Source of the DNA: Kibdelosporangium aridum
Lineage (GTDB): Bacteria; Actinomycetota; Actinomycetes; Mycobacteriales; Pseudonocardiaceae
Length of the DNA stretch: 64,000 nt
Direction of reading: 5' to 3'
Assembly: GCF_900176515.1 (NCBI RefSeq)
Contig: NZ_FWXV01000001.1
Location: 1-64,000 of the forward strand
Both the position numbers and the translations under genes were made by a program. Positions 1-64,000 of this stretch are shown piece by piece (positions within the stretch are counted from its first letter, which is position 1; every line of letters starts with the position of its first letter). The notes beneath the pieces are model-generated. The model was not told where the DNA came from. It searched no databases and worked only from the letters and a program-made list of their open reading frames with translations.

Positions 1-49
1 TCCGCCGAGATACCGATGAGGTCAGGACTTCCCGCGGGCGGCTTCAACG

Positions 50-532
50 TCAACTGTGGACGCTGTCCCAGAGCGCGTAGAAGGCGGACCGGGTTATGGG
101 AGTGATGCCTGGCTGGTCGGTTTCGAGGGCCTGGTCGGTCAGCATGCCGGTGTCGTCTTCCAGATGCTGCCACCAGTAGCGACGAGAAGGACCAGACGAG
201 GGCACCTCGATCTGTTTGATGGCAACGACATCACCGTCCACGATGACGGCCTCCCACAGCCAGCGAGAACCCTTGTCCGACAAACCTTCCTCATCGACAT
301 ACTCGAAGTAACAACGCGGACCGGGGTCTTCATCCAGCGCTCGATACCAGCCGACGCTCGCTCGAAACGCGGCTCGCACCTCCGGCGTCCAGCGCCGCTG
401 CTCAGCCAGTCGCCGGTAGCGATCCTCAACATGCGCCGGGAACTCAGTCACGATCGAATACTGCCACAGCGCGGGAATCCGCCCGAACATGCCGAATTGT
501 GTGCTGAGACCTGCCCGCTCCGGCCGGTACAT
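50..532 (-). CDS. hypothetical protein
   Basis: I do not recognise this protein. It is about 160 residues, soluble, rich in Trp and Tyr, with no signal peptide or membrane segment. It starts close to the divergent VOC gene, so the two may share a short promoter. Three starts are possible: TTG at 553, ATG at 532 and ATG at 490. None has a good ribosome binding site. I chose 532 because the TTG would overlap the VOC gene. The composition looks like real coding sequence, and the antisense frame at the same place looks like a shadow. Confidence 0.5.
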   Translation of the reverse strand: MYRPERAGLSTQFGMFGRIPALWQYSIVTEFPAHVEDRYRRLAEQRRWTPEVRAAFRASVGWYRALDEDPGPRCYFEYVDEEGLSDKGSRWLWEAVIVDGDVVAIKQIEVPSSGPSRRYWWQHLEDDTGMLTDQALETDQPGITPITRSAFYALWDSVHS

Positions 533-539
533 TTCGGTG

Positions 540-932
540 ATGGCGGAGATCAAGATCAGGCTTGACCACTGCGTGATCGCGGTGAGCGACTGGGAGCGGT
601 CGAGGAACTTCTACCGAGACGTGCTGGGGGCGCAGGTCGTCGATCATCCCGGCGGCCGGGTCGCATACCGGTTCGGCGATCAGCAACTCAACGTCCACGG
701 GCCGGGTTTGGACGTCGGCACGCTGGTGGCGAGCCCGCCGGTGGTGCCGGGCGGTAGCGATCTCTGTTTTGTGTGGCCAGGCACGGTCGAGGAAGCCATG
801 GCCCATCTACGCGAGCACCAAGTGCCGGTGGAGCAGAACCCGGTTGTCCGCTGGGGTGGACGTGGCCGGGGCACGAGCATCTACTTTCGCGACCCGGACG
901 GTTCGCTGCTTGAACTGATCGTCTACGGGTAG
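540..932 (+). CDS. VOC family (glyoxalase/dioxygenase fold) protein
   Basis: A 130-residue vicinal-oxygen-chelate protein. The N-terminal beta strand carries LDHCVIAV with a candidate metal-ligand His10. The C-terminus has the family signature FRDPDGSLLELI with candidate metal-ligand Glu125. These are the usual positions for one VOC module. The family covers glyoxalases, dioxygenases and drug-binding resistance proteins, so the reaction cannot be named. An in-frame start at 489 exists, but the family N-terminus begins at the ATG at 540. The stop is two bases before the Nudix start, so the two genes are very likely cotranscribed. Confidence 0.85.
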   Translation: MAEIKIRLDHCVIAVSDWERSRNFYRDVLGAQVVDHPGGRVAYRFGDQQLNVHGPGLDVGTLVASPPVVPGGSDLCFVWPGTVEEAMAHLREHQVPVEQNPVVRWGGRGRGTSIYFRDPDGSLLELIVYG

Positions 933-934
933 CA

Positions 935-1429
935 GTGGCTACCTTTCCGATTCGTGATCGCGCCGGCAATGCGTTGGTCGGCTTAAGTTTCGGTGCCGAA
1001 GGCGAGCTTGTGCGGCCGGTCGAGCCTTCTGCCATGCCCGCGTCGCTGGTTGTCGTCATGCACGCGAACACCGTCCTGATGCTGTTCGACAGTTGGCGCA
1101 AGCAATGGGAGCTGCCAGGGGGAATGCGGGAGCAAGGGGAGACCGCGCGCCAGGCTGCGGTGCGTGAACTGCATGAGGAGACCGGTATCCGGGCGATGGA
1201 CTTGACGTTCGTCGCCGTGGCCGAGTTCGACCTCGTGGCGCCGGAACGCCGGGAACTGCTTGCCGTTTACCGGCTTCAGCTTCGGGTGGTGCCCACGCTG
1301 ACCGTCAACGACGAGGCGCTGGACTTCCGGTGGTGGCCGCCAACCTCACCCATTGACAACGACATGAGCCCGCTGGATGCGGAGATCGCTTGGCGCGTAT
1401 ACCGAAGGGCCGCTACTGCATGTTCGTGA
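935..1429 (+). CDS. Nudix hydrolase
   Basis: A 164-residue hydrolase of nucleoside diphosphates linked to another moiety. The Nudix box is complete at about residues 63-85: Gly, five residues, Glu, seven residues, then REL-H-EETGI. It therefore has the Glu residues that bind catalytic magnesium. A WELPGG strand precedes the box, as in MutT/ADP-ribose pyrophosphatase types. The start is a GTG two bases after the VOC stop. The substrate is not evident. A strong hairpin lies downstream at 1476-1509. Confidence 0.9.
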   Translation: MATFPIRDRAGNALVGLSFGAEGELVRPVEPSAMPASLVVVMHANTVLMLFDSWRKQWELPGGMREQGETARQAAVRELHEETGIRAMDLTFVAVAEFDLVAPERRELLAVYRLQLRVVPTLTVNDEALDFRWWPPTSPIDNDMSPLDAEIAWRVYRRAATACS

Positions 1430-1475
1430 CGTGTTGGTGCGCGGGGAAGGCTACGCACGTGTAGAACTGCAGGCC

Positions 1476-1509
1476 GTGAACACGTCCTGAGAGTCAGGGA
1501 CGTGTTCAC
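1476..1509. terminator. bidirectional hairpin terminator
   Basis: An inverted repeat with arms of 15 bases (one bulged G) and a 3-base loop. The left arm begins GTGAACACGTCC and the right arm ends GGACGTGTTCAC. It lies between the converging Nudix gene (stop 1429) and DUF1801 gene (stop 1531). It is well placed to end transcription from both sides, although there is no clear U tract. Confidence 0.7.
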
Positions 1510-1530
1510 CCACCTCGCCACCCCGTGATC

Positions 1531-1965
1531 TCAGCTCACTGCCTGCTTCAGCAGCGTGCCGATCCTCGCTTCGATGTCCGGGGTCAGCTCGGCCAGCGCG
1601 TACCAGGCGGGCCACATCGCGCCGTCGTCGAGGTTCGCTTGGTCGCTGAAGGCGAGCATCGCGTACCGGGTCTTGAACTTCGACGCGGGCTGGAAGTGGC
1701 AGACGACCTTGCCGTCGCGGGCGTACGCGGGCATGCCGTACCACAGCTTCGCGGTGAGGGCCGGTGCGTTGGCCTTGATCACGGCGTGCAGCCGTTTGGC
1801 GATCGCGCGGTCGGATCCGGGCAGCTCGGCGATCTTCGCGAGCACCTCGGCCTCCGTGTCGGCCTTGGCGCCTCGCCGGGTGCTTGCCTTCAGCTCTTTC
1901 GCGCGGTCCTTCATCGCGCTGCGCTCTTCTTCGGTGAAACCGTCGTACTTCTTGGTGGTCGCCAT
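1531..1965 (-). CDS. DUF1801 family protein
   Basis: A 144-residue soluble protein of the DUF1801 (YdhG-like, frataxin-fold) type. It has a Lys/Glu-rich N-terminal helix, the central WYGMPAY segment, then a strand [18 protein letters not shown] and a C-terminal helix. Some family members have been proposed as iron chaperones, but most are uncharacterised. The ATG at 1965 is preceded by a GGAAAG ribosome binding site. It sits 35 bases downstream of the AhpD-like gene on the same strand, so the two probably form an operon. Confidence 0.8.
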
Positions 1966-2000
1966 GGGACTTTCCTTTCAATGGGAGGGATTTAGGGCGT

Positions 2001-2456
2001 TTACCACTTGCCGGCTTGCTGGCGGGTCGGCGCGTTGAGCCGGTTGAAGGCGTTGGTGATCGCGATGTTCAGCAGCAGTGCGGCCAGTTCCTTGTGGTCG
2101 AAGTGCTTGGCGGCCACGTCCCACACCTGGTCCGGCACGGCGTCCGGGCGGTCGGCGAGCCGGGTCACGGCCTCGGTCAGCGCCAGCGCGGCGCGCTCCT
2201 CGTCGCTGAACCAGGGCGTCTCCCGCCACGCGGCGACGGCGTGCACCTGCTGCGCGGTCGCGCCGTGGTGCTGGGCTTGGTGAGCGCCGCCGGCCACACA
2301 CGGGCCGCAGCCGTTGATCTGACTGGCGCGCAGGTGGCTCAGCGCCAGCAGCTTGCCGTCCACTCCGGTGTCCGCGATGGCGGTGTTGACGGCCACCAGG
2401 GCTTCCATCGCCCCGGGGATCAGCATCGCCGGGTTCGGCATCCGCTCGGTCGACAT
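2001..2456 (-). CDS. carboxymuconolactone decarboxylase / AhpD-like protein
   Basis: A 151-residue helical protein of the carboxymuconolactone decarboxylase superfamily. The motif CGPC at residues 50-53 followed by His59 matches the redox-active CxxC plus His of AhpD-like alkylhydroperoxidases. This suggests peroxide reduction rather than lactone decarboxylation. I chose the ATG at 2456 because a GAAGGAGA ribosome binding site lies just upstream. An in-frame start at 2549 would add a non-conserved leader. It is followed by DUF1801 on the same strand and is divergent from the NB-ARC regulator at 2614. Confidence 0.85.
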   Translation of the reverse strand: MSTERMPNPAMLIPGAMEALVAVNTAIADTGVDGKLLALSHLRASQINGCGPCVAGGAHQAQHHGATAQQVHAVAAWRETPWFSDEERAALALTEAVTRLADRPDAVPDQVWDVAAKHFDHKELAALLLNIAITNAFNRLNAPTRQQAGKW

Positions 2457-2613
2457 CGGTTCTCCTTCGGGTTGTCGGTGTTGCTGACAGGAGTGATCCG
2501 ACCATCGGCGCACCCCGCGCCGCGCGGTCCGTGGGACACCGTGGGACACGAAGAACCGCGTCTACCAGCGCAAACGCCTTGTTGATCCGTTCGCGTGAAA
2601 CGGGACAGGTACG

Positions 2614-4854
2614 GTGTTGCACGTGTCGAGCCCCCAGGAGCGTCTCGTCGCCCAGCTCGCACAGATCAAGGAGCTGAGCGGGCTCAGCCTGCGCTCCCTC
2701 GCCCGCGACGCGGGTCTGAGCAGCTCGTCGTTGTCCCGGTATCTGACCGGCCGGCTCGTACCGCCGTGGGACGCCGTCGTCGCGCTGTGCCGGGTTGTCC
2801 GCCGTGACCCCCGGCCACTGCGTCCGATCTGGGCCGAGGCGGCCAAGGCAGGCGCCGCGCCTGCGCCGCGCCGCAACGACCTCCCGGCGGACCTGATCGA
2901 CTTCACCGGCCGGGAAGCGGAGTACGCGCAGGTCGAAGAGCTGCTGCGGTCTGCGGGTACGGTCGCGATCGACGGTATGGCGGGCGTCGGCAAGACCAGC
3001 CTGGCCGTGCACGTGGCGCACCGGCTCGCGCCGAAGTACCCGGACGGCGGGCTCTACCTCGACTTGTACGGCTTCACCCCAGGCCAAGAACCACTGGAGC
3101 CGCCGACCGCGTTGGGCCGGTTGCTGGGAGCGTTGGGCGTCACCCATCTCCCGGCCGGTGCCGACGAACGCGCGGCGCTCTGGCGGTCGGAGCTGTCGCG
3201 TCGGCGGGCGCTCGTCGTGCTCGACAACGCGGTCGACGCGGAGCAGGTCCGCCCGCTCCTGCCTGGCGCGGGGAACTCCGCAGTCCTGATCACCAGCCGG
3301 TCGCGGCTCGTCAGCCTGGACGGCGTGCCGCCGGTGTCCCTGACGCCACTGGCCCACGGCGACGCGGCGCACCTGTTCGCCCGTGCGGCCGGGCTCACGC
3401 TGTCCGAAGAGGACGCGGTCAATCAGGTACTGCAGCAATGTGGCGGGCTGCCGCTGGCGCTGCGAATGGCCGGTGCGCGGCTGCGTCATCGTCCAGGTTG
3501 GACAGTCGCGGTGCTGGCTGAACGGTTGCGTGACAACGCAAGCCGCTTCGACTCCGTGTTCGGCATGTCGCTGCAGCAGCTCGACGCGGACCAGCGCCGG
3601 ATGTTCCGGCTGCTGGGCGTGCTGCCAGGTGCCGACTTCGACGCGGCGGTCGCAGGGGTGCTCGCCGGCATGCCGCCCGATGCGGTGCTTGAGGAATTGG
3701 TCGACGCCCACCTGGTCCAGGAGCTTTCGCCTGGGCGGTACCGGATGCACGACCTGATCCGGCGCTACGCGGCGGACATCGCCGCCGACGAGGAACCACA
3801 GGCCGAAGCCGCCGTGCGCCGGGTGTTGCACCACTATCTGGCGCAGGCCGTCGCGCATGACCAGACGCTGCCGTCGCCACACCGTCGCGAACCGTCGCCG
3901 GGTGATCCGGCGAAGGCTATGGCCTGGTTCGACCTCGAGTACGTCAACCTGATCGCCTGTTTCGACGCCGCGGTGCGGCTCGGCGTGGACGAGGTCGTGA
4001 CCGAACTGCCGCAGGCGATGCGGGTCTGGTTCTTCCGGCACCGCGGCACCGACGACCAGATCCGCATGCTCGACGCCGCCGCGGCCCGGCTCGATCCGGG
4101 CCCGCAGCGTGCTTCTCTGCTGTCGGACCTCGGCTTCGCCCACGCCGCCGCCGGTCGCCTCACCAAGGCCCTTGCCGCGTACGAGCAAGCCGAGCAGTGC
4201 GGGTCGGACGACGAGCTCGCCGCGGGTCTGGCGCTGCGAATCGGGTTCGTGCGCCGGGACCTCGGCGATTTCGAAGCAGCACAGGCCCATTTCCGGCGAG
4301 CCCGCGAACTGTTCGCAACGCTTGGGCAGTCCGGCGGGCAGTCGCAGGCGCTGGCGTTCGACGGCTGGGTGACACTGCGTCTCGGACGACGCGACGAAGC
4401 CGTCGAACTCGCCCGAGCATCCGTCGCACTGGCGCACGGGCCTGCGCAGATCACCGGACTTGTGACGCTCGGTGTCGCGTTGGCATCGGAGGATCCGGCG
4501 GAGTCACTGCGAGCGTTGAATGACGCGTTGCGGTTGGCGGAGCAGAACAACCTTCAGCACAACCAAGCGTGGTGCCACAACTATCTAGGCGTCGCGCTGC
4601 GTGTCATGGGCGATTTCGACAAGGCGCTCGAACATCATCGGCGCGCTTTCGAGCTGCTGAAACCGCTGGCCGAGGTCCAACTGGAGATCGACTGCCTGCA
4701 CAGCCACGCCGAAACATGCCGCTTGGCCGGGCGCTACGACGAAGCGCTGGCACTGCTTGGCCGGATCGTCAAGCTCGCGCGGGAGCTGGGCCGGCCGCAC
4801 GACGAAAAGCTCGCAGAGCGGCTGATCATCGAGGTCGAAGCCCGTCGAGGATGA
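2614..4854 (+). CDS. XRE-HTH / NB-ARC ATPase / TPR regulator (STAND, AfsR-like)
   Basis: A 746-residue signal-transducing ATPase. An XRE helix-turn-helix lies at about residues 11-60. An NB-ARC domain follows, with Walker A GMAGVGKTS at 121-129 and a Walker B-like LVVLDN near residue 203. A winged-helix region with RMHDLIRRYA comes next. The second half is tetratricopeptide-like helices. Such proteins couple nucleotide switching to DNA binding in actinomycetes. The N-terminal BTAD domain of true AfsR/SARP proteins is absent. The start is GTG, and a second GTG lies at 2623. The last 29 bases overlap the converging TetR gene. The ligand and targets are unknown. Confidence 0.88.
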   Translation: MLHVSSPQERLVAQLAQIKELSGLSLRSLARDAGLSSSSLSRYLTGRLVPPWDAVVALCRVVRRDPRPLRPIWAEAAKAGAAPAPRRNDLPADLIDFTGREAEYAQVEELLRSAGTVAIDGMAGVGKTSLAVHVAHRLAPKYPDGGLYLDLYGFTPGQEPLEPPTALGRLLGALGVTHLPAGADERAALWRSELSRRRALVVLDNAVDAEQVRPLLPGAGNSAVLITSRSRLVSLDGVPPVSLTPLAHGDAAHLFARAAGLTLSEEDAVNQVLQQCGGLPLALRMAGARLRHRPGWTVAVLAERLRDNASRFDSVFGMSLQQLDADQRRMFRLLGVLPGADFDAAVAGVLAGMPPDAVLEELVDAHLVQELSPGRYRMHDLIRRYAADIAADEEPQAEAAVRRVLHHYLAQAVAHDQTLPSPHRREPSPGDPAKAMAWFDLEYVNLIACFDAAVRLGVDEVVTELPQAMRVWFFRHRGTDDQIRMLDAAAARLDPGPQRASLLSDLGFAHAAAGRLTKALAAYEQAEQCGSDDELAAGLALRIGFVRRDLGDFEAAQAHFRRARELFATLGQSGGQSQALAFDGWVTLRLGRRDEAVELARASVALAHGPAQITGLVTLGVALASEDPAESLRALNDALRLAEQNNLQHNQAWCHNYLGVALRVMGDFDKALEHHRRAFELLKPLAEVQLEIDCLHSHAETCRLAGRYDEALALLGRIVKLARELGRPHDEKLAERLIIEVEARRG

Positions 4855-5404
4855 TCTGGGCGAGGTGCGCTGAGCGTTTCTTGCTGGTCTCCGCGTTGGC
4901 GTGGCGGATCGCGGCGAAGGCTCCGGCAACCAACGCCATCACCTCGTCGACAGTGACGTCCTCGCGTACGGCGTCTGCCGCGTGCGCGCGATCGAGCAGG
5001 CCCGCGACCTCACGCGTGAGGTCCGCGGCGACCTGCGGGGCTGCCTCGCGCAAGTCGAACTCGGCGGCTATCAGCGCACTCTTCACGGCCACGTTCTGCG
5101 CACCCATCGCGATCATCCGGGCGAGCTGGGTGAACAGAGCGGCGGGATCCTCAGCCGCGGCAAGCGTTTTCGCCTCCGCCACCAACTGCTCGAGCTGATC
5201 GATCGCGACGGCGAGATAGAGCGCTTCCTTCGTGGGGAAGTGCCGGTGGACGGTGCCGGGGCCGACACCGGCCTGCCGGGCGATCTCGTCAAGCGAGACG
5301 CCGAGACCGTTCTCGGCGAACAGTTGCTGGGCAGTCCGCAGGACCCGCTCGCGATTGCGGCGGGCGTCGGCTCGGAGCTCACGTCCGTGCGAGTGCTCGG
5401 TCAT
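4826..5404 (-). CDS. TetR family transcriptional regulator
   Basis: A 192-residue TetR repressor. The N-terminal DNA-binding domain is clear: an Arg-rich leader, then the helices of LDEIARQAGVGPGTVHRHFP, then KEALY. The C-terminal two thirds is an Ala-rich helical ligand and dimer domain. The gene is divergent from a SnoaL-like gene, and the 90-base space between them holds palindromes with an AACCGGG core. It therefore probably represses itself and the neighbour. The 3' end overlaps the NB-ARC gene by 29 bases. Confidence 0.92.
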   Translation of the reverse strand: MTEHSHGRELRADARRNRERVLRTAQQLFAENGLGVSLDEIARQAGVGPGTVHRHFPTKEALYLAVAIDQLEQLVAEAKTLAAAEDPAALFTQLARMIAMGAQNVAVKSALIAAEFDLREAAPQVAADLTREVAGLLDRAHAADAVREDVTVDEVMALVAGAFAAIRHANAETSKKRSAHLAQIILDGLRPR

Positions 5405-5417
5405 CTCGAACCTAGTG

Positions 5418-5473
5418 TAACCGGGGCGCTGCCCCGTATAGTCCGGGTCATAACCGGGGCGACGACCCGGTTA
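5418..5473. promoter_or_regulatory. TetR operator region
   Basis: Two related sites lie between the divergent TetR and SnoaL-like genes. Site one (about 5418-5440) reads TAACCGGGGC followed by an imperfect inverted copy. Site two is a perfect inverted repeat, TAACCGGG at 5451-5458 and CCCGGTTA at 5466-5473, with a 7-base spacer. The shared TAACCGGGGC half-sites suggest binding by the adjacent TetR protein. Confidence 0.7.
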
Positions 5474-5492
5474 GCTGACTGAGGAGGGCGTG

Positions 5493-5864
5493 ATGACCGC
5501 ACGCGACCCCGGGGCCCTGGTGCGCCGGATGCAGGAATGCTTCAACACCCGTCAGTTCGACCAGGCCGACGATCTGTTCACGCCCGATTTCTTCAGCCAT
5601 CCGCTTGGTGTCGCTGGATTTGAGGCAGGCAAACAGGCCTGGCGTACGCTCGTCGCCCACTTTCCCGGCTACCGCGTAGTCGCCGAGGACATCCTCGTCG
5701 ACCACGACAGAGTTGCCGTCCGTTCTTCGGTGGAGGGGATCCCGGTTCCGGACGGTGGTGTGCAGCCGATGCTGATCGAGATCTTCCGTGTCGAGAACGG
5801 CAGGCTCGCCGAGATGTGGGGACTCGGCCAGGGTTTGCCCCTCGACGTCCTGCGAAGCGACTGA
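5493..5864 (+). CDS. SnoaL-like (NTF2 fold) protein
   Basis: A 123-residue protein of the SnoaL/NTF2-like superfamily. It has the N-terminal helices ending in FFSHP, a central helix-strand segment VAHFPGYRVVAEDILVDHDRV, and the C-terminal strand IEIFRVENGRLAEMW. The fold serves polyketide cyclases and many small-molecule isomerases or hydrolases, so the exact role is open. The ATG at 5493 is preferred over the GTG at 5490 because a GAGGAGG ribosome binding site lies at 5481-5487. It is almost certainly controlled by the divergent TetR gene. Confidence 0.83.
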   Translation: MTARDPGALVRRMQECFNTRQFDQADDLFTPDFFSHPLGVAGFEAGKQAWRTLVAHFPGYRVVAEDILVDHDRVAVRSSVEGIPVPDGGVQPMLIEIFRVENGRLAEMWGLGQGLPLDVLRSD

Positions 5865-5877
5865 CCAGCAAGGTCCT

Positions 5878-6045
5878 ATGTGGATGTGCGTCGGCGCCGC
5901 GATCCCCGGGCGCGGCGGGCGCCCAGTCGGCGCGCTGAGCGTGAGCATGGTCAAGGCCGCCGTGGACGCCGACCGGATCAAGCGCTCAGCCGAACAGATC
6001 CTGACGCTCAGCAAGGCGATCGCCGAGCGCCTGTGCGGTTTCTGA
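5878..6045 (+). pseudogene. remnant of an IclR-family regulator (C-terminal end only)
   Basis: The 55 residues encoded here read like the very end of an IclR effector-binding domain: GRPVGALSVS, then a long helix ending in a Leu-rich AIAERLCGF. The DNA-binding domain and most of the ligand domain are missing. A 168-base reading frame cannot make a working regulator, so I call it a relic. It is not a copy of the intact IclR gene at 11848, because the C-termini differ clearly. It ends inside a long palindrome. Confidence 0.6.
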
Positions 6046-6068
6046 CCACAGTGGTCAGAAACCGCACA
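6032..6068. terminator. 37-base near-perfect palindrome, bidirectional terminator
   Basis: Two 18-base arms, TGTGCGGTTTCTGACCAC at 6032-6049 and its exact complement at 6051-6068, flank one central base. It contains the stop codon of the IclR remnant and lies 18 bases past the stop of the converging lyase-like gene. Its position fits a terminator for both directions. As a hairpin the loop would open a few central pairs. Confidence 0.7.
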
Positions 6069-6085
6069 AGCATGCTCGTCGGGGC

Positions 6086-6862
6086 CTATTCGTCCCGGTA
6101 CGCCTTCATGTTGCGCAGCAACAGATAAGTGTCCTGCAGCTGGCCGGAGTCGTTGATGGACCGGTAGATTCCCCACTTCGGATGCGCCTGGTCGCCGCCG
6201 AGCCACGTGTCGACACCCGACCGGGACGCGTTGACGATGGTGCTGCCGCCGTCCTTCAGCGAATACCGCAGGCGTCCGCCCGAGCCGTCGGCGACCTTGA
6301 TCTCGATCTCCACGTCGATCCACTTGTTGCGCAGCGGTGCCAGGTTCGTGACGCCAAGCTTGGCCTGGCCCTCGCCGAACAGCCGCATCTCGACGTTCTC
6401 CGTGCTTCCCGTGCGGTGCAGGGACATCGTCACCACAGGCGAGGCCACGGCGGTGTGCTTGACCTGGAATATGTGGGTGAAGCTGCTCGTGCCCTTCAAC
6501 GAGGGCGGGATGAACATCTGGTAGTCGTACCGCCAGGTCTCGTTCTTCTTCATGTCGACCCGGCTGCCGTTCATCTGGATGGCCCGGACCTCCTGGCGTT
6601 GCCGGTCCGAACCGTCACGATCGGCCTTGTGCATGACGAAGCGGTACTGCGTGGGTTCGGCGAAGATGTGCGTGACGCCCGGGTGCGAATCGGACCTGTC
6701 GTCCTCGATGCCGACGAACGCCCGCAGCCCGTCCTTGCCGGGATCGGCACTCCATCGCAGCTTGAACGCGGTGACTCCAACATCGGCGAGAGCCGTTCCG
6801 GCCGCGAAAGGCGTGGCAGCGGCAGCGAGCAACGTGGCACGGCGACTGAACAGGGTATTCAC
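6086..6862 (-). CDS. secreted polysaccharide lyase-like protein
   Basis: A 258-residue exported protein. The N-terminus NTLFSRRATLLAAAATPFAA resembles a Tat signal with RR and a cleavage site near ALA-D. The mature part is all beta. It has the RQRQEVRAI strand, the YDYQMFIP strand and a Trp-rich KWGIYRS segment. These resemble the jelly-roll polysaccharide lyase family of heparin lyase I relatives (Pfam Polysacc_lyase). The substrate is unknown. The GTG at 6862 has an AGGAGG ribosome binding site and is followed directly by the signal peptide. Longer upstream frames are not convincing. Confidence 0.7.
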   Translation of the reverse strand: MNTLFSRRATLLAAAATPFAAGTALADVGVTAFKLRWSADPGKDGLRAFVGIEDDRSDSHPGVTHIFAEPTQYRFVMHKADRDGSDRQRQEVRAIQMNGSRVDMKKNETWRYDYQMFIPPSLKGTSSFTHIFQVKHTAVASPVVTMSLHRTGSTENVEMRLFGEGQAKLGVTNLAPLRNKWIDVEIEIKVADGSGGRLRYSLKDGGSTIVNASRSGVDTWLGGDQAHPKWGIYRSINDSGQLQDTYLLLRNMKAYRDE

Positions 6863-7006
6863 AGGAAATCCTCCTCCTCGAGGCGTGTTTCCTTCGAGGC
6901 GGCGGACTCCACCAACCTGCATCGACCACGAACCCCTTGTCAAGACCTCGACGCGATCGAGCGATTCCGCACTGTTGATCACTGTCCCTTTGCGATACTG
7001 AGCCAC

Positions 7007-7837
7007 GTGCCATCGCTGCGTTGCCTTGGTCTGCCGGTGCTCGCCGTGGTGTTGGCGGGTTGCTCGGATTCCGGGCCTCCGACACCGCCACCGGTCACGT
7101 CCACGGAGATCAGGAACTTCGATTTCGGTGCGGCCGAGTGGTTCGACGTGACGAACTCGGTCACCGTGAAGCTGGTGGGCGGAATGTCCCATCCAGAGGC
7201 GCAGATGGCGCCAACGGCCTTCGGAATGGTCAACCGAGTCCTCGGCCCGGTTGTCTATACAGATGTCGATGCCGACGGGGACGAGGACGCCGCGGTGGGC
7301 CTGACGGCCGAGGGCGGTCAAACGTTCAACACCGCATGGCACATCTGGCTATGGCAGGACGGCAGAGCGGTTCAGCTTCGTCAGCCGATCGCACTCGCTG
7401 ACAGGTGTCAGGGTGAAATCGAGTCGGTGACCGCGAAACCTGGCGCCTTCTCGGTGACCGCGGTGCTTCGCGACGAGGGCGACTCGTGTTCGGCCAGCGG
7501 ATCCTTGCCGGTCAGCTACGAAGTCAGCGTCCAGGACGGCTGGCCGGTTCGCATCCGTCCCGAGTTCGGCCCGGTCGAAACCTGCAATCCCCGAGAGCAG
7601 ACAGAGCAAGTCGTCCCACCGGGAGAGCTGCAACTGCGGACGTGGCCGGATGAAAAGTCACCCGCGGTAGGTGAGCCGATCGAACCGACGAGCGTGTTCG
7701 TCGACGAGGTGTATGTCGGCCGGTATTTCAGGACTCGTGAGGACCGCGACAAACAATGGGTGCTGGTGAGTGCCCCGCTGGGGGAAGGTCGGCGGGTCTG
7801 CGGCTGGGCCAGGTATCCCGACGTCATCCCCGGCTAA
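7007..7837 (+). CDS. putative lipoprotein of unknown function
   Basis: A 276-residue protein with a lipoprotein signal: a short Arg-containing start, a hydrophobic stretch and the lipobox LAGC, followed by a Ser/Pro-rich linker. The mature domain includes DVDADGDEDAAV, an EF-hand-like or FG-GAP-like calcium-binding loop, then beta-rich sequence with several cysteines. I do not recognise the family. The GTG start has no ribosome binding site. A GATACT element 8 bases upstream suggests a leaderless transcript. Its stop overlaps the stop of the converging kinase gene by three bases. Confidence 0.65.
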   Translation: MPSLRCLGLPVLAVVLAGCSDSGPPTPPPVTSTEIRNFDFGAAEWFDVTNSVTVKLVGGMSHPEAQMAPTAFGMVNRVLGPVVYTDVDADGDEDAAVGLTAEGGQTFNTAWHIWLWQDGRAVQLRQPIALADRCQGEIESVTAKPGAFSVTAVLRDEGDSCSASGSLPVSYEVSVQDGWPVRIRPEFGPVETCNPREQTEQVVPPGELQLRTWPDEKSPAVGEPIEPTSVFVDEVYVGRYFRTREDRDKQWVLVSAPLGEGRRVCGWARYPDVIPG

Positions 7838-9786
7838 CGCTGGTACTTCTGCCAATTCTCGACTAGGTCCCTGTTCGGACTTTTTGTGGTCAGGATGCCG
7901 ATCGTCCGGCGATCTTGCGAGAACCACATCAACGCGCGATGGGTGGCGCTCCATTGAAAGACATGTAACCCATCGGGAGGAGACGCTTCACTTTTGACGG
8001 CGTTCTGTGCACGAGGCGCTGATCGATAGCGAGCGACGGCGTCGTTGTAGTCGCGAACCCGGACCGTGTATTCGCCGAACATGACGGTGAAAACGTCCTC
8101 GCCTGCGTCACAAGAGAAGGTCACGTTCGCCGGTAGCGCCTGTGCAGGTGCCGCCGCGGGGAAGGTGCCGTCGACTGTGGCGTCCTTGTTGTTTGTTGTG
8201 CACGACTTCCACGTCGGGTACTGGTCCCACCCACTCACGTAGCTTGCGAGCTGGGGTGTCCCGGCCACCTTGCTCGGCAGTCTTGGCTCGTTGGCCGAGC
8301 TTGTGGCGCCGGGGTTTGACGGGGTGGTCGGGTTGGACGTCTCGTTCAGGACGATCGGGATGGTGATGGCCGCGGCCGCCGCGGTGATTGTCGCTGCGCC
8401 AACAAGTCTCCATCTGCGCCGGGACCACCAGATGGACTCGCCTCGGGCATCTTCCACTGAACCGGCACGAGGTTTCGCGCGGAGGACCTTCGCGATCCGG
8501 TCGTCGAGATCGCTGGCGCCGAGCAGGTCTTGGTAATCAGCGGCGTACCCACGTAACGCCGCAGCGGCGGCCGAAGCCGCGTCGCCGGTAAGGGACGTCA
8601 GCCAGCTCCGCACGTCGTCTTCGGGCCGGTTGAGTCGTAACACGCTTTCCGCGGCTTCCCGAAGAACATCCCACTCCGCGAGGGACTCGGCGATCCGGGC
8701 GACTGTGAGCAACCAGATCCCGGTCGAGTCCTCATCAGGTAGCGCTCGCACGGCCTGCAACACCTGTTGTGCGCTGGCGGGGTCGGTCATCAGCGCGGTC
8801 CGGAGTTGCTCTTCGTCGAGCGGCAGGAGGACTTGGTTGAAGAAGTCGCGGTCCGGGCCCACGTCCGCAGCCAGGCCTAACAGCGCGCCTGCCGTATTCG
8901 GGTCGGCCAGCAGGCGCTTCGCGCGGTCGATGGGGGACTCTGTCGGCGCGTCCAGCTCTGCTGCGACGAGGGTGAGCAGTGCTTCGGCATCGGCCGGGCG
9001 ACGGTGCTCGTTGTTTCCAAACGCCGTTGCGTCCTGCACGATCCGGCGCCATGGTCCTGGCTCGGGGAGCAGCGGGATGTTCGCCTGTGGCCACTGGCCA
9101 GTGAGAGCCCAGCCGATGATCTGGCCGATGCTGTAGACGTCGGCCTGCGGCCCGATCTCGTGCGCGTTGACCGACATCTCAGGCGCCGCGAAGCCGAGTG
9201 TGCCGAACTGGGTGCCCGCCGCCGTGCGGCGTGGATCGCTTGTCTGCCCACGTGGCCGCCTGCCCAGTCCCCAGTCGGCGACCGTCCACCGTCCATCCAG
9301 CAGCAGGATGTTGTCCGGTTTGAGATCCCGATGCACCCAGCCCAAGCGGTGTGGTTCTCGCAAGGCGAGACACACCGCGGTGACCAGCTCTCGTAACCTG
9401 TCCGGATCGGCCAGCTCGTCGGCCTGCGTGCTCGCGGTCGCCTCGGCCAACGGCATGACGAACCACGAATTCTGTGTGTCGGCATCCAGAACAGGCATGA
9501 CATGCGGGTGGCTGCCGAACTTGCGGGACGCCTCGATCTCTCGGCGCATCCGTGCCACGGCCGACCTGTTGTCCGCGACCAGCTTCTTGAACGCCACAGG
9601 CACTTGCGTGGACTTGTGCAGAGCGCGGAAGACCACGGCCTGACCGCCGCGTGCCATCGGGGTCCGGTCGAGCTTGTAATCCTTGCGCTGCCCGCGTGCA
9701 GCGTGCCTCACCTGCTCGTACGGTGGGTCGTCGTGCGGAAGCCGCTCCGGTGCATCGGAGTCCGAAGCGGACGAGTCCACGGCCAT
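7834..9786 (-). CDS. membrane Ser/Thr protein kinase
   Basis: A 650-residue Hanks-type kinase with one transmembrane segment. The kinase domain spans about residues 40-300. It has a degenerate glycine loop (ARGGQAVVF), the ATP-binding lysine in VAFKK, a Glu in REIEAS, the catalytic loop HRDLKPDN at 152-159, and DWG instead of DFG at 171-173. A helical juxtamembrane region and a hydrophobic segment near residues 460-480 follow. The last 170 residues are Ser/Thr/Pro-rich and then a small extracellular domain with two or more cysteines. It is probably a surface sensor. The catalytic Asp residues are present, so activity is expected. Confidence 0.9.
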   Translation of the reverse strand: MAVDSSASDSDAPERLPHDDPPYEQVRHAARGQRKDYKLDRTPMARGGQAVVFRALHKSTQVPVAFKKLVADNRSAVARMRREIEASRKFGSHPHVMPVLDADTQNSWFVMPLAEATASTQADELADPDRLRELVTAVCLALREPHRLGWVHRDLKPDNILLLDGRWTVADWGLGRRPRGQTSDPRRTAAGTQFGTLGFAAPEMSVNAHEIGPQADVYSIGQIIGWALTGQWPQANIPLLPEPGPWRRIVQDATAFGNNEHRRPADAEALLTLVAAELDAPTESPIDRAKRLLADPNTAGALLGLAADVGPDRDFFNQVLLPLDEEQLRTALMTDPASAQQVLQAVRALPDEDSTGIWLLTVARIAESLAEWDVLREAAESVLRLNRPEDDVRSWLTSLTGDAASAAAAALRGYAADYQDLLGASDLDDRIAKVLRAKPRAGSVEDARGESIWWSRRRWRLVGAATITAAAAAITIPIVLNETSNPTTPSNPGATSSANEPRLPSKVAGTPQLASYVSGWDQYPTWKSCTTNNKDATVDGTFPAAAPAQALPANVTFSCDAGEDVFTVMFGEYTVRVRDYNDAVARYRSAPRAQNAVKSEASPPDGLHVFQWSATHRALMWFSQDRRTIGILTTKSPNRDLVENWQKYQR

Positions 9787-9803
9787 CGCCGCAAGATGGT
9801 ACT

Positions 9804-11096
9804 TCAGCGGAACCCGGCGTCGATGCGGTCGCCCCTGAGGTCGAAGAAGTGCAGCAGTTCGCGCCGCACACCGATGTTGAGGGTGTCCCCGGCGGAGACC
9901 TGGACGTTCGGTGGGAGGCGCATGACCAGGCCGGATGAGCGTTTCTGATGCCTGCCCGCGGTCGCGGGCAACGTGGAGTCCGGTTGGTCCTGCGGTTCGG
10001 CGGGTTGTGTGCCGGTGATCCGCTTCCAGACGCCGCGCATCGTCGTGACTGGCCGGTGGCGGAAATGCTTCGGTTTCGTCGCCGGTGGCGGAGCCAGGTC
10101 GATCTCGATCCCGGCGGCGCCGATGTCGACGAACGCGAGGGATTCGTGGCCGTGGTGTTCCAGGTAGCGAACCCGGCCCCGGATCGTGCAGTCGGGCAGC
10201 GGCTCGGCGAGCGACACCAGCGCCTCCGCGCGCACCCCGACAATGACACGCTCACCGTGGTAGTGCGCCAGCTGCCGGGCCCTAGGGTCCTGCCAGGGCA
10301 AGGCGATCGTCTGCTCGCCGATGCGCAGTGAGACGTGACTGTCCACTGTGTTCCACACCCATGCTTCGAACAGATTTATCCTTGGTGTGCCGAGGAACGC
10401 GGCGACGAAGATGGTGGCAGGCTTGTCGTAGACCCGTCCGGGCGTGCCGATGTCCTCGATGGACCCGCCGCGCATCACCGCGATCCGGTCGGCGAGCGTC
10501 AGCGCTTCAGTCTGGTCATGCGTGACGTACACAGTGGTGATTCCCGACGACCGCACCGTCGAGGAGATCTCCGCCCGCAGCTCCGAACGCAACCCACTGT
10601 CCAGATTGGACAAAGGTTCGTCGAGGAGAAGGATCCGCGGGTCACGGACCAGCGCGCGCCCCATCGCAATCCGCTGCCGCTGGCCACCGGACATCTGCTT
10701 GGGCCAGCGCTCAAGCAGTTCCTGCACACCGAGAGCCGTCGCGGACTCCACGACGAGTTCGTGCCGCTCCTCGGGGGGAAGCCCGGAAACGCGCAAGGGG
10801 AAACCGATGTTGTCGGCCGCCGTCATGTGCGGGTACAGCGCGAAGCTCTGGAACACCATCGCGACTTGGCGCTGCTGCGGCGTGAAGTCCGTGGCGTCCT
10901 CATCGTCCAGGTAGAGCGTGCCCGCTGTGGGCTCCTCCAGCCCGGCGATGATTCGCAGCAGCGTCGACTTGCCGCAGCCAGACGGCCCGACGAGCACCAT
11001 CAGCTCACCGTCGGCCACATCGAGATCGACCTGGTCGAGCGCGATGCTGCCGCCCGGAAAGACCTTCCTGACGCCCCGTAGTCCGATCGTGGCCAC
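9804..11096 (-). CDS. ABC transporter ATP-binding protein, MalK/UgpC/MsiK type
   Basis: A 430-residue ATPase that would power sugar-type import. Walker A GPSGCGKST is at about residues 38-46. The Q-loop lies in VFQSFALYPH, the signature is MSGGQRQR, and Walker B is RILLLDEP. A switch His is in YVTHDQTEA. After residue 240 comes the TOBE/OB regulatory domain of MalK-like proteins, here with an insertion of about 60 residues rich in Pro and Arg. No permease or binding protein is adjacent, so it may serve several importers, as MsiK does. It lies 17 bases downstream of the kinase start region. Confidence 0.9.
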   Translation of the reverse strand: MATIGLRGVRKVFPGGSIALDQVDLDVADGELMVLVGPSGCGKSTLLRIIAGLEEPTAGTLYLDDEDATDFTPQQRQVAMVFQSFALYPHMTAADNIGFPLRVSGLPPEERHELVVESATALGVQELLERWPKQMSGGQRQRIAMGRALVRDPRILLLDEPLSNLDSGLRSELRAEISSTVRSSGITTVYVTHDQTEALTLADRIAVMRGGSIEDIGTPGRVYDKPATIFVAAFLGTPRINLFEAWVWNTVDSHVSLRIGEQTIALPWQDPRARQLAHYHGERVIVGVRAEALVSLAEPLPDCTIRGRVRYLEHHGHESLAFVDIGAAGIEIDLAPPPATKPKHFRHRPVTTMRGVWKRITGTQPAEPQDQPDSTLPATAGRHQKRSSGLVMRLPPNVQVSAGDTLNIGVRRELLHFFDLRGDRIDAGFR

Positions 11097-11122
11097 CGCA
11101 GCCTCCCGTCCCGTGCGGTATG

Positions 11123-11142
11123 CGCGAATCGTCGCGAATCGT
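11123..11142. repeat. two tandem 10-base repeats
   Basis: CGCGAATCGT occurs twice in a row, 27 bases upstream of the ABC ATPase start. It may be a regulator-binding site or a small duplication. Nothing more can be said from the sequence. Confidence 0.4.
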
Positions 11143-11164
11143 CACTGTTTCGGCCCGCCATCAG

Positions 11165-11183
11165 GTTCGGCAATAGCCCGAAC
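11165..11183. terminator. hairpin after ubiX
   Basis: GTTCGG and CCGAAC flank a 7-base loop in the 126-base gap between the UbiX-like gene and the ABC ATPase. It is a weak candidate terminator for the catabolic operon, with no U tract. Confidence 0.4.
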
Positions 11184-11222
11184 GTGCTAAGCACAGGCAG
11201 TACACGGTCGGATACGGCTGCG

Positions 11223-11858
11223 TCACTCGGCGTGGGCGACCATCCTGGCGGCGCCGAGGGTGCCGGTCCAGCGCCGGTACAGGTCGTGCTCGACATCGCA
11301 GAGATCCAGTACTCGGCCGGCCATGAAGTCGACTAATTGGTCGATGTCCGTCGCGCCCGCGTAGAACGCCGGGCTGGCGGGCATGATGATCGCGCCCTCC
11401 AGCGCCAGCGTCCGCAAGTTGTCCAAAGTGGATAGGCGCAACGGGGTCTCGCGCAACACGATCACGAGCCGCCGACGTTCCTTCAACGTCACGTCGGCCG
11501 CACGCTGCAGCAAGTCCTTGCTCGTGCCCGCGGCGATTCCGGCGACGGAGGCCGTGGTCGCGGGCACGATGATCATACCTTTGGTGCGGTACGAACCACT
11601 GGCGGGACCAGCGGCGATGTCCCCGGCGGACCAATACCGCACGCGGCTGACGTCACGGCTCACCCATGAACCAACGTCCTGCTGCCAATGCTTGTCGCGT
11701 ACGCCTCGTCCGGTCTCGTCGATCAGAGTCAGCCGCGCGGCCTGGCTGATGACCAGGTCGACGTCCTCGCCCGCGTCGATCAGGCCACGCAACACGGCCG
11801 CCGCATAGGGCGTGCCGCTGGCACCGGTGACGCCCACTAACCAGGGCTTACGGTCCAT
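11223..11858 (-). CDS. ubiX: UbiX-like flavin prenyltransferase
   Basis: A 211-residue flavoprotein that would make prenylated FMN, the cofactor of UbiD decarboxylases. The N-terminal FMN-binding TGASGTPYA, the central PATTASVAGIAAG segment and the RETPLRL plus MPASPAFYAG motifs are all in family positions. The length is normal. The ATG at 11858 has a GGAGG site six bases upstream. A TTG at 11864 is less likely. The gene overlaps the IclR gene by 11 bases and is the last gene of an eight-gene operon that also contains the UbiD partner. Confidence 0.93.
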   Translation of the reverse strand: MDRKPWLVGVTGASGTPYAAAVLRGLIDAGEDVDLVISQAARLTLIDETGRGVRDKHWQQDVGSWVSRDVSRVRYWSAGDIAAGPASGSYRTKGMIIVPATTASVAGIAAGTSKDLLQRAADVTLKERRRLVIVLRETPLRLSTLDNLRTLALEGAIIMPASPAFYAGATDIDQLVDFMAGRVLDLCDVEHDLYRRWTGTLGAARMVAHAE

Positions 11859-12633
11859 CCTCAACCTCCGGTGGTTTCATGCCGCCGGTGCGGGCGGTGA
11901 TCCTGTCGGCGCACGCGCTGACCAACGCGCCGATCCGCTGCACGTTGTCCTCGTGCAGCTCGGTGAAGAACGCGAGCGAGCACACCACCCGGGTGACCTG
12001 GCCACGACGGTCGAACACGGGCGCGGCCACTCCGCTCTGCGCCATGTCGTACTGCTGCAGACTGGTGCTGAAGCCGCGTTTGCGCGTCAGCGCCAGCTGC
12101 TCGTGCAGCGAGTCCAGGTCGGTCACGGTGTGTGGCGTGAACTGCTTGAGGCCGAACCGGGCGACCAGGTCGTCGACCTCAGCCCTTGGCCGCCACGCGT
12201 GAAACGCCTGCATCAGCGCGGGAGCGGAGAACGTGAAGTCCTCGCCGACCCCCACGGTCACCCGCACCCCGACTTGCCGCTCGGCCTTGGCTGTGACCAC
12301 GTAGCCGCTTGAGCCGTCCGCTTCGGCCAGGAAGACGATGAACCCGATCCGCCTGGCCAGCTCATCGATCTCCTGCTGGGCGACGGTGGCCGCCATGCTG
12401 TCGGTCACGCCGGTCAGGGTGAGCAGTTTGGGCCCGAGCATCCAGCCGGAGCGCTCCCCGGTGGACGTCACCCAGCCGGCCCGCTGCAGCGTGGCCAGGA
12501 TGTTGTAGCACGTGCTGCGGTTCAGCCCGAGGTCGTTGACCAGGTCCCTTGGCGCCACCGGGTGCGGCCACTCGGCCGCGAGCCGCTCCAGGATCCGGAC
12601 CGACGACGCGACCGCCGGAACGTCACTCGCCAC
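11848..12633 (-). CDS. IclR family transcriptional regulator
   Basis: A 261-residue regulator. An N-terminal winged HTH (residues about 8-65) contains LVNDLGLNRSTCYNILATL. A GAF-like effector domain follows, ending with the typical SGVAAPVFDRRGQVTRVV region. IclR proteins often control aromatic catabolism in response to a pathway acid. Its place between ubiX and the UbiD gene makes it the likely regulator of this operon and perhaps of the divergent transport operon. The start is GTG, and it overlaps ubiX. Confidence 0.92.
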   Translation of the reverse strand: MASDVPAVASSVRILERLAAEWPHPVAPRDLVNDLGLNRSTCYNILATLQRAGWVTSTGERSGWMLGPKLLTLTGVTDSMAATVAQQEIDELARRIGFIVFLAEADGSSGYVVTAKAERQVGVRVTVGVGEDFTFSAPALMQAFHAWRPRAEVDDLVARFGLKQFTPHTVTDLDSLHEQLALTRKRGFSTSLQQYDMAQSGVAAPVFDRRGQVTRVVCSLAFFTELHEDNVQRIGALVSACADRITARTGGMKPPEVEDGP

Positions 12634-12654
12634 GCGAGTCCCCCTTAATCATGA

Positions 12655-14097
12655 TCAGGGCGCGAACACCTCGGCCCACCGGTGCAGTACCGACTGTAAG
12701 TATTCGGGATCGCCAGTGGACACGGCCGGGAAGTCGGCCTTGCGCTCGAACGGGCGTGTCGCGTCGACGACCGCCCTGCTGTTGTACGGCGGCGCGCCCT
12801 CGACCAGCATCGGGTCGAGCTTGCTGCCCCACGTGCCCGGGATGATGTCGATGTCCTTGACCGGGTCACACCGCGTGCTCATCGCCCAGACCACTTCACC
12901 GAGGTCCGCCGGGTCGACGTCGGCGTCGACCACGACCACGAACCGGTTCATGTACGCCGCGGCGGGCAGCTGCGCGGTCAGATGCCCGACTTGTTTGGCT
13001 TGTCCGGCGTACCGGTTCTCGACGGACACGGCTATGAACAGCCTGCCGCCGCCGGACTCGTGCGCCCATGCGCCCCTGATCCCGGCCACGCCCGCGCCGA
13101 CCAGCGCGTCCTCGATCATCGCCGACTTCATCACGGTCCGCATGTACGAGTAGTCATGCGGTGGTTTCCCCGGTGGCGCGCCCAGCTGGATCGGGTCGTC
13201 ACGGTGGTACATCCGCACGATCTCCAACGCGGGTGCCGGACGGCGTTTGCCGGAGTAGTACCCGGTCCACTCGCCGAACGGGCCCTCGTTGCGCACGTGG
13301 TCCCGCCGCAGCCAGCCTTCGATCGCGACCTCGCTGCCCGCCGGGATCGGCAGGCCGGTGTGCTCGCCGATCAGCACAGGCACCGGTTCGCCGATGATCG
13401 CCCCGGCGTAGTCCAGCTCCGAGATCCTCGCAGGCACCTCGGTTCCGCCGGTGATCAGGAGGATCGGGTCGTGTCCGAACGAGACCACGACCGGGGCCTT
13501 GCCGTGCAGCTCGAACCAGCGCTGGATGTGTTGCGCGCCATGCTTTCCGGGCACCGCGTTGATGGTCGCCGACCGGCCTTCGTCCTGGACTTCCATCCGG
13601 TAGCAGCCGCCGTTGACGATGCCGTCCTCCGGGTCGCGCGTGACCACGAAACAGCCTGTGCCGATGTAGCGGCCGCCGTCGCCCGTATGCCAACGGGGGA
13701 CAGGCAACGACAGGAGGTTCACATCGGGTCCGTCGATCACGTTCTCCAGCAACGGCGAGTCTGTGACTGTCTCAGCGGGATAGTCAGCGGCAGCCGCAGC
13801 CCACTGGGAAGGCTTGCCCCGCAACGCGGCGACCAAACCCACGTCGTCGAGGTCGTCACCCAGTCGTAGCGTGTGGCCTAGCCGGCGCGGCGAGCCGGTG
13901 CTTCCGGTCAGCACACGCTTCCCGCTGTCGTACCCGGTGATGTCGTCGAACAGCAACGCGACAGGGTTGGGTTGCCGGTAGCTCAGCTCGGCGATCGCAC
14001 CGAGTTCGACGTCCCAGTCCGCGCCTTTGACATGCCGCAACTCCCCGAAACTCTCGACCTTCGCCAGCCACGACCGCAGGCTCAGCACCGGTTCCAC
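12655..14097 (-). CDS. UbiD family decarboxylase
   Basis: A 480-residue prenyl-FMN-dependent (de)carboxylase. Residues NGGCYRMEVQ in the first half and EGWLRRDHVRNEGPFGEWTGYY in the middle are the conserved UbiD segments. They carry the Arg and two Glu residues that act with the cofactor. The C-terminal GTWGSKLDPM motif is also present. The length fits the family. The reaction would be reversible non-oxidative decarboxylation of an aromatic, heteroaromatic or unsaturated acid. The start is GTG, three bases after the hydrolase stop. The substrate is not identifiable from the sequence. Confidence 0.93.
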   Translation of the reverse strand: MEPVLSLRSWLAKVESFGELRHVKGADWDVELGAIAELSYRQPNPVALLFDDITGYDSGKRVLTGSTGSPRRLGHTLRLGDDLDDVGLVAALRGKPSQWAAAAADYPAETVTDSPLLENVIDGPDVNLLSLPVPRWHTGDGGRYIGTGCFVVTRDPEDGIVNGGCYRMEVQDEGRSATINAVPGKHGAQHIQRWFELHGKAPVVVSFGHDPILLITGGTEVPARISELDYAGAIIGEPVPVLIGEHTGLPIPAGSEVAIEGWLRRDHVRNEGPFGEWTGYYSGKRRPAPALEIVRMYHRDDPIQLGAPPGKPPHDYSYMRTVMKSAMIEDALVGAGVAGIRGAWAHESGGGRLFIAVSVENRYAGQAKQVGHLTAQLPAAAYMNRFVVVVDADVDPADLGEVVWAMSTRCDPVKDIDIIPGTWGSKLDPMLVEGAPPYNSRAVVDATRPFERKADFPAVSTGDPEYLQSVLHRWAEVFAP

Positions 14098-14100
14098 GCG

Positions 14101-14841
14101 TCAGCCCTCCTTGCCGAGCAGGTAGTCGGCCGCCATCGGCAGCGCTTCGGGCTTCTCGAACAGGCTGAAGTGCCGGGCGCCGGCGAGCGTCACGAGCCGG
14201 GCGCCGGTGATGCCGTCCGCCAAGGCTTGAGCCATGGCCGGCGGGGTGGCTTGGTCGTCTTCGCCGACGACGACCAAGGTGGGGCACGAGATCGCGCCGA
14301 GTTCGTCCGTGGCGTCGAAATCGCCGAGCGCCCGGCAAGCCTGGGCATGCGCGGCGGAATCGGTCTGGACGAACAACTCCACGACCCGTTCCACCTCAGC
14401 GGGGTTGTCGAAGCCAGCAGAGAACCAGCGGTCGACCTGGAACTCGACCTGCTGCCTGCGTGGTTTGCCGACAGCGGCCTGAGCGCGTTTCTCCCACTGT
14501 TGTTTGCGATCCGGGCCGTAGCTCGCGGTTGTGTCCGCGAGGACCAGTCGCTGCACGAGCTCCGGGTGGCTGATGGCGAGTGCGATCGCGACACAGCCAC
14601 CCATCGACATGCCCAGGACCGAGACCGGCCCGATCTTTTCCACCGCACGAGCCACGTCGTCGGCAAGGTCCTGGATCGAGAACGGCGATCCATCCCAAGT
14701 GGACTTTCCGTGTCCGCGTGCGTCAGGCGCGAGGACACGGGCGTGCGGTGTGAGCAGATCGATCAACGGCCGCCACAGTTCACCCGACTGCGCAAGCGAA
14801 TGAAGCAGGACGATCGGCTGGCCGGAACCCTCGTCGATCAT
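14101..14841 (-). CDS. alpha/beta hydrolase, enol-lactonase-like
   Basis: A 246-residue alpha/beta hydrolase. The nucleophile elbow is GMSMGG, the acid is in VVVGEDD, and the His is in AGARHFSLFE, so the Ser-Asp-His triad is complete. The sequence resembles 3-oxoadipate enol-lactonase and related ring-cleavage hydrolases. It probably opens a lactone, ester or ring-fission product made by the neighbouring enzymes. The ATG overlaps the iron-sulfur subunit stop by four bases, which shows translational coupling. Confidence 0.85.
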   Translation of the reverse strand: MIDEGSGQPIVLLHSLAQSGELWRPLIDLLTPHARVLAPDARGHGKSTWDGSPFSIQDLADDVARAVEKIGPVSVLGMSMGGCVAIALAISHPELVQRLVLADTTASYGPDRKQQWEKRAQAAVGKPRRQQVEFQVDRWFSAGFDNPAEVERVVELFVQTDSAAHAQACRALGDFDATDELGAISCPTLVVVGEDDQATPPAMAQALADGITGARLVTLAGARHFSLFEKPEALPMAADYLLGKEG

Positions 14842-15299
14842 TCTCCCACCTTCCGGTCCGCCGCGGTGGCCACGGCTTTGCGGATCTCCGGATACGTCCC
14901 GCACCGGCAGATGTTGCCCTCCAGGTGGTCGGTGATCTGCTCCTCGGTCGGCTTGGGGTTCTCCCTGAGCAACTCGTGTGACATCAGCACGAAACCCGGG
15001 ATGCAGTATCCACATTGGGCGGCGTCGCAGTCGACGAACGCGTTCACCACGTGGTCGTTCTCGCCAAGCCCTTCCACGGTGGTGATTTCCGCGCCTTCGT
15101 ACCGCAATGCCAACGCCAGGCAGCTGGACACGCTCATCCCGTCGGCCAGGACCGTGCACGCGCCGCAAGCGCCGACACCGCAGCCTTCCCGGACGCTGAA
15201 GCAGCCCACCTGCTCACGCAGCGCGTCCAGCAGCAGCGTCGAGTCGTCCACTGTGACCCGGTGCGGGGTTCCGTTGACTGTCAAGGTGATCTGCTTCAT
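14838..15299 (-). CDS. molybdenum hydroxylase, [2Fe-2S] subunit (CoxS-type)
   Basis: A 153-residue electron-transfer subunit with two [2Fe-2S] clusters. The plant-ferredoxin-like cluster uses CGVGACGACTVL and a later SSC. The second uses CGYCIPG and NICRCGTY. It would pass electrons from the molybdopterin subunit to the FAD subunit. The start ATG overlaps the large-subunit stop by four bases, and its own stop overlaps the hydrolase start by four. There is no Tat signal, so the enzyme is cytoplasmic, unlike the second set at 30-33 kb. Confidence 0.95.
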   Translation of the reverse strand: MKQITLTVNGTPHRVTVDDSTLLLDALREQVGCFSVREGCGVGACGACTVLADGMSVSSCLALALRYEGAEITTVEGLGENDHVVNAFVDCDAAQCGYCIPGFVLMSHELLRENPKPTEEQITDHLEGNICRCGTYPEIRKAVATAADRKVGE

Positions 15300-17542
15300 C
15301 GGTCTTCCTCGTCGAGTGCGGCGATGATGCTTTCGGGAGTCATCGGCAGCGTGGTCAACCGGATGCCCAGTGCGTCCCGGACGGCGTTGCCGATCGCCGG
15401 TGCGATGCCGAGAATCCCGGTCTCGCCAACGCCTTTGGCGCCGAACGGGCCGGTGTCGTGCGGGCTTTCCACCACGATCGGGGTCAGCCGCCCGGGCAGA
15501 TCCCGGATGGACGGCAGCTGGTAGTCCAGCAGGGTGCCGTTGATCAGCTGGCCCTGGTCGATCACCAGCTGGTCGAACAGCGCGTGCCCAATGCCCATGA
15601 TCGCCGCGCCGGTGAGCTGCTGCTCCACCAGCATGGGGTTGATGGCCTTGCCGACGTCGCCCGCGACGGCCATGTGGTCGATCTTCACGCGACCGGTCGC
15701 GGTGTCCACCGAGATCTTCACGCCGACCGCACCAGCGAACCAGTGCTCGGTCACCTTCTCCGAGCGCCCGGTTTCCTTGTCGTACGGGACCCACGTGGAC
15801 GTGTAATTCGCCTCGGTGGTCACGGTCGCGCCCCGGGCACCGAAGTGTCCCCGGATCAGCTCCGGAATTCCAGCGGGATCGTAGGAGCCCGCCAGCTCGG
15901 TCAGCTTGGCACGCATGGCTTCCGCGACTCGGCGCACCGCATTGCCCGTGTGGTACGTCGAACGACTGCCTGCGGTGATGGTGTCGTACGGGGTGACGTC
16001 CGTGTCGGCCTTGACCACGTGCACCCGGGCACTGTCGAGTTCCAGCACGTCCGCGACGATCTGAGCCATGATCGTGTCGCTGCCCTGGCCCATGTCCACA
16101 GTGGAAATCATCAGTGTCGCGGACGCGTCCTGGTTGAGCTGCAGCACCGCGTTCGCGATGGTCGGCGTCAACACGGCCTTCACGCCGACGGCCACACCTT
16201 TGCCACGACGGATCCGCCCGGTGCCGCGGTCGAGGGGCGCATCCCAGTCGATGGCTTCGGCGACCGCGTCGAGGCAGCCGACGAAGTCCGCGCTGTGCAT
16301 CTTCGTACCCATCGGCGCGACGTCGCCCTCACGCAGCAAATGCCGCAGCCGGAAGCGATAAGGGTCATCGCCCAGCTCGTGCGCCAGCTCGTCGATCAAC
16401 GTCTCGTGTGACCACGTCACCTGCGGCACACCGAAACCACGGAACGGCCCGGCAGAAGGCTTGTTGGTGTACACGCACCTGGACCGGACCGTGGCGTTCG
16501 CGATCTTGTACGGGCCCGCGGCCACCATCCCGGATTTCGCCGTGATACGCGGGCCGACATCGGCATACGCCCCAGTGTCGTAAGCGACATCTGCGTTCGC
16601 GCCGACCAGTTCACCGTTCTCGTCCGCGGTGAGGCTCGCGGTGACGGCGGCGCCGTGCCGCGTGGTGAGCAGGAAGGCTTCCTCCCGCGACGCGACGATC
16701 CTGACTTTGCGCTGGAAATGCCACGCCAGCGCGGCGGCAAGCGGTTCGAGGCGGTCGTACATCTTGGCGCCGAAGCTGCCGCCTAGCGGCCGGGTCATCA
16801 CGCGCACCTGGCTGAGGGGCAGGTCCAGCAGGTCCGAGATGGTCTGCCGGACGTACGAGGGAGTCTGGGTGGTGGTGAGCATCTCCAGCCTGCCGCTTTC
16901 CACCCAGGCGACCGTGCACGGCAGTTCGATCGGCACGTGGTGGGTCGGCGGCGCCCAGAACTGGCCTCGGACCGTGTGCGCCCCTTCCGCGCTGGGGTCG
17001 CCGTTGCGCAGGTTGTACTCGTAGTTCACGTTGGTGTCGCGGACTCCCCGCAGATGACGCAGGTCGCCGAACACCGCGGAGGGGCGCAGTTCCTCGTGCA
17101 CGAACGACTCACCGGCCAGCGCGGTTTCCAGGTCGTAGATCGGATCGAGTTCGCCGTAGTCCACGTAGATCGCGTCCACCGCGGCGCGCGCGGTCGCGAG
17201 ATCCGCGGCGAGCACGGCCGCGATCGGCTCGCCGACATAGCGCACCTTGTCGTGGGCGAGCGCGGGCTGATCGGCGAACGCGGGACCGGTCAACAGCCTG
17301 TCGCCGAACTGTTTGTACAGGTCGGCGCCGGTGGCCACGGCGTACACGCCATCGATGGCCAAGGCGTCCTCGACGTGCACGGCACGGATCGTGGCGTGCG
17401 GCTGGGTGCTGCGGTGCACTGCGACATGCGCGCACGGGCCTGCCGGCTGGTCAGCGACGTGTCCCAGCGCGCCGCGGACTCGGCCCCGCATGTCGAACCG
17501 GGCGCGCCGGTCGCCTACGTGGCCTGCGGTGTTGTCAGCCAT
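15296..17542 (-). CDS. molybdenum hydroxylase, molybdopterin-binding large subunit
   Basis: A 748-residue catalytic subunit of the xanthine dehydrogenase family. The N-terminal domain ends near YVGEPIAAV. The molybdopterin domain has GGSFGAKMYDRLEP, FRGFGVPQ and, near the end, GAKGVGETG with the catalytic Glu. The CO-dehydrogenase loop AYRCSF is absent, so it is not a true CO dehydrogenase. It should hydroxylate a carbon next to a heteroatom or oxidise an aldehyde. Its operon suggests an aromatic or N-heterocyclic acid. It overlaps the FAD-subunit gene by 8 bases. Confidence 0.94.
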   Translation of the reverse strand: MADNTAGHVGDRRARFDMRGRVRGALGHVADQPAGPCAHVAVHRSTQPHATIRAVHVEDALAIDGVYAVATGADLYKQFGDRLLTGPAFADQPALAHDKVRYVGEPIAAVLAADLATARAAVDAIYVDYGELDPIYDLETALAGESFVHEELRPSAVFGDLRHLRGVRDTNVNYEYNLRNGDPSAEGAHTVRGQFWAPPTHHVPIELPCTVAWVESGRLEMLTTTQTPSYVRQTISDLLDLPLSQVRVMTRPLGGSFGAKMYDRLEPLAAALAWHFQRKVRIVASREEAFLLTTRHGAAVTASLTADENGELVGANADVAYDTGAYADVGPRITAKSGMVAAGPYKIANATVRSRCVYTNKPSAGPFRGFGVPQVTWSHETLIDELAHELGDDPYRFRLRHLLREGDVAPMGTKMHSADFVGCLDAVAEAIDWDAPLDRGTGRIRRGKGVAVGVKAVLTPTIANAVLQLNQDASATLMISTVDMGQGSDTIMAQIVADVLELDSARVHVVKADTDVTPYDTITAGSRSTYHTGNAVRRVAEAMRAKLTELAGSYDPAGIPELIRGHFGARGATVTTEANYTSTWVPYDKETGRSEKVTEHWFAGAVGVKISVDTATGRVKIDHMAVAGDVGKAINPMLVEQQLTGAAIMGIGHALFDQLVIDQGQLINGTLLDYQLPSIRDLPGRLTPIVVESPHDTGPFGAKGVGETGILGIAPAIGNAVRDALGIRLTTLPMTPESIIAALDEEDR

Positions 17543-18392
17543 CTGCGAGGTCCTTCCACGCGCTGCGAACGGCGTCCTCCACGGCGACGCGGCCCAGCCT
17601 GCGCTTGTAGGCCACGCTGCCGCGGACGTCCGGGATGGGGTCGAGTGCCGGCTCGACGGCCGCTATCGCCGCGTCCACTGCTTCTTGATCACTCAGACCG
17701 GTCGCGTCGAACGACACGTGCCGCGGCACCGGGGCGAGCGCGCCAAGACCGATCCGGACTTCGCGACGGCCGCCGGAATCCGCGACGAGCACGGCGGCGG
17801 ACGCGCACGGCCAGTCGTTCTCGCTGAGACTGCTGTATTTCACAAAGCGGCCGGAACCCGTTGGCTGTGTGGGGATGCACACGGCGGTCACCATCTCGTT
17901 GGGCGCGAGCGCGGTCTGCTGGAAGTCCACAAAGAACTCACGGACCGGAATCCGGCGGGTGCCCTTTGTGGACGCCGCCTCGATCGTGGCGTCCAGCACG
18001 AGCAAAGCCGTTGGCGGGTCAAGCCGGTAGTCGCCGTGTGCGATGTTCCCGCCGACACTGGCAGTGTTGCGCACACGGGGGTTTGCCACGTGGTGGTAGG
18101 CAGCTGCGGCCAGGGGACTGGTCGCGCGCACGCGTTCGTCGGTCTCCATCCGGCGGACCGTGACCATCGGGCCGACGATCAGTCCATTGTGGTCAACCGT
18201 GATCTCACGCAACCGTGGGATCCTTGACAGGTCGACGAAGTTGTCGGCGAACAGGATGCCTTGCTTGAGCAGGATCTGGATCGCCGTGCCGCCGCCGTAG
18301 ACCATCGGGTTGTCCAGGGAGGCCAGCAAAGAACACGCCTCGGCGAGCGTTTCGGGCCGGTGCAACTCGGGCATCAACGCCGTCCAATCCAT
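17535..18392 (-). CDS. molybdenum hydroxylase, FAD subunit (CoxM-type)
   Basis: A 285-residue FAD-binding subunit. The N-terminal MVYGGGTAIQILLKQG is the pyrophosphate-binding loop. The second FAD motif is ASVGGNIAHGDYR, and the C-terminal CO-dehydrogenase flavoprotein domain follows. It accepts electrons from the iron-sulfur subunit. I chose the ATG at 18392, giving MDWTALMPEL. A frame starting at 18449 would add an Arg-rich leader not seen in the family. It overlaps the CoxG-like gene by 19 bases. Confidence 0.93.
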   Translation of the reverse strand: MDWTALMPELHRPETLAEACSLLASLDNPMVYGGGTAIQILLKQGILFADNFVDLSRIPRLREITVDHNGLIVGPMVTVRRMETDERVRATSPLAAAAYHHVANPRVRNTASVGGNIAHGDYRLDPPTALLVLDATIEAASTKGTRRIPVREFFVDFQQTALAPNEMVTAVCIPTQPTGSGRFVKYSSLSENDWPCASAAVLVADSGGRREVRIGLGALAPVPRHVSFDATGLSDQEAVDAAIAAVEPALDPIPDVRGSVAYKRRLGRVAVEDAVRSAWKDLADG

Positions 18393-18973
18393 GCGATCAA
18401 CGCGGCGATGGCGACGGCCACCGCGACGACCGGCAGCGCCCGTCGCCATGGCGATGGGCGCGTTTCCTTTGCCGGTAAAGCTTCGCCGGCCGGTGCGGTG
18501 ACTTCCTCGGGCTCGCCGCCGATGATCCGGGCCAGCGACTTGGCGAACTCCAGCTCCACCTCACGGCTGCGGCGCCGGATGATCGGCTCGCCGAGCCTGC
18601 CGAGCTTGCCCCACAGCGCCATCTCCATCTCGTAGCCGATGATCGAGTCGTCCGCGCCGCCCGGCCGGACGGTCAGCGTCGCGTCGATCTTGATCGAGCT
18701 GCCCAGCCTGCGGTCCTCGCCCTTGAGCACCGCGTGCACCGTGCCCGGGCTGTCGTCGGCGGGCTCGGTCGTCGACTGGATCGCCGCGGAGAACGCCGCG
18801 GAGAACCGGACGTGGGCGATCTCGTTGACCAGCCGCCCCCGGTACGTGGCGTCGTCGACGCGATCGAGTTCCGCGCAGCCAGGGATGCACGCCCGCATGG
18901 TGTCCGGGTCGAAGAACAGCGGGAACACCTTGCCCGGCGGTGCGGGTACGGGGAATTCAGACGCGAGCTTCAT
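18374..18973 (-). CDS. SRPBCC / CoxG-like protein with C-terminal membrane anchor
   Basis: A 199-residue protein. Residues 1-145 are a CoxG-type SRPBCC domain with the typical start KVFPLFFDPDTMRACIPGC. A Pro/Glu linker follows, then a hydrophobic segment of about 18 residues near the end (VVAVAVAIAALIAWI) capped by GRR. CoxG proteins recruit molybdenum hydroxylases to the membrane and may bind quinones. The tail anchor here fits that role. It is the first gene of the operon, with an AGAGGA ribosome binding site before ATG. Confidence 0.88.
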   Translation of the reverse strand: MKLASEFPVPAPPGKVFPLFFDPDTMRACIPGCAELDRVDDATYRGRLVNEIAHVRFSAAFSAAIQSTTEPADDSPGTVHAVLKGEDRRLGSSIKIDATLTVRPGGADDSIIGYEMEMALWGKLGRLGEPIIRRRSREVELEFAKSLARIIGGEPEEVTAPAGEALPAKETRPSPWRRALPVVAVAVAIAALIAWIGRR

Positions 18974-19215
18974 GGAATTCCTCTAGACCGTTGGAGAAGA
19001 CAACTAATCCTGTATAGAGGACATTAAGAGTTGACCCTGTGGCGTGTCAACCTTGCTGGTCATCCAGGGTGACCTGCGATGACGTTCGACCAAGGCGGGC
19101 GGATAACCGAATCGAAACAGGTATTGACGCTTGTCTCGCTAGGTACCTAACATCCGCTCCACAGGACAGTCTGTTCGATATACGGGTCAAAGTTGACGAG
19201 CGTTGAGGAGTCCCG
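18974..19215. promoter_or_regulatory. divergent promoter and operator region of the catabolic island
   Basis: This 242-base region drives the catabolic operon leftward and the transport operon rightward. It contains several inverted repeats: CCTCTA at 18980 with TAGAGG at 19015; GTTGAC at 19030 with GTCAAC at 19046; GGTCA at 19058 with TGACC at 19070; ACAG-T-CTGT at 19166-19174; and GTCAA-AG-TTGAC at 19186-19197. GTCAA/TTGAC half-sites recur, which suggests dimer binding by a regulator, most simply the IclR protein of the operon. Confidence 0.6.
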
Positions 19216-20181
19216 ATGGCCAGCACACGTCTCGCCACCTTCATTGCCGGGGTCGCGGTGATCGCCTTAGCCGGCTGCGGTGTGGGAGGAGGTACCGGTG
19301 CGTCCGGCGGGGGTGATCCCAGGACGCTGCGCATCGCGCACAACTCCAACGCCGCCGCGCTGCCGGTCCGGGTTGCCGAGGCGAAAGGCATCTTCGCCAA
19401 GCACAACTTGAAGGTGGAGCTGACCAAAGTGGAGAACCTGGGCACGCTGCCCGGCGCGGTCGGCAAGTCCTTCGACGTCGCACTGTCGGTGCCGACAACC
19501 CTGATCACCGCCGCGCAGCAGGGCATTCCCGTGGTTCAGGTGGCCGGTGCGACGCTGGACATCGAGCAGAACCCGACCGCGTTCCTGATCGGGTCGCGCA
19601 AGGCGGGCGTCTCGAAACCCAAGGACCTGGAGGGCAAAACGCTCGGTGTGCTCGTGGAGACCGGCACGACACACGTGGCCACCAAGGCATGGCTCAAGCA
19701 CGAGGGCGTCGACCTGTCCACAGTGAAGATCGTCCAAGTGGACGGACCCGCGCAGGCCGACCAGCTCGCGTCCGGCCGGATCGCCGCGGTGGAGACCGTG
19801 ATGCCGTTCGCCACCAACATCCTGCACAATCCGGACGCCTTCGATCTCGGTGATCCGTACCTCAAGCTGGCGCCGGAACTGTCGGCCATCCTGTGGATCG
19901 CACAGCGCGACTTCGCCGCCCGGCAACCCGACGTGATCAAGGACTTCCGTGCGGCGCTGGACGAGGCCCAGGCTGCCATCGGCCAGAACGACCAGGAAGC
20001 ACGCAAGGTCCTCAAGGACTACACCGGCCTGCCCGACGCGGTGATCACCGGCACCAAGTTGCCCACGTACACCAGCGCGGTCCGCAGCGAGGACCTGAAG
20101 GTCTGGCTGGACACCATGCGCGAGGTCGGTGCCTTCACCGGCGACATCGACCTGAGCACGCTCGTGGCCCAGCAGAACTGA
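19216..20181 (+). CDS. ABC transporter substrate-binding lipoprotein (NMT1/TauA/SsuA-like)
   Basis: A 321-residue extracellular binding lipoprotein. The lipobox is LAGC with Cys21, followed by a Gly/Ser linker. The mature part has the NMT1/THI5-like start LRIAHNSNAAALPVRVAEAKG, a feature of importers for nitrate, taurine, sulfonates, pyrimidines and aromatic carboxylates. Because it is divergent from a decarboxylase and hydroxylase operon, the ligand is probably the acid degraded there. A GAGGAG site precedes ATG. Confidence 0.9.
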   Translation: MASTRLATFIAGVAVIALAGCGVGGGTGASGGGDPRTLRIAHNSNAAALPVRVAEAKGIFAKHNLKVELTKVENLGTLPGAVGKSFDVALSVPTTLITAAQQGIPVVQVAGATLDIEQNPTAFLIGSRKAGVSKPKDLEGKTLGVLVETGTTHVATKAWLKHEGVDLSTVKIVQVDGPAQADQLASGRIAAVETVMPFATNILHNPDAFDLGDPYLKLAPELSAILWIAQRDFAARQPDVIKDFRAALDEAQAAIGQNDQEARKVLKDYTGLPDAVITGTKLPTYTSAVRSEDLKVWLDTMREVGAFTGDIDLSTLVAQQN

Positions 20182-20194
20182 GGAGAGCGCCGAC

Positions 20195-20977
20195 ATGACC
20201 GCATTGGCAGGGGAAAGCCTGGCCTGTCACGACATCGCCGTGACCTTGCCTGGCGCGTCGGGTCCCGTCGACATCCTGCGGGACGTCCGGTTCTCCGTTG
20301 CCCGAGGCGAATTCGTCTCCATCCTCGGCACGTCCGGCACCGGCAAGACCACGCTACTGCGGGTGCTCGGCGGGTTGCTGGCCGCATCCTCGGGCAAGGT
20401 GCACTGGCACGGTGTTGAGGTGACCGGGCCACCCGTTGGCGTGGTGACGGTGTTCCAGGACTACACGCATTCGTTGCTGCCGTGGCGGACGGTACGTCGC
20501 AATGTCGCGCTGGGCATCGAGTCCCAGTGCTCACGGGAAGAACGCGACGAGCGCGTGGACGCGGCGCTGAGCATGGTGGGCCTGCAGAAGCGTGCCGACG
20601 AGTATCCCTGGCGCCTGTCGGGTGGCATGCAGCAACGCGTGCAGATCGCGCGTGCGCTGGCGATGGAGCCGCAAGTGTTGCTGATGGACGAACCCTTCGG
20701 CGCCCTCGACGCGATGACGAAGGCCTCGCTGCAGGACCAGATGCAACAGGTCCAGGAGCTGACCGGGACGACAATCGTGTTCGTGACACACGACGTGGAG
20801 GAGGCGGTCTACCTCAGCGACCGAGTGCTCGTGCTGCACGGCAGCCCGGCGAACGTCGGCCTGTCGCTGGAGATCCCGCTGTCCCGGCCGCGTCACCAGG
20901 TGACCACAAAGGAGGGCGCGGACTATCTTGAGCTGCGCCACCGTGTGTACGAGGCTTTGGGGCACAAGCATGAATGA
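20195..20977 (+). CDS. ABC transporter ATP-binding protein (NitT/TauT family)
   Basis: A 260-residue ATPase with Walker A GTSGTGKT, Q-loop in VFQDYTHSLLPW, signature LSGGMQQR, Walker B VLLMDEPFGALD and switch His in FVTHDVEEA. These are typical of the NitT/TauT importer family. It starts 13 bases after the binding-protein gene and overlaps the first permease by 8 bases. Confidence 0.94.
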   Translation: MTALAGESLACHDIAVTLPGASGPVDILRDVRFSVARGEFVSILGTSGTGKTTLLRVLGGLLAASSGKVHWHGVEVTGPPVGVVTVFQDYTHSLLPWRTVRRNVALGIESQCSREERDERVDAALSMVGLQKRADEYPWRLSGGMQQRVQIARALAMEPQVLLMDEPFGALDAMTKASLQDQMQQVQELTGTTIVFVTHDVEEAVYLSDRVLVLHGSPANVGLSLEIPLSRPRHQVTTKEGADYLELRHRVYEALGHKHE

Positions 20978-21746
20978 GCTACGACGCCGGATCAATGTCG
21001 TTGGCGTGGCGGTGTTCATGCTCGGACTCGTGCTGTGGGAAGCCGGTGTCCGCAGTGGACTGCTCGACTTCGCTTATCTGCCACCGCCGTCCGATGTGGC
21101 TGGTGGGTTGGCGGAACTCGTCAGTACCGGCGAGTTGCAGACCGCGCTCACGCATACCCTCTCGGCCTCGCTGACCGGCTGGCTGTTGGCTGCCCTCACG
21201 GGCGTCGCGGCAGGCAGCGTGCTTGGTCTTGTTCGCCCGGTTTGGCGTTATTCGATGGCCAGTCTCGAGGCACTGCGGGCGCTGCCGATCGTGGCGTTCG
21301 TGCCGGTGGCTGTGCTGATCTTCGGCTTCTCCGCGCAGATGGAGATCGTGGTCGCCTGGTACGCCGCGCTGTGGCCGATCCTGCTCAACACCATCCACGG
21401 AATGCGCACCGAGCAGCGGATGCTCGAGTCCGGCAGCGTGCTGCGGCTCTCCAAGGCCGCTGTGCTGTGGAAGATCCGGTTGCCCGCGGCCACCCCGGGG
21501 ATCGTGGTGGGGCTGCGGCTGGGACTGTCCATCTCGCTCGTGCTCACGCTGGTGGCCGAGATGACCGGAAATCCGGCCGGACTCGGGTTCGTCCTGGTGT
21601 CCAAGGCGCAGGCGTTGCGCCCGGACGAGATGTTCGCCGGGGTCGTGGTGATCGGCGTGGCGGGTATCGTCCTGAATGGACTCGTCATGGTCCTGGCCCG
21701 GCTGGTGTTCCGTGGCCAGATGGCCGCGGCTGGGGAGGCACGATGA
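20970..21746 (+). CDS. ABC transporter permease 1 (NitT/TauT family)
   Basis: A 258-residue inner-membrane permease with about six transmembrane segments. The cytoplasmic coupling loop is recognisable as EALRALPIVAFVPVAVLIFG and the later SGSVLRLSKAAVLWKIRLP region. I chose the ATG at 20970, which overlaps the ATPase stop, rather than an upstream in-frame start at 20928. Its stop overlaps the second permease by four bases. Having two permease genes fits a heterodimeric channel. Confidence 0.92.
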   Translation: MNELRRRINVVGVAVFMLGLVLWEAGVRSGLLDFAYLPPPSDVAGGLAELVSTGELQTALTHTLSASLTGWLLAALTGVAAGSVLGLVRPVWRYSMASLEALRALPIVAFVPVAVLIFGFSAQMEIVVAWYAALWPILLNTIHGMRTEQRMLESGSVLRLSKAAVLWKIRLPAATPGIVVGLRLGLSISLVLTLVAEMTGNPAGLGFVLVSKAQALRPDEMFAGVVVIGVAGIVLNGLVMVLARLVFRGQMAAAGEAR

Positions 21747-22486
21747 AGGGCACACCGATCCGGGGGCTGTTACCGCTCGTGATCCTGCTCGGGCTGTGGC
21801 AGCTGCTGGGTGATCCCGGCTCGCCGTATTTCCCGCCCCCCAGCGAATGGGCGTCGGCCGTGCAGCCGTTGGTGGACAACAACACGCTGTGGGAGGCGAT
21901 CGGGGCGACCGCTCTGACGTTCCTGCTTGGCCTGGTGCTGGCGACCGTGATCGGCTCGGCGATCGGCACTGTCGTCGGGGCCAGCAAGTCCGTGGACCGC
22001 GCGCTCAGCCCCAGTCTGGAGTTCCTGCGTGCGCTGCCCGCGGCGGCACTGGTGCCGGTGGCCGCGCTGATCCTGGGCTACACCACGTCGATGAAACTGG
22101 TCGTAGTGGTGTTGCCGGCGACGTGGCCGATTCTGCTCGCGTGCCGGACCGCCCGCCGCTCGCTCAGCCCGGTTCTGCTGGACGTGCCCAGAACACTGGC
22201 ACTGTCTCGGTGGGAACGGGTCACCAAGATCCTCACACCGGCCCTGCTGCCCGCGGTGCTGTTGGGCGTACGGGTCGCCGCGCCGCTGGCGTTGATCATC
22301 ACCTTGCTCGTGGAGATCATCACCCGGGTCGACGGGCTCGGCGCGGTACTCGGTGCCGCACAGGCGAACTTCCTGTCGGCTCAGGTCTACGGGCTGCTCG
22401 CGGTCACCGGCGTACTCGGCTACGCCGTGAACTGGGTCGTCACCAGGGGCGAATCCGCGATCAGCGGACGGATGCGGCCGAACTAG
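21743..22486 (+). CDS. ABC transporter permease 2 (NitT/TauT family)
   Basis: A 247-residue permease, the probable partner of the one just upstream. It has about six transmembrane segments and the same EFLRALPAAALVPVAALILG coupling region and RTLALSRWERVTKILTPALLPA loop. It is joined to permease 1 by an ATGA overlap. The two share an architecture but differ in sequence, so this looks like a functional heterodimer rather than a recent duplication. Confidence 0.92.
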   Translation: MKGTPIRGLLPLVILLGLWQLLGDPGSPYFPPPSEWASAVQPLVDNNTLWEAIGATALTFLLGLVLATVIGSAIGTVVGASKSVDRALSPSLEFLRALPAAALVPVAALILGYTTSMKLVVVVLPATWPILLACRTARRSLSPVLLDVPRTLALSRWERVTKILTPALLPAVLLGVRVAAPLALIITLLVEIITRVDGLGAVLGAAQANFLSAQVYGLLAVTGVLGYAVNWVVTRGESAISGRMRPN

Positions 22487-22522
22487 AGAAACCACCAGGG
22501 GGCAGAGCTGAGTGGAGAAGAG

Positions 22523-23833
22523 ATGACCGAGACCGCGGCCCAGCCCCAGCGCTGGTACCAGTCCTTGGACCGGACACAGTGGCGCGCCCTGATCGCGGCG
22601 AACCTGGGCTGGTTGTTCGACGGCTTCGAGACGTACGCGTTGATCCTCACCGCGGGCGTGGCGTTGCGCCAGCTCGCCCCGGACCAGAACGGTGCGTTCG
22701 CAGTCGGCCTGACCATCGCACTGACCCTGCTGGGCTGGGGCGTCGGCGGCATTCTCGGCGGGATCCTCGCCGACTACGTCGGCCGCCGGAAGATCCTGCT
22801 GACCGCGATCACGTTGTACTCGCTGTTCACCGGTCTGAGCGCGGCGGCCTGGTCGTGGGAGTCGTTCCTCGTGCTCAGGCTGCTGACCGGGATCGCCCTC
22901 GGCTCGGAATGGGGGACCGGCACGTCACTGGTCGCCGAGATGTGGCCGCCGAGCGCCCGCGCGAAAGCGGCTGGGCTGATGCAGTGCGGGCTTGGTCTCG
23001 GGTTCTTCATCGCGTCGGCGTGCTGGGCGTTCATCGCTCCGCTCGGCGAGCACTCGTGGCGGTACATGTTCCTGATCGGTGTGCTGCCCGCGCTGTTCGC
23101 CCTGTGGCTGCGCCGGAGTGTGCCGGAATCGGACAAGTGGGAACGAGTCCGTGACCGCCGCTCGAAACTGGCCACCGGCACCGAACTGTCCGAGAAGGAC
23201 CGTACCTACATGCGGTTCACGTTGCGGCAGATCCTCGCGGACCCCAAGCTGCGCAGGCTGACCATTCTCGGCTCGATCATGTCCGCCGTGACCACGTTGG
23301 CATGGTGGGGAATTTCCACATGGGTACCCGCGTATGTCGGAAGTGTCGCCCAACGGGAAGGACTGTCCCCGCAGAGCTATGCCAGCACGGCTGGAATGAT
23401 CTACAACGCCGGCGCGATCGCGGGGTACATCAGCCTGGGCTTCCTGGCGGACCGGTTCGGGCGTAAGGGCACGGTGTTCCTCTACTTCGGAGCGTCACTG
23501 GTGCTGACACCGGTGTTGTTCCTGTGGACGCAAGACCTGTGGCTGATCCTGGCGTTCTGCGCGGTGAACGGGTTCTTCACACTGGGCCAGTACACGTGGA
23601 TGCCAGTGTGGCTGCCCGAGTTCTACCCGACACACCTGCGCGGCACGGGAACGTCCTTTGTGTTCAACGCCGCCCGGTTCATCGCCTTCCTCGGCCCGCT
23701 CACCGCAGGCACGATCATCGCCCAGCTTGGCGGTTTCGGCACGGCCGCGACCGTGCTCGGCCTGGTGTACATCATCGGGATGATCGTGGTGCCGTTCTGT
23801 CCCGAGACCCGCGGACGCCCGTTGCCTGAGTGA
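22523..23833 (+). CDS. MFS transporter, aromatic-acid:H+ symporter-like
   Basis: A 436-residue transporter with twelve predicted membrane segments. It has the loop 2-3 signature GGILADYVGRRKILL, the FDGFETYALI segment in helix 1 (a motif seen in aromatic acid:H+ symporters) and the second-half loop GFLADRFGRKG. It lies 36 bases after the ABC permeases. Together they give two uptake routes, or one import and one export route, for the compounds handled by the UbiD/molybdenum operon. Confidence 0.88.
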   Translation: MTETAAQPQRWYQSLDRTQWRALIAANLGWLFDGFETYALILTAGVALRQLAPDQNGAFAVGLTIALTLLGWGVGGILGGILADYVGRRKILLTAITLYSLFTGLSAAAWSWESFLVLRLLTGIALGSEWGTGTSLVAEMWPPSARAKAAGLMQCGLGLGFFIASACWAFIAPLGEHSWRYMFLIGVLPALFALWLRRSVPESDKWERVRDRRSKLATGTELSEKDRTYMRFTLRQILADPKLRRLTILGSIMSAVTTLAWWGISTWVPAYVGSVAQREGLSPQSYASTAGMIYNAGAIAGYISLGFLADRFGRKGTVFLYFGASLVLTPVLFLWTQDLWLILAFCAVNGFFTLGQYTWMPVWLPEFYPTHLRGTGTSFVFNAARFIAFLGPLTAGTIIAQLGGFGTAATVLGLVYIIGMIVVPFCPETRGRPLPE

Positions 23834-23951
23834 CGCCTTGCATGTCCGTGCAACGAGAAGGGACCGTCCATACGCGACGGCTTGTCACCCGATCCGGCGG
23901 TTCCTGGCGTCTCCACACGCGGATTCGTCCGGTTCGGCCCAGCATGATTCC

Positions 23952-24371
23952 ATGATCATCAAGTTCGCACGGATCTTCGTCGCTCTCGCTGCCGCGCTGG
24001 GCATGCTCGTCACGCCCGCCTTCGCCTCGGCCGCCTCGGCCGCCACCGTGGCGAAGGCCAAACCGACCACGCTGACGCTGGACGCGGGCGGCGCCCAGGT
24101 CAAGGTGAAGAAGGGCAACAAGCTCTCGATCAAGGGCACGCTCGGCGCACCGGGCCACGAGCGCGAGCTGACGCTCGGCCTGAACGTCTTCGCTCAGATC
24201 AACATCGGCGCGTCCGGCTGGGTCGACCTGACCTCCAAGACCTGCCACCCGAACTCGACGTTCAACCTCAAGCTGAGCATCGACGTCTCCGCCGACCTGC
24301 GGTTGTACTTCCCGGGCACGGACGTGTACGCCTCAGCCACGTCGAACATCGTCGGCGTAGTCGTGTTCTAG
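23952..24371 (+). CDS. small secreted beta-rich protein
   Basis: A 139-residue exported protein. Residues 1-31 are a signal peptide with a hydrophobic core and ASAASAA before cleavage. The mature part resembles a single Ig-like domain: it starts TTLTLDAGGAQVKVKKGNKLSIKGTL in pieces and ends in beta strands with one Cys. The function is unknown. The ATG at 23952 directly precedes the signal peptide. It converges with the TPR gene four bases later. Confidence 0.65.
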   Translation: MIIKFARIFVALAAALGMLVTPAFASAASAATVAKAKPTTLTLDAGGAQVKVKKGNKLSIKGTLGAPGHERELTLGLNVFAQINIGASGWVDLTSKTCHPNSTFNLKLSIDVSADLRLYFPGTDVYASATSNIVGVVVF

Positions 24372-24375
24372 CCGC

Positions 24376-25350
24376 TCAAGTGTGCGTCGGGCTGGTGATG
24401 AAGGCGGTGATGTAGTCGGACAGAGCATGGGCGTCAGCGTTGTCCCTGTGCTTGTCCGTCTGGTGTTCGAGCGGCCGGATACGGTCCTTCACGCGCACGG
24501 ACTTGAGCGTTTCGGCCGCGCTCACCGCCTCGATTCCCACTGCGACACCCTGTTCGACGTCCCCGGCCAGCATGTGGTCCGTGGCCAGCATGATCAGGCA
24601 GAACGCCCGGCTACGGGCCATGTCCGGCCCGTAGCCGGAGATCGCTTCGGTGAGGGCGGGAATCGCGACACGGCTGTGGTGCGCGTCGGCTGTGCAAGCC
24701 AGTTCGGTGTGCACGGTGCCGACCATCGCCGACAGTTCGGTCTCGGTGAAGAACCTGGCCCAGTCCGGTGGCCGGCTGACGTCGGCGTGGCCGAAGTCGT
24801 CCGCTGCTCGGGCAAGCAGCCCAAGCGCAAGCTCGGCGTCGCCTTTCTTGGCGTACGCCCATGCCTGGTTGGCGTGCAGGATGCTCGACGCCAGGCGTGA
24901 GCCGGACTTGTGCGCCGCCAGTTGCCCGAGCTGGAAATGGGTCAGCGCGGCGTCTGGCGAGCTGTGGTGGAGCCGTAATCGACCCTTCCGGTAATGGATG
25001 TTGGCGGTCAGCTCGTCGTTGTCGCCTTGCTTGGCCAGCTGCAGCGCGATGTCGAAGTGGTGGTCGGCGGCGCCGACGTTGCCGCTGTCGAAGCACGTCC
25101 ACCCAGCCAGATTGTGCAGGTCAGCGACTGCTGACAACAGCCGGTCCGGCACTGGTCCGGCGGCGGACATGCCGAGCAGTTCGTGTCCCCAGTGGATGCG
25201 GACCATCACGGCTTCGCGGCACATTCCGCCGCCGCACCGGTAGTCGACGGTGCGCAGCGCACTGATATGTGCCTCCAACTGCTCGGCGTCCGCTGTGCCG
25301 GAGCGGCCGTGCGTCGGAGGGCGAAAGCTGAGGAATTCGGGATTGGTCAT
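24376..25350 (-). CDS. TPR-containing regulator-like protein lacking its HTH
   Basis: A 324-residue helical protein made of tetratricopeptide-like repeats, for example [20 protein letters not shown] and [20 protein letters not shown]. It matches the C-terminal sensing half of actinobacterial XRE/TPR regulators, but there is no helix-turn-helix before it. The ATG at 25350 gives MTNPEFLSF. The upstream in-frame sequence is antisense to another gene and does not encode an HTH. It may need a separate DNA-binding partner. It is divergent from a Cys-rich protein gene 155 bases away. Confidence 0.72.
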
Positions 25351-25504
25351 GGTTGGCAACCTCGAACACGGTTCAACCGCCCCCGACGGAGAGTACTCCC
25401 GCCGACACAGGTACCGATACGGGTATTTCTGCGGGCGCGCTACGTACATATCCGGAGGAATCTGGAACGGTTCCGTTTCGTTCGTCGCTGAAAGGTCGTA
25501 AACC

Positions 25505-25963
25505 ATGGAGCGGCGCGCCCGTTCGCGCAGGCACCTGCGGGTCGTCTCCTCAGCGGACCCCGACGACACAGCGTCCGTTTCTTCTGCGTCAGTGCGGTAT
25601 GGCGATCTCGCCGACCGGCGGCTGGCCTCGATCCTCGCCGCCGAGGACACTGCTGAACGCTACGGTCTGACGCAGTACGCCCGAAGCACCTGTGCGGTCC
25701 ACAGGTGCTGGCTGCACCAATGCATCGCCGAACCGGTCCACGTGAGCGCGGCGACCGGACACCGGTGGTGCCCAGAATGCGAATGCCCGGTGGAAGTCGA
25801 CATCGACGAAGCCGGGATGGGCTCGGTCCGTCTGCACTGCTCGCGTTGTGGTCTCCTGCCGGACACGACTGCCAACCGCGAAGTCCTTCTCGCGTGCCGC
25901 ACCAGCCTTTCCGCGATGCACGCGGGGCGCCGGGCGGCGTTGTACGAAGTACCCGATGAGTGA
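25505..25963 (+). CDS. Cys/His-rich putative zinc-binding protein
   Basis: A 152-residue soluble protein. An Arg-rich N-terminus is followed by a central helical part. Two cysteine clusters follow: CAVHRCWLHQC and, further on, CPEC with a matching CSRC. The latter pair is spaced like a zinc ribbon. The family is unknown to me. It is divergent from the HTH-less TPR gene and may act with it, because the zinc ribbon could supply DNA binding. That link is inference only. Confidence 0.6.
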   Translation: MERRARSRRHLRVVSSADPDDTASVSSASVRYGDLADRRLASILAAEDTAERYGLTQYARSTCAVHRCWLHQCIAEPVHVSAATGHRWCPECECPVEVDIDEAGMGSVRLHCSRCGLLPDTTANREVLLACRTSLSAMHAGRRAALYEVPDE

Positions 25964-26032
25964 CTGACCGTCAGCTGTTTTTCATCAGATCGGGCAAGCT
26001 CGTTGCTCCCTCCAGGGGAACGGCACCGTCTT

Positions 26033-28414
26033 GTGTTGACCCGATGGCGAAGGCAGATCAAGGATCTAGCCGTGGGTAGGGCCCTCGTAACAGACCGGCA
26101 AGGCAACCTGCCTGCTGACACCACCAGTTTCGTTGGTCGCAAAGATGAACTGGCCGAGGTCAAGAACCTGCTGAGCAAGGCGCGGCTGGTGACGTTGACC
26201 GGTGTCGGTGGCGTGGGCAAGACACGACTGGCGTTACGGACCGGCAATGACCTGCGGCGGGCCTTCCGCGACGGCGTGTGGTTGGTCGAGCTCGCGGACC
26301 TGCAGAACGGTGCGCTGGTGCCGCATACCGTTCTCGAGGCGCTCGGCGTGCACGACGAGACCGGGCGCAGCCAGGTCGACGTCCTCGTCAACCACCTCGC
26401 GGACCGGCAGCTGTTGCTGATCTTGGACAACTGTGAGCACCTCGTGGAGGCGTGCGCGGACCTCGCCGACACCCTGCTGCGAGCCGCACCCGGGTTGCGT
26501 GTGCTCGCGACCAGCAGGGAACGGCTCGGCGTCAGCTGTGAGCACCTGTGGCCGGTCAATCCGCTGCCGCTGCCGCAAACCGCTTTGCCGCCGGGGGAGT
26601 GGGCGCGCTCCCCGGCGTTGACGTTGTTCGGCGAACGTGCGGCCGCGGTGCTGCCTGGCTTCGCCATGACCAATGAAAGCCAGGCACAGGTCACCGAGGT
26701 GTGCCGGTTGCTCGGCGGCATTCCGCTGGCCATCGAACTGTCCGTGGTGCAGCTCAGAGTGCTGAACCTGGACCAGCTGGCGGCCAGGCTCGCCGACTGT
26801 TACCGATTGCCGCACGTGCGGACACGGGGTGGGCTGCCTCGTCATCAGACGTTGCACGCGGCCGTGGAGTGGAGCTTCAACCTGTGTACTGAGGCCGAAC
26901 AGAACCTGTGGATGCGAGCGTCGGTTTTCGCCGGGGGCTTCGACATGTCCGCGGCCGAGCAGGTGTGTTCCGCGGCCGGCCTCGCCGCGGACGAGATGCT
27001 GATCCACTTGTTCCGTCTGGTCGACAAGTCGGTGCTGATCTGCGAACCGGATGCGGAGCAGAGCCGGTTCCGGCTGCTGGAGCCGCTGCGCCAGTACGGA
27101 ATGGACAAGCTGCGCCAATCCGGCCAGGAAACCCAAGTCCGGCGCAAGCATCGCGACTACTACCTCGACCTGGCCGAGCGCAGCGAGAAGGAGTGGTTCG
27201 GGCCACGGCAGGCGGACATGGTCACCCGCGCGGGCCTCGAGCACGCCAACTTCCGTGCGGCACTGGACTTCAGCCTGGCGTCACCTGCCGACGCGGCAAC
27301 GGGTTTGCGGCTCGCGGCCACGTTGTGGTTCTACTGGACCGGCTGCGGGATGCTCGGCGAAGGACGTCATTGGCTTGGCCGCGCGCTCGAAGCGACGGCG
27401 GAACCGACCGCCGAACGAACAAAAGCGTTGTGGGTCAACGGGTACATCCACACCCTGCAAGGCGAGGTGGCTGCGGCGGTCACCATGCTCGAGGAATGCC
27501 GTGCGCACGCGAGCAAGACCGGCGACGAGGTCGCGTTGGCCTACGCCACCCACCGGATCGGTTGCAACGCTCTCGTCGGCGACGACATCGACTACGCGAA
27601 ATCCCTGTTCGAGGACGCACAAGAACGCTATCGGCGGCTGGATGTGCTGGACAGCAACGTCATGCTGGCCGGAATCGAACTGGCCATCGCCTGCGTCTTC
27701 CTTGGTGACCTCGATCGGGCGGCCGTCCTCTGTGAGGAAGCTTGCGCGACAGGCCAGGAACACGGTGAGCAGTGGGCGTACGCCTACGCGATCTACGGCC
27801 TGGCGCTCGTGACGTTGAGCCGTGGCGACTTGCACCAGGCAGCCGCGTACGGCAGGCAATGTCTGCGGATCAAGCGCGACTTCAAGGACTTGCTGGGCAT
27901 CGTGCTCGCCATCGAGGTGCTCGCCTGGACCGAGGCGGCGCAAGCAAACTGGGACCGAGCCGCCACGATGCTCGGTGTCGCACAACGGATCTGGCCGTCG
28001 GTCGGCTTCCCGATGTTCGGCTCCAAGTACTTCGGTGCCCCGCACGGCCAGTGCGCGGCGCAAACCCGCCAAGCGCTCGGCGACCGCGACTACGAAGCCA
28101 AGATCGCGCACGGCCAGGAACTGAGCCTGGACGAAGCGATCGCCTACGCCCTCGGCGAGGGCAAAACGGCGAGCCGGCCAGCGACGGACACGAATCAGCC
28201 CGCGGGTTTGACCGACCGGGAACTCGAAGTGGCCGAATTGATCGCCAACGGCCTGTCGAACAAGGCGATTGCCCAGAACCTGGTCATCTCACAACGCACA
28301 GCGGAAGGTCACGTCAACCGGATCCTGCGTAAACTCGGCTTCGACTCACGTGCCCAAGTCGCCACCTGGATCACACAGGCGTCCTTGTCCAACGAGCGGA
28401 TCAGCAACAACTGA
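26033..28414 (+). CDS. LuxR-type regulator with NB-ARC ATPase and TPR-like domain
   Basis: A roughly 793-residue regulator. Walker A LTGVGGVGKTRL is near residues 56-66, and Walker B-like LLLILDNCEHL is typical of this ATPase family. The conserved LATSRERL, GGIPLAIEL and RLLEPLRQYG motifs follow. TPR-like helices fill the second half, and a LuxR HTH at the end reads LTDRELEVAELIANGLSNKAIA. The start is uncertain: TTG 26003, GTG 26033 and GTG 26072 are all in frame. I chose 26033 because an AGGGGAA site lies upstream. It probably integrates an unknown signal. Confidence 0.86.
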   Translation: MLTRWRRQIKDLAVGRALVTDRQGNLPADTTSFVGRKDELAEVKNLLSKARLVTLTGVGGVGKTRLALRTGNDLRRAFRDGVWLVELADLQNGALVPHTVLEALGVHDETGRSQVDVLVNHLADRQLLLILDNCEHLVEACADLADTLLRAAPGLRVLATSRERLGVSCEHLWPVNPLPLPQTALPPGEWARSPALTLFGERAAAVLPGFAMTNESQAQVTEVCRLLGGIPLAIELSVVQLRVLNLDQLAARLADCYRLPHVRTRGGLPRHQTLHAAVEWSFNLCTEAEQNLWMRASVFAGGFDMSAAEQVCSAAGLAADEMLIHLFRLVDKSVLICEPDAEQSRFRLLEPLRQYGMDKLRQSGQETQVRRKHRDYYLDLAERSEKEWFGPRQADMVTRAGLEHANFRAALDFSLASPADAATGLRLAATLWFYWTGCGMLGEGRHWLGRALEATAEPTAERTKALWVNGYIHTLQGEVAAAVTMLEECRAHASKTGDEVALAYATHRIGCNALVGDDIDYAKSLFEDAQERYRRLDVLDSNVMLAGIELAIACVFLGDLDRAAVLCEEACATGQEHGEQWAYAYAIYGLALVTLSRGDLHQAAAYGRQCLRIKRDFKDLLGIVLAIEVLAWTEAAQANWDRAATMLGVAQRIWPSVGFPMFGSKYFGAPHGQCAAQTRQALGDRDYEAKIAHGQELSLDEAIAYALGEGKTASRPATDTNQPAGLTDRELEVAELIANGLSNKAIAQNLVISQRTAEGHVNRILRKLGFDSRAQVATWITQASLSNERISNN

Positions 28415-28434
28415 AGCTCATTTCCTTCGTTGTT
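28406..28434 (+). terminator. hairpin at the end of the LuxR-type gene
   Basis: AACAAC with a bulged T then GAAG pairs with CTTC then GTTGTT across an 8-base loop. It spans the stop codon. It is AT-richer than its surroundings and a plausible intrinsic terminator. Confidence 0.45.
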
Positions 28435-28549
28435 CAGCTGGTGCCGCTGTGGTCCATGGAGGCTCGGACAATCGCGCTCGCGCGGATCGCTCCGCGAGCC
28501 ACTGGCAGGATGGCCGACGCTCCCCGCGTGACCTACGAAAGGAACGCCG

Positions 28550-28737
28550 ATGCCCGTCCGCTTCCAGTTGGTGATCGACTGCGCTGACCGGGACCGCCTG
28601 GCCCGCTTCTGGGCCGCCGCGCTGGGTTATCAGCTGGCCTCGGTGCCACCATCACCGGCGCCCTGGCCAACGAAGGGCTTGATCACTACGCGGTCGGGAT
28701 GAAGGACCCGGAGGGCAACGAGTTCGACATCAACTGA
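28550..28737 (+). pseudogene. decayed VOC (glyoxalase-like) gene
   Basis: The first frame gives MPVRFQLVIDCADRDRLARF, the usual start of a glyoxalase-like domain of the VOC type, with a matching start codon and a GAAAGG site. After about 45 residues the frame is lost. A second frame then encodes the expected domain end, NEGLDHYAVGMKDPEGNEF. Roughly half of the domain is deleted and the frames do not join. I therefore read it as an internally deleted, inactive gene. Confidence 0.75.
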
Positions 28738-28923
28738 CAGACCCCTGCCCGGCGTGTTGTTCCAGGCTTCGCCGTACGACTGAGCGGGTCGGGCCGACGG
28801 GACCACACCGACATCGTCCAGTCCTATCTGGACACCGCCACCAAATAGGGTCTCGACCAACTCGGCCACCAACTCTTCACCACCAGCGCATGGCTACCAC
28901 CCGCACACACACCAGGTGAATAG
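28738..28923. other. non-coding stretch after the VOC relic
   Basis: No convincing gene is seen. Short frames such as one ending SYLDTATK occur but match nothing I recognise. With the relic before it, the whole 28415-28923 gap looks like eroded former coding sequence. Confidence 0.4.
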
Positions 28924-29760
28924 CTACCACCTTCCGGCTGCCGCGTGGCGAGCGAGCTCGCGCATTGCCTGTTCCGACGGGGAACCGGACTGGGTGGTGT
29001 AGATGAAGATCGTTTGTTCTTCCTCATCTGGCACCGTGAGGGCTTCGTAATCGACTTCGAGAGCGCCGACGAGTGGGTGGTTGAAGAGCTTGGAGCCGTT
29101 GCTGTGGGCCATCACCTGGCGCGTAGGCCACCATTCACGGAATTCCGGACTCTTGGCGGTCAGCTCGTCGACAAGCTCCTGGGTTCGGGGGTCGTCGGGG
29201 CATCGCCCTGCGTCGAACCGCACCTTGGCGACGAGTTCGGCGGCGACGCGCTCCCATTCCACGTAGAGCCTGCGGGCCGATTCGTCGAGCAGCATCCAGC
29301 GGGTGAAGTTCCGTTCGCGGGCGGGCATGCTGTCGAAATCGGTCAACAGGATCCTGGCCAGCGCGTTCGTCGCCAGGACGTCGGTGCGGCGGCCCACGAT
29401 GAAGGCCGGATGCTCGGTCCACGTGTCGAGCAGGTGATGCAGGCCGTTGCGCACCCGCTGCACCGCCCGGGAGTCCGTGCGGCGTGGCCGGGCCAGGTCG
29501 AAGAGGTGTGCGCGCTCCGCGGCCGCCAGCCGGAGCGCGTTGGCGATGGCATCCAGCACGGATTCCGATGGCGTGATGTCGCGGCCTTGTTCCAGGCGTG
29601 TGTAGTAATCCGCGCTCACACCGGCGAGCTGGGCGACTTCCTCGCGGCGCAGGCCGGGAACACGGCGATTGCGCACCGGGCTGTCCAGGCCCACGTCCCG
29701 CGGGCTGATGTTCGCTCGCTTCAGCCGCAGGAATTCACTGACTTCGACGCGCCTTTCCAC
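28924..29760 (-). CDS. XRE/MmyB-type transcriptional regulator
   Basis: A 278-residue regulator. The N-terminal XRE helix-turn-helix contains GLRREEVAQLAGVSADYYTRLEQGR. The C-terminal two thirds is the MmyB-like ligand domain, with WTEHPAFIVGRRTDVLATN and the EWWPTRQV segment. Such proteins usually sit divergent from an oxidoreductase gene and repress it. Here the neighbour is the PaoABC-like operon. The start is GTG. A close paralogue lies at 33748-34605. Confidence 0.92.
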   Translation of the reverse strand: MERRVEVSEFLRLKRANISPRDVGLDSPVRNRRVPGLRREEVAQLAGVSADYYTRLEQGRDITPSESVLDAIANALRLAAAERAHLFDLARPRRTDSRAVQRVRNGLHHLLDTWTEHPAFIVGRRTDVLATNALARILLTDFDSMPARERNFTRWMLLDESARRLYVEWERVAAELVAKVRFDAGRCPDDPRTQELVDELTAKSPEFREWWPTRQVMAHSNGSKLFNHPLVGALEVDYEALTVPDEEEQTIFIYTTQSGSPSEQAMRELARHAAAGRW

Positions 29761-29827
29761 CTGCTCATTATGCCCGGTTCTGGTGATTTCTTCCCCACTT
29801 GCATGTTTTTGTCACGTGGACCGGCTC

Positions 29828-29850
29828 TTCCTAGGAAAGCGCGTCCTAGG
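29828..29850. promoter_or_regulatory. paired CCTAGG operator-like motif
   Basis: A 10-base palindrome TTCCTAGGAA is followed 15 bases later by a second CCTAGG. It lies between the MmyB-type regulator and the PaoA-like gene. A similar pair, CCCAGG and CCCTGG with a 16-base period, stands before the paralogous regulator at 34605. It is a good candidate binding site for these regulators. Confidence 0.6.
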
Positions 29851-29957
29851 TTCGAGCGACCACGTTTCGCGGCTCCACCGGCATCGGCGGTGTGCCACGC
29901 TTTCCTTGGCGATCTTGCCGCTTCGACGAACTTTCGCGCCCAGGAGCTCACAGCACC

Positions 29958-30551
29958 ATGAACACGGCCGATTACGACGAGAATTCATCGCCGGGGACAC
30001 TCCCGCTCGACCGGCGGCAGTTCATCACCACGGCCGCCGCTGCCGGATCGGTGGTCGCGGTGGATCTGGTGGACCCCAGCGCAGCCGACGCGGCACCCGA
30101 TCCTCGCCGGGTACGGCTGACTGTCAACGGTGAGCGGCACACCATGAGGGTGGACAACCGCACGTCGTTACTGGACCTCTTACGCGAGCAGCTGCACCTC
30201 ACCGGGACCAAGAAAGGCTGCAACCAGGGGGCGTGCGGCGCGTGCACCATCCTGGTGAACGGAAAGCGCATCACCTCGTGCCTCACGCTGGCCGTGATGC
30301 ACGATGGTGCGGACCTCACCACGATCGAAGGTGCCGATCATCCCCTGCAGCAAGCGTTCATCGATCATGACGGCTTCCAATGTGGATACTGCACGCCCGG
30401 CCAGATCATGTCCGGCATCGGGTGTATCCAAGAAGGACATACCGGGTCCGACGCGGAGATCCGGGAGTGGATGAGCGGCAACATCTGCCGCTGCGGCTGC
30501 TACCCCCACATTGTCGCTGCCATCAAGCAAGCGTCACGGAAGCCGGAGTGA
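29958..30551 (+). CDS. paoA: periplasmic aldehyde oxidoreductase, [2Fe-2S] subunit (PaoA-like)
   Basis: A 197-residue iron-sulfur subunit with a Tat signal. The twin-arginine motif DRRQFITTAAAAG is at residues 18-30. The first cluster has GCNQGACGACTILVNGK plus a later SC. The second has CGYCTPGQ and NICRCGCY. The Tat signal sets this apart from the cytoplasmic subunit at 14838 and matches the YagT/PaoA type, which carries the whole complex across the membrane. The ATG at 29958 places the signal correctly. It overlaps nothing and is followed by the FAD subunit one base after its stop. Confidence 0.9.
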   Translation: MNTADYDENSSPGTLPLDRRQFITTAAAAGSVVAVDLVDPSAADAAPDPRRVRLTVNGERHTMRVDNRTSLLDLLREQLHLTGTKKGCNQGACGACTILVNGKRITSCLTLAVMHDGADLTTIEGADHPLQQAFIDHDGFQCGYCTPGQIMSGIGCIQEGHTGSDAEIREWMSGNICRCGCYPHIVAAIKQASRKPE

Positions 30552-30552
30552 C

Positions 30553-31524
30553 ATGTACCCCTTTCGGTTCAGCAAGGCCGCCAGCGAGCGCGAGGCTTTG
30601 CTCGCAGGCGGGCGCGGTGCCCGTTACATAGCCGGTGGTACGACACTCATCGACCTGATGCGGGAAACCGTGGAACGGCCGCAAGCTGTCGTGGACATCA
30701 ACGCGTTGCCCTATGGGCGGATCGAGTCCGGCCGCTCCGGTTTGCGCATCGGGTCGCTCGTCACCATGGCGGAACTCGCTCGCCATCCCCGGGTGCGCCC
30801 TGAATATCCCGTGATCGCCCAGGCACTTGAGCTGAGTGCTTCGGCGCAGTTGCGCAACATGGCGACTATCGGCGGCAATCTGATGCAGCGAACCCGGTGC
30901 GTGTACTTCCGGGATGTCACTGCGCCGTGCAACAAGCGTGCACCAGGTGCGGGATGCTCGGCGTTGGAAGGCGACAATCGGATGCACGCCATCCTCGGCG
31001 GATCGGCGGCGTGCGTCGCCACGCATCCGTCCGACCTGGCGGTCGCACTGGTGGCGCTAGACGCCAGGCTGGAGTTACGGGGGCAAGGGACGCGCGTCGT
31101 CCCGCTGGCCGAGTTCGTCCGTCGCCCAGGACAAACGCCTCAGATCGAGCACGACATACGGCCGGGTGAGCTGATCGTGGCCGTGCACGTTCCGGCCGGG
31201 CCATATACCGCGAGATCCGGCTACCTCAAGGTCAGAGACCGGCAGTCCTACGAATTCGCCCTGGCGTCCGCCGCGGTCGCCTTGCACATCGAGAACCGGC
31301 GGATTGTGGCCGCACGGATCGCGGTCGGTGGTGTGGCAACAGTGCCGTGGCGGCTCACGGCTGTGGAGAACGCACTGCTCGGCCGCACGCCCGGCAACGA
31401 TACGTGGCAGGCCGCTGCCATGCTCGCGGCAGATGGGGCTGAACCACTGCGGCACAACGAGTACAAGGTGGAGTTGCTGCGCCGGACGGTCGCCCGGCAA
31501 CTGGAAACCGTCGGAGGGGCTTGA
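30553..31524 (+). CDS. paoB: aldehyde oxidoreductase, FAD subunit with [4Fe-4S] insertion (PaoB-like)
   Basis: A 323-residue FAD subunit. FAD-binding loops are IAGGTTLIDLM near residue 26 and ATIGGNLMQRT near residue 104. Between them and the C-terminal domain lies the insertion Cys116, Cys126, Cys135 and Cys154 (in CVYFR, CNKRAPGAGC and ACVATHPS). This is the arrangement that binds an extra [4Fe-4S] cluster in E. coli PaoB. That cluster is not found in the FAD subunit at 17535. The ATG at 30553 follows the PaoA stop by one base. Confidence 0.91.
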   Translation: MYPFRFSKAASEREALLAGGRGARYIAGGTTLIDLMRETVERPQAVVDINALPYGRIESGRSGLRIGSLVTMAELARHPRVRPEYPVIAQALELSASAQLRNMATIGGNLMQRTRCVYFRDVTAPCNKRAPGAGCSALEGDNRMHAILGGSAACVATHPSDLAVALVALDARLELRGQGTRVVPLAEFVRRPGQTPQIEHDIRPGELIVAVHVPAGPYTARSGYLKVRDRQSYEFALASAAVALHIENRRIVAARIAVGGVATVPWRLTAVENALLGRTPGNDTWQAAAMLAADGAEPLRHNEYKVELLRRTVARQLETVGGA

Positions 31525-33710
31525 TGCCTGAGATCGGATCGGAGCGTTCCCGTGTGGATGGTCAGCTCAAAGTTCGTGGTGCCGCGACCTACGCCGCCGA
31601 CTTCGTCCTGCCCGGAATGGCCTTCGCGGTCATCGTCGGCAGCACTGTCGGCAAGGGCCGGATCACCGGTTTCGAGACCCGGGACGCGAGTGGCCAACCG
31701 GGCGTTCTCCAGGTGCTCACCCACCTCAACACGCCCAAGCTGCCGTATCTGCCGTTTCGCACACCGATCGATCCGCAAGTCGGCGAGCGGCTGCACGTGT
31801 TGCAGGACGATCAGGTCAAGTTCTTCGGCCAGCCCGTCGCGGTCGTTGTCGCCGAGACATTGCAGGCCGCGGAGCACGCCGCCGGACTGGTGACCGTGCG
31901 ATACGACACCGCTGAAGCCGTCACCGATCTCGACAAGCCCGGCCTGCCGCTGGTCACGCCGACCGGAGGTGACTACACCCGAGGAGATCCAGTCGCGGCG
32001 CTGGCGTCCGCGCCGGTGAAAGTGGACGGTGCGTATCGCATCGCGCGGGAGCACCACAACCCGATGGAGTTGCACGCGACCATCGCTCAGTGGGAGGGCG
32101 ACAAGCTGACTCTGTGGGACAAGACCCAAGGGGTCCTGTCCACAGCGAACGAGATCACCGCCGTTTTCGGCCTGCCAGCGGGATCAGTGCACGTGGTGTC
32201 GCCGTTTGTCGGCGGTGCCTTCGGCAGTGCGCTGCGGGCATGGCCGCATGTCACCCTGGCCGCTCTCGCCGCCCGGCAGACAGGACGACCTGTCAAGCTT
32301 GTCTTGTCCCGCAAGCAGATGTACTCGGGTACCGGATATCGTGCGGCGAACAGGCAGCGGTTCGCCGTCGGTGCGGATCGCGATGGCCGGATCACCGTGA
32401 TGGTCCACGAGTCCATTGCGGAGACATCGGCCTATGAACAGCACACGGAAGCATTTTCCGAGCTCGCCCGGTTCCTGTACACCAGCCCGAATGTCCAGAC
32501 GACCTATCGGCTGGCTGAGCTTGACGTGAACACCCCGACCTACATGCGCGGCCCTGGCCGCGCACAAGCCGCCTTCGCCATCGAGTCCGGTTTGGACGAC
32601 CTCGCCTATGAGCTGGCGATGGACCCGATCGAGCTGCGGTTGCGTAACGAGCCGGACCGCGATCAGTTCAACGGCCTGCCGTTCTCGACTCGTAGACTGC
32701 GGGAGTGCTATGAAATCGGTGCGGCCAAGTTCGGGTGGTCGCGCCGAAAGCCGCAAGTCCGCTCCACAAGGGACGGACATTGGCTTGTCGGTGTCGGGAC
32801 CGCGACCGCGTGCTACCACACCATCCGTAACAACGCGCAGGCGTTGGCTCGGGTCAAAGTCGACGGAACAGCGGTGGTGGCGAGTGCGACCAGTGACATG
32901 GGACCCGGCACCTACACCGCGATGTGCCAGGTCGCGGCCGACAGCCTCGGCATCGAAATGGGCAAGATCCAGTTCCTGCTCGGTGACTCGACTTTGCCGC
33001 CGTCCCCGTCACACGGCGGTTCCCAGACAATGGCGAGTGTTGGTTCAGCGGTCCGCGAGGCCTGCGAGAGTCTGCGCGACACCGTCGTGCGCATGGCGGT
33101 CACGGATCCGGCTTCGCCCTTGTACGGCCTCGATCCCCACCAGGTCCAGGTCCGAAATGGACGACTCGAAGCATCCGGCAAGTCGGACTCGTATCGCGAA
33201 GTGCTACGCCGCCGCAACCGGGATGCCGTTGAGGTGACCGCGCAATGGGGGCCAGGGGATACGCCGCGGCAGTTCTCCAGCTACGCGTACGGCGCTGTGT
33301 TCGCCGAAGTCGGAGTCGACGAGACGCTCGGTCTCGTCCGGATCCGGCGGTTGCTGGGTGTGTACGACGCGGGTCGCGTGATCAACCCGAAACTGGCTCG
33401 CAGCCAAGGTGTCGGTGGCCTGATCGGCGGAATCGGCATGGCATTGCTGGAGAACACGGTGACTGACCACCGCGACGGCAGACTGGTCAACGCGAGCATG
33501 GCCGACTACCTGGTCCCGGTGAACGCGGACGTACCCGCCGTGGACGTCCTTTTCCTTGACGGCCACGACGACAAGGCCAGCCCGATCGGAGCCAAGGGAC
33601 TGGGGGAGATCACCATCGTCGGCGTGGCGCCGGCGATCGCCAATGCCGTCTATCACGCGACAGGCAAGCGTGTTCGCGAACTCCCGATCACCCTCGACAA
33701 ACTGCTGTGA
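31524..33710 (+). CDS. paoC: aldehyde oxidoreductase, molybdopterin subunit (PaoC-like)
   Basis: A 728-residue catalytic subunit of the xanthine dehydrogenase family. It has the substrate-domain motif VGGAFGSALRAWPH, the RGPGRAQAAFAIES loop and the C-terminal GAKGLGEITI with the catalytic Glu. The overall pattern fits PaoC/YagR, which oxidises aromatic aldehydes. There is no signal peptide of its own, so it would be exported with the Tat-bearing PaoA. The ATG shares its first base with the PaoB stop. No XdhC/PaoD chaperone gene is nearby. Confidence 0.92.
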   Translation: MPEIGSERSRVDGQLKVRGAATYAADFVLPGMAFAVIVGSTVGKGRITGFETRDASGQPGVLQVLTHLNTPKLPYLPFRTPIDPQVGERLHVLQDDQVKFFGQPVAVVVAETLQAAEHAAGLVTVRYDTAEAVTDLDKPGLPLVTPTGGDYTRGDPVAALASAPVKVDGAYRIAREHHNPMELHATIAQWEGDKLTLWDKTQGVLSTANEITAVFGLPAGSVHVVSPFVGGAFGSALRAWPHVTLAALAARQTGRPVKLVLSRKQMYSGTGYRAANRQRFAVGADRDGRITVMVHESIAETSAYEQHTEAFSELARFLYTSPNVQTTYRLAELDVNTPTYMRGPGRAQAAFAIESGLDDLAYELAMDPIELRLRNEPDRDQFNGLPFSTRRLRECYEIGAAKFGWSRRKPQVRSTRDGHWLVGVGTATACYHTIRNNAQALARVKVDGTAVVASATSDMGPGTYTAMCQVAADSLGIEMGKIQFLLGDSTLPPSPSHGGSQTMASVGSAVREACESLRDTVVRMAVTDPASPLYGLDPHQVQVRNGRLEASGKSDSYREVLRRRNRDAVEVTAQWGPGDTPRQFSSYAYGAVFAEVGVDETLGLVRIRRLLGVYDAGRVINPKLARSQGVGGLIGGIGMALLENTVTDHRDGRLVNASMADYLVPVNADVPAVDVLFLDGHDDKASPIGAKGLGEITIVGVAPAIANAVYHATGKRVRELPITLDKLL

Positions 33711-33747
33711 ACGCCGCGACCTCACCAAGGGAGAAATCCCTCTACGG

Positions 33748-34605
33748 TCACGCGTTTCGTTTTTCAGATTGCGCGGTCCAGGAAGCGAGAATCCGTAGTG
33801 CGTCATGGGACGGTGTGCCCGGCTCCGCGGTGAGGATCATGAGACGTTGTCCGCTGCCGTCCGGGCTGTCCCAGGTGTCGCAGTCGAGCGTGAGTTCGCC
33901 GACGACCGGGTGGCGGTAGTGCTTGGTGCCGTAGGACGCGCTGTTCACCTGGTGTGTGGCCCACCAGTTGCGGAAGTCACTGTCCTGAACGGACAGTTCG
34001 CCGACGAGCACGGCCAGATCCGGGTCGTCGGGGTCCTTGGCGGCTTCCATGCGCAACGCGGCGACCGCGGTGTGGGCGGCGTGTTCCCAGTCCATGTGCA
34101 GTGCGCGCATGGCGGGGTGGGTGAACAGGAGGCGGACGTAGTTGCGCCGGGTGGCTGGGATTTCGGCGAAATCGGTGTAGAGCGCGGTGGCCGGGGTGTT
34201 CCAGGCGAGGATGTCCATGCGCTTGCCTAGGACGATCGCGGGGTTCTCGGTGAGTTGGTCGAGCAGTCGCCGCATCGCGGGCCGGAGCTGTTGTGTGCGG
34301 CGGCGACGCGGGCGGGCGTCGGTCTTGCCGGCGAGCTCGTAGAGGTACGCCTGCTGATCCTCGTTCAGCCGCAGCGCCTTGGCCAGCGTGATGAGGACGG
34401 CCGCCGATGCCTGGACGCGACCCTGTTCGAGGCGGGTGTAGTAGTCGACGCTGATCGCGGCGAGCTGGGCGACTTCCTCGCGGCGCAGGCCCGCGACCTT
34501 GCGCCGGGTGACCGTCTCAGGCAGACCGACCTCGCGTGCGGTCAACTGGGCGCGACGGGCCTTGAGAAAGCCGCCGAGCTCGGTGGACCGGTCGTGGGAG
34601 CTCAT
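33748..34605 (-). CDS. XRE/MmyB-type transcriptional regulator
   Basis: A 285-residue regulator, paralogous to the one at 28924. It has the same HTH segment, LRREEVAQLAAISVDYYTRLEQGR in pieces, and the same ligand domain with NPAIVLGKRMDILAWN and FRNWWATHQV. It is divergent from an alpha/beta hydrolase gene, with CCCAGG and CCCTGG motifs in between. It probably controls that hydrolase. Local duplication and divergence of a regulator plus target arrangement is likely. Confidence 0.92.
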   Translation of the reverse strand: MSSHDRSTELGGFLKARRAQLTAREVGLPETVTRRKVAGLRREEVAQLAAISVDYYTRLEQGRVQASAAVLITLAKALRLNEDQQAYLYELAGKTDARPRRRRTQQLRPAMRRLLDQLTENPAIVLGKRMDILAWNTPATALYTDFAEIPATRRNYVRLLFTHPAMRALHMDWEHAAHTAVAALRMEAAKDPDDPDLAVLVGELSVQDSDFRNWWATHQVNSASYGTKHYRHPVVGELTLDCDTWDSPDGSGQRLMILTAEPGTPSHDALRILASWTAQSEKRNA

Positions 34606-34654
34606 GTGGCCATTGTGACTGCCCGGCCATCCGCCGTGCCGGGGAAGGATTTTT

Positions 34655-34676
34655 CCCAGGCAGCGACTCGCCCTGG
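34655..34676. promoter_or_regulatory. paired CCCAGG / CCCTGG operator-like motif
   Basis: CCCAGG at 34655-34660 and CCCTGG at 34671-34676 lie between the MmyB-type regulator and the alpha/beta hydrolase. They form an inverted repeat (CCAGG/CCTGG) that resembles the CCTAGG pair at 29828-29850 upstream of the paralogue. Confidence 0.5.
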
Positions 34677-34709
34677 TAGAGGCGGGAAAACCGGCCGAAT
34701 CTGGATCAC

Positions 34710-35621
34710 ATGAGAACCGATGTCACCTTCGACAGCGCCGGCGTCCAGCTCGCCGGCCACCTCTACACCCCTTCCGCTGACGGTCCGCAGCCGGCGATCG
34801 TGGTCGGTCATCCCGGCAGCGGCGTGAAGGAGCAGACTGCCGGCCTCTACGCGCGCCGCCTGGCCGAGCAAGGGTTCGTCACCTTGGCGTTCGACGCCGC
34901 CTACCAGGGCGAGAGCGGCGGCGAACCACGTGGCCTGGAAGACCCCGCGCACCGGGTCGAAGACCTCAAGGCCGCCGTCTCCTTCCTCACCACCCGTCCC
35001 GAGGCCGACGCTGACAACATCGGCGTCCTGGGAATCTGCGCCTCGGGTGCCTACGCGTTCCCGGCCGCCGCGAGCGACCACCGGATCAAGGCTGTCGGCA
35101 CGGTCAGTGCCACGGAGATCGCCCGTCAATTCCGGTTCGGTGCCGACGGCACGCAAGATCCGGCCGTCTTCCAGGGCATGCTCGCCGCCGCGGCGGTCGC
35201 CCGTACGGCCGAAGCGCAGGGCAAGGGGCCGCAGCGCTTCCAACTGTTCCCCGACACCGCCGAGCAGGCCCGTGCTCTAGGCGGACAGCACGGCTACGAG
35301 GGCTTCGAGTACTACCGCACCGACCGCGCCCAGCATCCACGCTCGGCAGCGTTCTTCACCTGGTCCAGCATCGACCGGATGGCGATCTTCGACGCGTTCG
35401 CAGTCGCGGGCATGCTCGGGGATCGCCCACTGCTCATGATCGTCGGACGTGCGGCGGAGACGTCCTGGATGAGCGTCGAGGCGTTCCAGAAGGTGCGGGG
35501 TCCCAAGGAGTTGGCCTGGATCGAGGGCGCCAGCCACGTCGACCTCTACGACAAGGAACCGTACGTCGGCTCCGCCGTCGCCAAACTCACCGAGTTCTAC
35601 CGCACCAGCCTGGCGGCTTGA
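34710..35621 (+). CDS. alpha/beta hydrolase (YcjY / dienelactone hydrolase-like)
   Basis: A 303-residue soluble hydrolase. The first segment has VVGHPGSGVKEQ as the oxyanion-side loop. The nucleophile elbow reads GICASGAYA, where Cys (or Ser two residues later) sits in the nucleophile position, as in dienelactone-hydrolase-like and YcjY-like proteins. A His is in EGASHVDLYD near the end. The substrate is not evident. It is divergent from the second MmyB-type regulator and presumably regulated by it. Confidence 0.82.
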   Translation: MRTDVTFDSAGVQLAGHLYTPSADGPQPAIVVGHPGSGVKEQTAGLYARRLAEQGFVTLAFDAAYQGESGGEPRGLEDPAHRVEDLKAAVSFLTTRPEADADNIGVLGICASGAYAFPAAASDHRIKAVGTVSATEIARQFRFGADGTQDPAVFQGMLAAAAVARTAEAQGKGPQRFQLFPDTAEQARALGGQHGYEGFEYYRTDRAQHPRSAAFFTWSSIDRMAIFDAFAVAGMLGDRPLLMIVGRAAETSWMSVEAFQKVRGPKELAWIEGASHVDLYDKEPYVGSAVAKLTEFYRTSLAA

Positions 35622-35650
35622 CCAAGATCCGCTTGGCTCGGTCCGCTACT

Positions 35651-36079
35651 GTGGAGGATGTGCCGGGTACGTCGAGCCCGAGAATCGCCGCGCCACGTGG
35701 GTTGGCGCGGCTGATTGTCATTTTCGGCGTCCTGATCGGCCTCACCGGTCTGCAGGGATCTCACTGCGGTGACGAGTTCGGGGCCTTGGTCCACGCCGCG
35801 AAGTGTCCGACGTCGGACACCTACGACCCTCCGGAGCTGAACGCTCTCAACCTGCACGGCGCCGTCATGTATCACGCTCTGTCTCGTGATCCACATGTGC
35901 CGATCGGGGCTGCCGCGCTGTGCCTGGCCGTCTTGATGGCGGTACTGCTCGTCATGGTGTGGCTGAGCGGTCCCGTTTTGCTGGGCACGGTGCTGTTGCG
36001 GGCTGGGCCGTGGCTGCGGCGTGTGATGCGTGACTGGGGTGCGCCCAAACTCGCGATGCTCTGCGTGTTGCGGACATAG
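35651..36079 (+). CDS. hypothetical membrane protein
   Basis: A 142-residue protein that I do not recognise. A hydrophobic segment (LIVIFGVLIGLTG) lies near the N-terminus and a longer one (AALCLAVLMAVLLVMVWL) in the second half. The intervening loop contains two cysteines (SHCGDEF and AAKCPTS). The topology suggests two membrane helices with a Cys-bearing loop outside. GTG at 35651 and 35660 are both possible starts, and a TTG at 35618 would overlap the previous gene. Its nearness to the DsbA/VKOR pair suggests an oxidised extracytoplasmic loop. Confidence 0.55.
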   Translation: MEDVPGTSSPRIAAPRGLARLIVIFGVLIGLTGLQGSHCGDEFGALVHAAKCPTSDTYDPPELNALNLHGAVMYHALSRDPHVPIGAAALCLAVLMAVLLVMVWLSGPVLLGTVLLRAGPWLRRVMRDWGAPKLAMLCVLRT

Positions 36080-36090
36080 GCAGGAGTTCG

Positions 36091-36123
36091 ACACCGGCCG
36101 TCGTCTTTTGACGTGGCCGGTGT
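36091..36123. terminator. GC-rich hairpin after the membrane protein gene
   Basis: ACACCGGCC at 36091-36099 pairs with GGCCGGTGT at 36115-36123 across a 15-base loop containing TCTTTTG. It begins 12 bases after the stop at 36079 and sits 46 bases before the DsbA-like gene. It is a terminator or attenuator candidate. Confidence 0.55.
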
Positions 36124-36168
36124 ACGCGCGTCGACTCCCGTTCGTACACCTGCCTAAGGAATACAGTC

Positions 36169-36822
36169 ATGACTTCGAATACCAAGATTTCGTTGACGGT
36201 TCTTGCCGTTATTGCCGTTGTAGTGACCGGAATTCTCCTGCTGAACCGCTCCGAGACACCGCAGCCCACATCTGCCACGGCACCCGCGGCCCAGTTGGTT
36301 CGTCCAGACAGCCACCGGTTGTCCACCGCGGCGGATGGCAAAGTGACTGTGGTCGAATTCCTCGACCTGGAATGCGAAGCCTGCGCCGCGGCCTATCCTG
36401 GCGTGGAGAAGCTGCGTGCGGAATACGCCGACAAGGTCACGTTCGTCATGCGCTACTTCCCAATTCCCAGCCACCGCAACGCCGAGCTCGCCGCCCGCGC
36501 CGTGGAAGCCGCTGCCAAGCAGGGAAAGCTGGAGGGAATGTACAAGCTGATGTACGAGACCCAGCCGCAGTGGGGCGAGCAGAGCGTCTCGCAGCGGGCG
36601 ACTTTCGTGGGTTTCGCTCGTCAGCTGGGTCTGGACGTGAAAGCGTTCGAGACAGCGCTTGATGCTCAAGCCACCATTGACCGCGTTCTGGTTGACCGCA
36701 ACGACGGTGTCGCGCTCGGAGTCCGTGGCACCCCAACGTTCTTTGTCAACGGTGTGCCGTTCAGCGGACGCCCGACGTACGAGGGACTGAAGGCAGCCGT
36801 TGACGCGGAACTCGCCAAGTGA
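36169..36822 (+). CDS. DsbA-like membrane-anchored thiol oxidoreductase
   Basis: A 217-residue thioredoxin-fold protein. An N-terminal membrane anchor (residues about 7-26) is followed by a Thr/Pro linker and the DsbA-type domain. The redox motif is CEAC at residues 69-72, and the cis-proline is in GTPTFFVNG. It would introduce disulfides into exported proteins. The last four bases overlap the VKOR gene, its probable re-oxidising partner. Confidence 0.9.
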   Translation: MTSNTKISLTVLAVIAVVVTGILLLNRSETPQPTSATAPAAQLVRPDSHRLSTAADGKVTVVEFLDLECEACAAAYPGVEKLRAEYADKVTFVMRYFPIPSHRNAELAARAVEAAAKQGKLEGMYKLMYETQPQWGEQSVSQRATFVGFARQLGLDVKAFETALDAQATIDRVLVDRNDGVALGVRGTPTFFVNGVPFSGRPTYEGLKAAVDAELAK

Positions 36823-37403
36823 AACCGCCGTTCGTCAACCGGCTACTGCCGTGGGTGCTGACCGTGGGCGGCCTGATCGGGCTGGCGGCGGCGTCGGTGC
36901 TGACGGTGGAGAAGATCTCGCTGCTGCGCGATCCCGGCTACATTCCCAGCTGCAGCATCAATCCGGTGCTCAGTTGCGGCTCGGTCATGCAGACGCCGCA
37001 AGCCGAGGCGTTCGGATTTCCCAACCCGCTGCTGGGCATCGCGGGGTTCGCCGTCGTCATGACGGTGGGAGTGGCGGGATTGTCGGGAGCGAGGTTCGCC
37101 CGCTGGTTCTGGCTCGGCCTGCAAGCCGGGGTCGTGTTCGGCGTTGTGTTCGTGCACTGGTTGATCTACCAGAGCCTGTACCGGATCGGTGCGCTGTGCC
37201 CGTACTGCATGGTGGTCTGGGCTGTGACGATTCCGGTGTTCTGGTACGTGACCCTGCACAACCTGAGTCAGGGCAATGGTTCCTGGCGTCGCGCTGGTGA
37301 AGTCCTTGCCCGGTACCACACCGTTGTGCTCATCCTGTGGTACGTCGTGATCGCTGCGGCTGTGCTGCAAGCGTTCTGGTCGTACTGGATCACCGTGGTG
37401 TGA
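36819..37403 (+). CDS. vitamin K epoxide reductase family protein
   Basis: A 194-residue membrane protein with about five hydrophobic segments. The loop cysteines are Cys45 and Cys53, and the active-site pair is CPYC at 127-130 on a membrane helix. VKOR proteins pass electrons from DsbA-like partners to quinone, replacing DsbB in actinobacteria. The GTG start overlaps the DsbA stop (GTGA), so the two are coupled. Confidence 0.9.
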   Translation: MKPPFVNRLLPWVLTVGGLIGLAAASVLTVEKISLLRDPGYIPSCSINPVLSCGSVMQTPQAEAFGFPNPLLGIAGFAVVMTVGVAGLSGARFARWFWLGLQAGVVFGVVFVHWLIYQSLYRIGALCPYCMVVWAVTIPVFWYVTLHNLSQGNGSWRRAGEVLARYHTVVLILWYVVIAAAVLQAFWSYWITVV

Positions 37404-37411
37404 CCGCTCGG

Positions 37412-37447
37412 TCCCGGTTGGCTGGCCTTTCGGCTGGCCAACCGGGA
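37412..37447 (+). terminator. strong hairpin terminator after the DsbA/VKOR pair
   Basis: An 11-base arm, TCCCGGTTGGC at 37412-37422, pairs with GCCAACCGGGA at 37437-37447. It starts 9 bases after the VKOR stop. The loop holds a second copy of GGCTGGCC. Confidence 0.7.
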
Positions 37448-37825
37448 TTGGTCGGCGGCGTTCCTTCGGCGTACCCGCGTTATCGCACGATTGCGGTGGA
37501 CTACTCGACGACTGCGTCTTCGTTCGACGAACTCGCGGACGGTGTCCTGGCTGTTCTTGGCGCGGAGAACGTACAACGGTTGCATGTGGTCGGCCAATCG
37601 GCGGGAGGGATGCTTGCCGAGGTGCTCTCGCGCCGGATGCCCGACCGGATTCGCACGATGGCGTTGAGCGGTGCGGGTCTCTATGGTTCAGAGGACGTTC
37701 CCCGCCTTGAACGCAAGCTTTCGGCGATAGAGTCAGCACCCTGGGAGGAAACCCGGACTGCGACTGCCAAAGCACTTCGAGCCGCATGGCAGGATGCCGA
37801 GGAAGCGGACTTCTGGATTGAGGTA
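37448..37825 (+). pseudogene. truncated alpha/beta hydrolase fragment
   Basis: About 125 residues of an alpha/beta hydrolase, starting within YRTIAVDYSTTASSF and including the nucleophile elbow VVGQSAGGML and the following RMPDRIRTMALSGAG. The N-terminal HG oxyanion motif, the acid and the His are all missing. There is no proper start codon, because the frame comes through the upstream terminator. An open frame runs on for 840 bases into the PE-like gene, but that long frame mixes unrelated pieces. This is a dead fragment. Confidence 0.7.
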
Positions 37826-37912
37826 GTCGGCCACTGCTGCGTCGTGTCTTCCTGCCGCCTGCAGTGCGACACCGCGGTTGAACCACAGGCCGGGATCTTC
37901 TGGCGCTGTCTC
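37817..37912 (-). pseudogene. TPR-repeat fragment on the opposite strand
   Basis: On the minus strand, 32 residues read as one tetratricopeptide repeat: PEDPGLWFNRGVALQAAG then RHDAAVADY. This is typical of the actinobacterial TPR regulators. Nothing before or after it in that frame is homologous. It abuts the end of the hydrolase fragment, so two unrelated genes were broken and joined here. Confidence 0.5.
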
Positions 37913-38269
37913 GGGAATTCGTACGTATGGGTGCTGCTGGTGATCGGAGCCGGACCAGGCTTGCGAGCGCTTGCTTTTCAACCGCTGCACGATAAGCAGT
38001 CCAACTGGCCGATCACTTCGACACGGCAAAAATTGACGAGAGATGCCATAATCTGGTCACATAGAGGCACTTTCACATATGTGAGCGGACGCATACAGGA
38101 TCGGTGTGAACAAGGCAAATATGCACACATGATGCCATTGTTGTCAGGCCGTTATGGTCGATGGTCCGTTCGGGTGGACTGCGGGAAATGTTGCCCTGAA
38201 ACGGGAATCGCGAATCTCGTCCTGGATATCTTGAACGTCGGACTATGTCTATCACGAGGGCTGAGCGAC
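37913..38269. other. non-coding AT-richer spacer with palindrome
   Basis: About 350 bases without a convincing gene, noticeably richer in A and T than its surroundings. It contains a perfect 12-base palindrome TCACATATGTGA at 38073-38084. It leads into the PE/PPE module, so the promoter of that module is probably here. I cannot identify a clear -35/-10 pair. Confidence 0.5.
38073..38084. promoter_or_regulatory. perfect 12-base palindrome TCACATATGTGA
   Basis: TCACATATGTGA is fully self-complementary and sits 185 bases before the PE-like start in an AT-rich spacer. It is a candidate operator for the type VII substrate module. Confidence 0.45.
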
Positions 38270-38668
38270 ATGCCGATGCGACCTGATGAGGAACCGATCG
38301 GACAGTCTCCGATCATGCCACCTGAGAGTCCTAACCGGACTATTCCACTTGGTACACCTATGAGCCTGCAAGTACGGGCCGATCAGGTGGACGAGGTGGT
38401 GCGATTGTTCCGGGACAACGCCAAGCAATTGGCTGATCTGATCCGCGAGGGCGAGCACAAGCTCCAGATGCCACCGATGGCCAAAGACGAGGTATCCGGT
38501 ACCGCGGCCAGGGGTTTCACCATGGCTGGCGTGGTGCACATCGAGGCGGTCAGCAAGTACCGGGAATGGCTGCGGGGCATCGCGGATGATCTCGAGGCCA
38601 GTGCGCGGAATTACCGGGCTACCGACGGCGCCAGTGCGGTCAACCTCGGAGGCACCGACAGTGGTTGA
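38270..38668 (+). CDS. PE-like type VII secretion substrate
   Basis: A 132-residue helical protein. After a Pro-rich leader, residues from MSLQVRADQVDEVVRLFRD onward make two long helices. The DEVSGTAARGF segment and later KYREWLRGIADDLE recall the PE domain, whose helical hairpin pairs with PPE and carries a YxxxD/E secretion signal. The Tyr in KYREWLRGI is a candidate for that signal but does not fit the strict spacing. The gene overlaps the lipoprotein by 8 bases and lies two genes before the PPE-like gene. The ATG at 38270 is not strongly supported, and a shorter start is possible. Confidence 0.7.
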   Translation: MPMRPDEEPIGQSPIMPPESPNRTIPLGTPMSLQVRADQVDEVVRLFRDNAKQLADLIREGEHKLQMPPMAKDEVSGTAARGFTMAGVVHIEAVSKYREWLRGIADDLEASARNYRATDGASAVNLGGTDSG

Positions 38669-39278
38669 CCGCGGTCGCACTCTGATTCGGCTGAGCCTCG
38701 CCATGCTGGCACTGGCCGCGTGTACCACTGAGCAGGCGGGCGTTCCCGCCGCACAACGAGGTCCGCTGACGAGTTCCACGTCCCAGCCCCCGAGTCCCAG
38801 CACGAGTGCACCGCCGCCGAGCGTGTCCAGGCCACGGGACCTTGCCATGTCCGGGGTTCGGCCTTGCGACTTGCTGACCCCTGACCAGCAACGGAAGTTC
38901 GGTGTCGACGATCAGCCGAGAACCAACGACGATCAGACACTCCAGGCCCAGTCGTGTTACTTCGATTCGCAGAAGCTGCGAACCAAGATCTCGATCTCAC
39001 CGTTGACCAGCTTCGGCATCGAACGGTTCCAGCCCCGCAAAGTCAACGGGGAAGTGCGCCCCCTGACGATCCGGGCTTTTCCGGCTGTCGAGGTGTTCAC
39101 CGAGACGATCGAGACGATCGACATGTTCTGTGTCGTGGTCGTCGATGTCGCTGCCGGGCAAGCCGTGCATGTCAACTACGGCGAGGATGGGCTTCGCCCG
39201 CACCTCGGCCGATCGGAGGTGTGCAGGCGGGCGGCCGAAGTGGCTGACGTCGTAACGGGAAACCTGTTGGCACGTTGA
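38661..39278 (+). CDS. DUF3558 family lipoprotein
   Basis: A 205-residue lipoprotein. The signal peptide ends in the lipobox ALAAC. A Ser/Thr/Pro-rich linker follows, then the DUF3558 domain starting VRPCDLLTPDQQRKFGV and including QSCYFDS. DUF3558 lipoproteins are widespread in Pseudonocardiales and often lie beside PE/PPE genes. The start is GTG with GGAGG at 38648-38652. It overlaps the PE-like stop. Confidence 0.88.
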   Translation: MVDRGRTLIRLSLAMLALAACTTEQAGVPAAQRGPLTSSTSQPPSPSTSAPPPSVSRPRDLAMSGVRPCDLLTPDQQRKFGVDDQPRTNDDQTLQAQSCYFDSQKLRTKISISPLTSFGIERFQPRKVNGEVRPLTIRAFPAVEVFTETIETIDMFCVVVVDVAAGQAVHVNYGEDGLRPHLGRSEVCRRAAEVADVVTGNLLAR

Positions 39279-39303
39279 GTGTTCGTCGTCCCGGGGAGGA
39301 ACG

Positions 39304-40437
39304 ATGGCTGAACGGAACTGGATGACCAAGCCGCACAGGCAGATGTACGAGGACCTCCATGGCGGGCCGGGGGTGAACGCGGGCGAAGCCACGATGTCCT
39401 ATTACGACAAGGCCAACGAAGTCCTGCAGCAGGTGCATCACAACATCACGAACGGGCTCAGGAAGCTGTCCGCCAGTTGGTCCGGTGCTGCGGCTGATGG
39501 CGCTGAGGCGACCGCGCGTGCATCCGCGGAATGGGCCAGTGCGGCGTCCGTCGCCACGATCGTCGCTCGTGCCCAAAGCATGCACTTAGCCGGAGCGTAC
39601 GTCGATGCGCGCAACGCGATGCCGGAGCCGGTCAGCATTCCTGATATCGCGCCCGGGCAGGGGTTTCCCGTGACTCGCGTATTGTTGGACGTGGTGGCGG
39701 CGCATGCCGACGCTGCTGCCGCGCACGCGCGTGCCGCCGATGTCATGTCCGGGTATGAGTCGTCCAGTGCCCGTTTTGTCGCCGCGATGCCCACGTATCC
39801 GGAAGTGCCCGGCACCTCGGTCACTGCGGCTGTGGTCCCTGCAGGCGGTAGCATCGCGAACCGGCCGGTTGTCGGCTCGCCCAAGCAGCGAACGAGCGAT
39901 GTCGCTGCACCGGAAGAGTTTCGCGGCGAACCACAGCCACTGCCTCCCGGTCGGGAAGCTGTCGTTCGTGATCCTGCTGCGGGTGTGGTACGGGCGGAAG
40001 TTCGGCCGGCGCCCTCAAGCCAGACGCCGTCGGCCTCCGGTGAGTTACCACAGCGCTTCACTGCCGCCGCACCGGGAACCTCTGTGCAGCAGGCACAATC
40101 GGGAAGTGTCAGTGCGCCCAGCCCTTCCCGGGCGAACGACGTCCCCCTCGCCGCCTCGATCCTTGGCAAGCCGCAGGATCGCTCGCCACGAAATCCGGGT
40201 GGTGGTGGCGCTCAGCCTGTGTACGTGCAGCAGCCGGTCAACGGCAGTCGTGGCGGGCCCAACTCACCGGCCACCGGTCGAGCCACCGGCATGACGCCGG
40301 GTTTCGTCCCTGCCTTCGGCAACACCAGAAACGAGGACAAGGAGCACGAGCGCAAGTACGTCGTACTGGAGGAACAGCACGGTCCTGACGACCAACCAGC
40401 CGTGGCGCCGCCGGTGATCGGCGAAGATCCGCGGTAA
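39304..40437 (+). CDS. PPE-like type VII secretion substrate
   Basis: A 377-residue protein. Residues 1-150 are helical with the WxG turn SASWSGAAADGAEATARAS, as in PPE proteins, and further helices to about residue 160. The rest is a low-complexity Pro/Ser/Gly tail. Canonical PPE proteins start with a Pro-Pro-Glu motif, which is not seen at this N-terminus, so the label is by helix pattern and context. A GAGGAA site precedes ATG. It should pair with the PE-like protein and be guided by EspG. Confidence 0.72.
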   Translation: MAERNWMTKPHRQMYEDLHGGPGVNAGEATMSYYDKANEVLQQVHHNITNGLRKLSASWSGAAADGAEATARASAEWASAASVATIVARAQSMHLAGAYVDARNAMPEPVSIPDIAPGQGFPVTRVLLDVVAAHADAAAAHARAADVMSGYESSSARFVAAMPTYPEVPGTSVTAAVVPAGGSIANRPVVGSPKQRTSDVAAPEEFRGEPQPLPPGREAVVRDPAAGVVRAEVRPAPSSQTPSASGELPQRFTAAAPGTSVQQAQSGSVSAPSPSRANDVPLAASILGKPQDRSPRNPGGGGAQPVYVQQPVNGSRGGPNSPATGRATGMTPGFVPAFGNTRNEDKEHERKYVVLEEQHGPDDQPAVAPPVIGEDPR

Positions 40438-40442
40438 AGGCC

Positions 40443-41195
40443 GTGGCTTTCACCGCTCGCCTGCCGACAGAGGCTGTCCGGGTGCTGTGCGATCGTCTGG
40501 AGGTCCGGCTGCCTGCCGCCATTGTCTTGCCCCCGACCGGGTTCGAGGCCGACGTCACGATGCAGCTTCGGCGCAACGGGTGGATCGACGCGCGGGGTGA
40601 CGTGGAAGGACGTCTCGCTGCGGCGTTACGAGTACTCGATCGGCCTGACCATCTCGTCGAGGCGATACGTCACGTCGGCAGCAAGACCCACGCCGTTTTG
40701 GCGGTTGCTGGTCGCCGCGCGGTCAAGGTTCTCCTGTCCGGCGACCGGATGCAGGTGCGGCGCATCCAGCCAGGAGGACTCGCCGATCAAGCGGCCATGT
40801 TGCTGCCGAACCTGAGCGCGGGACACGGCCGGTCGGTGTCCGTACCGACCGCTGTGTTGCAGGCCGCCGCGAAAGAGGCAGGCAATGACATCGCCGCACT
40901 TCGGTCAGCCCTGCAAAGTCATGGCATATCGCCCGCGATCGCCTACCTGATCGCGAAGATGAACGAGGACGTCGTCAGCACCGCGCAATTCAGTGTCGCC
41001 GTGGCGGCCAAGGACCGCAGAATGCGCAGAGGTGACCACGTGATTGGCTGGTGGGCCACCAATACCGGCGGCTACCTCGCGGAAGAGCACAAAAGCTCGT
41101 CAGGGGAGTCGTGGACCACGATCGCGCCGAGTGACACCGCGAGACTGGCCCGGCAAATCGACCGCCAGCTGGACCTGTTGATCCGAGGTCGTTGA
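40443..41195 (+). CDS. EspG-like ESX secretion-associated chaperone
   Basis: A 250-residue protein of the EspG family, the cytosolic chaperone that binds the PPE partner and keeps PE/PPE dimers soluble for ESX secretion. It has the alternating strand and helix pattern of EspG with VLAVAGRRAVKVLLSGDRMQ in the first half and a long helical region before HVIGWWATNTGGYLAEE. The GTG start is 5 bases after the PPE stop. No EccA-E or MycP genes are in this window, so the secretion machine lies elsewhere. Confidence 0.82.
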   Translation: MAFTARLPTEAVRVLCDRLEVRLPAAIVLPPTGFEADVTMQLRRNGWIDARGDVEGRLAAALRVLDRPDHLVEAIRHVGSKTHAVLAVAGRRAVKVLLSGDRMQVRRIQPGGLADQAAMLLPNLSAGHGRSVSVPTAVLQAAAKEAGNDIAALRSALQSHGISPAIAYLIAKMNEDVVSTAQFSVAVAAKDRRMRRGDHVIGWWATNTGGYLAEEHKSSSGESWTTIAPSDTARLARQIDRQLDLLIRGR

Positions 41196-41493
41196 CTGGA
41201 TCTGTTCACCGATCGGCCACGCTGAATACATAAACTCCGCACAGCTCCAATTCGTGAGCTTGCGTAGCGGCCAAAGGTCCAATTGGCTGGTCGGCGGCGC
41301 GTTGGGTGGATCAAGCCCGGCGCGCCGGAAGATCGCAATCCGGGTCGTCGTTGCGTGGTCGGAATTTGTCGTCCATGCGCAGGTTGTAGCGGAAGTCGAT
41401 CCATCGTGGACAGATTCTGATGATCCATTCGGACCCGTTGTACGTAGATCGCCGAAAAGCGGGGGAGATCCTTTTCGGGCCAATTGATCATCA
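41196..41493. other. intergenic region before the injection-system promoter
   Basis: No credible gene is seen on either strand. Short overlapping frames are shadows. Base composition is lower in GC than neighbouring coding regions. Confidence 0.5.
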
Positions 41494-41522
41494 TTGACAC
41501 GTTTGCGAACCAGGAGTAGTAC
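41494..41522 (+). promoter_or_regulatory. candidate sigma-70 promoter of the injection-system operon
   Basis: TTGACA at 41494-41499 is followed after 17 bases by TAGTAC at 41517-41522. This matches the -35 consensus exactly and the -10 consensus partly. Transcription would start near 41529, giving a leader of about 165 bases before the sheath gene. Confidence 0.5.
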
Positions 41523-41598
41523 TGGATGCGTCGAAGAGGTGCCACTCCGCAGAATGAAGTGGTGAGGGAGGGATTTCGCCGCAGGGGGTGACTATTCT

Positions 41599-41624
41599 CC
41601 CGCACGGCATAGTGCCGGTGCGGG
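41599..41624 (+). promoter_or_regulatory. stem-loop in the 5' leader of the injection-system operon
   Basis: CCCGCACGGC at 41599-41608 pairs with GCCGGTGCGGG at 41614-41624 (one bulged G) around the loop ATAGT. It sits between the candidate promoter and the sheath gene and may affect leader stability or elongation. Confidence 0.45.
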
Positions 41625-41695
41625 CGTAGTGTCATGCTTTTAGCCTCCACATAGGCATTCTGTGGTTGTCGCGCGCTTCCCGTTATGGAGGTGCT

Positions 41696-43504
41696 ATGCC
41701 CGTTACGCCGACATACCCGGGTGTCTATATCGAGGAGCTGCCCAGCGCGGTCCGGACCATCACCGGTGTGTCCACTTCGGTCACCGCGTTCGTCGGCTAC
41801 ACCACCCGTGGCCCGGTGAACGTGCCGGTTACGCTGACCAGCTTCGCGGACTACGAGCGCCGGTTCGGCGGACTGGCCGTGACCAGCGTCGTCAGCTACG
41901 CGGTGCAGCAGTTTTTCCTGAAGGGCGGGTCGACCGCGATCGTGGTCCGGCTCGCCAGCGACGCGGTGTCGTCATTCGTTGACGTGCCGGGTTCCGGGGA
42001 GAACAAGTCGTTCACGATCAAATCGACCGAAGAGGGCGCGTGGGCGGACAACCTGCGTGCCGCGATCGACCCGAGCGACACCGCCGACGCGTTCGATCTC
42101 CGTGTTTTCGACACCGGCGGCGCGGTCCGCGAGACGTACAGCGACCTGTCGCTCGATCCCAAATCACCGCGGTACGCCGAAGCCGTTGTCAACCAGTCGT
42201 CGACGACGGTCAGGATCGACGTCAAAACCGATGCCGTGTTCCCCGCGTACTCCGGCACTGTGTCCCGGCCGATAGCCGTGCCGCTGCCGGACGGCCCCCA
42301 GGAGATCATCCTGACCGCGGACGGCAAAGACTATACCTTCACGCTGTACGACGCCGATGCCGAGGACAAACCGGCGACGCTGACCGAGCTGGCGCTGCTG
42401 CTCGAACGGAAAATCCGGGCCGCTGACCCGAGCAAGTCGGCATTGGCCGCCGCGCGGGTGCAGGTAAGGGGCGACCGCCTGCAGACGCTGGCAGGCGACG
42501 GCACCACAGAACTGACCTTGGCCGGTGCGGACGCGCTGGGGCTCGGCTCGTCGAAACACCCGCCCGCGTTCGCCTTCAGCAGCGGTGCCGACGGCACGGT
42601 GCCGAAAGCGCCCGAGTTCATCGGCAGCCCGGACGACAAGACCGGCATCCACGCGCTGCGGGACGTCGAGGACGTCAACCTCCTTGTGCTGCCCGACATC
42701 GCGGACGAGAGATTCGCCGCGACCAGGATCGACGTGATCTCGCAGGCGATCTCGTTGTGCGAGGACAAAAGGATCTTCCTCATCCTGGACAGCCCCGCTT
42801 CCTGGACCACATTGGACAGAGCAAGGGCGGGTCTTGCCACCTTCGACTCGGTCCGCAGCGATCACGCGGCCTTGTACTTCCCGCACATCCGGCTCACTGA
42901 TCCGCTGACCGGCAGGCTCCGCGATTTCCCGCCGTCCGGCGCCATCGCGGGCGTCTACGCGAGGACGGACACCGAGCGTGGCGTGTGGAAGGCCCCAGCG
43001 GGCACGGAGGCCACGCTGTCCGGCGTCCGCGCGTTCACGGTCCCGTTGACCGATGAGGAAAACGGTCTGATCAACCCACTCGGGTTGAACGCACTGCGGG
43101 CGTTCCCGGTGATCGGCCCAGTGGTGTGGGGAGCACGCACGCTCGCCGGTGCCGACCGGCTTGCCTCGCAGTGGAAGTACGTGCCGGTCCGCAGGCTGGC
43201 GCTGTTCCTCGAGGAAAGCCTGTACCGCGGCACGAAATGGGTGGTCTTCGAGCCCAACGACGAGCGGTTGTGGAGCCAGATCAGGCTCAACGTCGGCGCG
43301 TTCCTGCACACGCTGTTCCTGCAGGGTGCCTTCCAGGGCACGTCACCGCGAGAGGCGTACTTCGTGAGATGTGACGCCAGTACGACCACACAGGACGACA
43401 TCAACCGCGGTGTGGTGAACGTCGTCGTCGGCTTCGCGCCGCTCAAGCCAGCCGAGTTCGTGATCATCCAGATCGAGCAGATGGCCGGCCAACTGTTGGT
43501 CTGA
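41696..43504 (+). CDS. contractile sheath protein
   Basis: A 602-residue sheath subunit of a phage-tail-like injection system. The N-terminus TPTYPGVYIEELPSAVRTI is the common sheath start, and the C-terminal domain ends with the QDDINRGVVNVVVGFAPLKP and EFVIIQIEQ segments that interlock neighbouring subunits. The middle (residues about 100-350) is a variable insertion facing outward. The ATG at 41696 with GGAGG upstream is clear, and an in-frame start at 41666 is not. There is only one sheath gene, unlike systems with two or three. Confidence 0.95.
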   Translation: MPVTPTYPGVYIEELPSAVRTITGVSTSVTAFVGYTTRGPVNVPVTLTSFADYERRFGGLAVTSVVSYAVQQFFLKGGSTAIVVRLASDAVSSFVDVPGSGENKSFTIKSTEEGAWADNLRAAIDPSDTADAFDLRVFDTGGAVRETYSDLSLDPKSPRYAEAVVNQSSTTVRIDVKTDAVFPAYSGTVSRPIAVPLPDGPQEIILTADGKDYTFTLYDADAEDKPATLTELALLLERKIRAADPSKSALAAARVQVRGDRLQTLAGDGTTELTLAGADALGLGSSKHPPAFAFSSGADGTVPKAPEFIGSPDDKTGIHALRDVEDVNLLVLPDIADERFAATRIDVISQAISLCEDKRIFLILDSPASWTTLDRARAGLATFDSVRSDHAALYFPHIRLTDPLTGRLRDFPPSGAIAGVYARTDTERGVWKAPAGTEATLSGVRAFTVPLTDEENGLINPLGLNALRAFPVIGPVVWGARTLAGADRLASQWKYVPVRRLALFLEESLYRGTKWVVFEPNDERLWSQIRLNVGAFLHTLFLQGAFQGTSPREAYFVRCDASTTTQDDINRGVVNVVVGFAPLKPAEFVIIQIEQMAGQLLV

Positions 43505-43539
43505 CAGCCTTTCCCGCCAACCCAGAGGTACGCGAGTCA

Positions 43540-44064
43540 ATGGCCGAGTTCACGGTGAACGCGCAACGGTTCGACCCCTACAAGAACTTCAAGTTCCTGG
43601 TCTTGTGGGACGGCCGGATCGTCGCGGGGATCAGCAAGATCAGTCCGATGAAACGCACAACCGAGGTGGTCAAGCACCGGAGCGGCGGCGACTCCAGCTC
43701 GCCGCGCAAGTCCGCGGGCCGCACCGAGTTCGAGGCGATCACACTGGAACGCGGGGTCACCCACGATCCGGAGTTCGACCGGTGGGCCAACAAGGTGTGG
43801 CTGGTCGGTGCGGGCCGCGGGTCGGAGTCCTCGCTGCGCGACTTCCGCAAGAACATCGTCATCCAGGTGCTCAACGAAGCGGGCCAGGTCGCGGTGGCCT
43901 ACAACGTCTACCGCGCCTGGGTCAGCGAGTACCAGGCGCTGGGCGAGATGGACGCCAACGCCAACGCGGTCGCCATCCAGAGCCTCAAGCTCGAGTGTGA
44001 GGGCTGGGAGCGCGACGCCGAGGTGCAGGAGCCGGAAGAGCCCTCGATCACCCAGCCGTCGTAG
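43540..44064 (+). CDS. inner tube protein (gp19-like)
   Basis: A 174-residue tube subunit. The core has FDPYKNFKFLVLWDGRIVAGISKIS at the start (the beta strands that stack in the tube wall) and EYQALGEMDANANAVAIQSLKLECEGW at the end. The last 20 residues are acidic and Pro-rich, a small extension beyond the usual length of about 145-150. It follows the sheath gene by 35 bases. Confidence 0.93.
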   Translation: MAEFTVNAQRFDPYKNFKFLVLWDGRIVAGISKISPMKRTTEVVKHRSGGDSSSPRKSAGRTEFEAITLERGVTHDPEFDRWANKVWLVGAGRGSESSLRDFRKNIVIQVLNEAGQVAVAYNVYRAWVSEYQALGEMDANANAVAIQSLKLECEGWERDAEVQEPEEPSITQPS

Positions 44065-44066
44065 CC

Positions 44067-44777
44067 GTGATCGCGGCTGCGGACCTGCTGTCGGTCTGGG
44101 AATCAGGCGTGACGGCGGGCAATGCCCAACGGGCCGCGTTGCTGCACGCGGTGGCGCGGCCCGACGTGCCGGACTTGCTCGCGGTGCCGGTTGGCGAGCG
44201 GGACGCGGAGCTTTTCGCTTTGCGCCGCTCGCTGTTCGGGCGCCGCATTCCGGTGCTGCTCGCGTGCGCCGAATGCGACGAGGAACTGGAGTTCGATTTC
44301 GACACCATGGCTGTGCCACAAGGAGGCAGCATCGCCGACCCGATCACGGTCACCGAAGGACCGTGGTCGGTCGTACTGCGTGTGCCGACGTGCGGTGATG
44401 TCCTTGCGGCGGCACAGTCGTCGAGCCCCCGCGATGTCCTGTTGGCTCGGTGCGTGCTTGAAGCCAAGTGCGGCAATGACTCGGCAGCGGTCACGGACCT
44501 TCCTGCCGAAGTTGTCGGGCGCGTGGTCGACGCCGCCGCGCAGGCTGATCCGGGCGCGGACATCCAACTGGCGGTCCGCTGCCCGGAATGTGACTCGACC
44601 GCAAGAGCCGAATTGGACATCTCGGTGTGCCTGTGGACCGAACTGGACGCATGGGCCCGTGCGACGCTGCTGGACGTCGCCAAGCTGGCCGCCAGCTTCG
44701 GGTGGACGGAAGCCGACATCCTGGCGATGAGCCCGTTGCGCAGGCGCTACTACCTGGAGCTGGCCGGCCATGCCTGA
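44067..44777 (+). CDS. baseplate assembly chaperone-like protein with zinc motif
   Basis: A 236-residue protein found at this position in actinobacterial injection clusters and comparable to phage T4-like baseplate hub assembly proteins. Two cysteine pairs, CAEC at 67-70 and CPEC at 172-175, probably bind one zinc ion. Each pair is followed by a beta-rich EELEFDFD or ARAELDI strand. The rest is helical. GTG is the start, two bases after the tube stop. It overlaps the next gene by 8 bases. Confidence 0.75.
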   Translation: MIAAADLLSVWESGVTAGNAQRAALLHAVARPDVPDLLAVPVGERDAELFALRRSLFGRRIPVLLACAECDEELEFDFDTMAVPQGGSIADPITVTEGPWSVVLRVPTCGDVLAAAQSSSPRDVLLARCVLEAKCGNDSAAVTDLPAEVVGRVVDAAAQADPGADIQLAVRCPECDSTARAELDISVCLWTELDAWARATLLDVAKLAASFGWTEADILAMSPLRRRYYLELAGHA

Positions 44778-45441
44778 TCACTTCGACCGACTGCTGGCCA
44801 AAGCCTCCGGCGCGCCGGGCCCCGTACCGCAGGCCCGGCCAAGGCTGCCGCACCTGTTCGAACGGCCGCAACACGCGCCCGAATTGGAACAGTACGAGGA
44901 AATCGAGACTCCCCGGGTTCGTACGGCCGTCCCCGCTCCGCCCGGGCCTCTGATTCCGGGGCGTCCGCACGAGACGCCGGAGCAGGATGTCCACACTGGA
45001 CCGATACGGGAGCAGGTCCGGACGGAAGTCCGGCAGGACATCACCAAGTCAGTGGAGATCGTCCAAGCCGTGCACCGCATTGAGGAACGCGTCGAATTGC
45101 GCCGTGATGCCGAACTGGTCCCGGTGCATCTCCCGCCGCCGCCCCTGACATCCATCGAACGGCCCGCGCCCGTCATCACCGCGACCGTGTCCGGTCAGTC
45201 CACTGTGGAAGCAAGGCAGCCCGCGTCTACTGCGGATCCGACGGTCTCCAGGCAGGAGCGGCGGGCCGAGCAAGCGCAGGTGCACAGTCCGCGTGCCGAG
45301 CGTGCGGTCCAGGTGACCATCGGCAGGTTCGAGGTGAACGTCGCGGGGCCGGACCGTGCCACACCGCGGGCACGTCCAAGCCGCGTGGCTCCGGTTGTCA
45401 GCCTCGATCGCTATCTCGCGGGGGAGGACGGGCGCCCATGA
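44770..45441 (+). CDS. disordered conserved linker protein of the injection cluster
   Basis: A 223-residue Pro/Arg/Glu-rich protein with low predicted order. The only strongly structured parts are a helix near IVQAVHRIEERVEL and a C-terminal strand VQVTIGRFEVNVAGP followed by VSLDRYLAG. Proteins with this short C-terminal strand motif occur between tube and DUF4255 genes in such clusters, with no known role. It overlaps both neighbours, by 8 bases before and 4 after. Confidence 0.65.
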   Translation: MPDHFDRLLAKASGAPGPVPQARPRLPHLFERPQHAPELEQYEEIETPRVRTAVPAPPGPLIPGRPHETPEQDVHTGPIREQVRTEVRQDITKSVEIVQAVHRIEERVELRRDAELVPVHLPPPPLTSIERPAPVITATVSGQSTVEARQPASTADPTVSRQERRAEQAQVHSPRAERAVQVTIGRFEVNVAGPDRATPRARPSRVAPVVSLDRYLAGEDGRP

Positions 45442-46625
45442 GCAACTATCTCGCCATCGCCCAGGCCACCCAGGCGCTGTGTGAGTTCATCGCGCGGTGC
45501 CTCCAGGCCGACGGTCTCGAACTCGGCGCTCAGGTCGTGCCCCGCAAACCACCCGCGGAACCGCCGCAGGAACCCCTTGTCACGGTCTTCCTCTACCAGA
45601 CCACTCCCAACGGGGCGCTGCGCAACCGCGACGCGCCGACTCGTGGGCCGGACGGAACACTGCTGACCAAGCCGCAGGCGGCATTGGACCTGCACTATCT
45701 GATCAGCGCCTACGGCAACGAGGACGAGCTCGAGCCGCAGCGGATGCTCGGCTCGATCGTGCGTGGCCTGCACGAGGAACCCATTTTGTCCCAGATGGAC
45801 ATCGAGGAGGCCGCGACCCGGCCGTTCCTCGCGGGTGGCGACCTCGCGGCGGCCGAGCAACGGGTGCGGTTCACGCCGTCCAAATTGGACCTGGACGACA
45901 TGTCGAAGCTGTGGTCGATGCTCGTCCAGACACCGTACGCGTTCTCCGTGGTCTACGAAGCCACGGCCGTCCTACTGGACGGGCATGGCACTCCGGCTGC
46001 GGGTAAACCGGTGCTGAGCAGGAACATCAGGACGATCGCGGGTCGCAGGCCGGTGATCGACCGGGTACGGTCACGCCCGCTCGGGTCGACCGCACTGCCT
46101 GTGGAAGGGCCAGTGCCCGCGGATCACGAGGTCTGGCTGGAGGGCCGGACGTTGGCCGGTCCGGACGTGAGCGTCCGGGTCGGCGGCCAGCGAGTGGTGC
46201 CGGATCAAGTCGCGGACAACCGAATCGTGTTCGTTCTTCCAGCGGACTTGCCTGCCGGGGTCTATCCGGTCCGGGTCGACATCGGGCCGATCGAATCCGC
46301 GGCCGTGCCGGTGACGCGCCAGCCGAAGATCGTGGAACCCGTCGAGGTCGGCGGTGATCCACTTGCCGTGACTGTTCAGCTGGACATGCCGGTACGCGCA
46401 GATCAACGAGTCGACTTGCTGCTGGACGAACTGGACCCGCCCGCGGACCGGCCCGCGGCCAGCTACCGGATCGCGGCGCCGTTCCCGGCTGATCCGGGCA
46501 CCAGCGTGCAGATCCCGATCGCGGCGGTGCAGCCGCTCGGCTATCTGGTGCGCGTGCAGGTTTCCGGCGTGGTCAGCAGGCCCGGCGATGACTTGCGCAC
46601 GCCGAAGATCGACGTGGAGGGCTGA
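45438..46625 (+). CDS. DUF4255 tail terminator/cap protein with Ig-like domains
   Basis: A 395-residue protein. Residues 1-190 are the DUF4255 domain (YLAIAQATQALCEFI at the start, ALDLHYLISAYG in the middle), homologous to the terminator/cap Pvc16/Afp16. Residues about 200-395 are beta-rich, with VWLEGRTLAGPDVSVRVGG resembling IPT/Ig-like domains. It would cap the sheath and tube distal end. Confidence 0.88.
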   Translation: MSNYLAIAQATQALCEFIARCLQADGLELGAQVVPRKPPAEPPQEPLVTVFLYQTTPNGALRNRDAPTRGPDGTLLTKPQAALDLHYLISAYGNEDELEPQRMLGSIVRGLHEEPILSQMDIEEAATRPFLAGGDLAAAEQRVRFTPSKLDLDDMSKLWSMLVQTPYAFSVVYEATAVLLDGHGTPAAGKPVLSRNIRTIAGRRPVIDRVRSRPLGSTALPVEGPVPADHEVWLEGRTLAGPDVSVRVGGQRVVPDQVADNRIVFVLPADLPAGVYPVRVDIGPIESAAVPVTRQPKIVEPVEVGGDPLAVTVQLDMPVRADQRVDLLLDELDPPADRPAASYRIAAPFPADPGTSVQIPIAAVQPLGYLVRVQVSGVVSRPGDDLRTPKIDVEG

Positions 46626-46627
46626 TC

Positions 46628-48511
46628 GTGCACCGGCAGGCGCTTGTTGACGCAGTGCGGTCAGTGCTGACCGCCATCGACGCGCACGCCGGGAATGGGC
46701 CTGCCCCACAACCCTTTGAGCCTGACGGGTCAAGCGCGTTGCAGGCACTGTGCGGGTGCTTTGGGTTGACATCCTTCGAACGCGATGTGCTTGTGCTGGC
46801 CGCGGCGATGGAGATCGACCCGACCACGGCGGCGCGGTGTGCGGCAGCCAGCGGAGATCCGCAGCGCGCGTTTCCCACGTTTTCCCTGGCCTTGGCGGCT
46901 TTCCCGGAGCCGCACTGGGGCGCGCTCACGCCAGTGGCGCCGTTGCGGCGGTGGCGGCTGATCGAACTGGACGAGACTGGATCGCTGGTCAACGCCCGGC
47001 TTCGGATCGACGAGCGGATCCTGCACTTCCTCGCTGGCATCCCGTATCTGGACACGCGGTTGCGCGGGATTGTCGCACCTGTCCCGGATCCGGGTGACCT
47101 GCCAGGCTCGTACGCCGGACTGGCGGCCCGCGCGGCGGAGAGCTGGCAGCGTGTGGACGGAAGGCCACACGTCGAACTGACCGGCGGCGACCGTGAAACA
47201 CACCGCGAAGTGGCTGCGGCCGCGGCAGCCTCGGCCGGGTTGACGCTGTATGTCGCGGACGGAACAGATCTGCCCAGTCACCCGACGGACCGGGATGCCG
47301 TTGGGCGGCTGTGGGAACGCGAATCCGTGTTGTTGCCCGCGGCCTTGCTCGTGGAGACTGGGACGGCGACTCAGGCGGTCGTCGACGCGTTCATCTCGCC
47401 GCTGGACGTACCAATCCTAGTGTCCAATGAGGATGGAGGTTCAGCCGATCGGCGAAGGCACCGGTTCACGGTGCCCGCGCTGACGTCCGACGAGCAGTAT
47501 CAGCTCTGGTCGGCGGAGCTGAACGGGCATGCCACGAACGGGTCCCGGCCGGTTGACGATGCCGAACTCAGCGGTCTCGTGGCGCAGTTCTCCTTGCCGG
47601 CACACGTCATCCGTGACGCCGGTCGAGCTGTCCGGCAGGAACCTGGTGCCGATGTGTCGCGGCGAGCCTGGCAGGCCGGTCTTGCCGAGGCCCGGATGGT
47701 GCTCGACGACCTCGGCAATCGCATTGAACCACGCGCCACCCGCGACGAACTCGTGTTGCCCGCACAGCAACGAGGAGTACTGGCCGAGATCGTCGCCCAT
47801 GTCCGGCAACGCGGCACGGTGTACCAGCAATGGGGCTTCGAGTCGGTGCTGCGGCGTGGACTTGGCGTCACCGCGTTGTTCGCCGGTGGCAGCGGAACGG
47901 GCAAAACCCTTGCCGCGGAGGTGATCGCGGGTGAACTCGGCCTCGATCTGTTCGTGATCGACCTGTCCCAGGTGGTCAGCAAGTACATCGGGGAGACTGA
48001 GAAGAACCTGCGCCGGGTCTTCGACGCGGCCGAGCGCGGCGGGGCCGTCCTGCTGTTCGACGAGGCGGACGCGTTGTTCGGCAAGCGGAGCGAAGTCAAG
48101 GACAGCCATGACCGGTACGCCAACCTCGAAGTCAGCTACCTGCTGATGCGGATGGAAGCCTATCGCGGACTGGCTGTGCTCACCACGAACATGAAGAAGG
48201 CGCTCGATCCCGCGTTCCTGCGCCGGATCCGGTTCGTGATCGACTTCCCGTTCCCTGGCGCGACGGAAAGGGCCGAGATCTGGCGCCGCGTCATTCCCGA
48301 CAGGACACCCGCAGAAGGTCTCGACATGGCGCGGCTGGCGCAGCTCACTGTCGCAGGCGGCAGCATCCGCAACATCGCCTTGTCCGCGGCGTTCCTGGCC
48401 GCGGACGAACAGTCTTCCTTGCGCATGCGGCATGTTCTGGCGGCCGCGCGGACCGAGTACGCCAAACTCGACCGCAAGCTCACGTCCGGGGAGGTCGCCG
48501 GATGGGAGTGA
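46628..48511 (+). CDS. AAA+ ATPase of the injection system (Pvc15/Afp15-like)
   Basis: A 627-residue ATPase. The N-terminal 350 residues are a helical regulatory region. The AAA+ core has Walker A AGGSGTGKT near residues 418-426, Walker B LLFDEADALFGKR near 474 and an arginine-rich ALDPAFLRRIRFVIDFPFP. It is the assembly ATPase conserved in eCIS clusters. The start is GTG, two bases after the cap gene. The next gene overlaps by 10 bases. Confidence 0.93.
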   Translation: MHRQALVDAVRSVLTAIDAHAGNGPAPQPFEPDGSSALQALCGCFGLTSFERDVLVLAAAMEIDPTTAARCAAASGDPQRAFPTFSLALAAFPEPHWGALTPVAPLRRWRLIELDETGSLVNARLRIDERILHFLAGIPYLDTRLRGIVAPVPDPGDLPGSYAGLAARAAESWQRVDGRPHVELTGGDRETHREVAAAAAASAGLTLYVADGTDLPSHPTDRDAVGRLWERESVLLPAALLVETGTATQAVVDAFISPLDVPILVSNEDGGSADRRRHRFTVPALTSDEQYQLWSAELNGHATNGSRPVDDAELSGLVAQFSLPAHVIRDAGRAVRQEPGADVSRRAWQAGLAEARMVLDDLGNRIEPRATRDELVLPAQQRGVLAEIVAHVRQRGTVYQQWGFESVLRRGLGVTALFAGGSGTGKTLAAEVIAGELGLDLFVIDLSQVVSKYIGETEKNLRRVFDAAERGGAVLLFDEADALFGKRSEVKDSHDRYANLEVSYLLMRMEAYRGLAVLTTNMKKALDPAFLRRIRFVIDFPFPGATERAEIWRRVIPDRTPAEGLDMARLAQLTVAGGSIRNIALSAAFLAADEQSSLRMRHVLAAARTEYAKLDRKLTSGEVAGWE

Positions 48512-48747
48512 TCGTCTTCGAGATCAACGAGCTGGTGCTCAACGGGTTCCCCAGGGTTGACCGGGATCGCGTGAGCGAGGCCTTCCAGCGGGAACTGACC
48601 CGGCTGCTGCACGTTGCACCGCCCAACCTGGAATCGGGCCGCACGGTGGATGTGGTGTCGTTGCCCGCTCTGCCGCCTGCGACTTCGTCACGGCGCCTCG
48701 GGGAAATGCTCGCCAGAGCTGTCCATGATGGAGTCACCCGGGCATGA
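48502..48747 (+). CDS. small protein of the injection cluster
   Basis: An 81-residue protein starting MGVIVFEINELVLNGFPRVD, a beta strand followed by a helix, with no known domain. Its place between the AAA+ gene and the DUF4157 gene is common in actinobacterial eCIS loci. It overlaps the ATPase gene by 10 bases and the next gene by 4. Codon use agrees with its neighbours, so it is a real gene. Confidence 0.7.
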   Translation: MGVIVFEINELVLNGFPRVDRDRVSEAFQRELTRLLHVAPPNLESGRTVDVVSLPALPPATSSRRLGEMLARAVHDGVTRA

Positions 48748-51700
48748 AGACCGCGGCGGCACCACGACAGCAGGCCTCCCGCAAGCGGGAGGCCGATTCG
48801 ACGCGTGTGGTCCGTCCGCCTGAGTTCAAGGACATCGTTTCCGGCGCTGGCCAGCCGCTTGACGTGGGGCTCCGCCGGGAACTGGAGGAACGGCTCGGCC
48901 ACGACTTCAGCCAGGTCCGGATTCATGCGGACCGTGATGCGGCGGCGTTGACTGCTCTGCTTGGTGCGGAAGCGGTCGCTGTGGGCAAGGACGTGTTCTT
49001 CGCCGAGGGCGCCTTCCACCCGGAAACCGTAGCCGGGCGGGCGTTGTTGACCCACGAGTTGCTGCACACGGTTCAGGTTCCGTATGCGCCAGGGCCGTTG
49101 CGGCTGGGGCGTTCGCATGGTGCGTTGAGCGATCCTCGTTCGGCTGTGGAGTTGGAGGCTTCGGACGGTTCTGCGGCCGAGGTTGACGCCCGGGGAGCGC
49201 AGGTTGCGTCGTGGTTGCGGTTTACGCGTGTTTCCGCTGATCAGCAGCGTGCCGAGCGTCTTGATCCGGCGACGATCGTCGACCGGTTGGTTGCCGGGGT
49301 GCTGCGTAGTTTGCGTGGTGACCCGACCGATGCTTCGGGGCGTGTCCGGCTTCAGTTCGGTCGTCTCGCTGTGTCGTTGCGAGAGCTTGTGCTGGATCGG
49401 CTTGAGACGCGGTTGTCGTCCGCGGAGTTCTCGCGGGTGCTTGAGCTTGTCGCTGAGGCTGATGCGGCTGCGGCTGGTGGTTCGGTCGAGTCGGCCGCTG
49501 TTCCGGAGCCTGTGACGGACACTGTCGACGAGATCGAGGCCTCGCGCGACGCCGAGTCGGAGTCTCGTGAGGGGCAAGAGGAGCAGGACGAGCAACGCGA
49601 GGAAGACGAGAAGGCTGCTGAGGAGGAGCCTCCGGTCGAGGAAGAGCCCTCGGAACCCTCGGAGCCTGAGGAGCCGACCGAGGAAGAGCCTTCCGAAGAG
49701 GAGAAGGAGAAGGAGAAAGAGGAGGAGGACGAGGAGAAGAAGGACAAGGAGAAGGAGGACGAAGAGTCCAAGGACGAGGACGAGAAGTCCAAGGACAAAT
49801 CCAAGGACAAGGAGGGCGAGAAGCCCGCCGAGGAACAGGCCAGGGACGCTGAGGCTGCCGCGGCCGCCCAGCCTGCAGCTCAGGCGCCGGGCGCGATGGG
49901 CGCCATGCAGCCGATGATGGGGCAAGGGCCTGCCGCTGGTGCTACGCCCGTTGGTGGGGCGACCACCGCTGATGCCCAGCCGGGAGCTGAGCGTCCGGAA
50001 CGGGTCGAGGCCGCCGCGATGGCGCCGGACAGCCCACTCGTACGACACGGTCTCGTGGACCGGCCGGACAAGGACACTGTCGAAGAGGCGGAGCGGCCGA
50101 TCGGTCTGGAGCCGGACGCCGAGGCGGAGATCGCCACGCCTGAGCCTGAACCGGAACGCGCGGCGGCTGAACCGGAGCGTCCCGAGCTCAAGCCTGAGGA
50201 CTTCCTGCCCGGCAGCGATCTCGACGTGTCCAATGTGCCGACTGCCGCCCAGGTCACGTTGCCGGCCGGCGGTGCCGCGCCGAGACCTCCCGCCCCACCG
50301 AGCTTCCCGGCACCGCCGCCGACCAAGGCTGAACAGGAAGAGGCCGAGGAACCCCCCGCGCCCGCCGCGCCTGAGGCCGCCGAACCTGAGCCGTCTCCCG
50401 AGCCCGCGACCGCCGAACCCGAACTCGCGGAGCCCGAACGTGCTGCGGCTGAGCCAGCTGAGCCCGCTGAGACGGGTCCCGACCCTGAGCCGCTCGCTGG
50501 ACCTGCTGAGCCGCAACCACTCGCGGCGCAACCAGCGGCAGAGCCGGCCGGACCGGGCATGGGACCTGCCGGACCAGGTGCTGACCTTGGCGGACCAGGT
50601 GTGGGACCTGCTGGACCAGGTGCCGACCTTGGCGGACCAGGGGCGAGTCCTGGTGGACCGGGGGCCGATTTCGGCGGACCAGAGGCTGGTGCCGCCGGGC
50701 CGGGTGCCGGTCTTGACGGACCAGGCATGGGGTCTGCCGGGCCGGGTGCCGATGCAGGTCTAGCTGGCCCACCGGGGGCAGGTCCGGACGCTTCGCTGGA
50801 GGCGGGTGGTGGTGCGTGCGCCGGTTCACCGGAGCCCACGACCGATGGCGCGAAGCCCGAGGGCGGCCAAGGCGGTTGCGCCGCAGGTGGCGGTGGCGGG
50901 GCCGCGCCTCCTGCTGCTGAACAGCAGCCGCCTGCGCCTGACGTCTCCGCTCAGCAACCAGAGGCCGCGCTGGCCACGGTCTCGACCCTGCCGCCGGATC
51001 GGATGGCGTCATCGCTGTCGCAAGTAGACAGTGCGGTGGGCAAGGACGTCGGCGACCAACAGGCCCAGTTGCAGGCGGCGCCACCGACGGCACAGCGGCC
51101 GTCCGGCGCCCCGCAGACACTGTCCGGCCCGCCGGAGGCCGCGCCGTTGGGGCACACCGAGAAGGTGACGCTGGACAAGATCGCCGCCGAGCGTGCCGAA
51201 CAGCAGAAGCAGCAGCAGGCCAAGCAGGTTCAGGGCACAGATCCGGCTGGTCAGGCGTCACGTCCGCAGGTCACTGGCGGCACCGACGGCAAGATCACCG
51301 AGCAGGAGGCGCGCAACGTCGAGGAGGCGGTGGAGAACGTCCCGACCACCGACCCGGCCTTGCACGCCACTGTCGGTCCAGTCCAGAAGGTCGAGTTGAA
51401 GGGTGAGACCGACCCGGTCAGGACCGATGAGCAGTCCGCCGAGCTCAGCCAGAAGTCGCAGGAGATCAATCAGGGCGGTAAGGAGGAGGCGGCCAAACCG
51501 CTTGGCGAGGACCAGATTTACCCGAACGTACCCGCGGAGACCCTGACCGCTGAGGTGCCAGGCGGTCAGGGCGGTGGCGGGGGACCCGTCGGCCCTGGGG
51601 CGGCTGCCGCGGATCAGGGCGTTGCCGTTGTCGCCCAACAGGAGCGTGGCCCGCAAATCCAGGCCGGTGTCGCTCAAGGCCAAGCGCAGATGGGCCAGGA

Positions 51701-54700
51701 GCGGCAAAACCAGCAGCAGGGCGCGGCCGAGGCGAACGCCCAGCACGAAGCTGATGTGGCTCAGGCCGTGCAGGAGAACGCCGAAGCGCAGGCGGCTGAG
51801 CGCGGCAAGGTCGCCGAGGACGCGGCCGCGCAGCGTGAGGAGTGGCGGGCCGAGCAGGACAAGAAGATCCAGGAAACGGGCGCGGAGGCGGGCAAGGAGC
51901 ACGAGCAGGCCAGAACCGGGATCCACAAGGAGAAGACGGACGCCGACCGTGAAGGCGAGGAGCGCCAGAAGCAGGACAACGACGAGATCGCGCGGGAGCG
52001 TGAAGCAGCCGAAGAGAAGGCGCGCAAGGAGAAAGAGAGGAAGAAGGAGGAGTCGAGCGGCGGGATCTTCGGGTGGATCGCGTCGAAGGTGAAGAGCTTC
52101 TTCGAAGGGCTGCTGAACGCGATCACGGCGATCTTCGACGCGGCGATCAAGCTGGTGAACACGATCGTGCAGGGCTTCGCCAGTTTCATCACCGGCCTGA
52201 TCGACCTGGCGCGCAACGCGATCATCGGCCTGATCAACGCGTTGGCCGATGCCCTGTTGAAGCTGTGCGACATCCTGGCGATCTTCTTCCCGGAGCTGGC
52301 GGCCAAGATCCGCGCGAAGATCGAGCAGCTGCGTGACGCGGCGATCGCGGCCGTGAACGCGTTGGCGGACGCTTTGAAGGCTGGCGTCCAAGCGCTGATG
52401 AACCTGCTCGCCCAAGCCCTGACAGGATTGTTGAGGTTGCTCGAAGCGGGCCTGAAGGCAGCGGTGCAAGTGGTGCGCGCGGCGGTGGAAGGCGCCATCG
52501 AGTTCGCCCGAGCAGCAATCCAAATGCTCGGCCAATTCGCCGCGATCATCGCCGACATCGCGGCAATGGGCGTCGGTCCCTGGCTAGGCCGCCTCGGCAG
52601 CTCGGCGAAGGAAGGCATCCAGAACCACCTGTGGGGCGCGATAAAAGCGGCGGTCCGCCAATGGTTCAACGAAAAAGTCGAGTCCATCCTGGGCCTGGGC
52701 AAAGCCGTGATCAACACCCTGGTCAAGGGCTGCATCTCGATGGCCAAGATCGGCCGGATGGCCTGGGACGCGCTGATCGCCTCGCTGCCAATGATCATCA
52801 TCATGGTGGTCATCGAGCGCCTGGTCTCGTTGATCATCCCAGCGGCGGGCGCGGTCCTCGCCATCGTCCAAGGGCTCATGGCCGCGTGGGGCACGATCAG
52901 CAGGATCCTGGCGGCGATCGGCGCGTTCATCGCCTTCTTGAAGGCGGTCCGAGCCGGGCCCGCGGCCTGTCTGTTCGCTACCGCTGTCGCCGCGGGTGTG
53001 GTGGCGCTGCTGGAGTTCATCACCAACTTCCTGATGGCCAAGCTCGCCATGGCCGCCAAGGGCGTCGGCCGAACGTTGAGCGGAATGGCCAAAAAGATCC
53101 AGGCAGGCCTTCGGCGCACCGCCCGCGGACCCCGCAAAGCCACCGGCACAGCGGTGAATTCGGCCCGCCGCGACCTGAAGTCAGCGCTTGCCCCGCCCCG
53201 CCGTCCCGCCATGGGCGCCGGACCTGGCACCGCCCGCCGCCCCGGCGCACTCGCCCGTCGGCCCGGCGCTGCGGCACCCACCCGCCGCCCTCGCCCCGCC
53301 GCCGGCCCCGGCCGCCGCGCCCGCCCAGAACGTCCAGCTCCCGCTCGCCGCCGTGACCGCGACCCCGATGCACCACGCCGCCCCGGTGACCGCGATGCCG
53401 ACGCTCGTTCCCGTGACCGCGACACACCTTCACCCGGTCGCGCCCGACGCGCCGTCCGCGCGGTCGGCAATGTCCTCCGCAAGGCAGGACGCAAGATTGC
53501 CAACAGCAGACTCGGCCGCGCCCTGCGCAACAGCGTCAACAAACTCCGCGACAAATTCCGCCGCCGTCGCGACCACACCAAGGATCGCCAACGCCAGCGT
53601 GCGGCGGATCGTCGCCGCCGTAACGATCAGCAGTCTCCTCAGGCCAAACAGCGACGGCTTGAACTGATTGTGGCGCGTATTCGTCCTCGTTTGGAGAGAC
53701 TGCTCAGCCGTGGAGTTCGAGGTCCTGTCCTCCGTGTCATCTTGCAGGCCTTGCGTGTCTGGCACCGCCTGACAAGCCTGGAACTGCTTGGTACTGACAG
53801 GTTTAGAATTCGAGCAACGCTCAATCCGGGCACCGTTGTCGTGGCCGGTGTCGAGATTAATGAAGAAAGATTGCTCAGATTCATCCGCCAGGTCGCTGAC
53901 GAGATCCTCACCGCTCCTACCACTATCCGCCAGGCGGCCAAGGTGAAGACCGACCTCCAGTCGCGTGTGGTCAACCAATCCGGGAAGACGGAAGTCATTC
54001 CCGTCTATCGGCCGGCGCGTAGAACGAGCCTGCCCGCGCTACTGCGATTTCTCAAGGATCTTCCCTATCGTCGCAGTGGCCACGAAGTGATCAGTCTCTC
54101 TGGCGGTGTGGAAGTGTGGCGCCAGCAGGGGTGGTTGCCTACCAAGGGATTACCGCCCACCGTGAACAAGAAGGTCTTCGCAATGCTGGATGGCATGCGT
54201 CAGTCCGGCCGGCCGCCTTCTTATTTGGAGATAGCGGAGACAATCAAAGAAGACGCCCGCGGCAGTAAGTTCCGAGCGAAGCGTCTTGCTCGTCAGGTTC
54301 AACGTGTGATGCGTGGAAAGCCGGTGACCGGATCGGGCAGTGACTTGGCTGGTTTCCTCGGCATTCTCACGGTCGTCCAAGAGGGGCATCGCGATCCACG
54401 GTCGGCTCCGATCGTCACCACAGCGATGGCCATGCAGATCATGGCCAAGACAGGAGATGTGGACAAGAGTCTTGGGAATTTCCCGGCGGCGCCGGTTGGT
54501 TCGCAGCGCGGTATGTTCAGGTTGAGTGACTACCTGGAACGCGAAGAACGAGGTGACGTGTTGCGGAGCGGTGTCGGAGAACCACTGGGTCCTGGTGGAG
54601 AATCGACAGAATTGCAGAACCTCTCGTCCCGCGCCACCGGCGCGATGGCCGCTATGCGGCAGGTGCAACGGGACGAAGGTTCGGCGGAAAACAGTGGTCA

Positions 54701-54968
54701 GGTCGAACAAGATCTTCGTCGAGCCGAGGCTCTTCGTAAGGCGACGCGTCAACGATCTGAGCACATGGCTCGCGCGCAAGAAGTTATGGACAGAGAGATC
54801 AAGATTATTCAGATCTGGGCGGAAACTCTTGATCTGAAAGTTCTGATTGCGAATGAAGAAGATCGGACCCAGGCGCTTTTCAGGCTAATACGTCAGCGAA
54901 TGCATGCGGCGTACAACATTCCGGTGGCAGAAACTGCTGCACAATCCGCTGGCGGGGAGTTGCCGTGA
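48744..54968 (+). CDS. giant DUF4157 (eCIS core) protein with tape-measure-like region and C-terminal payload
   Basis: A 2074-residue mosaic protein. Residues about 25-120 form the DUF4157 domain with the metalloprotease-like HELLH at 104-108. Residues 262-372 are a Glu/Lys/Asp stretch, 372-600 are Pro/Ala/Glu-rich, and 602-682 are a collagen-like GPGAG repeat. Residues 963-1105 form a long charged coiled coil. Residues 1106-1452 are amphipathic and hydrophobic helices resembling a tape measure. Residues 1456-1640 are an Arg-rich linker. Residues 1640-2074 are a distinct globular tail encoded by lower-GC DNA. DUF4157 marks proteins loaded into or associated with eCIS particles. The tail function is unknown. 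Confidence 0.87.
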   Translation: MKTAAAPRQQASRKREADSTRVVRPPEFKDIVSGAGQPLDVGLRRELEERLGHDFSQVRIHADRDAAALTALLGAEAVAVGKDVFFAEGAFHPETVAGRALLTHELLHTVQVPYAPGPLRLGRSHGALSDPRSAVELEASDGSAAEVDARGAQVASWLRFTRVSADQQRAERLDPATIVDRLVAGVLRSLRGDPTDASGRVRLQFGRLAVSLRELVLDRLETRLSSAEFSRVLELVAEADAAAAGGSVESAAVPEPVTDTVDEIEASRDAESESREGQEEQDEQREEDEKAAEEEPPVEEEPSEPSEPEEPTEEEPSEEEKEKEKEEEDEEKKDKEKEDEESKDEDEKSKDKSKDKEGEKPAEEQARDAEAAAAAQPAAQAPGAMGAMQPMMGQGPAAGATPVGGATTADAQPGAERPERVEAAAMAPDSPLVRHGLVDRPDKDTVEEAERPIGLEPDAEAEIATPEPEPERAAAEPERPELKPEDFLPGSDLDVSNVPTAAQVTLPAGGAAPRPPAPPSFPAPPPTKAEQEEAEEPPAPAAPEAAEPEPSPEPATAEPELAEPERAAAEPAEPAETGPDPEPLAGPAEPQPLAAQPAAEPAGPGMGPAGPGADLGGPGVGPAGPGADLGGPGASPGGPGADFGGPEAGAAGPGAGLDGPGMGSAGPGADAGLAGPPGAGPDASLEAGGGACAGSPEPTTDGAKPEGGQGGCAAGGGGGAAPPAAEQQPPAPDVSAQQPEAALATVSTLPPDRMASSLSQVDSAVGKDVGDQQAQLQAAPPTAQRPSGAPQTLSGPPEAAPLGHTEKVTLDKIAAERAEQQKQQQAKQVQGTDPAGQASRPQVTGGTDGKITEQEARNVEEAVENVPTTDPALHATVGPVQKVELKGETDPVRTDEQSAELSQKSQEINQGGKEEAAKPLGEDQIYPNVPAETLTAEVPGGQGGGGGPVGPGAAAADQGVAVVAQQERGPQIQAGVAQGQAQMGQERQNQQQGAAEANAQHEADVAQAVQENAEAQAAERGKVAEDAAAQREEWRAEQDKKIQETGAEAGKEHEQARTGIHKEKTDADREGEERQKQDNDEIAREREAAEEKARKEKERKKEESSGGIFGWIASKVKSFFEGLLNAITAIFDAAIKLVNTIVQGFASFITGLIDLARNAIIGLINALADALLKLCDILAIFFPELAAKIRAKIEQLRDAAIAAVNALADALKAGVQALMNLLAQALTGLLRLLEAGLKAAVQVVRAAVEGAIEFARAAIQMLGQFAAIIADIAAMGVGPWLGRLGSSAKEGIQNHLWGAIKAAVRQWFNEKVESILGLGKAVINTLVKGCISMAKIGRMAWDALIASLPMIIIMVVIERLVSLIIPAAGAVLAIVQGLMAAWGTISRILAAIGAFIAFLKAVRAGPAACLFATAVAAGVVALLEFITNFLMAKLAMAAKGVGRTLSGMAKKIQAGLRRTARGPRKATGTAVNSARRDLKSALAPPRRPAMGAGPGTARRPGALARRPGAAAPTRRPRPAAGPGRRARPERPAPARRRDRDPDAPRRPGDRDADARSRDRDTPSPGRARRAVRAVGNVLRKAGRKIANSRLGRALRNSVNKLRDKFRRRRDHTKDRQRQRAADRRRRNDQQSPQAKQRRLELIVARIRPRLERLLSRGVRGPVLRVILQALRVWHRLTSLELLGTDRFRIRATLNPGTVVVAGVEINEERLLRFIRQVADEILTAPTTIRQAAKVKTDLQSRVVNQSGKTEVIPVYRPARRTSLPALLRFLKDLPYRRSGHEVISLSGGVEVWRQQGWLPTKGLPPTVNKKVFAMLDGMRQSGRPPSYLEIAETIKEDARGSKFRAKRLARQVQRVMRGKPVTGSGSDLAGFLGILTVVQEGHRDPRSAPIVTTAMAMQIMAKTGDVDKSLGNFPAAPVGSQRGMFRLSDYLEREERGDVLRSGVGEPLGPGGESTELQNLSSRATGAMAAMRQVQRDEGSAENSGQVEQDLRRAEALRKATRQRSEHMARAQEVMDREIKIIQIWAETLDLKVLIANEEDRTQALFRLIRQRMHAAYNIPVAETAAQSAGGELP
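50548..50790 (+). repeat. collagen-like GPGxG coding repeats
   Basis: About ten imperfect units encoding GPG-A/M-G-x-x-GP follow each other within the giant DUF4157 gene, with 24-36-base periodicity. The DNA is repetitive because of the peptide pattern. It is likely prone to length variation by slippage. Confidence 0.8.
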
Positions 54969-55564
54969 GTGAATCCTTCTCCTCGCGGCGTTACTTGCTC
55001 GCGCCGAAAGCGACTGACGCCGATGTTGCAGTGGTCGCCACGAAGCTGGGATGGGCGAAACTTGGCGAAATCTCCCAAAACAGCGCTGATCTGGTTTCGC
55101 GAGAGGTGATCTGGGGCGCGTCAGACCAGCTGACGCTGCACTATTCTGAAGATTTCCTTTCTCGTAGCCCTCATTTCTTCGTCACTGGACACGACCGTGC
55201 GAAGGTCGATGTCGCGGCGCGGTTCGCGCAGGGCCGGCTGCGGCCTGCCACCCTTGACGAACTTGTCGAGGCGTTCGACGACGTGTCCGGGGACTTGGCA
55301 GATGAAATCCTGGCTACCCTACGGCTGGGACTGGGTTCGCCACTCGAGTTCGACGAACGGTTTTTCGACCGCGTACGAAAATCGATGTCCAGCGCTGACG
55401 AAGGATTGCGCAGAGCTGCGGTGTGGGCGACCTTGTACGCCGTCTGGGAGCAGTACATTCCCGTTCTCCTTGAAGTCGCGGAACGTGATCACAGTGAACA
55501 GCTTCGTGCTGAAGCTCGGATGGTGATACAGGCGTACAGGATGCAGGGGGTTGGCGGTGACTAG
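54965..55564 (+). CDS. putative immunity protein for the DUF4157 payload
   Basis: A 199-residue acidic, soluble, mostly helical protein with no recognised domain. The second half has a helix-pair look (ATLRLGLGSPLEFDERFF and RRAAVWATLYAVWEQYIPVL) like HEAT or ankyrin-type repeats. Its GTG start lies inside the stop of the giant gene (GTGA), so translation is coupled. Base composition matches the low-GC tail of that gene, not the flanking tail genes. The small size and 3' coupling are what a cognate immunity protein would show, but no homology supports this. A chaperone for loading the payload is the main alternative. Confidence 0.55.
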   Translation: MSESFSSRRYLLAPKATDADVAVVATKLGWAKLGEISQNSADLVSREVIWGASDQLTLHYSEDFLSRSPHFFVTGHDRAKVDVAARFAQGRLRPATLDELVEAFDDVSGDLADEILATLRLGLGSPLEFDERFFDRVRKSMSSADEGLRRAAVWATLYAVWEQYIPVLLEVAERDHSEQLRAEARMVIQAYRMQGVGGD

Positions 55565-56201
55565 GTTTCTGGACATACCGAAGCCGATTCGGTCGGGGAT
55601 TGTGATTGTGGATCCTGAGCGGGGGACGCCGCAAAGGGTGATCGTGCTGCAGTTCAACCCGGACTCGTTGGAGCGGGGGCTGGCGCCGCAAGCGGCCGGT
55701 GCGGAGCAAGGCGACCGGACGGAAGCCCTGAGGCTCAAAGGTCCCGCCGTCGAGACCTGGAAGTTCACCGCCGAAATCGACTCCACCGACCAGCCGGAGG
55801 TTCCGGCGCCGAACGGGATCCATCCGCAGCTTGCCGCGCTTGAGATGCTCGTGCAGCCGCCGAGCGCGCGGATCAGGGCGAACCAGGCGCTCGCCGACTC
55901 CGGCACGCTGGAGATCACGCCGATCGAGAGCCCGCTGACGTTGTTCACGTGGGGACGCAACCGGGTGATGCCGGTGAGGCTCACCGAGCTTTCCATTGTG
56001 GAGGATGCCTTTGACGTCGACCTCAACCCTATTCGGGCCACGTTGTCCGTCGGGTTGAGGGTTTTGTCGTCCAGCGATCTGCCCACTGGGCATCGGGGGG
56101 CCGAGCTCTATCTCGCTCACCTCGCCCAGAAGGAGCGGCTTGCTGGGGTTGCTCCGGCCGGGCAGCTCAGTGCGTTGGGGCTTAGGGGAGGACTGGGATG
56201 A
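55557..56201 (+). CDS. tube initiator / CIS tube protein (Afp7/Pvc7-like)
   Basis: A roughly 214-residue protein with VIVLQFNPDSLERGLAPQ near the N-terminus and ELSIVEDAFDVDLNPIRATLSVGLRVL near the C-terminus, both typical of the CIS tube/initiator family that joins the inner tube to the hub. The start is GTG at 55557 with GGGGG six bases before, and a TTG six bases upstream is possible. It overlaps the previous gene by 8 bases. High GC returns here, which marks the end of the payload insertion. Confidence 0.85.
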   Translation: MTRFLDIPKPIRSGIVIVDPERGTPQRVIVLQFNPDSLERGLAPQAAGAEQGDRTEALRLKGPAVETWKFTAEIDSTDQPEVPAPNGIHPQLAALEMLVQPPSARIRANQALADSGTLEITPIESPLTLFTWGRNRVMPVRLTELSIVEDAFDVDLNPIRATLSVGLRVLSSSDLPTGHRGAELYLAHLAQKERLAGVAPAGQLSALGLRGGLG

Positions 56202-56464
56202 CTTATCCGCGTACTAGTCGGTACTTCGGGATTGAACCCGTTGTGCACGATGGGATTCCTTGTTTGCCGCCGCGTCTTTTGCCGCGACCGCCGGAGGAAA
56301 CACTTGCGGTGCATGAGGTGCGGGAGGGGGATCGTGCTGATGTGCTTGCCAACCGGTACATCGGGGATCCGGAGCAGTGGTGGCGGATCGCCGACGCCAA
56401 CCCTGTCCTTGACCCGCGGGATCTGACGAGCACTCCGGGGCGCAGGCTGAGGATCACCCAATGA
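56198..56464 (+). CDS. LysM-like small tail protein
   Basis: An 88-residue protein. The second half, VREGDRADVLANRYIGDPEQWWRIADANPVLDP in pieces, has the LysM fold pattern that ends in a basic RRLRITQ, as in tail proteins that anchor the hub (gpX/LysM class). It overlaps its neighbours by 4 bases on both sides. Confidence 0.83.
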   Translation: MTYPRTSRYFGIEPVVHDGIPCLPPRLLPRPPEETLAVHEVREGDRADVLANRYIGDPEQWWRIADANPVLDPRDLTSTPGRRLRITQ

Positions 56465-57576
56465 TTCGGATGACGTTGCTGATGGGCCCGCAGATCGTCG
56501 CGCCCGCCCCGCAGGAGGTGACCGATGCCCTGCTTTCCGCTCAGGTCACCGTCACCGCCGGGCAGCGCAGTGGGTTTCAGCTGTCGTTCGACCTCAGCCG
56601 CAATGGCTTGATCAACCGCTCCCTGCTGCCCGGCGGGCAGTTCGACCCGCAAGTGCGAATCGTCCTCACGGTCAGTTTCAAAGGGACACGAACCGTTTTG
56701 ATGGACGGCATCATCACGCGCCAGGAGGTTGGTGTCTCCGGCGTTCCTGGGCAGTCCACTTTGACCGTCACTGGTGAAGACCTGACCGTTCTGATGGATT
56801 TGGAAGAGCGGGAGGGGGTTCCGTTTCCCGCGATGGGACCGGCCGCGCGGGTTGCTGCGATCATCAGCCGGTACGCCCATTACGGCATCACGCCGCTCGT
56901 CATCCCCGAGCTCATCCCGCAGACTCCGATGCCCACTCAGCGCATCGACTTCCAGAAGGGCACCGACCTCGCCTACCTCAACGAGCTCGCCAAGGCCAAC
57001 GGCTACGTCTTCTACCTCGAACCCGGCCCGGTTCCCGGTGTCAGCCGGGGCTATTGGGGGCCTGAGGTCCGGCTCGGCGAACCGCAACACGCCATCAACG
57101 TCAACATGGACCATCTCTCCACTGTGGACCAGCTGACCTTTGGGTTCGACGGCGCCGCACGCGAACAACCCGTGGCGCGGGTTCAGATCCCGACCACGCG
57201 CACCGACGTGCTGCTGCCGGTTCCCGAAGTCAGCGTGCTGCGCCCGCCGCTTGCGAGGCGGCCCGCGCCCGCTCTCAAGAAGAAGGTCATCGACGACACC
57301 GCCAAGAAGGATGCCGCTCAGGCTTTCGCCGAGACCTTGGCCAAGGTCGTCGAATCCTCCGACGCGGTCAGCGGTTCCGGGCAACTGGATGTCGTGCGAT
57401 ACGGCCACATCCTGCGTCCACGCGAACTTGTCGGCGTCCGCGGATCCGGCATCACCTACGACGGTCTGTACTACGTCAAAAGCGTCACCCACAACCTGCA
57501 GCGCGGCTCGTACACCCAGAACTTCACCCTTGCCAGGGAAGGCCTCATCGCCCTGCACCCGACCGTCGTCCCGTAA
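56461..57576 (+). CDS. hub protein, phage late control gene D-like
   Basis: A 371-residue hub subunit related to gpD/gp27 and VgrG bases. It has the GEDLTVLMDLEER segment, the QRIDFQKGTDLAYLNELAKANGYVFYLE motif and a C-terminal YDGLYYVKSVTHNLQRGSYTQNF strand pair, all usual for this family. An Ala/Lys stretch near residues 270-285 is a linker. It starts four bases before the LysM-like stop. Confidence 0.9.
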   Translation: MIRMTLLMGPQIVAPAPQEVTDALLSAQVTVTAGQRSGFQLSFDLSRNGLINRSLLPGGQFDPQVRIVLTVSFKGTRTVLMDGIITRQEVGVSGVPGQSTLTVTGEDLTVLMDLEEREGVPFPAMGPAARVAAIISRYAHYGITPLVIPELIPQTPMPTQRIDFQKGTDLAYLNELAKANGYVFYLEPGPVPGVSRGYWGPEVRLGEPQHAINVNMDHLSTVDQLTFGFDGAAREQPVARVQIPTTRTDVLLPVPEVSVLRPPLARRPAPALKKKVIDDTAKKDAAQAFAETLAKVVESSDAVSGSGQLDVVRYGHILRPRELVGVRGSGITYDGLYYVKSVTHNLQRGSYTQNFTLAREGLIALHPTVVP

Positions 57577-57589
57577 CCGGAGGAGGCCC

Positions 57590-58102
57590 ATGCCCGAACC
57601 GAATCGTTACTTCGGCAAGTACCGTGGCACCGTCGTCAACAACGTGGATCCGATGCGGCAGGGACGCATCCAGGTCCGCGTACCCGACGTGCTCGGTGAC
57701 GCGACGTCCTCATGGGCTATGCCGTGTTTCCCGGTGACTGGGCCGAATATGGGTGTCTACACGGTTCCGCCCATCGGTGCTGGGGTGTGGGTCGAGTTCG
57801 AGCAGGGTGACGTCAGCTTCCCGATCTGGGTCGGCTGCTGGTACGGCTCCGCCGCCGAAGTACCCGCCGATGGCCTGCTCGGGGATCCGGCGCGGCCGAA
57901 CTTCGTTGTGGTGACACGAGGTCAGCACAAACTCGTGATGTCCGATCTGCCCGGCGGGCCAGGCATCACGCTGCGTGCGTCCTCCGGCGCCTCGATCGTG
58001 ATCAACGACATGGGCATCGAGATCAGCAACGGCCGTGGCGCGGTGATCTCGCTGACCGGCCAGACCGTGACCATCAACGAAGGTGCCTTCAGCATCACAT
58101 AA
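57590..58102 (+). CDS. spike protein, baseplate assembly protein V-like
   Basis: A 170-residue spike with an N-terminal OB fold (KYRGTVVNNVDPMRQGRIQVRVPD) and a GAGVWVEFEQGDVSFPIWVG core, then a short beta-helix tail with ISLTGQTVTINEG. It tips the tube with the PAAR-like protein. A GGAGGAGG site precedes ATG. The longer in-frame start at 57140 is a shadow of the hub gene. Confidence 0.92.
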   Translation: MPEPNRYFGKYRGTVVNNVDPMRQGRIQVRVPDVLGDATSSWAMPCFPVTGPNMGVYTVPPIGAGVWVEFEQGDVSFPIWVGCWYGSAAEVPADGLLGDPARPNFVVVTRGQHKLVMSDLPGGPGITLRASSGASIVINDMGIEISNGRGAVISLTGQTVTINEGAFSIT

Positions 58103-58113
58103 AGGGGGCCGGG

Positions 58114-58446
58114 ATGCCGGGGAACTTGTTGCACGTCAACGCGACCGTGCTGTGTCCGCACGGCGGGCAGGCCGCGGCCCAGCCCGCGCAGACTCGGGCG
58201 TTGGTGGACGGCCAGACGGTCACCACGATCGCCGACTTCTACACAGTGACCGGCTGTCCGTTCACCGTCGCCAACAAACCTCAGCCCTGCGTCACCGTCG
58301 AGTGGACACGCGGCAGCGCGCGGCTGCGTGCGAGTGGGACGCCGGTGCTACTGCAGGACTCCACCGGTTTCTGCTACAGCGCCGACCGCGTGCCGCAGGG
58401 TGCGCCGATGGTCACCGTCGTCCAGCAAAGGGGGACCGGCCAATGA
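58114..58446 (+). CDS. PAAR-like tip protein
   Basis: A 110-residue protein with cysteines and histidines in LLHVNATVLCPHGGQA and TVTGCPFTVANKPQPC, which is a pattern for a metal-stabilised PAAR-like cone. It has the position of the tip in other clusters. It starts with AAAGGGGG before ATG and overlaps the gp25 gene by four bases. Confidence 0.72.
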   Translation: MPGNLLHVNATVLCPHGGQAAAQPAQTRALVDGQTVTTIADFYTVTGCPFTVANKPQPCVTVEWTRGSARLRASGTPVLLQDSTGFCYSADRVPQGAPMVTVVQQRGTGQ

Positions 58447-58811
58447 GCCGCATGGACATCGCGTTTCCGTATCAAGTAGACAGTCATGGCCGGACCGCGA
58501 CCGCCGACTACGACGATCATGTCAGGGACATGATCCTGCAGTTGTTGTTCACCAGCCCGGGGGAGCGCGTGATGCGGCCCGATTTCGGCTGCGGGCTGAT
58601 GGACCTGGTTTTCGAGCCGAACAGCCCAGAGCTTGCCGCCACGTTGCAGTTGTCCGTGCAGGCCGCGTTGCAGCGTTGGCTCGGTGACGTCATCGGGATC
58701 GATGCGCTGGAAATCCTCAGCGAGGACAACGTCCTGCGCGTGCACCTGGCTTACGTCGTCCTGGCCACGGGCACCAGGCGCACTGACGCGTTCGAGGTGG
58801 AGCTACCGTGA
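58443..58811 (+). CDS. baseplate wedge protein gp25/GPW-like
   Basis: A 122-residue baseplate subunit. It has ILQLLFTSPGERVMRPDFGCGLMDLVFEP in pieces, the main motif of the gp25 (GPW) lysozyme-like family, and a C-terminal strand. It overlaps the PAAR-like stop and the next start by four bases each. The catalytic residues of true lysozymes are not evident, so the role is structural. Confidence 0.93.
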   Translation: MSRMDIAFPYQVDSHGRTATADYDDHVRDMILQLLFTSPGERVMRPDFGCGLMDLVFEPNSPELAATLQLSVQAALQRWLGDVIGIDALEILSEDNVLRVHLAYVVLATGTRRTDAFEVELP

Positions 58812-61800
58812 AATGCCGTACGGACAAACGCAAGGCAGACGTTCGCGAGGCGGACTACAACGGACTGGACGGCGTCGAGGCCAATGATGACGGCACTGTC
58901 CTCACTGTCACGTTCCTAGGTCGTGCACCTCGCCGAGTCGGCCCGGAGAACATCCGGATCGACGGCGGCAGGCGCATCGTCGGTATCCGGGCGGTCGACG
59001 TCGAGATCCATCCGGCCGAAGACCCGGAACTCGACGACGAGATGCGGGTCACTGTGGACAGACCCGGTGACAACTCGACCTACACCATGCGGATCGTCGA
59101 AGAAGACGCCTACGGGCGCCCCGGAACAACGCCATACCACGGGTTCGACCCGAGGTACGCGTCGGCGGACTTCTCCTTCCGGCAAGCCTGCCCGACTGAT
59201 TTCGACTGCGCCGAAACGAAATCCGAGATCTCGCCGAACCGCCCGTCGCCCGTCATCGACTACACCGCACGTGACTACGCCAGCCTGCGCAGGTCGTTGC
59301 TGGAGCGGATGACGCTGACTCTGCCGGACTGGGTCGAGCGGCACGCGCCTGATCTCGGCGTGACGCTCGTCGAAGCCTTGGCCTACGTCGGTGATCAGCT
59401 CAGCTACCAGCAGGACGCCGTGGCCACCGAGGCCTACCTGGACACCGCGAGGCACCGGGTCTCGGTACGCAGGCACGTCCGGCTGGTGGACTACGCCATG
59501 CACGACGGCTGCAACGCCCGGGCCTGGGTGGCGATGCGCACGGACAAGCCCTTGACCCTCAACACCGGTGACTACAGGTTCGCCGCGATCGACGCGGGCG
59601 CGCTTGAGCCCCGCGACCGGCCTGAACTTGGCGTGGTGATCTCCGACGAGCAACTGGTCTCGTTGCCGCCCACGGTCACCGTCCGGGTCTTCGAGCCGTT
59701 GGTGCCCGGCCCGATCGATCTGCACCCCGCGCACAACAGGATCGAGTTCTGGACCTGGGGCGAACAAGAGTGCTGCCTGCCCAAGGGCGCCACCTCCGCC
59801 ACCCTGCGCGACTGCTGGGAAGACGACCACGACGAAGCCGAAGCCGAAACAGAAGAAGGCAGGACGCGGCGGCGCACGTTGCGACTCGCCCCCGGTGACG
59901 TGCTGGTCATCGAGGAAGTGATCGGCCCGCGCACCGGATCGCCCGCCGACGCCGATCCCACACACCGCCAGGCGGTCCGGCTCACCTCGGTGACGCCCGG
60001 CGTCGACGAGCTCTACGACCAGCCGATCGTCGAAGTCACCTGGGCCAGGCAGGACGCGCTGGACTTCCCCGTCTGCGTGTCCACCCTTGGCGGTCCGGAG
60101 TGCGAACTGCTCACCGACGTCAGCGTGGCCACCGGAAACGTCGTGCTCGTCGATCACGGCTGGGACAACACCTACTGCGGCGGCGAACCCGAACTGATCA
60201 CGGTCCCGCCTGCCGAGACAAGGCTGCCGTCCTGCGATCCCCCTGCATTCGGCTGCCCGGACCGGCCCGACGAAGCGCCCGTCGTCGCCAAGGCCCACGA
60301 CCTGCTGACGCGGGCCCGCAACGGAGAGCCGCTCACCGAAGACGACATCATCGGGCTCGTCGCACTGCTGGACCAGGCCACGATCGATCGAGCCGGGCTG
60401 GCACCCGACACGCCCGCCGCCGAACAGGCCGCCGCGTTGGAAACGTTGCTCGCGCAGATCACCTATCCGGCGATACCGCCGCGATTTCGGCCGGTACTCG
60501 GCGAGCAACCGGTCACGCAAAGTGTCGCCTTCCCTGAGCCTGGACGTATCGCGGCCGCACAGGCGGAACTTCTCGCTCAGATCCCGGTACGAGTGCGCGC
60601 ATGGCTGGACCGGTTGTGGCGGCGGGTACGTGACGGGCACCGGCTGGTCCGGCCCGAGATCCTCGCGTTACGCGTGTTGTTCACCGAACGCGTGCTCGAC
60701 GAGATCGACCTGATAGAGCACCAGGAACGGGGCTTGCTGGAGCTGACCGCCAGGTTCGACCGGCTGCTCAGCGGAAAACTGCGCCGGATCGACACGCTGC
60801 TCGCGCGGGCCCGCGCGGGTGCCGTGCTCGGTAGTGACGCGGTGTGGGAGATCGGGCAGAGCTGGGGCGAGCAGTACGCCGATGGGCTGGCGGCGGACGA
60901 CAGGCGGCTCTTCGGGCCGGCCAGACAAGCCGTCGTCCAGGATCCACGAGCGGCCCTGCCCGCCGTGACGATCGACGTGACCGACGTCGGCACGTGGTCG
61001 CCGCGCCGGGATTTGCTTGGCAGCGGCCGCAATGACCGGCACTTCGTTGGCGAAGTGGACGATGACGGCAGGCTGGTTCTCCGGTTCGGCGACGGCAGGC
61101 ACGGCATCGCTCCACCGCCTGGCTCGCGGTTGCGCGTGCGCTATCGAGTCGGCAACGGGCTCGCCGGGAACGTCGGTGCGGAAGCCATCAGCCATCTTGT
61201 CCTGTGCTGCGGAGTTGGCGACGGCGAGGGGATCACAACGGTCCGCAACCCGATGCCCGCGACCGGTGGAACAGCAGAAGAGCCGATGGACCAGGTCCGT
61301 CAACTCGCTCCGCTCTCGTTGCAGCGCACCAGACTCCGCGCCGTGACCGCGGCGGACTACGCCGAACTGGCCGGACGCGTGTACGGCGTTTCACGCGCGG
61401 CAGCCCAACTGCGTTGGACGGGCACGTGTGAACAGGTGCACGTCGCGATCGACGCGGCCGGGCACGCGACAGCGGATGCCGGATTGATCGCCGCAGTCGC
61501 CGGGGCTTTGGAGCAGTACCGCAGGATCGGGCACCAAGTGACCGTTCAGCCCGCTGTGCTCGTCCCGGTCGACCTCGAAGTGACCATCTGCGTCGATCCT
61601 GGTTATCAACGCGGGCACGTCGCCAGGGCGGTCACCAAGGTCCTCAATGGATTCTTCCACCCAGACGCGCTGACGTTCGGCGATCCGTTGCGTGTCAGCG
61701 CGATAATCGCCGCGGCGAGCGCGGTGCCTGGCGTGACCACCGCGCACGTGACAAGGCTCAAACGGCTGTTCCGGCCCGCGGGCAATGAACTCGCCGACGG

Positions 61801-61900
61801 CCTGCTCGCCGTGGGGCCGCTGGAGATCATCCAGCTGGACAACGACTCCGACCGGCCGGAGAACGGCAGGTTGTCGATCCGACTCGGAGGTGGCAGATGA
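58808..61900 (+). CDS. baseplate wedge protein J-like, large
   Basis: A 1030-residue protein. The centre resembles gpJ/gp6: VIDYTARDYASLRRSLLERM, PDLGVTLVEALAYVGDQLSYQQD and, later, GGTAEEPMDQVRQLAPLSLQRTRLRAVTAADYAELA. The N-terminal 130 residues and an insertion with an acidic stretch near residue 340 are additions. GTG is the start, overlapping gp25. It overlaps the next gene by four bases. Confidence 0.93.
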   Translation: MKCRTDKRKADVREADYNGLDGVEANDDGTVLTVTFLGRAPRRVGPENIRIDGGRRIVGIRAVDVEIHPAEDPELDDEMRVTVDRPGDNSTYTMRIVEEDAYGRPGTTPYHGFDPRYASADFSFRQACPTDFDCAETKSEISPNRPSPVIDYTARDYASLRRSLLERMTLTLPDWVERHAPDLGVTLVEALAYVGDQLSYQQDAVATEAYLDTARHRVSVRRHVRLVDYAMHDGCNARAWVAMRTDKPLTLNTGDYRFAAIDAGALEPRDRPELGVVISDEQLVSLPPTVTVRVFEPLVPGPIDLHPAHNRIEFWTWGEQECCLPKGATSATLRDCWEDDHDEAEAETEEGRTRRRTLRLAPGDVLVIEEVIGPRTGSPADADPTHRQAVRLTSVTPGVDELYDQPIVEVTWARQDALDFPVCVSTLGGPECELLTDVSVATGNVVLVDHGWDNTYCGGEPELITVPPAETRLPSCDPPAFGCPDRPDEAPVVAKAHDLLTRARNGEPLTEDDIIGLVALLDQATIDRAGLAPDTPAAEQAAALETLLAQITYPAIPPRFRPVLGEQPVTQSVAFPEPGRIAAAQAELLAQIPVRVRAWLDRLWRRVRDGHRLVRPEILALRVLFTERVLDEIDLIEHQERGLLELTARFDRLLSGKLRRIDTLLARARAGAVLGSDAVWEIGQSWGEQYADGLAADDRRLFGPARQAVVQDPRAALPAVTIDVTDVGTWSPRRDLLGSGRNDRHFVGEVDDDGRLVLRFGDGRHGIAPPPGSRLRVRYRVGNGLAGNVGAEAISHLVLCCGVGDGEGITTVRNPMPATGGTAEEPMDQVRQLAPLSLQRTRLRAVTAADYAELAGRVYGVSRAAAQLRWTGTCEQVHVAIDAAGHATADAGLIAAVAGALEQYRRIGHQVTVQPAVLVPVDLEVTICVDPGYQRGHVARAVTKVLNGFFHPDALTFGDPLRVSAIIAAASAVPGVTTAHVTRLKRLFRPAGNELADGLLAVGPLEIIQLDNDSDRPENGRLSIRLGGGR

Positions 61901-64000
61901 GCTGCCAATGCGGGTGCTGCGAGGGAATCGGCGTCGCCACGCCACGGCAGGCCGGCAATCCGCCGGGGCTGTCGCGGATCGCGATGCGTGTGGGGACGCA
62001 CAGCGACTTCCTGTCCAGCATGCTGGCCCGGCTGTCCAGTCCGGCCCATCGGGCACTGGGCGGTCTGACCGTCCGCGCGGGCGACGATTTCTCCGTTGCC
62101 TTTCTGGATTCCTCGGCCTACCTCGCCGATCTGCTCGCCTTCTACACCGAGCGGTTCGCGGCCGAGGGATATCTGCGCACAGCCACAAACGAGCGCTCGC
62201 TTCGGTTGCTCGGCCGACTGGTCGGGCACGTCCCACGTCCGGGCGTGTCGGCTGGTACGTATCTGGCGTACACATTGGACCAGGACCCTACCCGCGGCGA
62301 GCAGACCGAAGTGACGATCCCGCGCGGTTCCCGCAGCCAGAGCGTGCCGGGGCAGGGCGAGGAACCCGTGCCCTTCGAGATCGGCGAGGACCTGGTCGCC
62401 CGCTGGGCATGGAACGATCTCCGAGTACGGCAGCGACGGCCTTACCAGCTCTCCTTGCCGGGCTTGAAGGATCGCCGCGAAGTGCAGCTGGACGGCACCG
62501 CGAACAACATCAAACCCGGTGACCGGCTGCTGTTCGTGTTCGGCACCGAGCGGGGGCGCCAGCGCTTGCTGGTGGTGCCGAAGGTCCAGATCGACCAGCA
62601 GGCGGGCATCACGGTGGCCGGGCTGCCCGCACCAGCGCTTGCCGGTTTCAGCGATCTCACCGAAGCGTTCCGCACGCTAGTCGAGAACGCGCACACCGAC
62701 CCGATGTTCGACCGCAGCCGCATCGTGCGCCGGTACGTCGAACCTGTCCTGGACAAGCTGGTCGAGGATCTGCCGGAGATCACCACGCCGACGCAGTTCG
62801 GCGTCCGGCTCCAGGACGCGGTCCAGCGGCTGGACGAGACGATCGAAGTCGCGCAGCAGTACGACAACGTGCACCGCTGGCTGCTCGAACTGCGTGTCAA
62901 GCTCGTGGACCTGGCTGAAAAGGTCGGGCTGCTCGAACCGCCGCAAGAAACCCCGAAACAAGAGTCGCTGTACTCGGCGTTGCGACTGGCAGAGTCTGAT
63001 GGACCGACGGCGTTCACCGGACTCGGCGCGTTGCTGGGCGGGTTGCGTGTGCCCGCGTCGCGGCCACCGGACAGCCCGCGGGATCTCGATCGCGACCCCA
63101 CCCAGATCTACGGCCCCGGCTCGGATCTCAGTGCACGGCTGCTCGCGATGCTTGACGCCCGGCTGAGGGAAACCCTGTATCCCGCATGGCGAAACGTCGA
63201 TCTGACCGCACCGCAGCAGTTGCAGGAGTTGCAGGCGATGCGGGTCACGGCCACCCCGTTCGGTGCCACCGCCCCGCTCAAGCCCGTTTACGACGAAGCC
63301 GGGCGGCCGATCGGCCAGGAGGACTGGCCGTTGCTGGGCAATCAGGTCCTGGCGATGTCCGTGCTGTACGACGAGAACAAGCCGGACAAGGCTGTGTTCA
63401 CGTGGAGCGACGCAGGGCAGACAGCGCGCGACGAGCAATCGCTGACCTCCAGCGTGCCCGAGTTCGATTTCGGTCCCGGCACGGTCACGATCGAAGTGCC
63501 CGAAGAGGAACCGCCGCCACCGCAGCCGGGCGTCACGATCCGATTCCGGCCGAATCTGCCCAACCGTGACGTGTTCGTCTCGCCGATCACCAACAACGTG
63601 GTGCTGGTGCGAGTCGGCGACCCGGTTCAGGAATTCCGGTTGGCAGCGGGCAACAGCGTCCGGGTGACGCACGGCGGGCTGCAGTTGAGCATCCGGCACA
63701 CTCCGGAGAACGAGGGCAGACCGGCCACTGTGGACATCTCGTTCGAGGAGTCCTTGGCGCTGAGTGCCCGCAACGTGCTTGCCCTCGACGCGCAGTACGA
63801 AGGGATCGCGCCGGGAACATGGGTGGTGATCCAGCGGCCGCGCAAGGGGCAGGAAGGCGGTGTGCCGGGTGATCCGGAACTGGCCGAGGTCGTCACCAGG
63901 ATCCGCGGTGTCCGGGTCGTGTCCCGAGCGGACTTCGGGATCACCGGCAAGGTCACCGAGCTGACACTGGAGACCGACTGGCTCGACACACAGGACACAC
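61897..64000 (+). CDS. second large baseplate wedge protein, runs off the window
   Basis: At least 701 residues, with no stop before the window end. It starts SCQCGCCEGIGVATP, with four early cysteines in a row of pairs, then AYLADLLAFYTERFAAEGYL typical of gpJ-like baseplate proteins with a second, longer arm (Afp11/12-type). The middle has an Ig-like or beta-rich region. The ATG overlaps the previous stop (ATGA). The remaining tail, tail fibre and effector genes would lie beyond 64000. Confidence 0.9.
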   Translation, partial: MSCQCGCCEGIGVATPRQAGNPPGLSRIAMRVGTHSDFLSSMLARLSSPAHRALGGLTVRAGDDFSVAFLDSSAYLADLLAFYTERFAAEGYLRTATNERSLRLLGRLVGHVPRPGVSAGTYLAYTLDQDPTRGEQTEVTIPRGSRSQSVPGQGEEPVPFEIGEDLVARWAWNDLRVRQRRPYQLSLPGLKDRREVQLDGTANNIKPGDRLLFVFGTERGRQRLLVVPKVQIDQQAGITVAGLPAPALAGFSDLTEAFRTLVENAHTDPMFDRSRIVRRYVEPVLDKLVEDLPEITTPTQFGVRLQDAVQRLDETIEVAQQYDNVHRWLLELRVKLVDLAEKVGLLEPPQETPKQESLYSALRLAESDGPTAFTGLGALLGGLRVPASRPPDSPRDLDRDPTQIYGPGSDLSARLLAMLDARLRETLYPAWRNVDLTAPQQLQELQAMRVTATPFGATAPLKPVYDEAGRPIGQEDWPLLGNQVLAMSVLYDENKPDKAVFTWSDAGQTARDEQSLTSSVPEFDFGPGTVTIEVPEEEPPPPQPGVTIRFRPNLPNRDVFVSPITNNVVLVRVGDPVQEFRLAAGNSVRVTHGGLQLSIRHTPENEGRPATVDISFEESLALSARNVLALDAQYEGIAPGTWVVIQRPRKGQEGGVPGDPELAEVVTRIRGVRVVSRADFGITGKVTELTLETDWLDTQDT

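Follow-up and report, generated by a model that had tools for sequence, protein, structure and literature searches.

Why does the largest gene of a CIS cluster end in a domain of differing base composition, and what is the role of the small acidic gene coupled to it? This question is raised by the window, which here means the whole 64,000-nucleotide stretch of Kibdelosporangium aridum DNA that was analysed; all features discussed lie on its forward strand. The initial annotation had read the arrangement as a polymorphic toxin C-terminus with a cognate immunity protein. This layout is supported by joint exchange of the two parts between related loci and by one class of the small gene, S4, which belongs to the SUKH-4 immunity family in 5/5 members. 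With a probability of roughly 0.86, the best reading of positions ~53,618-55,551 is that of a polymorphic toxin, in which a C-terminal toxin domain and a coupled cognate immunity gene would form an exchangeable cassette.

The giant gene and its surroundings

Judged by its sequence, the 2074-aa giant (48744..54968, ATG start) is a Tme-type, that is tape-measure-related, CIS effector. It is the largest ORF of the CIS cluster and carries DUF4157, the eCIS core domain, at its N-terminus (residues 38-111, 48855..49076; PF13699, E 6.6e-24), with an HELLH motif at residues 104-108. Further along lie a low-complexity region, acidic and Pro/Gly-rich with 20% D+E, defined by composition only (residues ~232-1018, 49437..51797), and a tape-measure-like hydrophobic region (residues 1107-1393, 52062..52922) with 61.7% hydrophobic residues. 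The latter shows homology to phage tape measure proteins, as PHROG 1272 (tail length tape measure) matches at 1108-1393 with E 1.8e-11. A cationic segment with 28.6% Arg follows (residues 1482-1642, 53187..53669), delimited by composition and by comparison with Tme as described in PMC11126660. A junction, or 'adaptor' (residues 1643-1695, 53670..53828), stands directly before the exchanged domain and was found by HMM iteration in 82/92 giants. The remaining residues 1696-2074 (53829..54965) form the predicted toxin domain, assigned by clustering to class T2.

The next gene, hereafter the slot gene (54965..55564, GTG start), encodes 199 aa with a net charge of -9 and was placed by clustering in the predicted immunity class S2. 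The giant's stop overlaps its start as GTGA at 54965, and at 55557 its own stop in turn runs into the GTG with which afp7 begins, so the three genes are coupled. The slot protein has an alpha/beta N-terminal part and then HEAT-like repeats, seen as paired-helix repeats in the C-terminal half (HEAT_2, weak, E 0.0099, under the cut-off), and it matches no SUKH model. It is likely a cognate immunity protein.

The giant thus lies upstream of the tube-initiator and spike genes with the slot gene between; the prediction is that a phage-tail-like injection machine fires it. The tube-initiator-type CIS_tube gene afp7 (55557..56201; PF19266, E 2.1e-5, slightly under the cut-off) is the right border of the cassette. 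Beyond it (56461..61900) are a weakly VgrG-related gene starting at 56461 (VgrG_rel, E 7.6e-5, far under its cut-off), a weak PAAR-like DUF4280 gene (E 6.5e-4, under the cut-off), gp25 (E 7e-18) and baseplate J (Baseplate_J, E 3.4e-17). On the other side, family matches identify CIS sheath, tube, T4_baseplate-like and Pvc16_N genes (41666..46625), with one gene among them that has no family match (44770-45441), and an AAA ATPase (46628..48511; PF00004, E 6.9e-25).

In 300-base windows, GC falls from 0.73-0.80 at 53000-53599 to 0.53-0.61 at 53600-55699, and stands at 0.62-0.67 in afp7. GC3 is 0.617 for residues 1696-2074 of the giant and 0.65 for the 199-aa gene, the lowest among the 53 called genes of the window; 0/330 equally long windows in other genes were as low in GC3 as the C-terminal part. 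The initial description of a DUF4157 giant with a compositionally distinct C-terminus, a GTGA-coupled acidic gene of like composition and GC-richer flanks is therefore borne out. The pattern is general, as mean GC3 over 91 cassettes is 0.949 for the trunk, 0.740 for the C-terminal part, 0.719 for the slot gene and 0.890 for afp7.

Joint exchange at fixed borders

Trunk relatives are present in 92/392 Streptomyces genomes. Strong trunk matches (E <1e-60) occur in 88 Streptomyces genomes, from which 80 loci were taken in addition to 4 already included; G755, G644 and G877, whose contigs end on the C-terminal side, and G621, whose slot has an S2 match, were left out. The comparison covered 92 loci, namely the window, L029-L041, L062, L063 and 76 of L071-L150, leaving aside the incomplete L099, L127 and L149, a duplicate of L062 (L135) and two weak trunk matches (L042, L043). 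Where a slot held two candidates, the second was clustered: the second of two ORFs in L037, and the second of two S1 genes in L146, which has two S1 copies.

Across the 92 loci the trunk and the downstream tube-initiator gene are conserved, and the C-terminal domain and the next gene are exchanged together. This is the arrangement of polymorphic toxins, a conserved carrier with recombined C-terminal domains and a class-matched immunity-type gene directly downstream. A slot gene is present at 91/92 loci. When C-terminal parts and slot proteins were clustered separately, their classes paired one to one: T1-S1 in 35/35, T3-S3 in 5/5, T4-S4 in 5/5, T5-S5 in 4/4, T6-S6 in 2/2, together with singletons, and T2-S2 in 28/29 (34/35 with divergent T2), although T2 depends on the clustering threshold and its 29 members split into 20 + 9 at E 1e-5. 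Five small classes, T7, T9, T13, T15 and T16 (6 loci), also carry S2; T13, T15 and T16 are linked to T2 at E 0.02-0.06 only. At the 91 loci that have a slot gene, the pairwise concordance of the two classifications was 3913/4095, against a shuffled mean of 2491 and maximum of 2635 (300 shuffles). The slot classes are unrelated to one another in sequence. The commonest, S1, has no Pfam family in 15/15 members scanned, so that its role is proposed from position.

In the 59 locus pairs whose trunk distance is below 0.1, both classes agree in 26, both differ in 32 and the C-terminal class only differs in 1. The C-terminus and small gene are thus not fixed in all species, a pattern that in the initial annotation would have favoured a structural or chaperone role; both are exchanged, jointly in 32/33 close-trunk pairs that differ. 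Because classes are exchanged, a single structural C-terminus, conserved together with an invariant partner, is rejected. At least 34 C-terminal class changes and 30 slot class changes were counted on a quick trunk tree that has four long branches and leaves 23 forks open, or 29 and 30, respectively, with divergent T2 merged. Independent pairs on the starred branches of this tree join T1 with S1 in 10/10 and the T2 family with S2 in 18/19; with T2 taken strictly, S2 follows in 13.9/17 on average.

Correlated divergence is seen within the T2-S2 class (n=28), where toxin and slot distances have a partial r of 0.814 given the trunk, a value reached in 0/999 permutations. The correlation of toxin or slot distance with trunk distance is 0.09, and shared ancestry as the cause of the pairing is ruled out by this value together with the agreement of independent pairs.

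The borders of the exchanged block (53618..55551) can be placed on the DNA, as homology to a locus of the same genus, L029, stops at 53618 and is back at 55552. L029 has a trunk 98% identical to that of the window and a different C-terminus/slot pair, its C-terminus being a BMT5-like methyltransferase (E 1.3e-30). Its slot gene has no match in the window genome, and S2 has none in the L029 genome. Nine close pairs were chosen from the 33 whose trunks are close but whose C-terminal classes differ; in 9/9 the block lies between stretches of 82-97% DNA identity, and identity is regained between -24 and +42 bases relative to the afp7 start.

The T2 domain has no relative in Pfam, NCBIfam, PADLOC or solved structures, and fold comparison with an AF2 model of residues 1632-2074 (pLDDT 81) gave no confident match. 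Among its 29 members, E1880, R1883 and W2025 are conserved in 29, Y1827 and G1919 in 28, N1808 in 27 and P1914 in 26. The domain is likely a toxin.

Candidate functions and competing explanations

Toxicity, binding, loading and target of the cassette products are inferred as follows. The trunk (eCIS core, disordered-like part, tape-measure-like hydrophobic part and arginine-rich segment) would be a carrier that loads into the tube and crosses the membrane, as proposed for Tme of Streptomyces davawensis, and the contractile particle would inject the C-terminal toxin domain. Newly made toxin would be bound by the slot protein in the producer cytoplasm until loading, and sister cells that are hit would be shielded by it as well. 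That the immunity slot and the C-terminus change together suggests payloads from which the producer must be shielded, and selection to change them.

S2 genes also occur outside the trunk slot. In the 392 Streptomyces genomes, S2 was found at 48 places, a lower bound because genome searches score only the best first-look candidates: 29 in the trunk slot, 3 behind junction carriers, 2 near a T2 remnant (L156 being one such place) and 14 others, around which neither T2 nor junction was seen in the sequence retrieved, for the most part 6 kb to either side. Thus 16/48 places, the 2 by a short T2 remnant and the 14 others, lie away from every carrier observed, the situation of orphan immunity genes. 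The three genes behind carriers (L163-L165) follow directly on proteins with the junction and without a trunk match, one of which has a T2 domain. At a further locus, L047, a T2 domain (E 1.8e-28) and an S2 gene (E 1.9e-33) are found on a different carrier of 1216 aa that has no junction match. S2 was also found in 4 plasmid records, with IS genes nearby in the two records opened. T2 has no match among 72,556 plasmid records, by which a plasmid-borne T2 cassette is ruled out. For S1, the 14 places found in 101 genomes, likewise a lower bound, comprise 11 trunk slots, 1 partial orphan and 2 at contig ends; since S1 is rarely orphan, orphan copies are a feature of S2 and not general to all classes.

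The S2 genes without an effector alongside favour exposure to the toxin of other bacteria. The step from immunity to action on the producer or related bacteria, taken in the initial annotation, is weaker than was stated, because an effector active in the producer cytoplasm would need an antidote whatever its target, and because the studied relative Tme is described as acting on the mycelium that produces it (PMC11126660). A genuine toxin-antidote pair could be aimed at the own mycelium, in development or DNA release, or at eukaryotes, the antidote only limiting self-damage. In the case of Tme, DNA release and sporulation of the producing colony are attributed to the endonuclease C-terminus (PMC11126660), and a scan of ten window proteins yielded no tail-fibre family. 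However, class exchange between near-identical trunks (33 pairs) fits an inter-strain arms race better, and effector-less S2 genes fit such a race better than a conserved developmental role, so this target is regarded as possible but doubtful.

A dedicated chaperone or loading adaptor would also be expected to co-vary with its client. The slot protein might keep the C-terminal domain paired with it unfolded or dock that domain to the tube initiator, with toxicity of the domain optional; in favour are the place of the slot between effector and tube initiator, the translational coupling of the three genes, and the chaperone-like action proposed for DUF4157 itself (PMC11297309). This is nonetheless improbable, as SUKH-4 is a curated immunity family, S2 occurs without a carrier in genomes and plasmid records, L041 does without a slot gene, and slot classes unrelated in sequence would all have to serve the same loading machine. 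L041 retains a T2 domain in which the conserved E and R are present; S2 was not matched in its genome, by a search that had no positive control and thus shows little. More improbable still is a reading in which the two parts have no toxin function and are tail parts, such as length or baseplate variants, that are neutral, evolve fast or recombine readily. According to PMC13277306, structural variation is tolerated in phage tape measure proteins, but one-to-one classes, correlated divergence, enzyme and immunity family matches in some classes, and the toxicity in E. coli published for Tme and for its C-terminus all argue against such a role.

If the polymorphic toxin reading is followed further, Tme-type effectors might tentatively be seen as a compatibility system among filamentous actinobacteria, with one out of many toxin-antidote alleles in the fixed slot of each strain. 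Shots fired within a mycelium or from one mycelium to another would then spare recipients with a matching antidote alone, and strains would collect extra antidotes to tolerate neighbours; in the Streptomyces genome G688, for instance, three S2 genes and a fragment accompany the resident T1-S1 cassette. T2 would be a toxin family found on two or more kinds of tape-measure-like carrier.

Relation to known effectors and toxins

The giant resembles EAT5 and other eCIS-associated toxins, which combine a DUF4157 N-terminus with a C-terminal toxin (Geller 2021, PMC8213781). In that account the linker is occasionally >1000 aa and some toxins have immunity genes; their absence at most eCIS toxins was a mystery to the authors. 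Unlike most of those toxins, Tme-type loci here have a slot gene in 91/92 cases, and these genes may offer an answer to the puzzle. About a dozen paired C-terminal/slot families are supplied, and for several of them the libraries searched gave no significant match. A conserved carrier with varied C-terminal toxins and diverse downstream immunity proteins is likewise described for the Bacteroidetes TANFOR/BaCT-BaCTic system, where BaCT also occurs fused to DUF4157 (Jana 2020, PMC7073777). The Bacteroidetes toxins differ in carrier and secretion route, and toxicity and rescue were shown for them, whereas the window pair is known from sequence. If its toxin/antidote reading is true, this pair provides a case, open to test, in which bacteria arm themselves against close relatives and are also protected from them.

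Sle1-type effectors are also actinobacterial CIS effectors with diverse C-termini, and M. eburnea RS14790/RS14785 showed effector and immunity behaviour on co-expression in E. coli (Nagakubo 2026, PMC13277306). That paper describes them as lacking DUF4157, encoded upstream of the sheath gene and distinct from Tme-like effectors; the window giant has DUF4157 and lies downstream of the sheath gene. One Sle1-type pair was tested, and the paper's account of it does not describe exchange of natural pairs between near-identical carriers.

The closest studied relative is Tme (BN159_7576) of Streptomyces davawensis, a giant DUF4157 effector (Nagakubo 2024, PMC11126660). As described there, it shares with the window giant DUF4157, tape-measure homology, hydrophobic and Arg-rich segments, and a position upstream of tube-initiator and baseplate genes. 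By number, BN159_7577 lies between tme and the tube initiator (BN159_7578). Actinobacterial CIS have been discussed as self-directed developmental or cell-death machines (PMC11126660, PMC10020575). Unlike Tme, the window has the unrelated T2 domain. Tme itself most likely belongs to class T1, as a 19-residue C-terminal peptide given in PMC11126660 matches the T1-class L095 at 16/19 positions; this assignment is not certain, because the DRGH motif given for Tme is absent from the C-terminal part of 35/35 T1 members. Neither 'immunity' nor BN159_7577 occurs in the main text of that paper. With S1 at all 35 T1 loci, an antidote is predicted at BN159_7577 of the Tme locus.

The giant and its gene cluster

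In the 12.27-Mb, 40-contig genome, whose sequence relatives are actinobacteria, contractile injection system (CIS) genes lie on the + strand of the window from 41666 to 61900. Sheath, T4 gp19-type tube, T4_baseplate-like and Pvc16_N genes, assigned by family matches, begin at 41666 and are followed by genes for an AAA ATPase (46628), an 81-aa ORF (48502), the 2,074-residue giant (48744-54968), the 199-aa slot protein (54965-55564), an afp7-type CIS_tube protein (55557), a VgrG-related protein (56461, weak match) and, up to 61900, DUF4280 (weak), gp25 and baseplate J proteins. Starts and stops overlap at 48744, 54965 and 55557. Directly upstream of the sheath gene is an EspG-family (type VII secretion) protein (40443-41195, E 5.9e-39). 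Behind the CIS genes, long + strand ORFs of 1228, 1013, 451 and 1381 aa extend from 61897 past the window's end (locus L153) to about 73,289, possibly as fibre or attachment genes. Two further eCIS_core matches in this genome (C21:652256-652489 and C27:613116-613313, within ORFs of 189 aa and 780 aa) make additional CIS-linked effectors possible.

Residues 38-111 of the giant form an eCIS core domain (E 6.6e-24), and behind it come a long acidic, Pro/Gly-rich stretch, a hydrophobic part matching phage tail tape measure proteins (1107-1393, E 1.8e-11) and an arginine-rich segment (1482-1642, 28.6% R). The same layout is given for Tme (BN159_7576) of Streptomyces davawensis in the main text of its description (PMC11126660). 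Behind this trunk lies a short junction (1643-1695), present in 82 of 92 giants, and then the low-GC part. The slot gene has the lowest GC3 among the 53 called window genes and the giant's C-terminal part is lower still; over 91 cassettes of C-terminal part plus slot gene, mean GC3 was 0.74 and 0.72, respectively, vs 0.95 for the trunk and 0.89 for afp7. The initial annotation had described a DUF4157 giant with a C-terminal part and coupled small gene that share a base composition unlike the rest, and ORFs, overlaps and GC3 bear this layout out.

Joint exchange of C-terminal part and slot gene

A trunk query (residues 1039-1481) had matches in 8 of 150 relatives and, across the class, in 9 of 394 genomes (each count includes the window's genome and one weak match); in Streptomyces it hit 92 of 392 genomes, 88 of them at E < 1e-60. 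For the 92 loci readable as far as afp7, post-junction parts (classes T1-T17) and slot proteins (S classes) were clustered separately with phmmer. The classes paired as T1-S1 (35/35), T2-S2 (28/29; the window's pair), T3-S3 (5/5), T4-S4 (5/5), T5-S5 (4/4) and T6-S6 (2/2), and each of six singletons (T8, T10, T11, T12, T14, T17) had its own slot family. S2 also occurred at six loci in five small classes, which are probably divergent T2 because the T2 profile finds them (T7 and T9 at E <= 3.4e-4; T13, T15 and T16 at 0.02-0.06). With these merged, S2 is present at 34 of 35 T2 loci. At the sole exception, L041 (genome G383), the slot gene is absent, the giant's stop overlaps afp7 (start 8890) by 4 bases, and a genome search gave no S2 match; its C-terminus is T2-type with the conserved E and R kept, and a pattern search of the called giant found no HExxH motif.

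Concordance of C-terminal and slot classes was 3913/4095 vs a shuffled mean of 2491. A trunk tree built by a quick method, which has four long branches and leaves 23 forks open, requires a minimum of 34 changes of C-terminal class. Among independent pairs on starred branches, S1 went with T1 in 10/10 and S2 with the T2 family in 18/19; with T2 taken strictly, S2 followed in 13.9 of 17 pairs on average, and none pointed in the opposite direction. Furthermore, in 33 pairs with near-identical trunks and unlike C-terminal classes, mean trunk and afp7 identities were 94.6% and 95.2%, against 23% for the C-terminal parts and 24.5% for the slot proteins; one pair had S2 in both slots. Alleles also seem to be replaced within classes, since 26 close same-class pairs averaged only 34.8% (C-terminal part) and 38.2% (slot). 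Among T2-S2 loci, C-terminal part and slot protein diverge together (partial r 0.814; 0/999 permutations), and correlation with the trunk was 0.09.

In DNA alignments of nine pairs of our choice, two sharing one locus, homology stops inside the giant and returns -24 to +42 bases from the afp7 start (9/9). Between the window and the same-genus locus L029, whose trunk is near-identical, the borders are 53618 and 55552. The L029 C-terminus matches a BMT5-like methyltransferase (E 1.3e-30) and its 181-aa slot protein matches SUKH-1 weakly (E 0.08); genome searches matched neither slot gene in the other's genome. Exchange of C-termini among homologous clusters is seen at the 92 loci, jointly with the slot gene. 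Pairing and joint exchange support well the main proposal of the initial annotation, a polymorphic toxin C-terminus with cognate immunity protein, and the window locus would be a polymorphic toxin system with a tape-measure-like CIS effector as its carrier.

Immunity or chaperone function of the slot protein

Comparative sequence evidence suggests that the slot proteins are immunity proteins rather than chaperones. Each of the five S4 proteins belongs to the SUKH-4 immunity family (best E 1.7e-20), and the C-terminus ahead of S4 shows weak HNH and Ntox15 matches (one member scanned). S2 homologues (E <= 1e-6), HEAT-like, were found at 48 places in the 392 Streptomyces genomes, 29 of them behind a trunk. 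Three directly follow other junction-bearing carriers (L163, L164, L165); these large ORFs share the T2-type junction but are not matched by the trunk query, one of them has a T2 match (E 1.9e-12), and they are putative further carriers of the same kind of cassette. Two places adjoin a short T2 remnant directly upstream of S2 (L156 5887-6626, 40 profile positions, E 9.8e-6; L057 8713-9461, 22 positions, E 0.0017), a pattern that decay of the toxin with retention of its antidote would leave. At 14 of the 48, the flanking sequence covered, in most cases 6 kb on either side, held no T2 or junction match, and other toxin types may occur there. These 16 S2 places (two with a remnant, 14 without) lie apart from any carrier seen; seven come from genomes in which the trunk query found nothing, eight from genomes with an other-class cassette (four in G688, one a fragment) and one from a T2-S2 genome. 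S2 also occurs in four plasmid records; IS transposase genes neighbour the HEAT gene in both Streptomyces plasmids examined closely (NZ_CP107763.1 37243-37842; NZ_CP109164.1 644628-645233). Two intact tandem S1 genes fill the L146 slot, and L124 has one intact and one broken copy. A T2 domain is also fused, at L047, to a 1216-aa carrier of another kind that weakly resembles tape measure proteins (E 9e-5), and an S2 gene follows with a 20-base overlap. However, S1 is seldom an orphan and, in 15 members scanned, matches no Pfam family, both of which count against an immunity role.

Published effectors and further classes

Geller (2021; PMC8213781) describes DUF4157 proteins with long linkers, C-terminal toxins and a few immunity genes, whose lack at most toxins is termed a mystery, and Danov (2024; PMC11297309) reports 983 of 1130 predicted DUF4157 effectors without another annotated domain. 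One effector-immunity pair has been demonstrated for Sle1-type effectors, which Nagakubo (2026; PMC13277306) sets apart from Tme-like ones. For Tme, protection through low activity and sequestration has been proposed, with artificial exchange of C-termini put forward as a use (PMC11126660); 'immunity', 'antitoxin', 'self-intoxication' and BN159_7577, the tag numbered between tme and the tube initiator, do not occur in that paper's main text. Literature searches that covered openly accessible articles, most of them at the level of listings, turned up no description of exchanged toxin-immunity cassettes in Tme-type effectors.

Among T3 C-termini, L072 gave no DUF7587 match and L104 matched this family at E 1.3e-6, above its cut-off. 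The T5-S5 slot proteins (L036, L076, L088, L136) are far larger than those of other classes, at 406-414 aa; that of L036 contains CxxC pairs and has no confident family match. In another CIS cluster (L059 9324-12669), an S2-type HEAT gene adjoins, on the opposite strand, an 888-aa carrier whose C-terminal domain contains HAE ... PCxxC, suggestive of a nucleic-acid deaminase.
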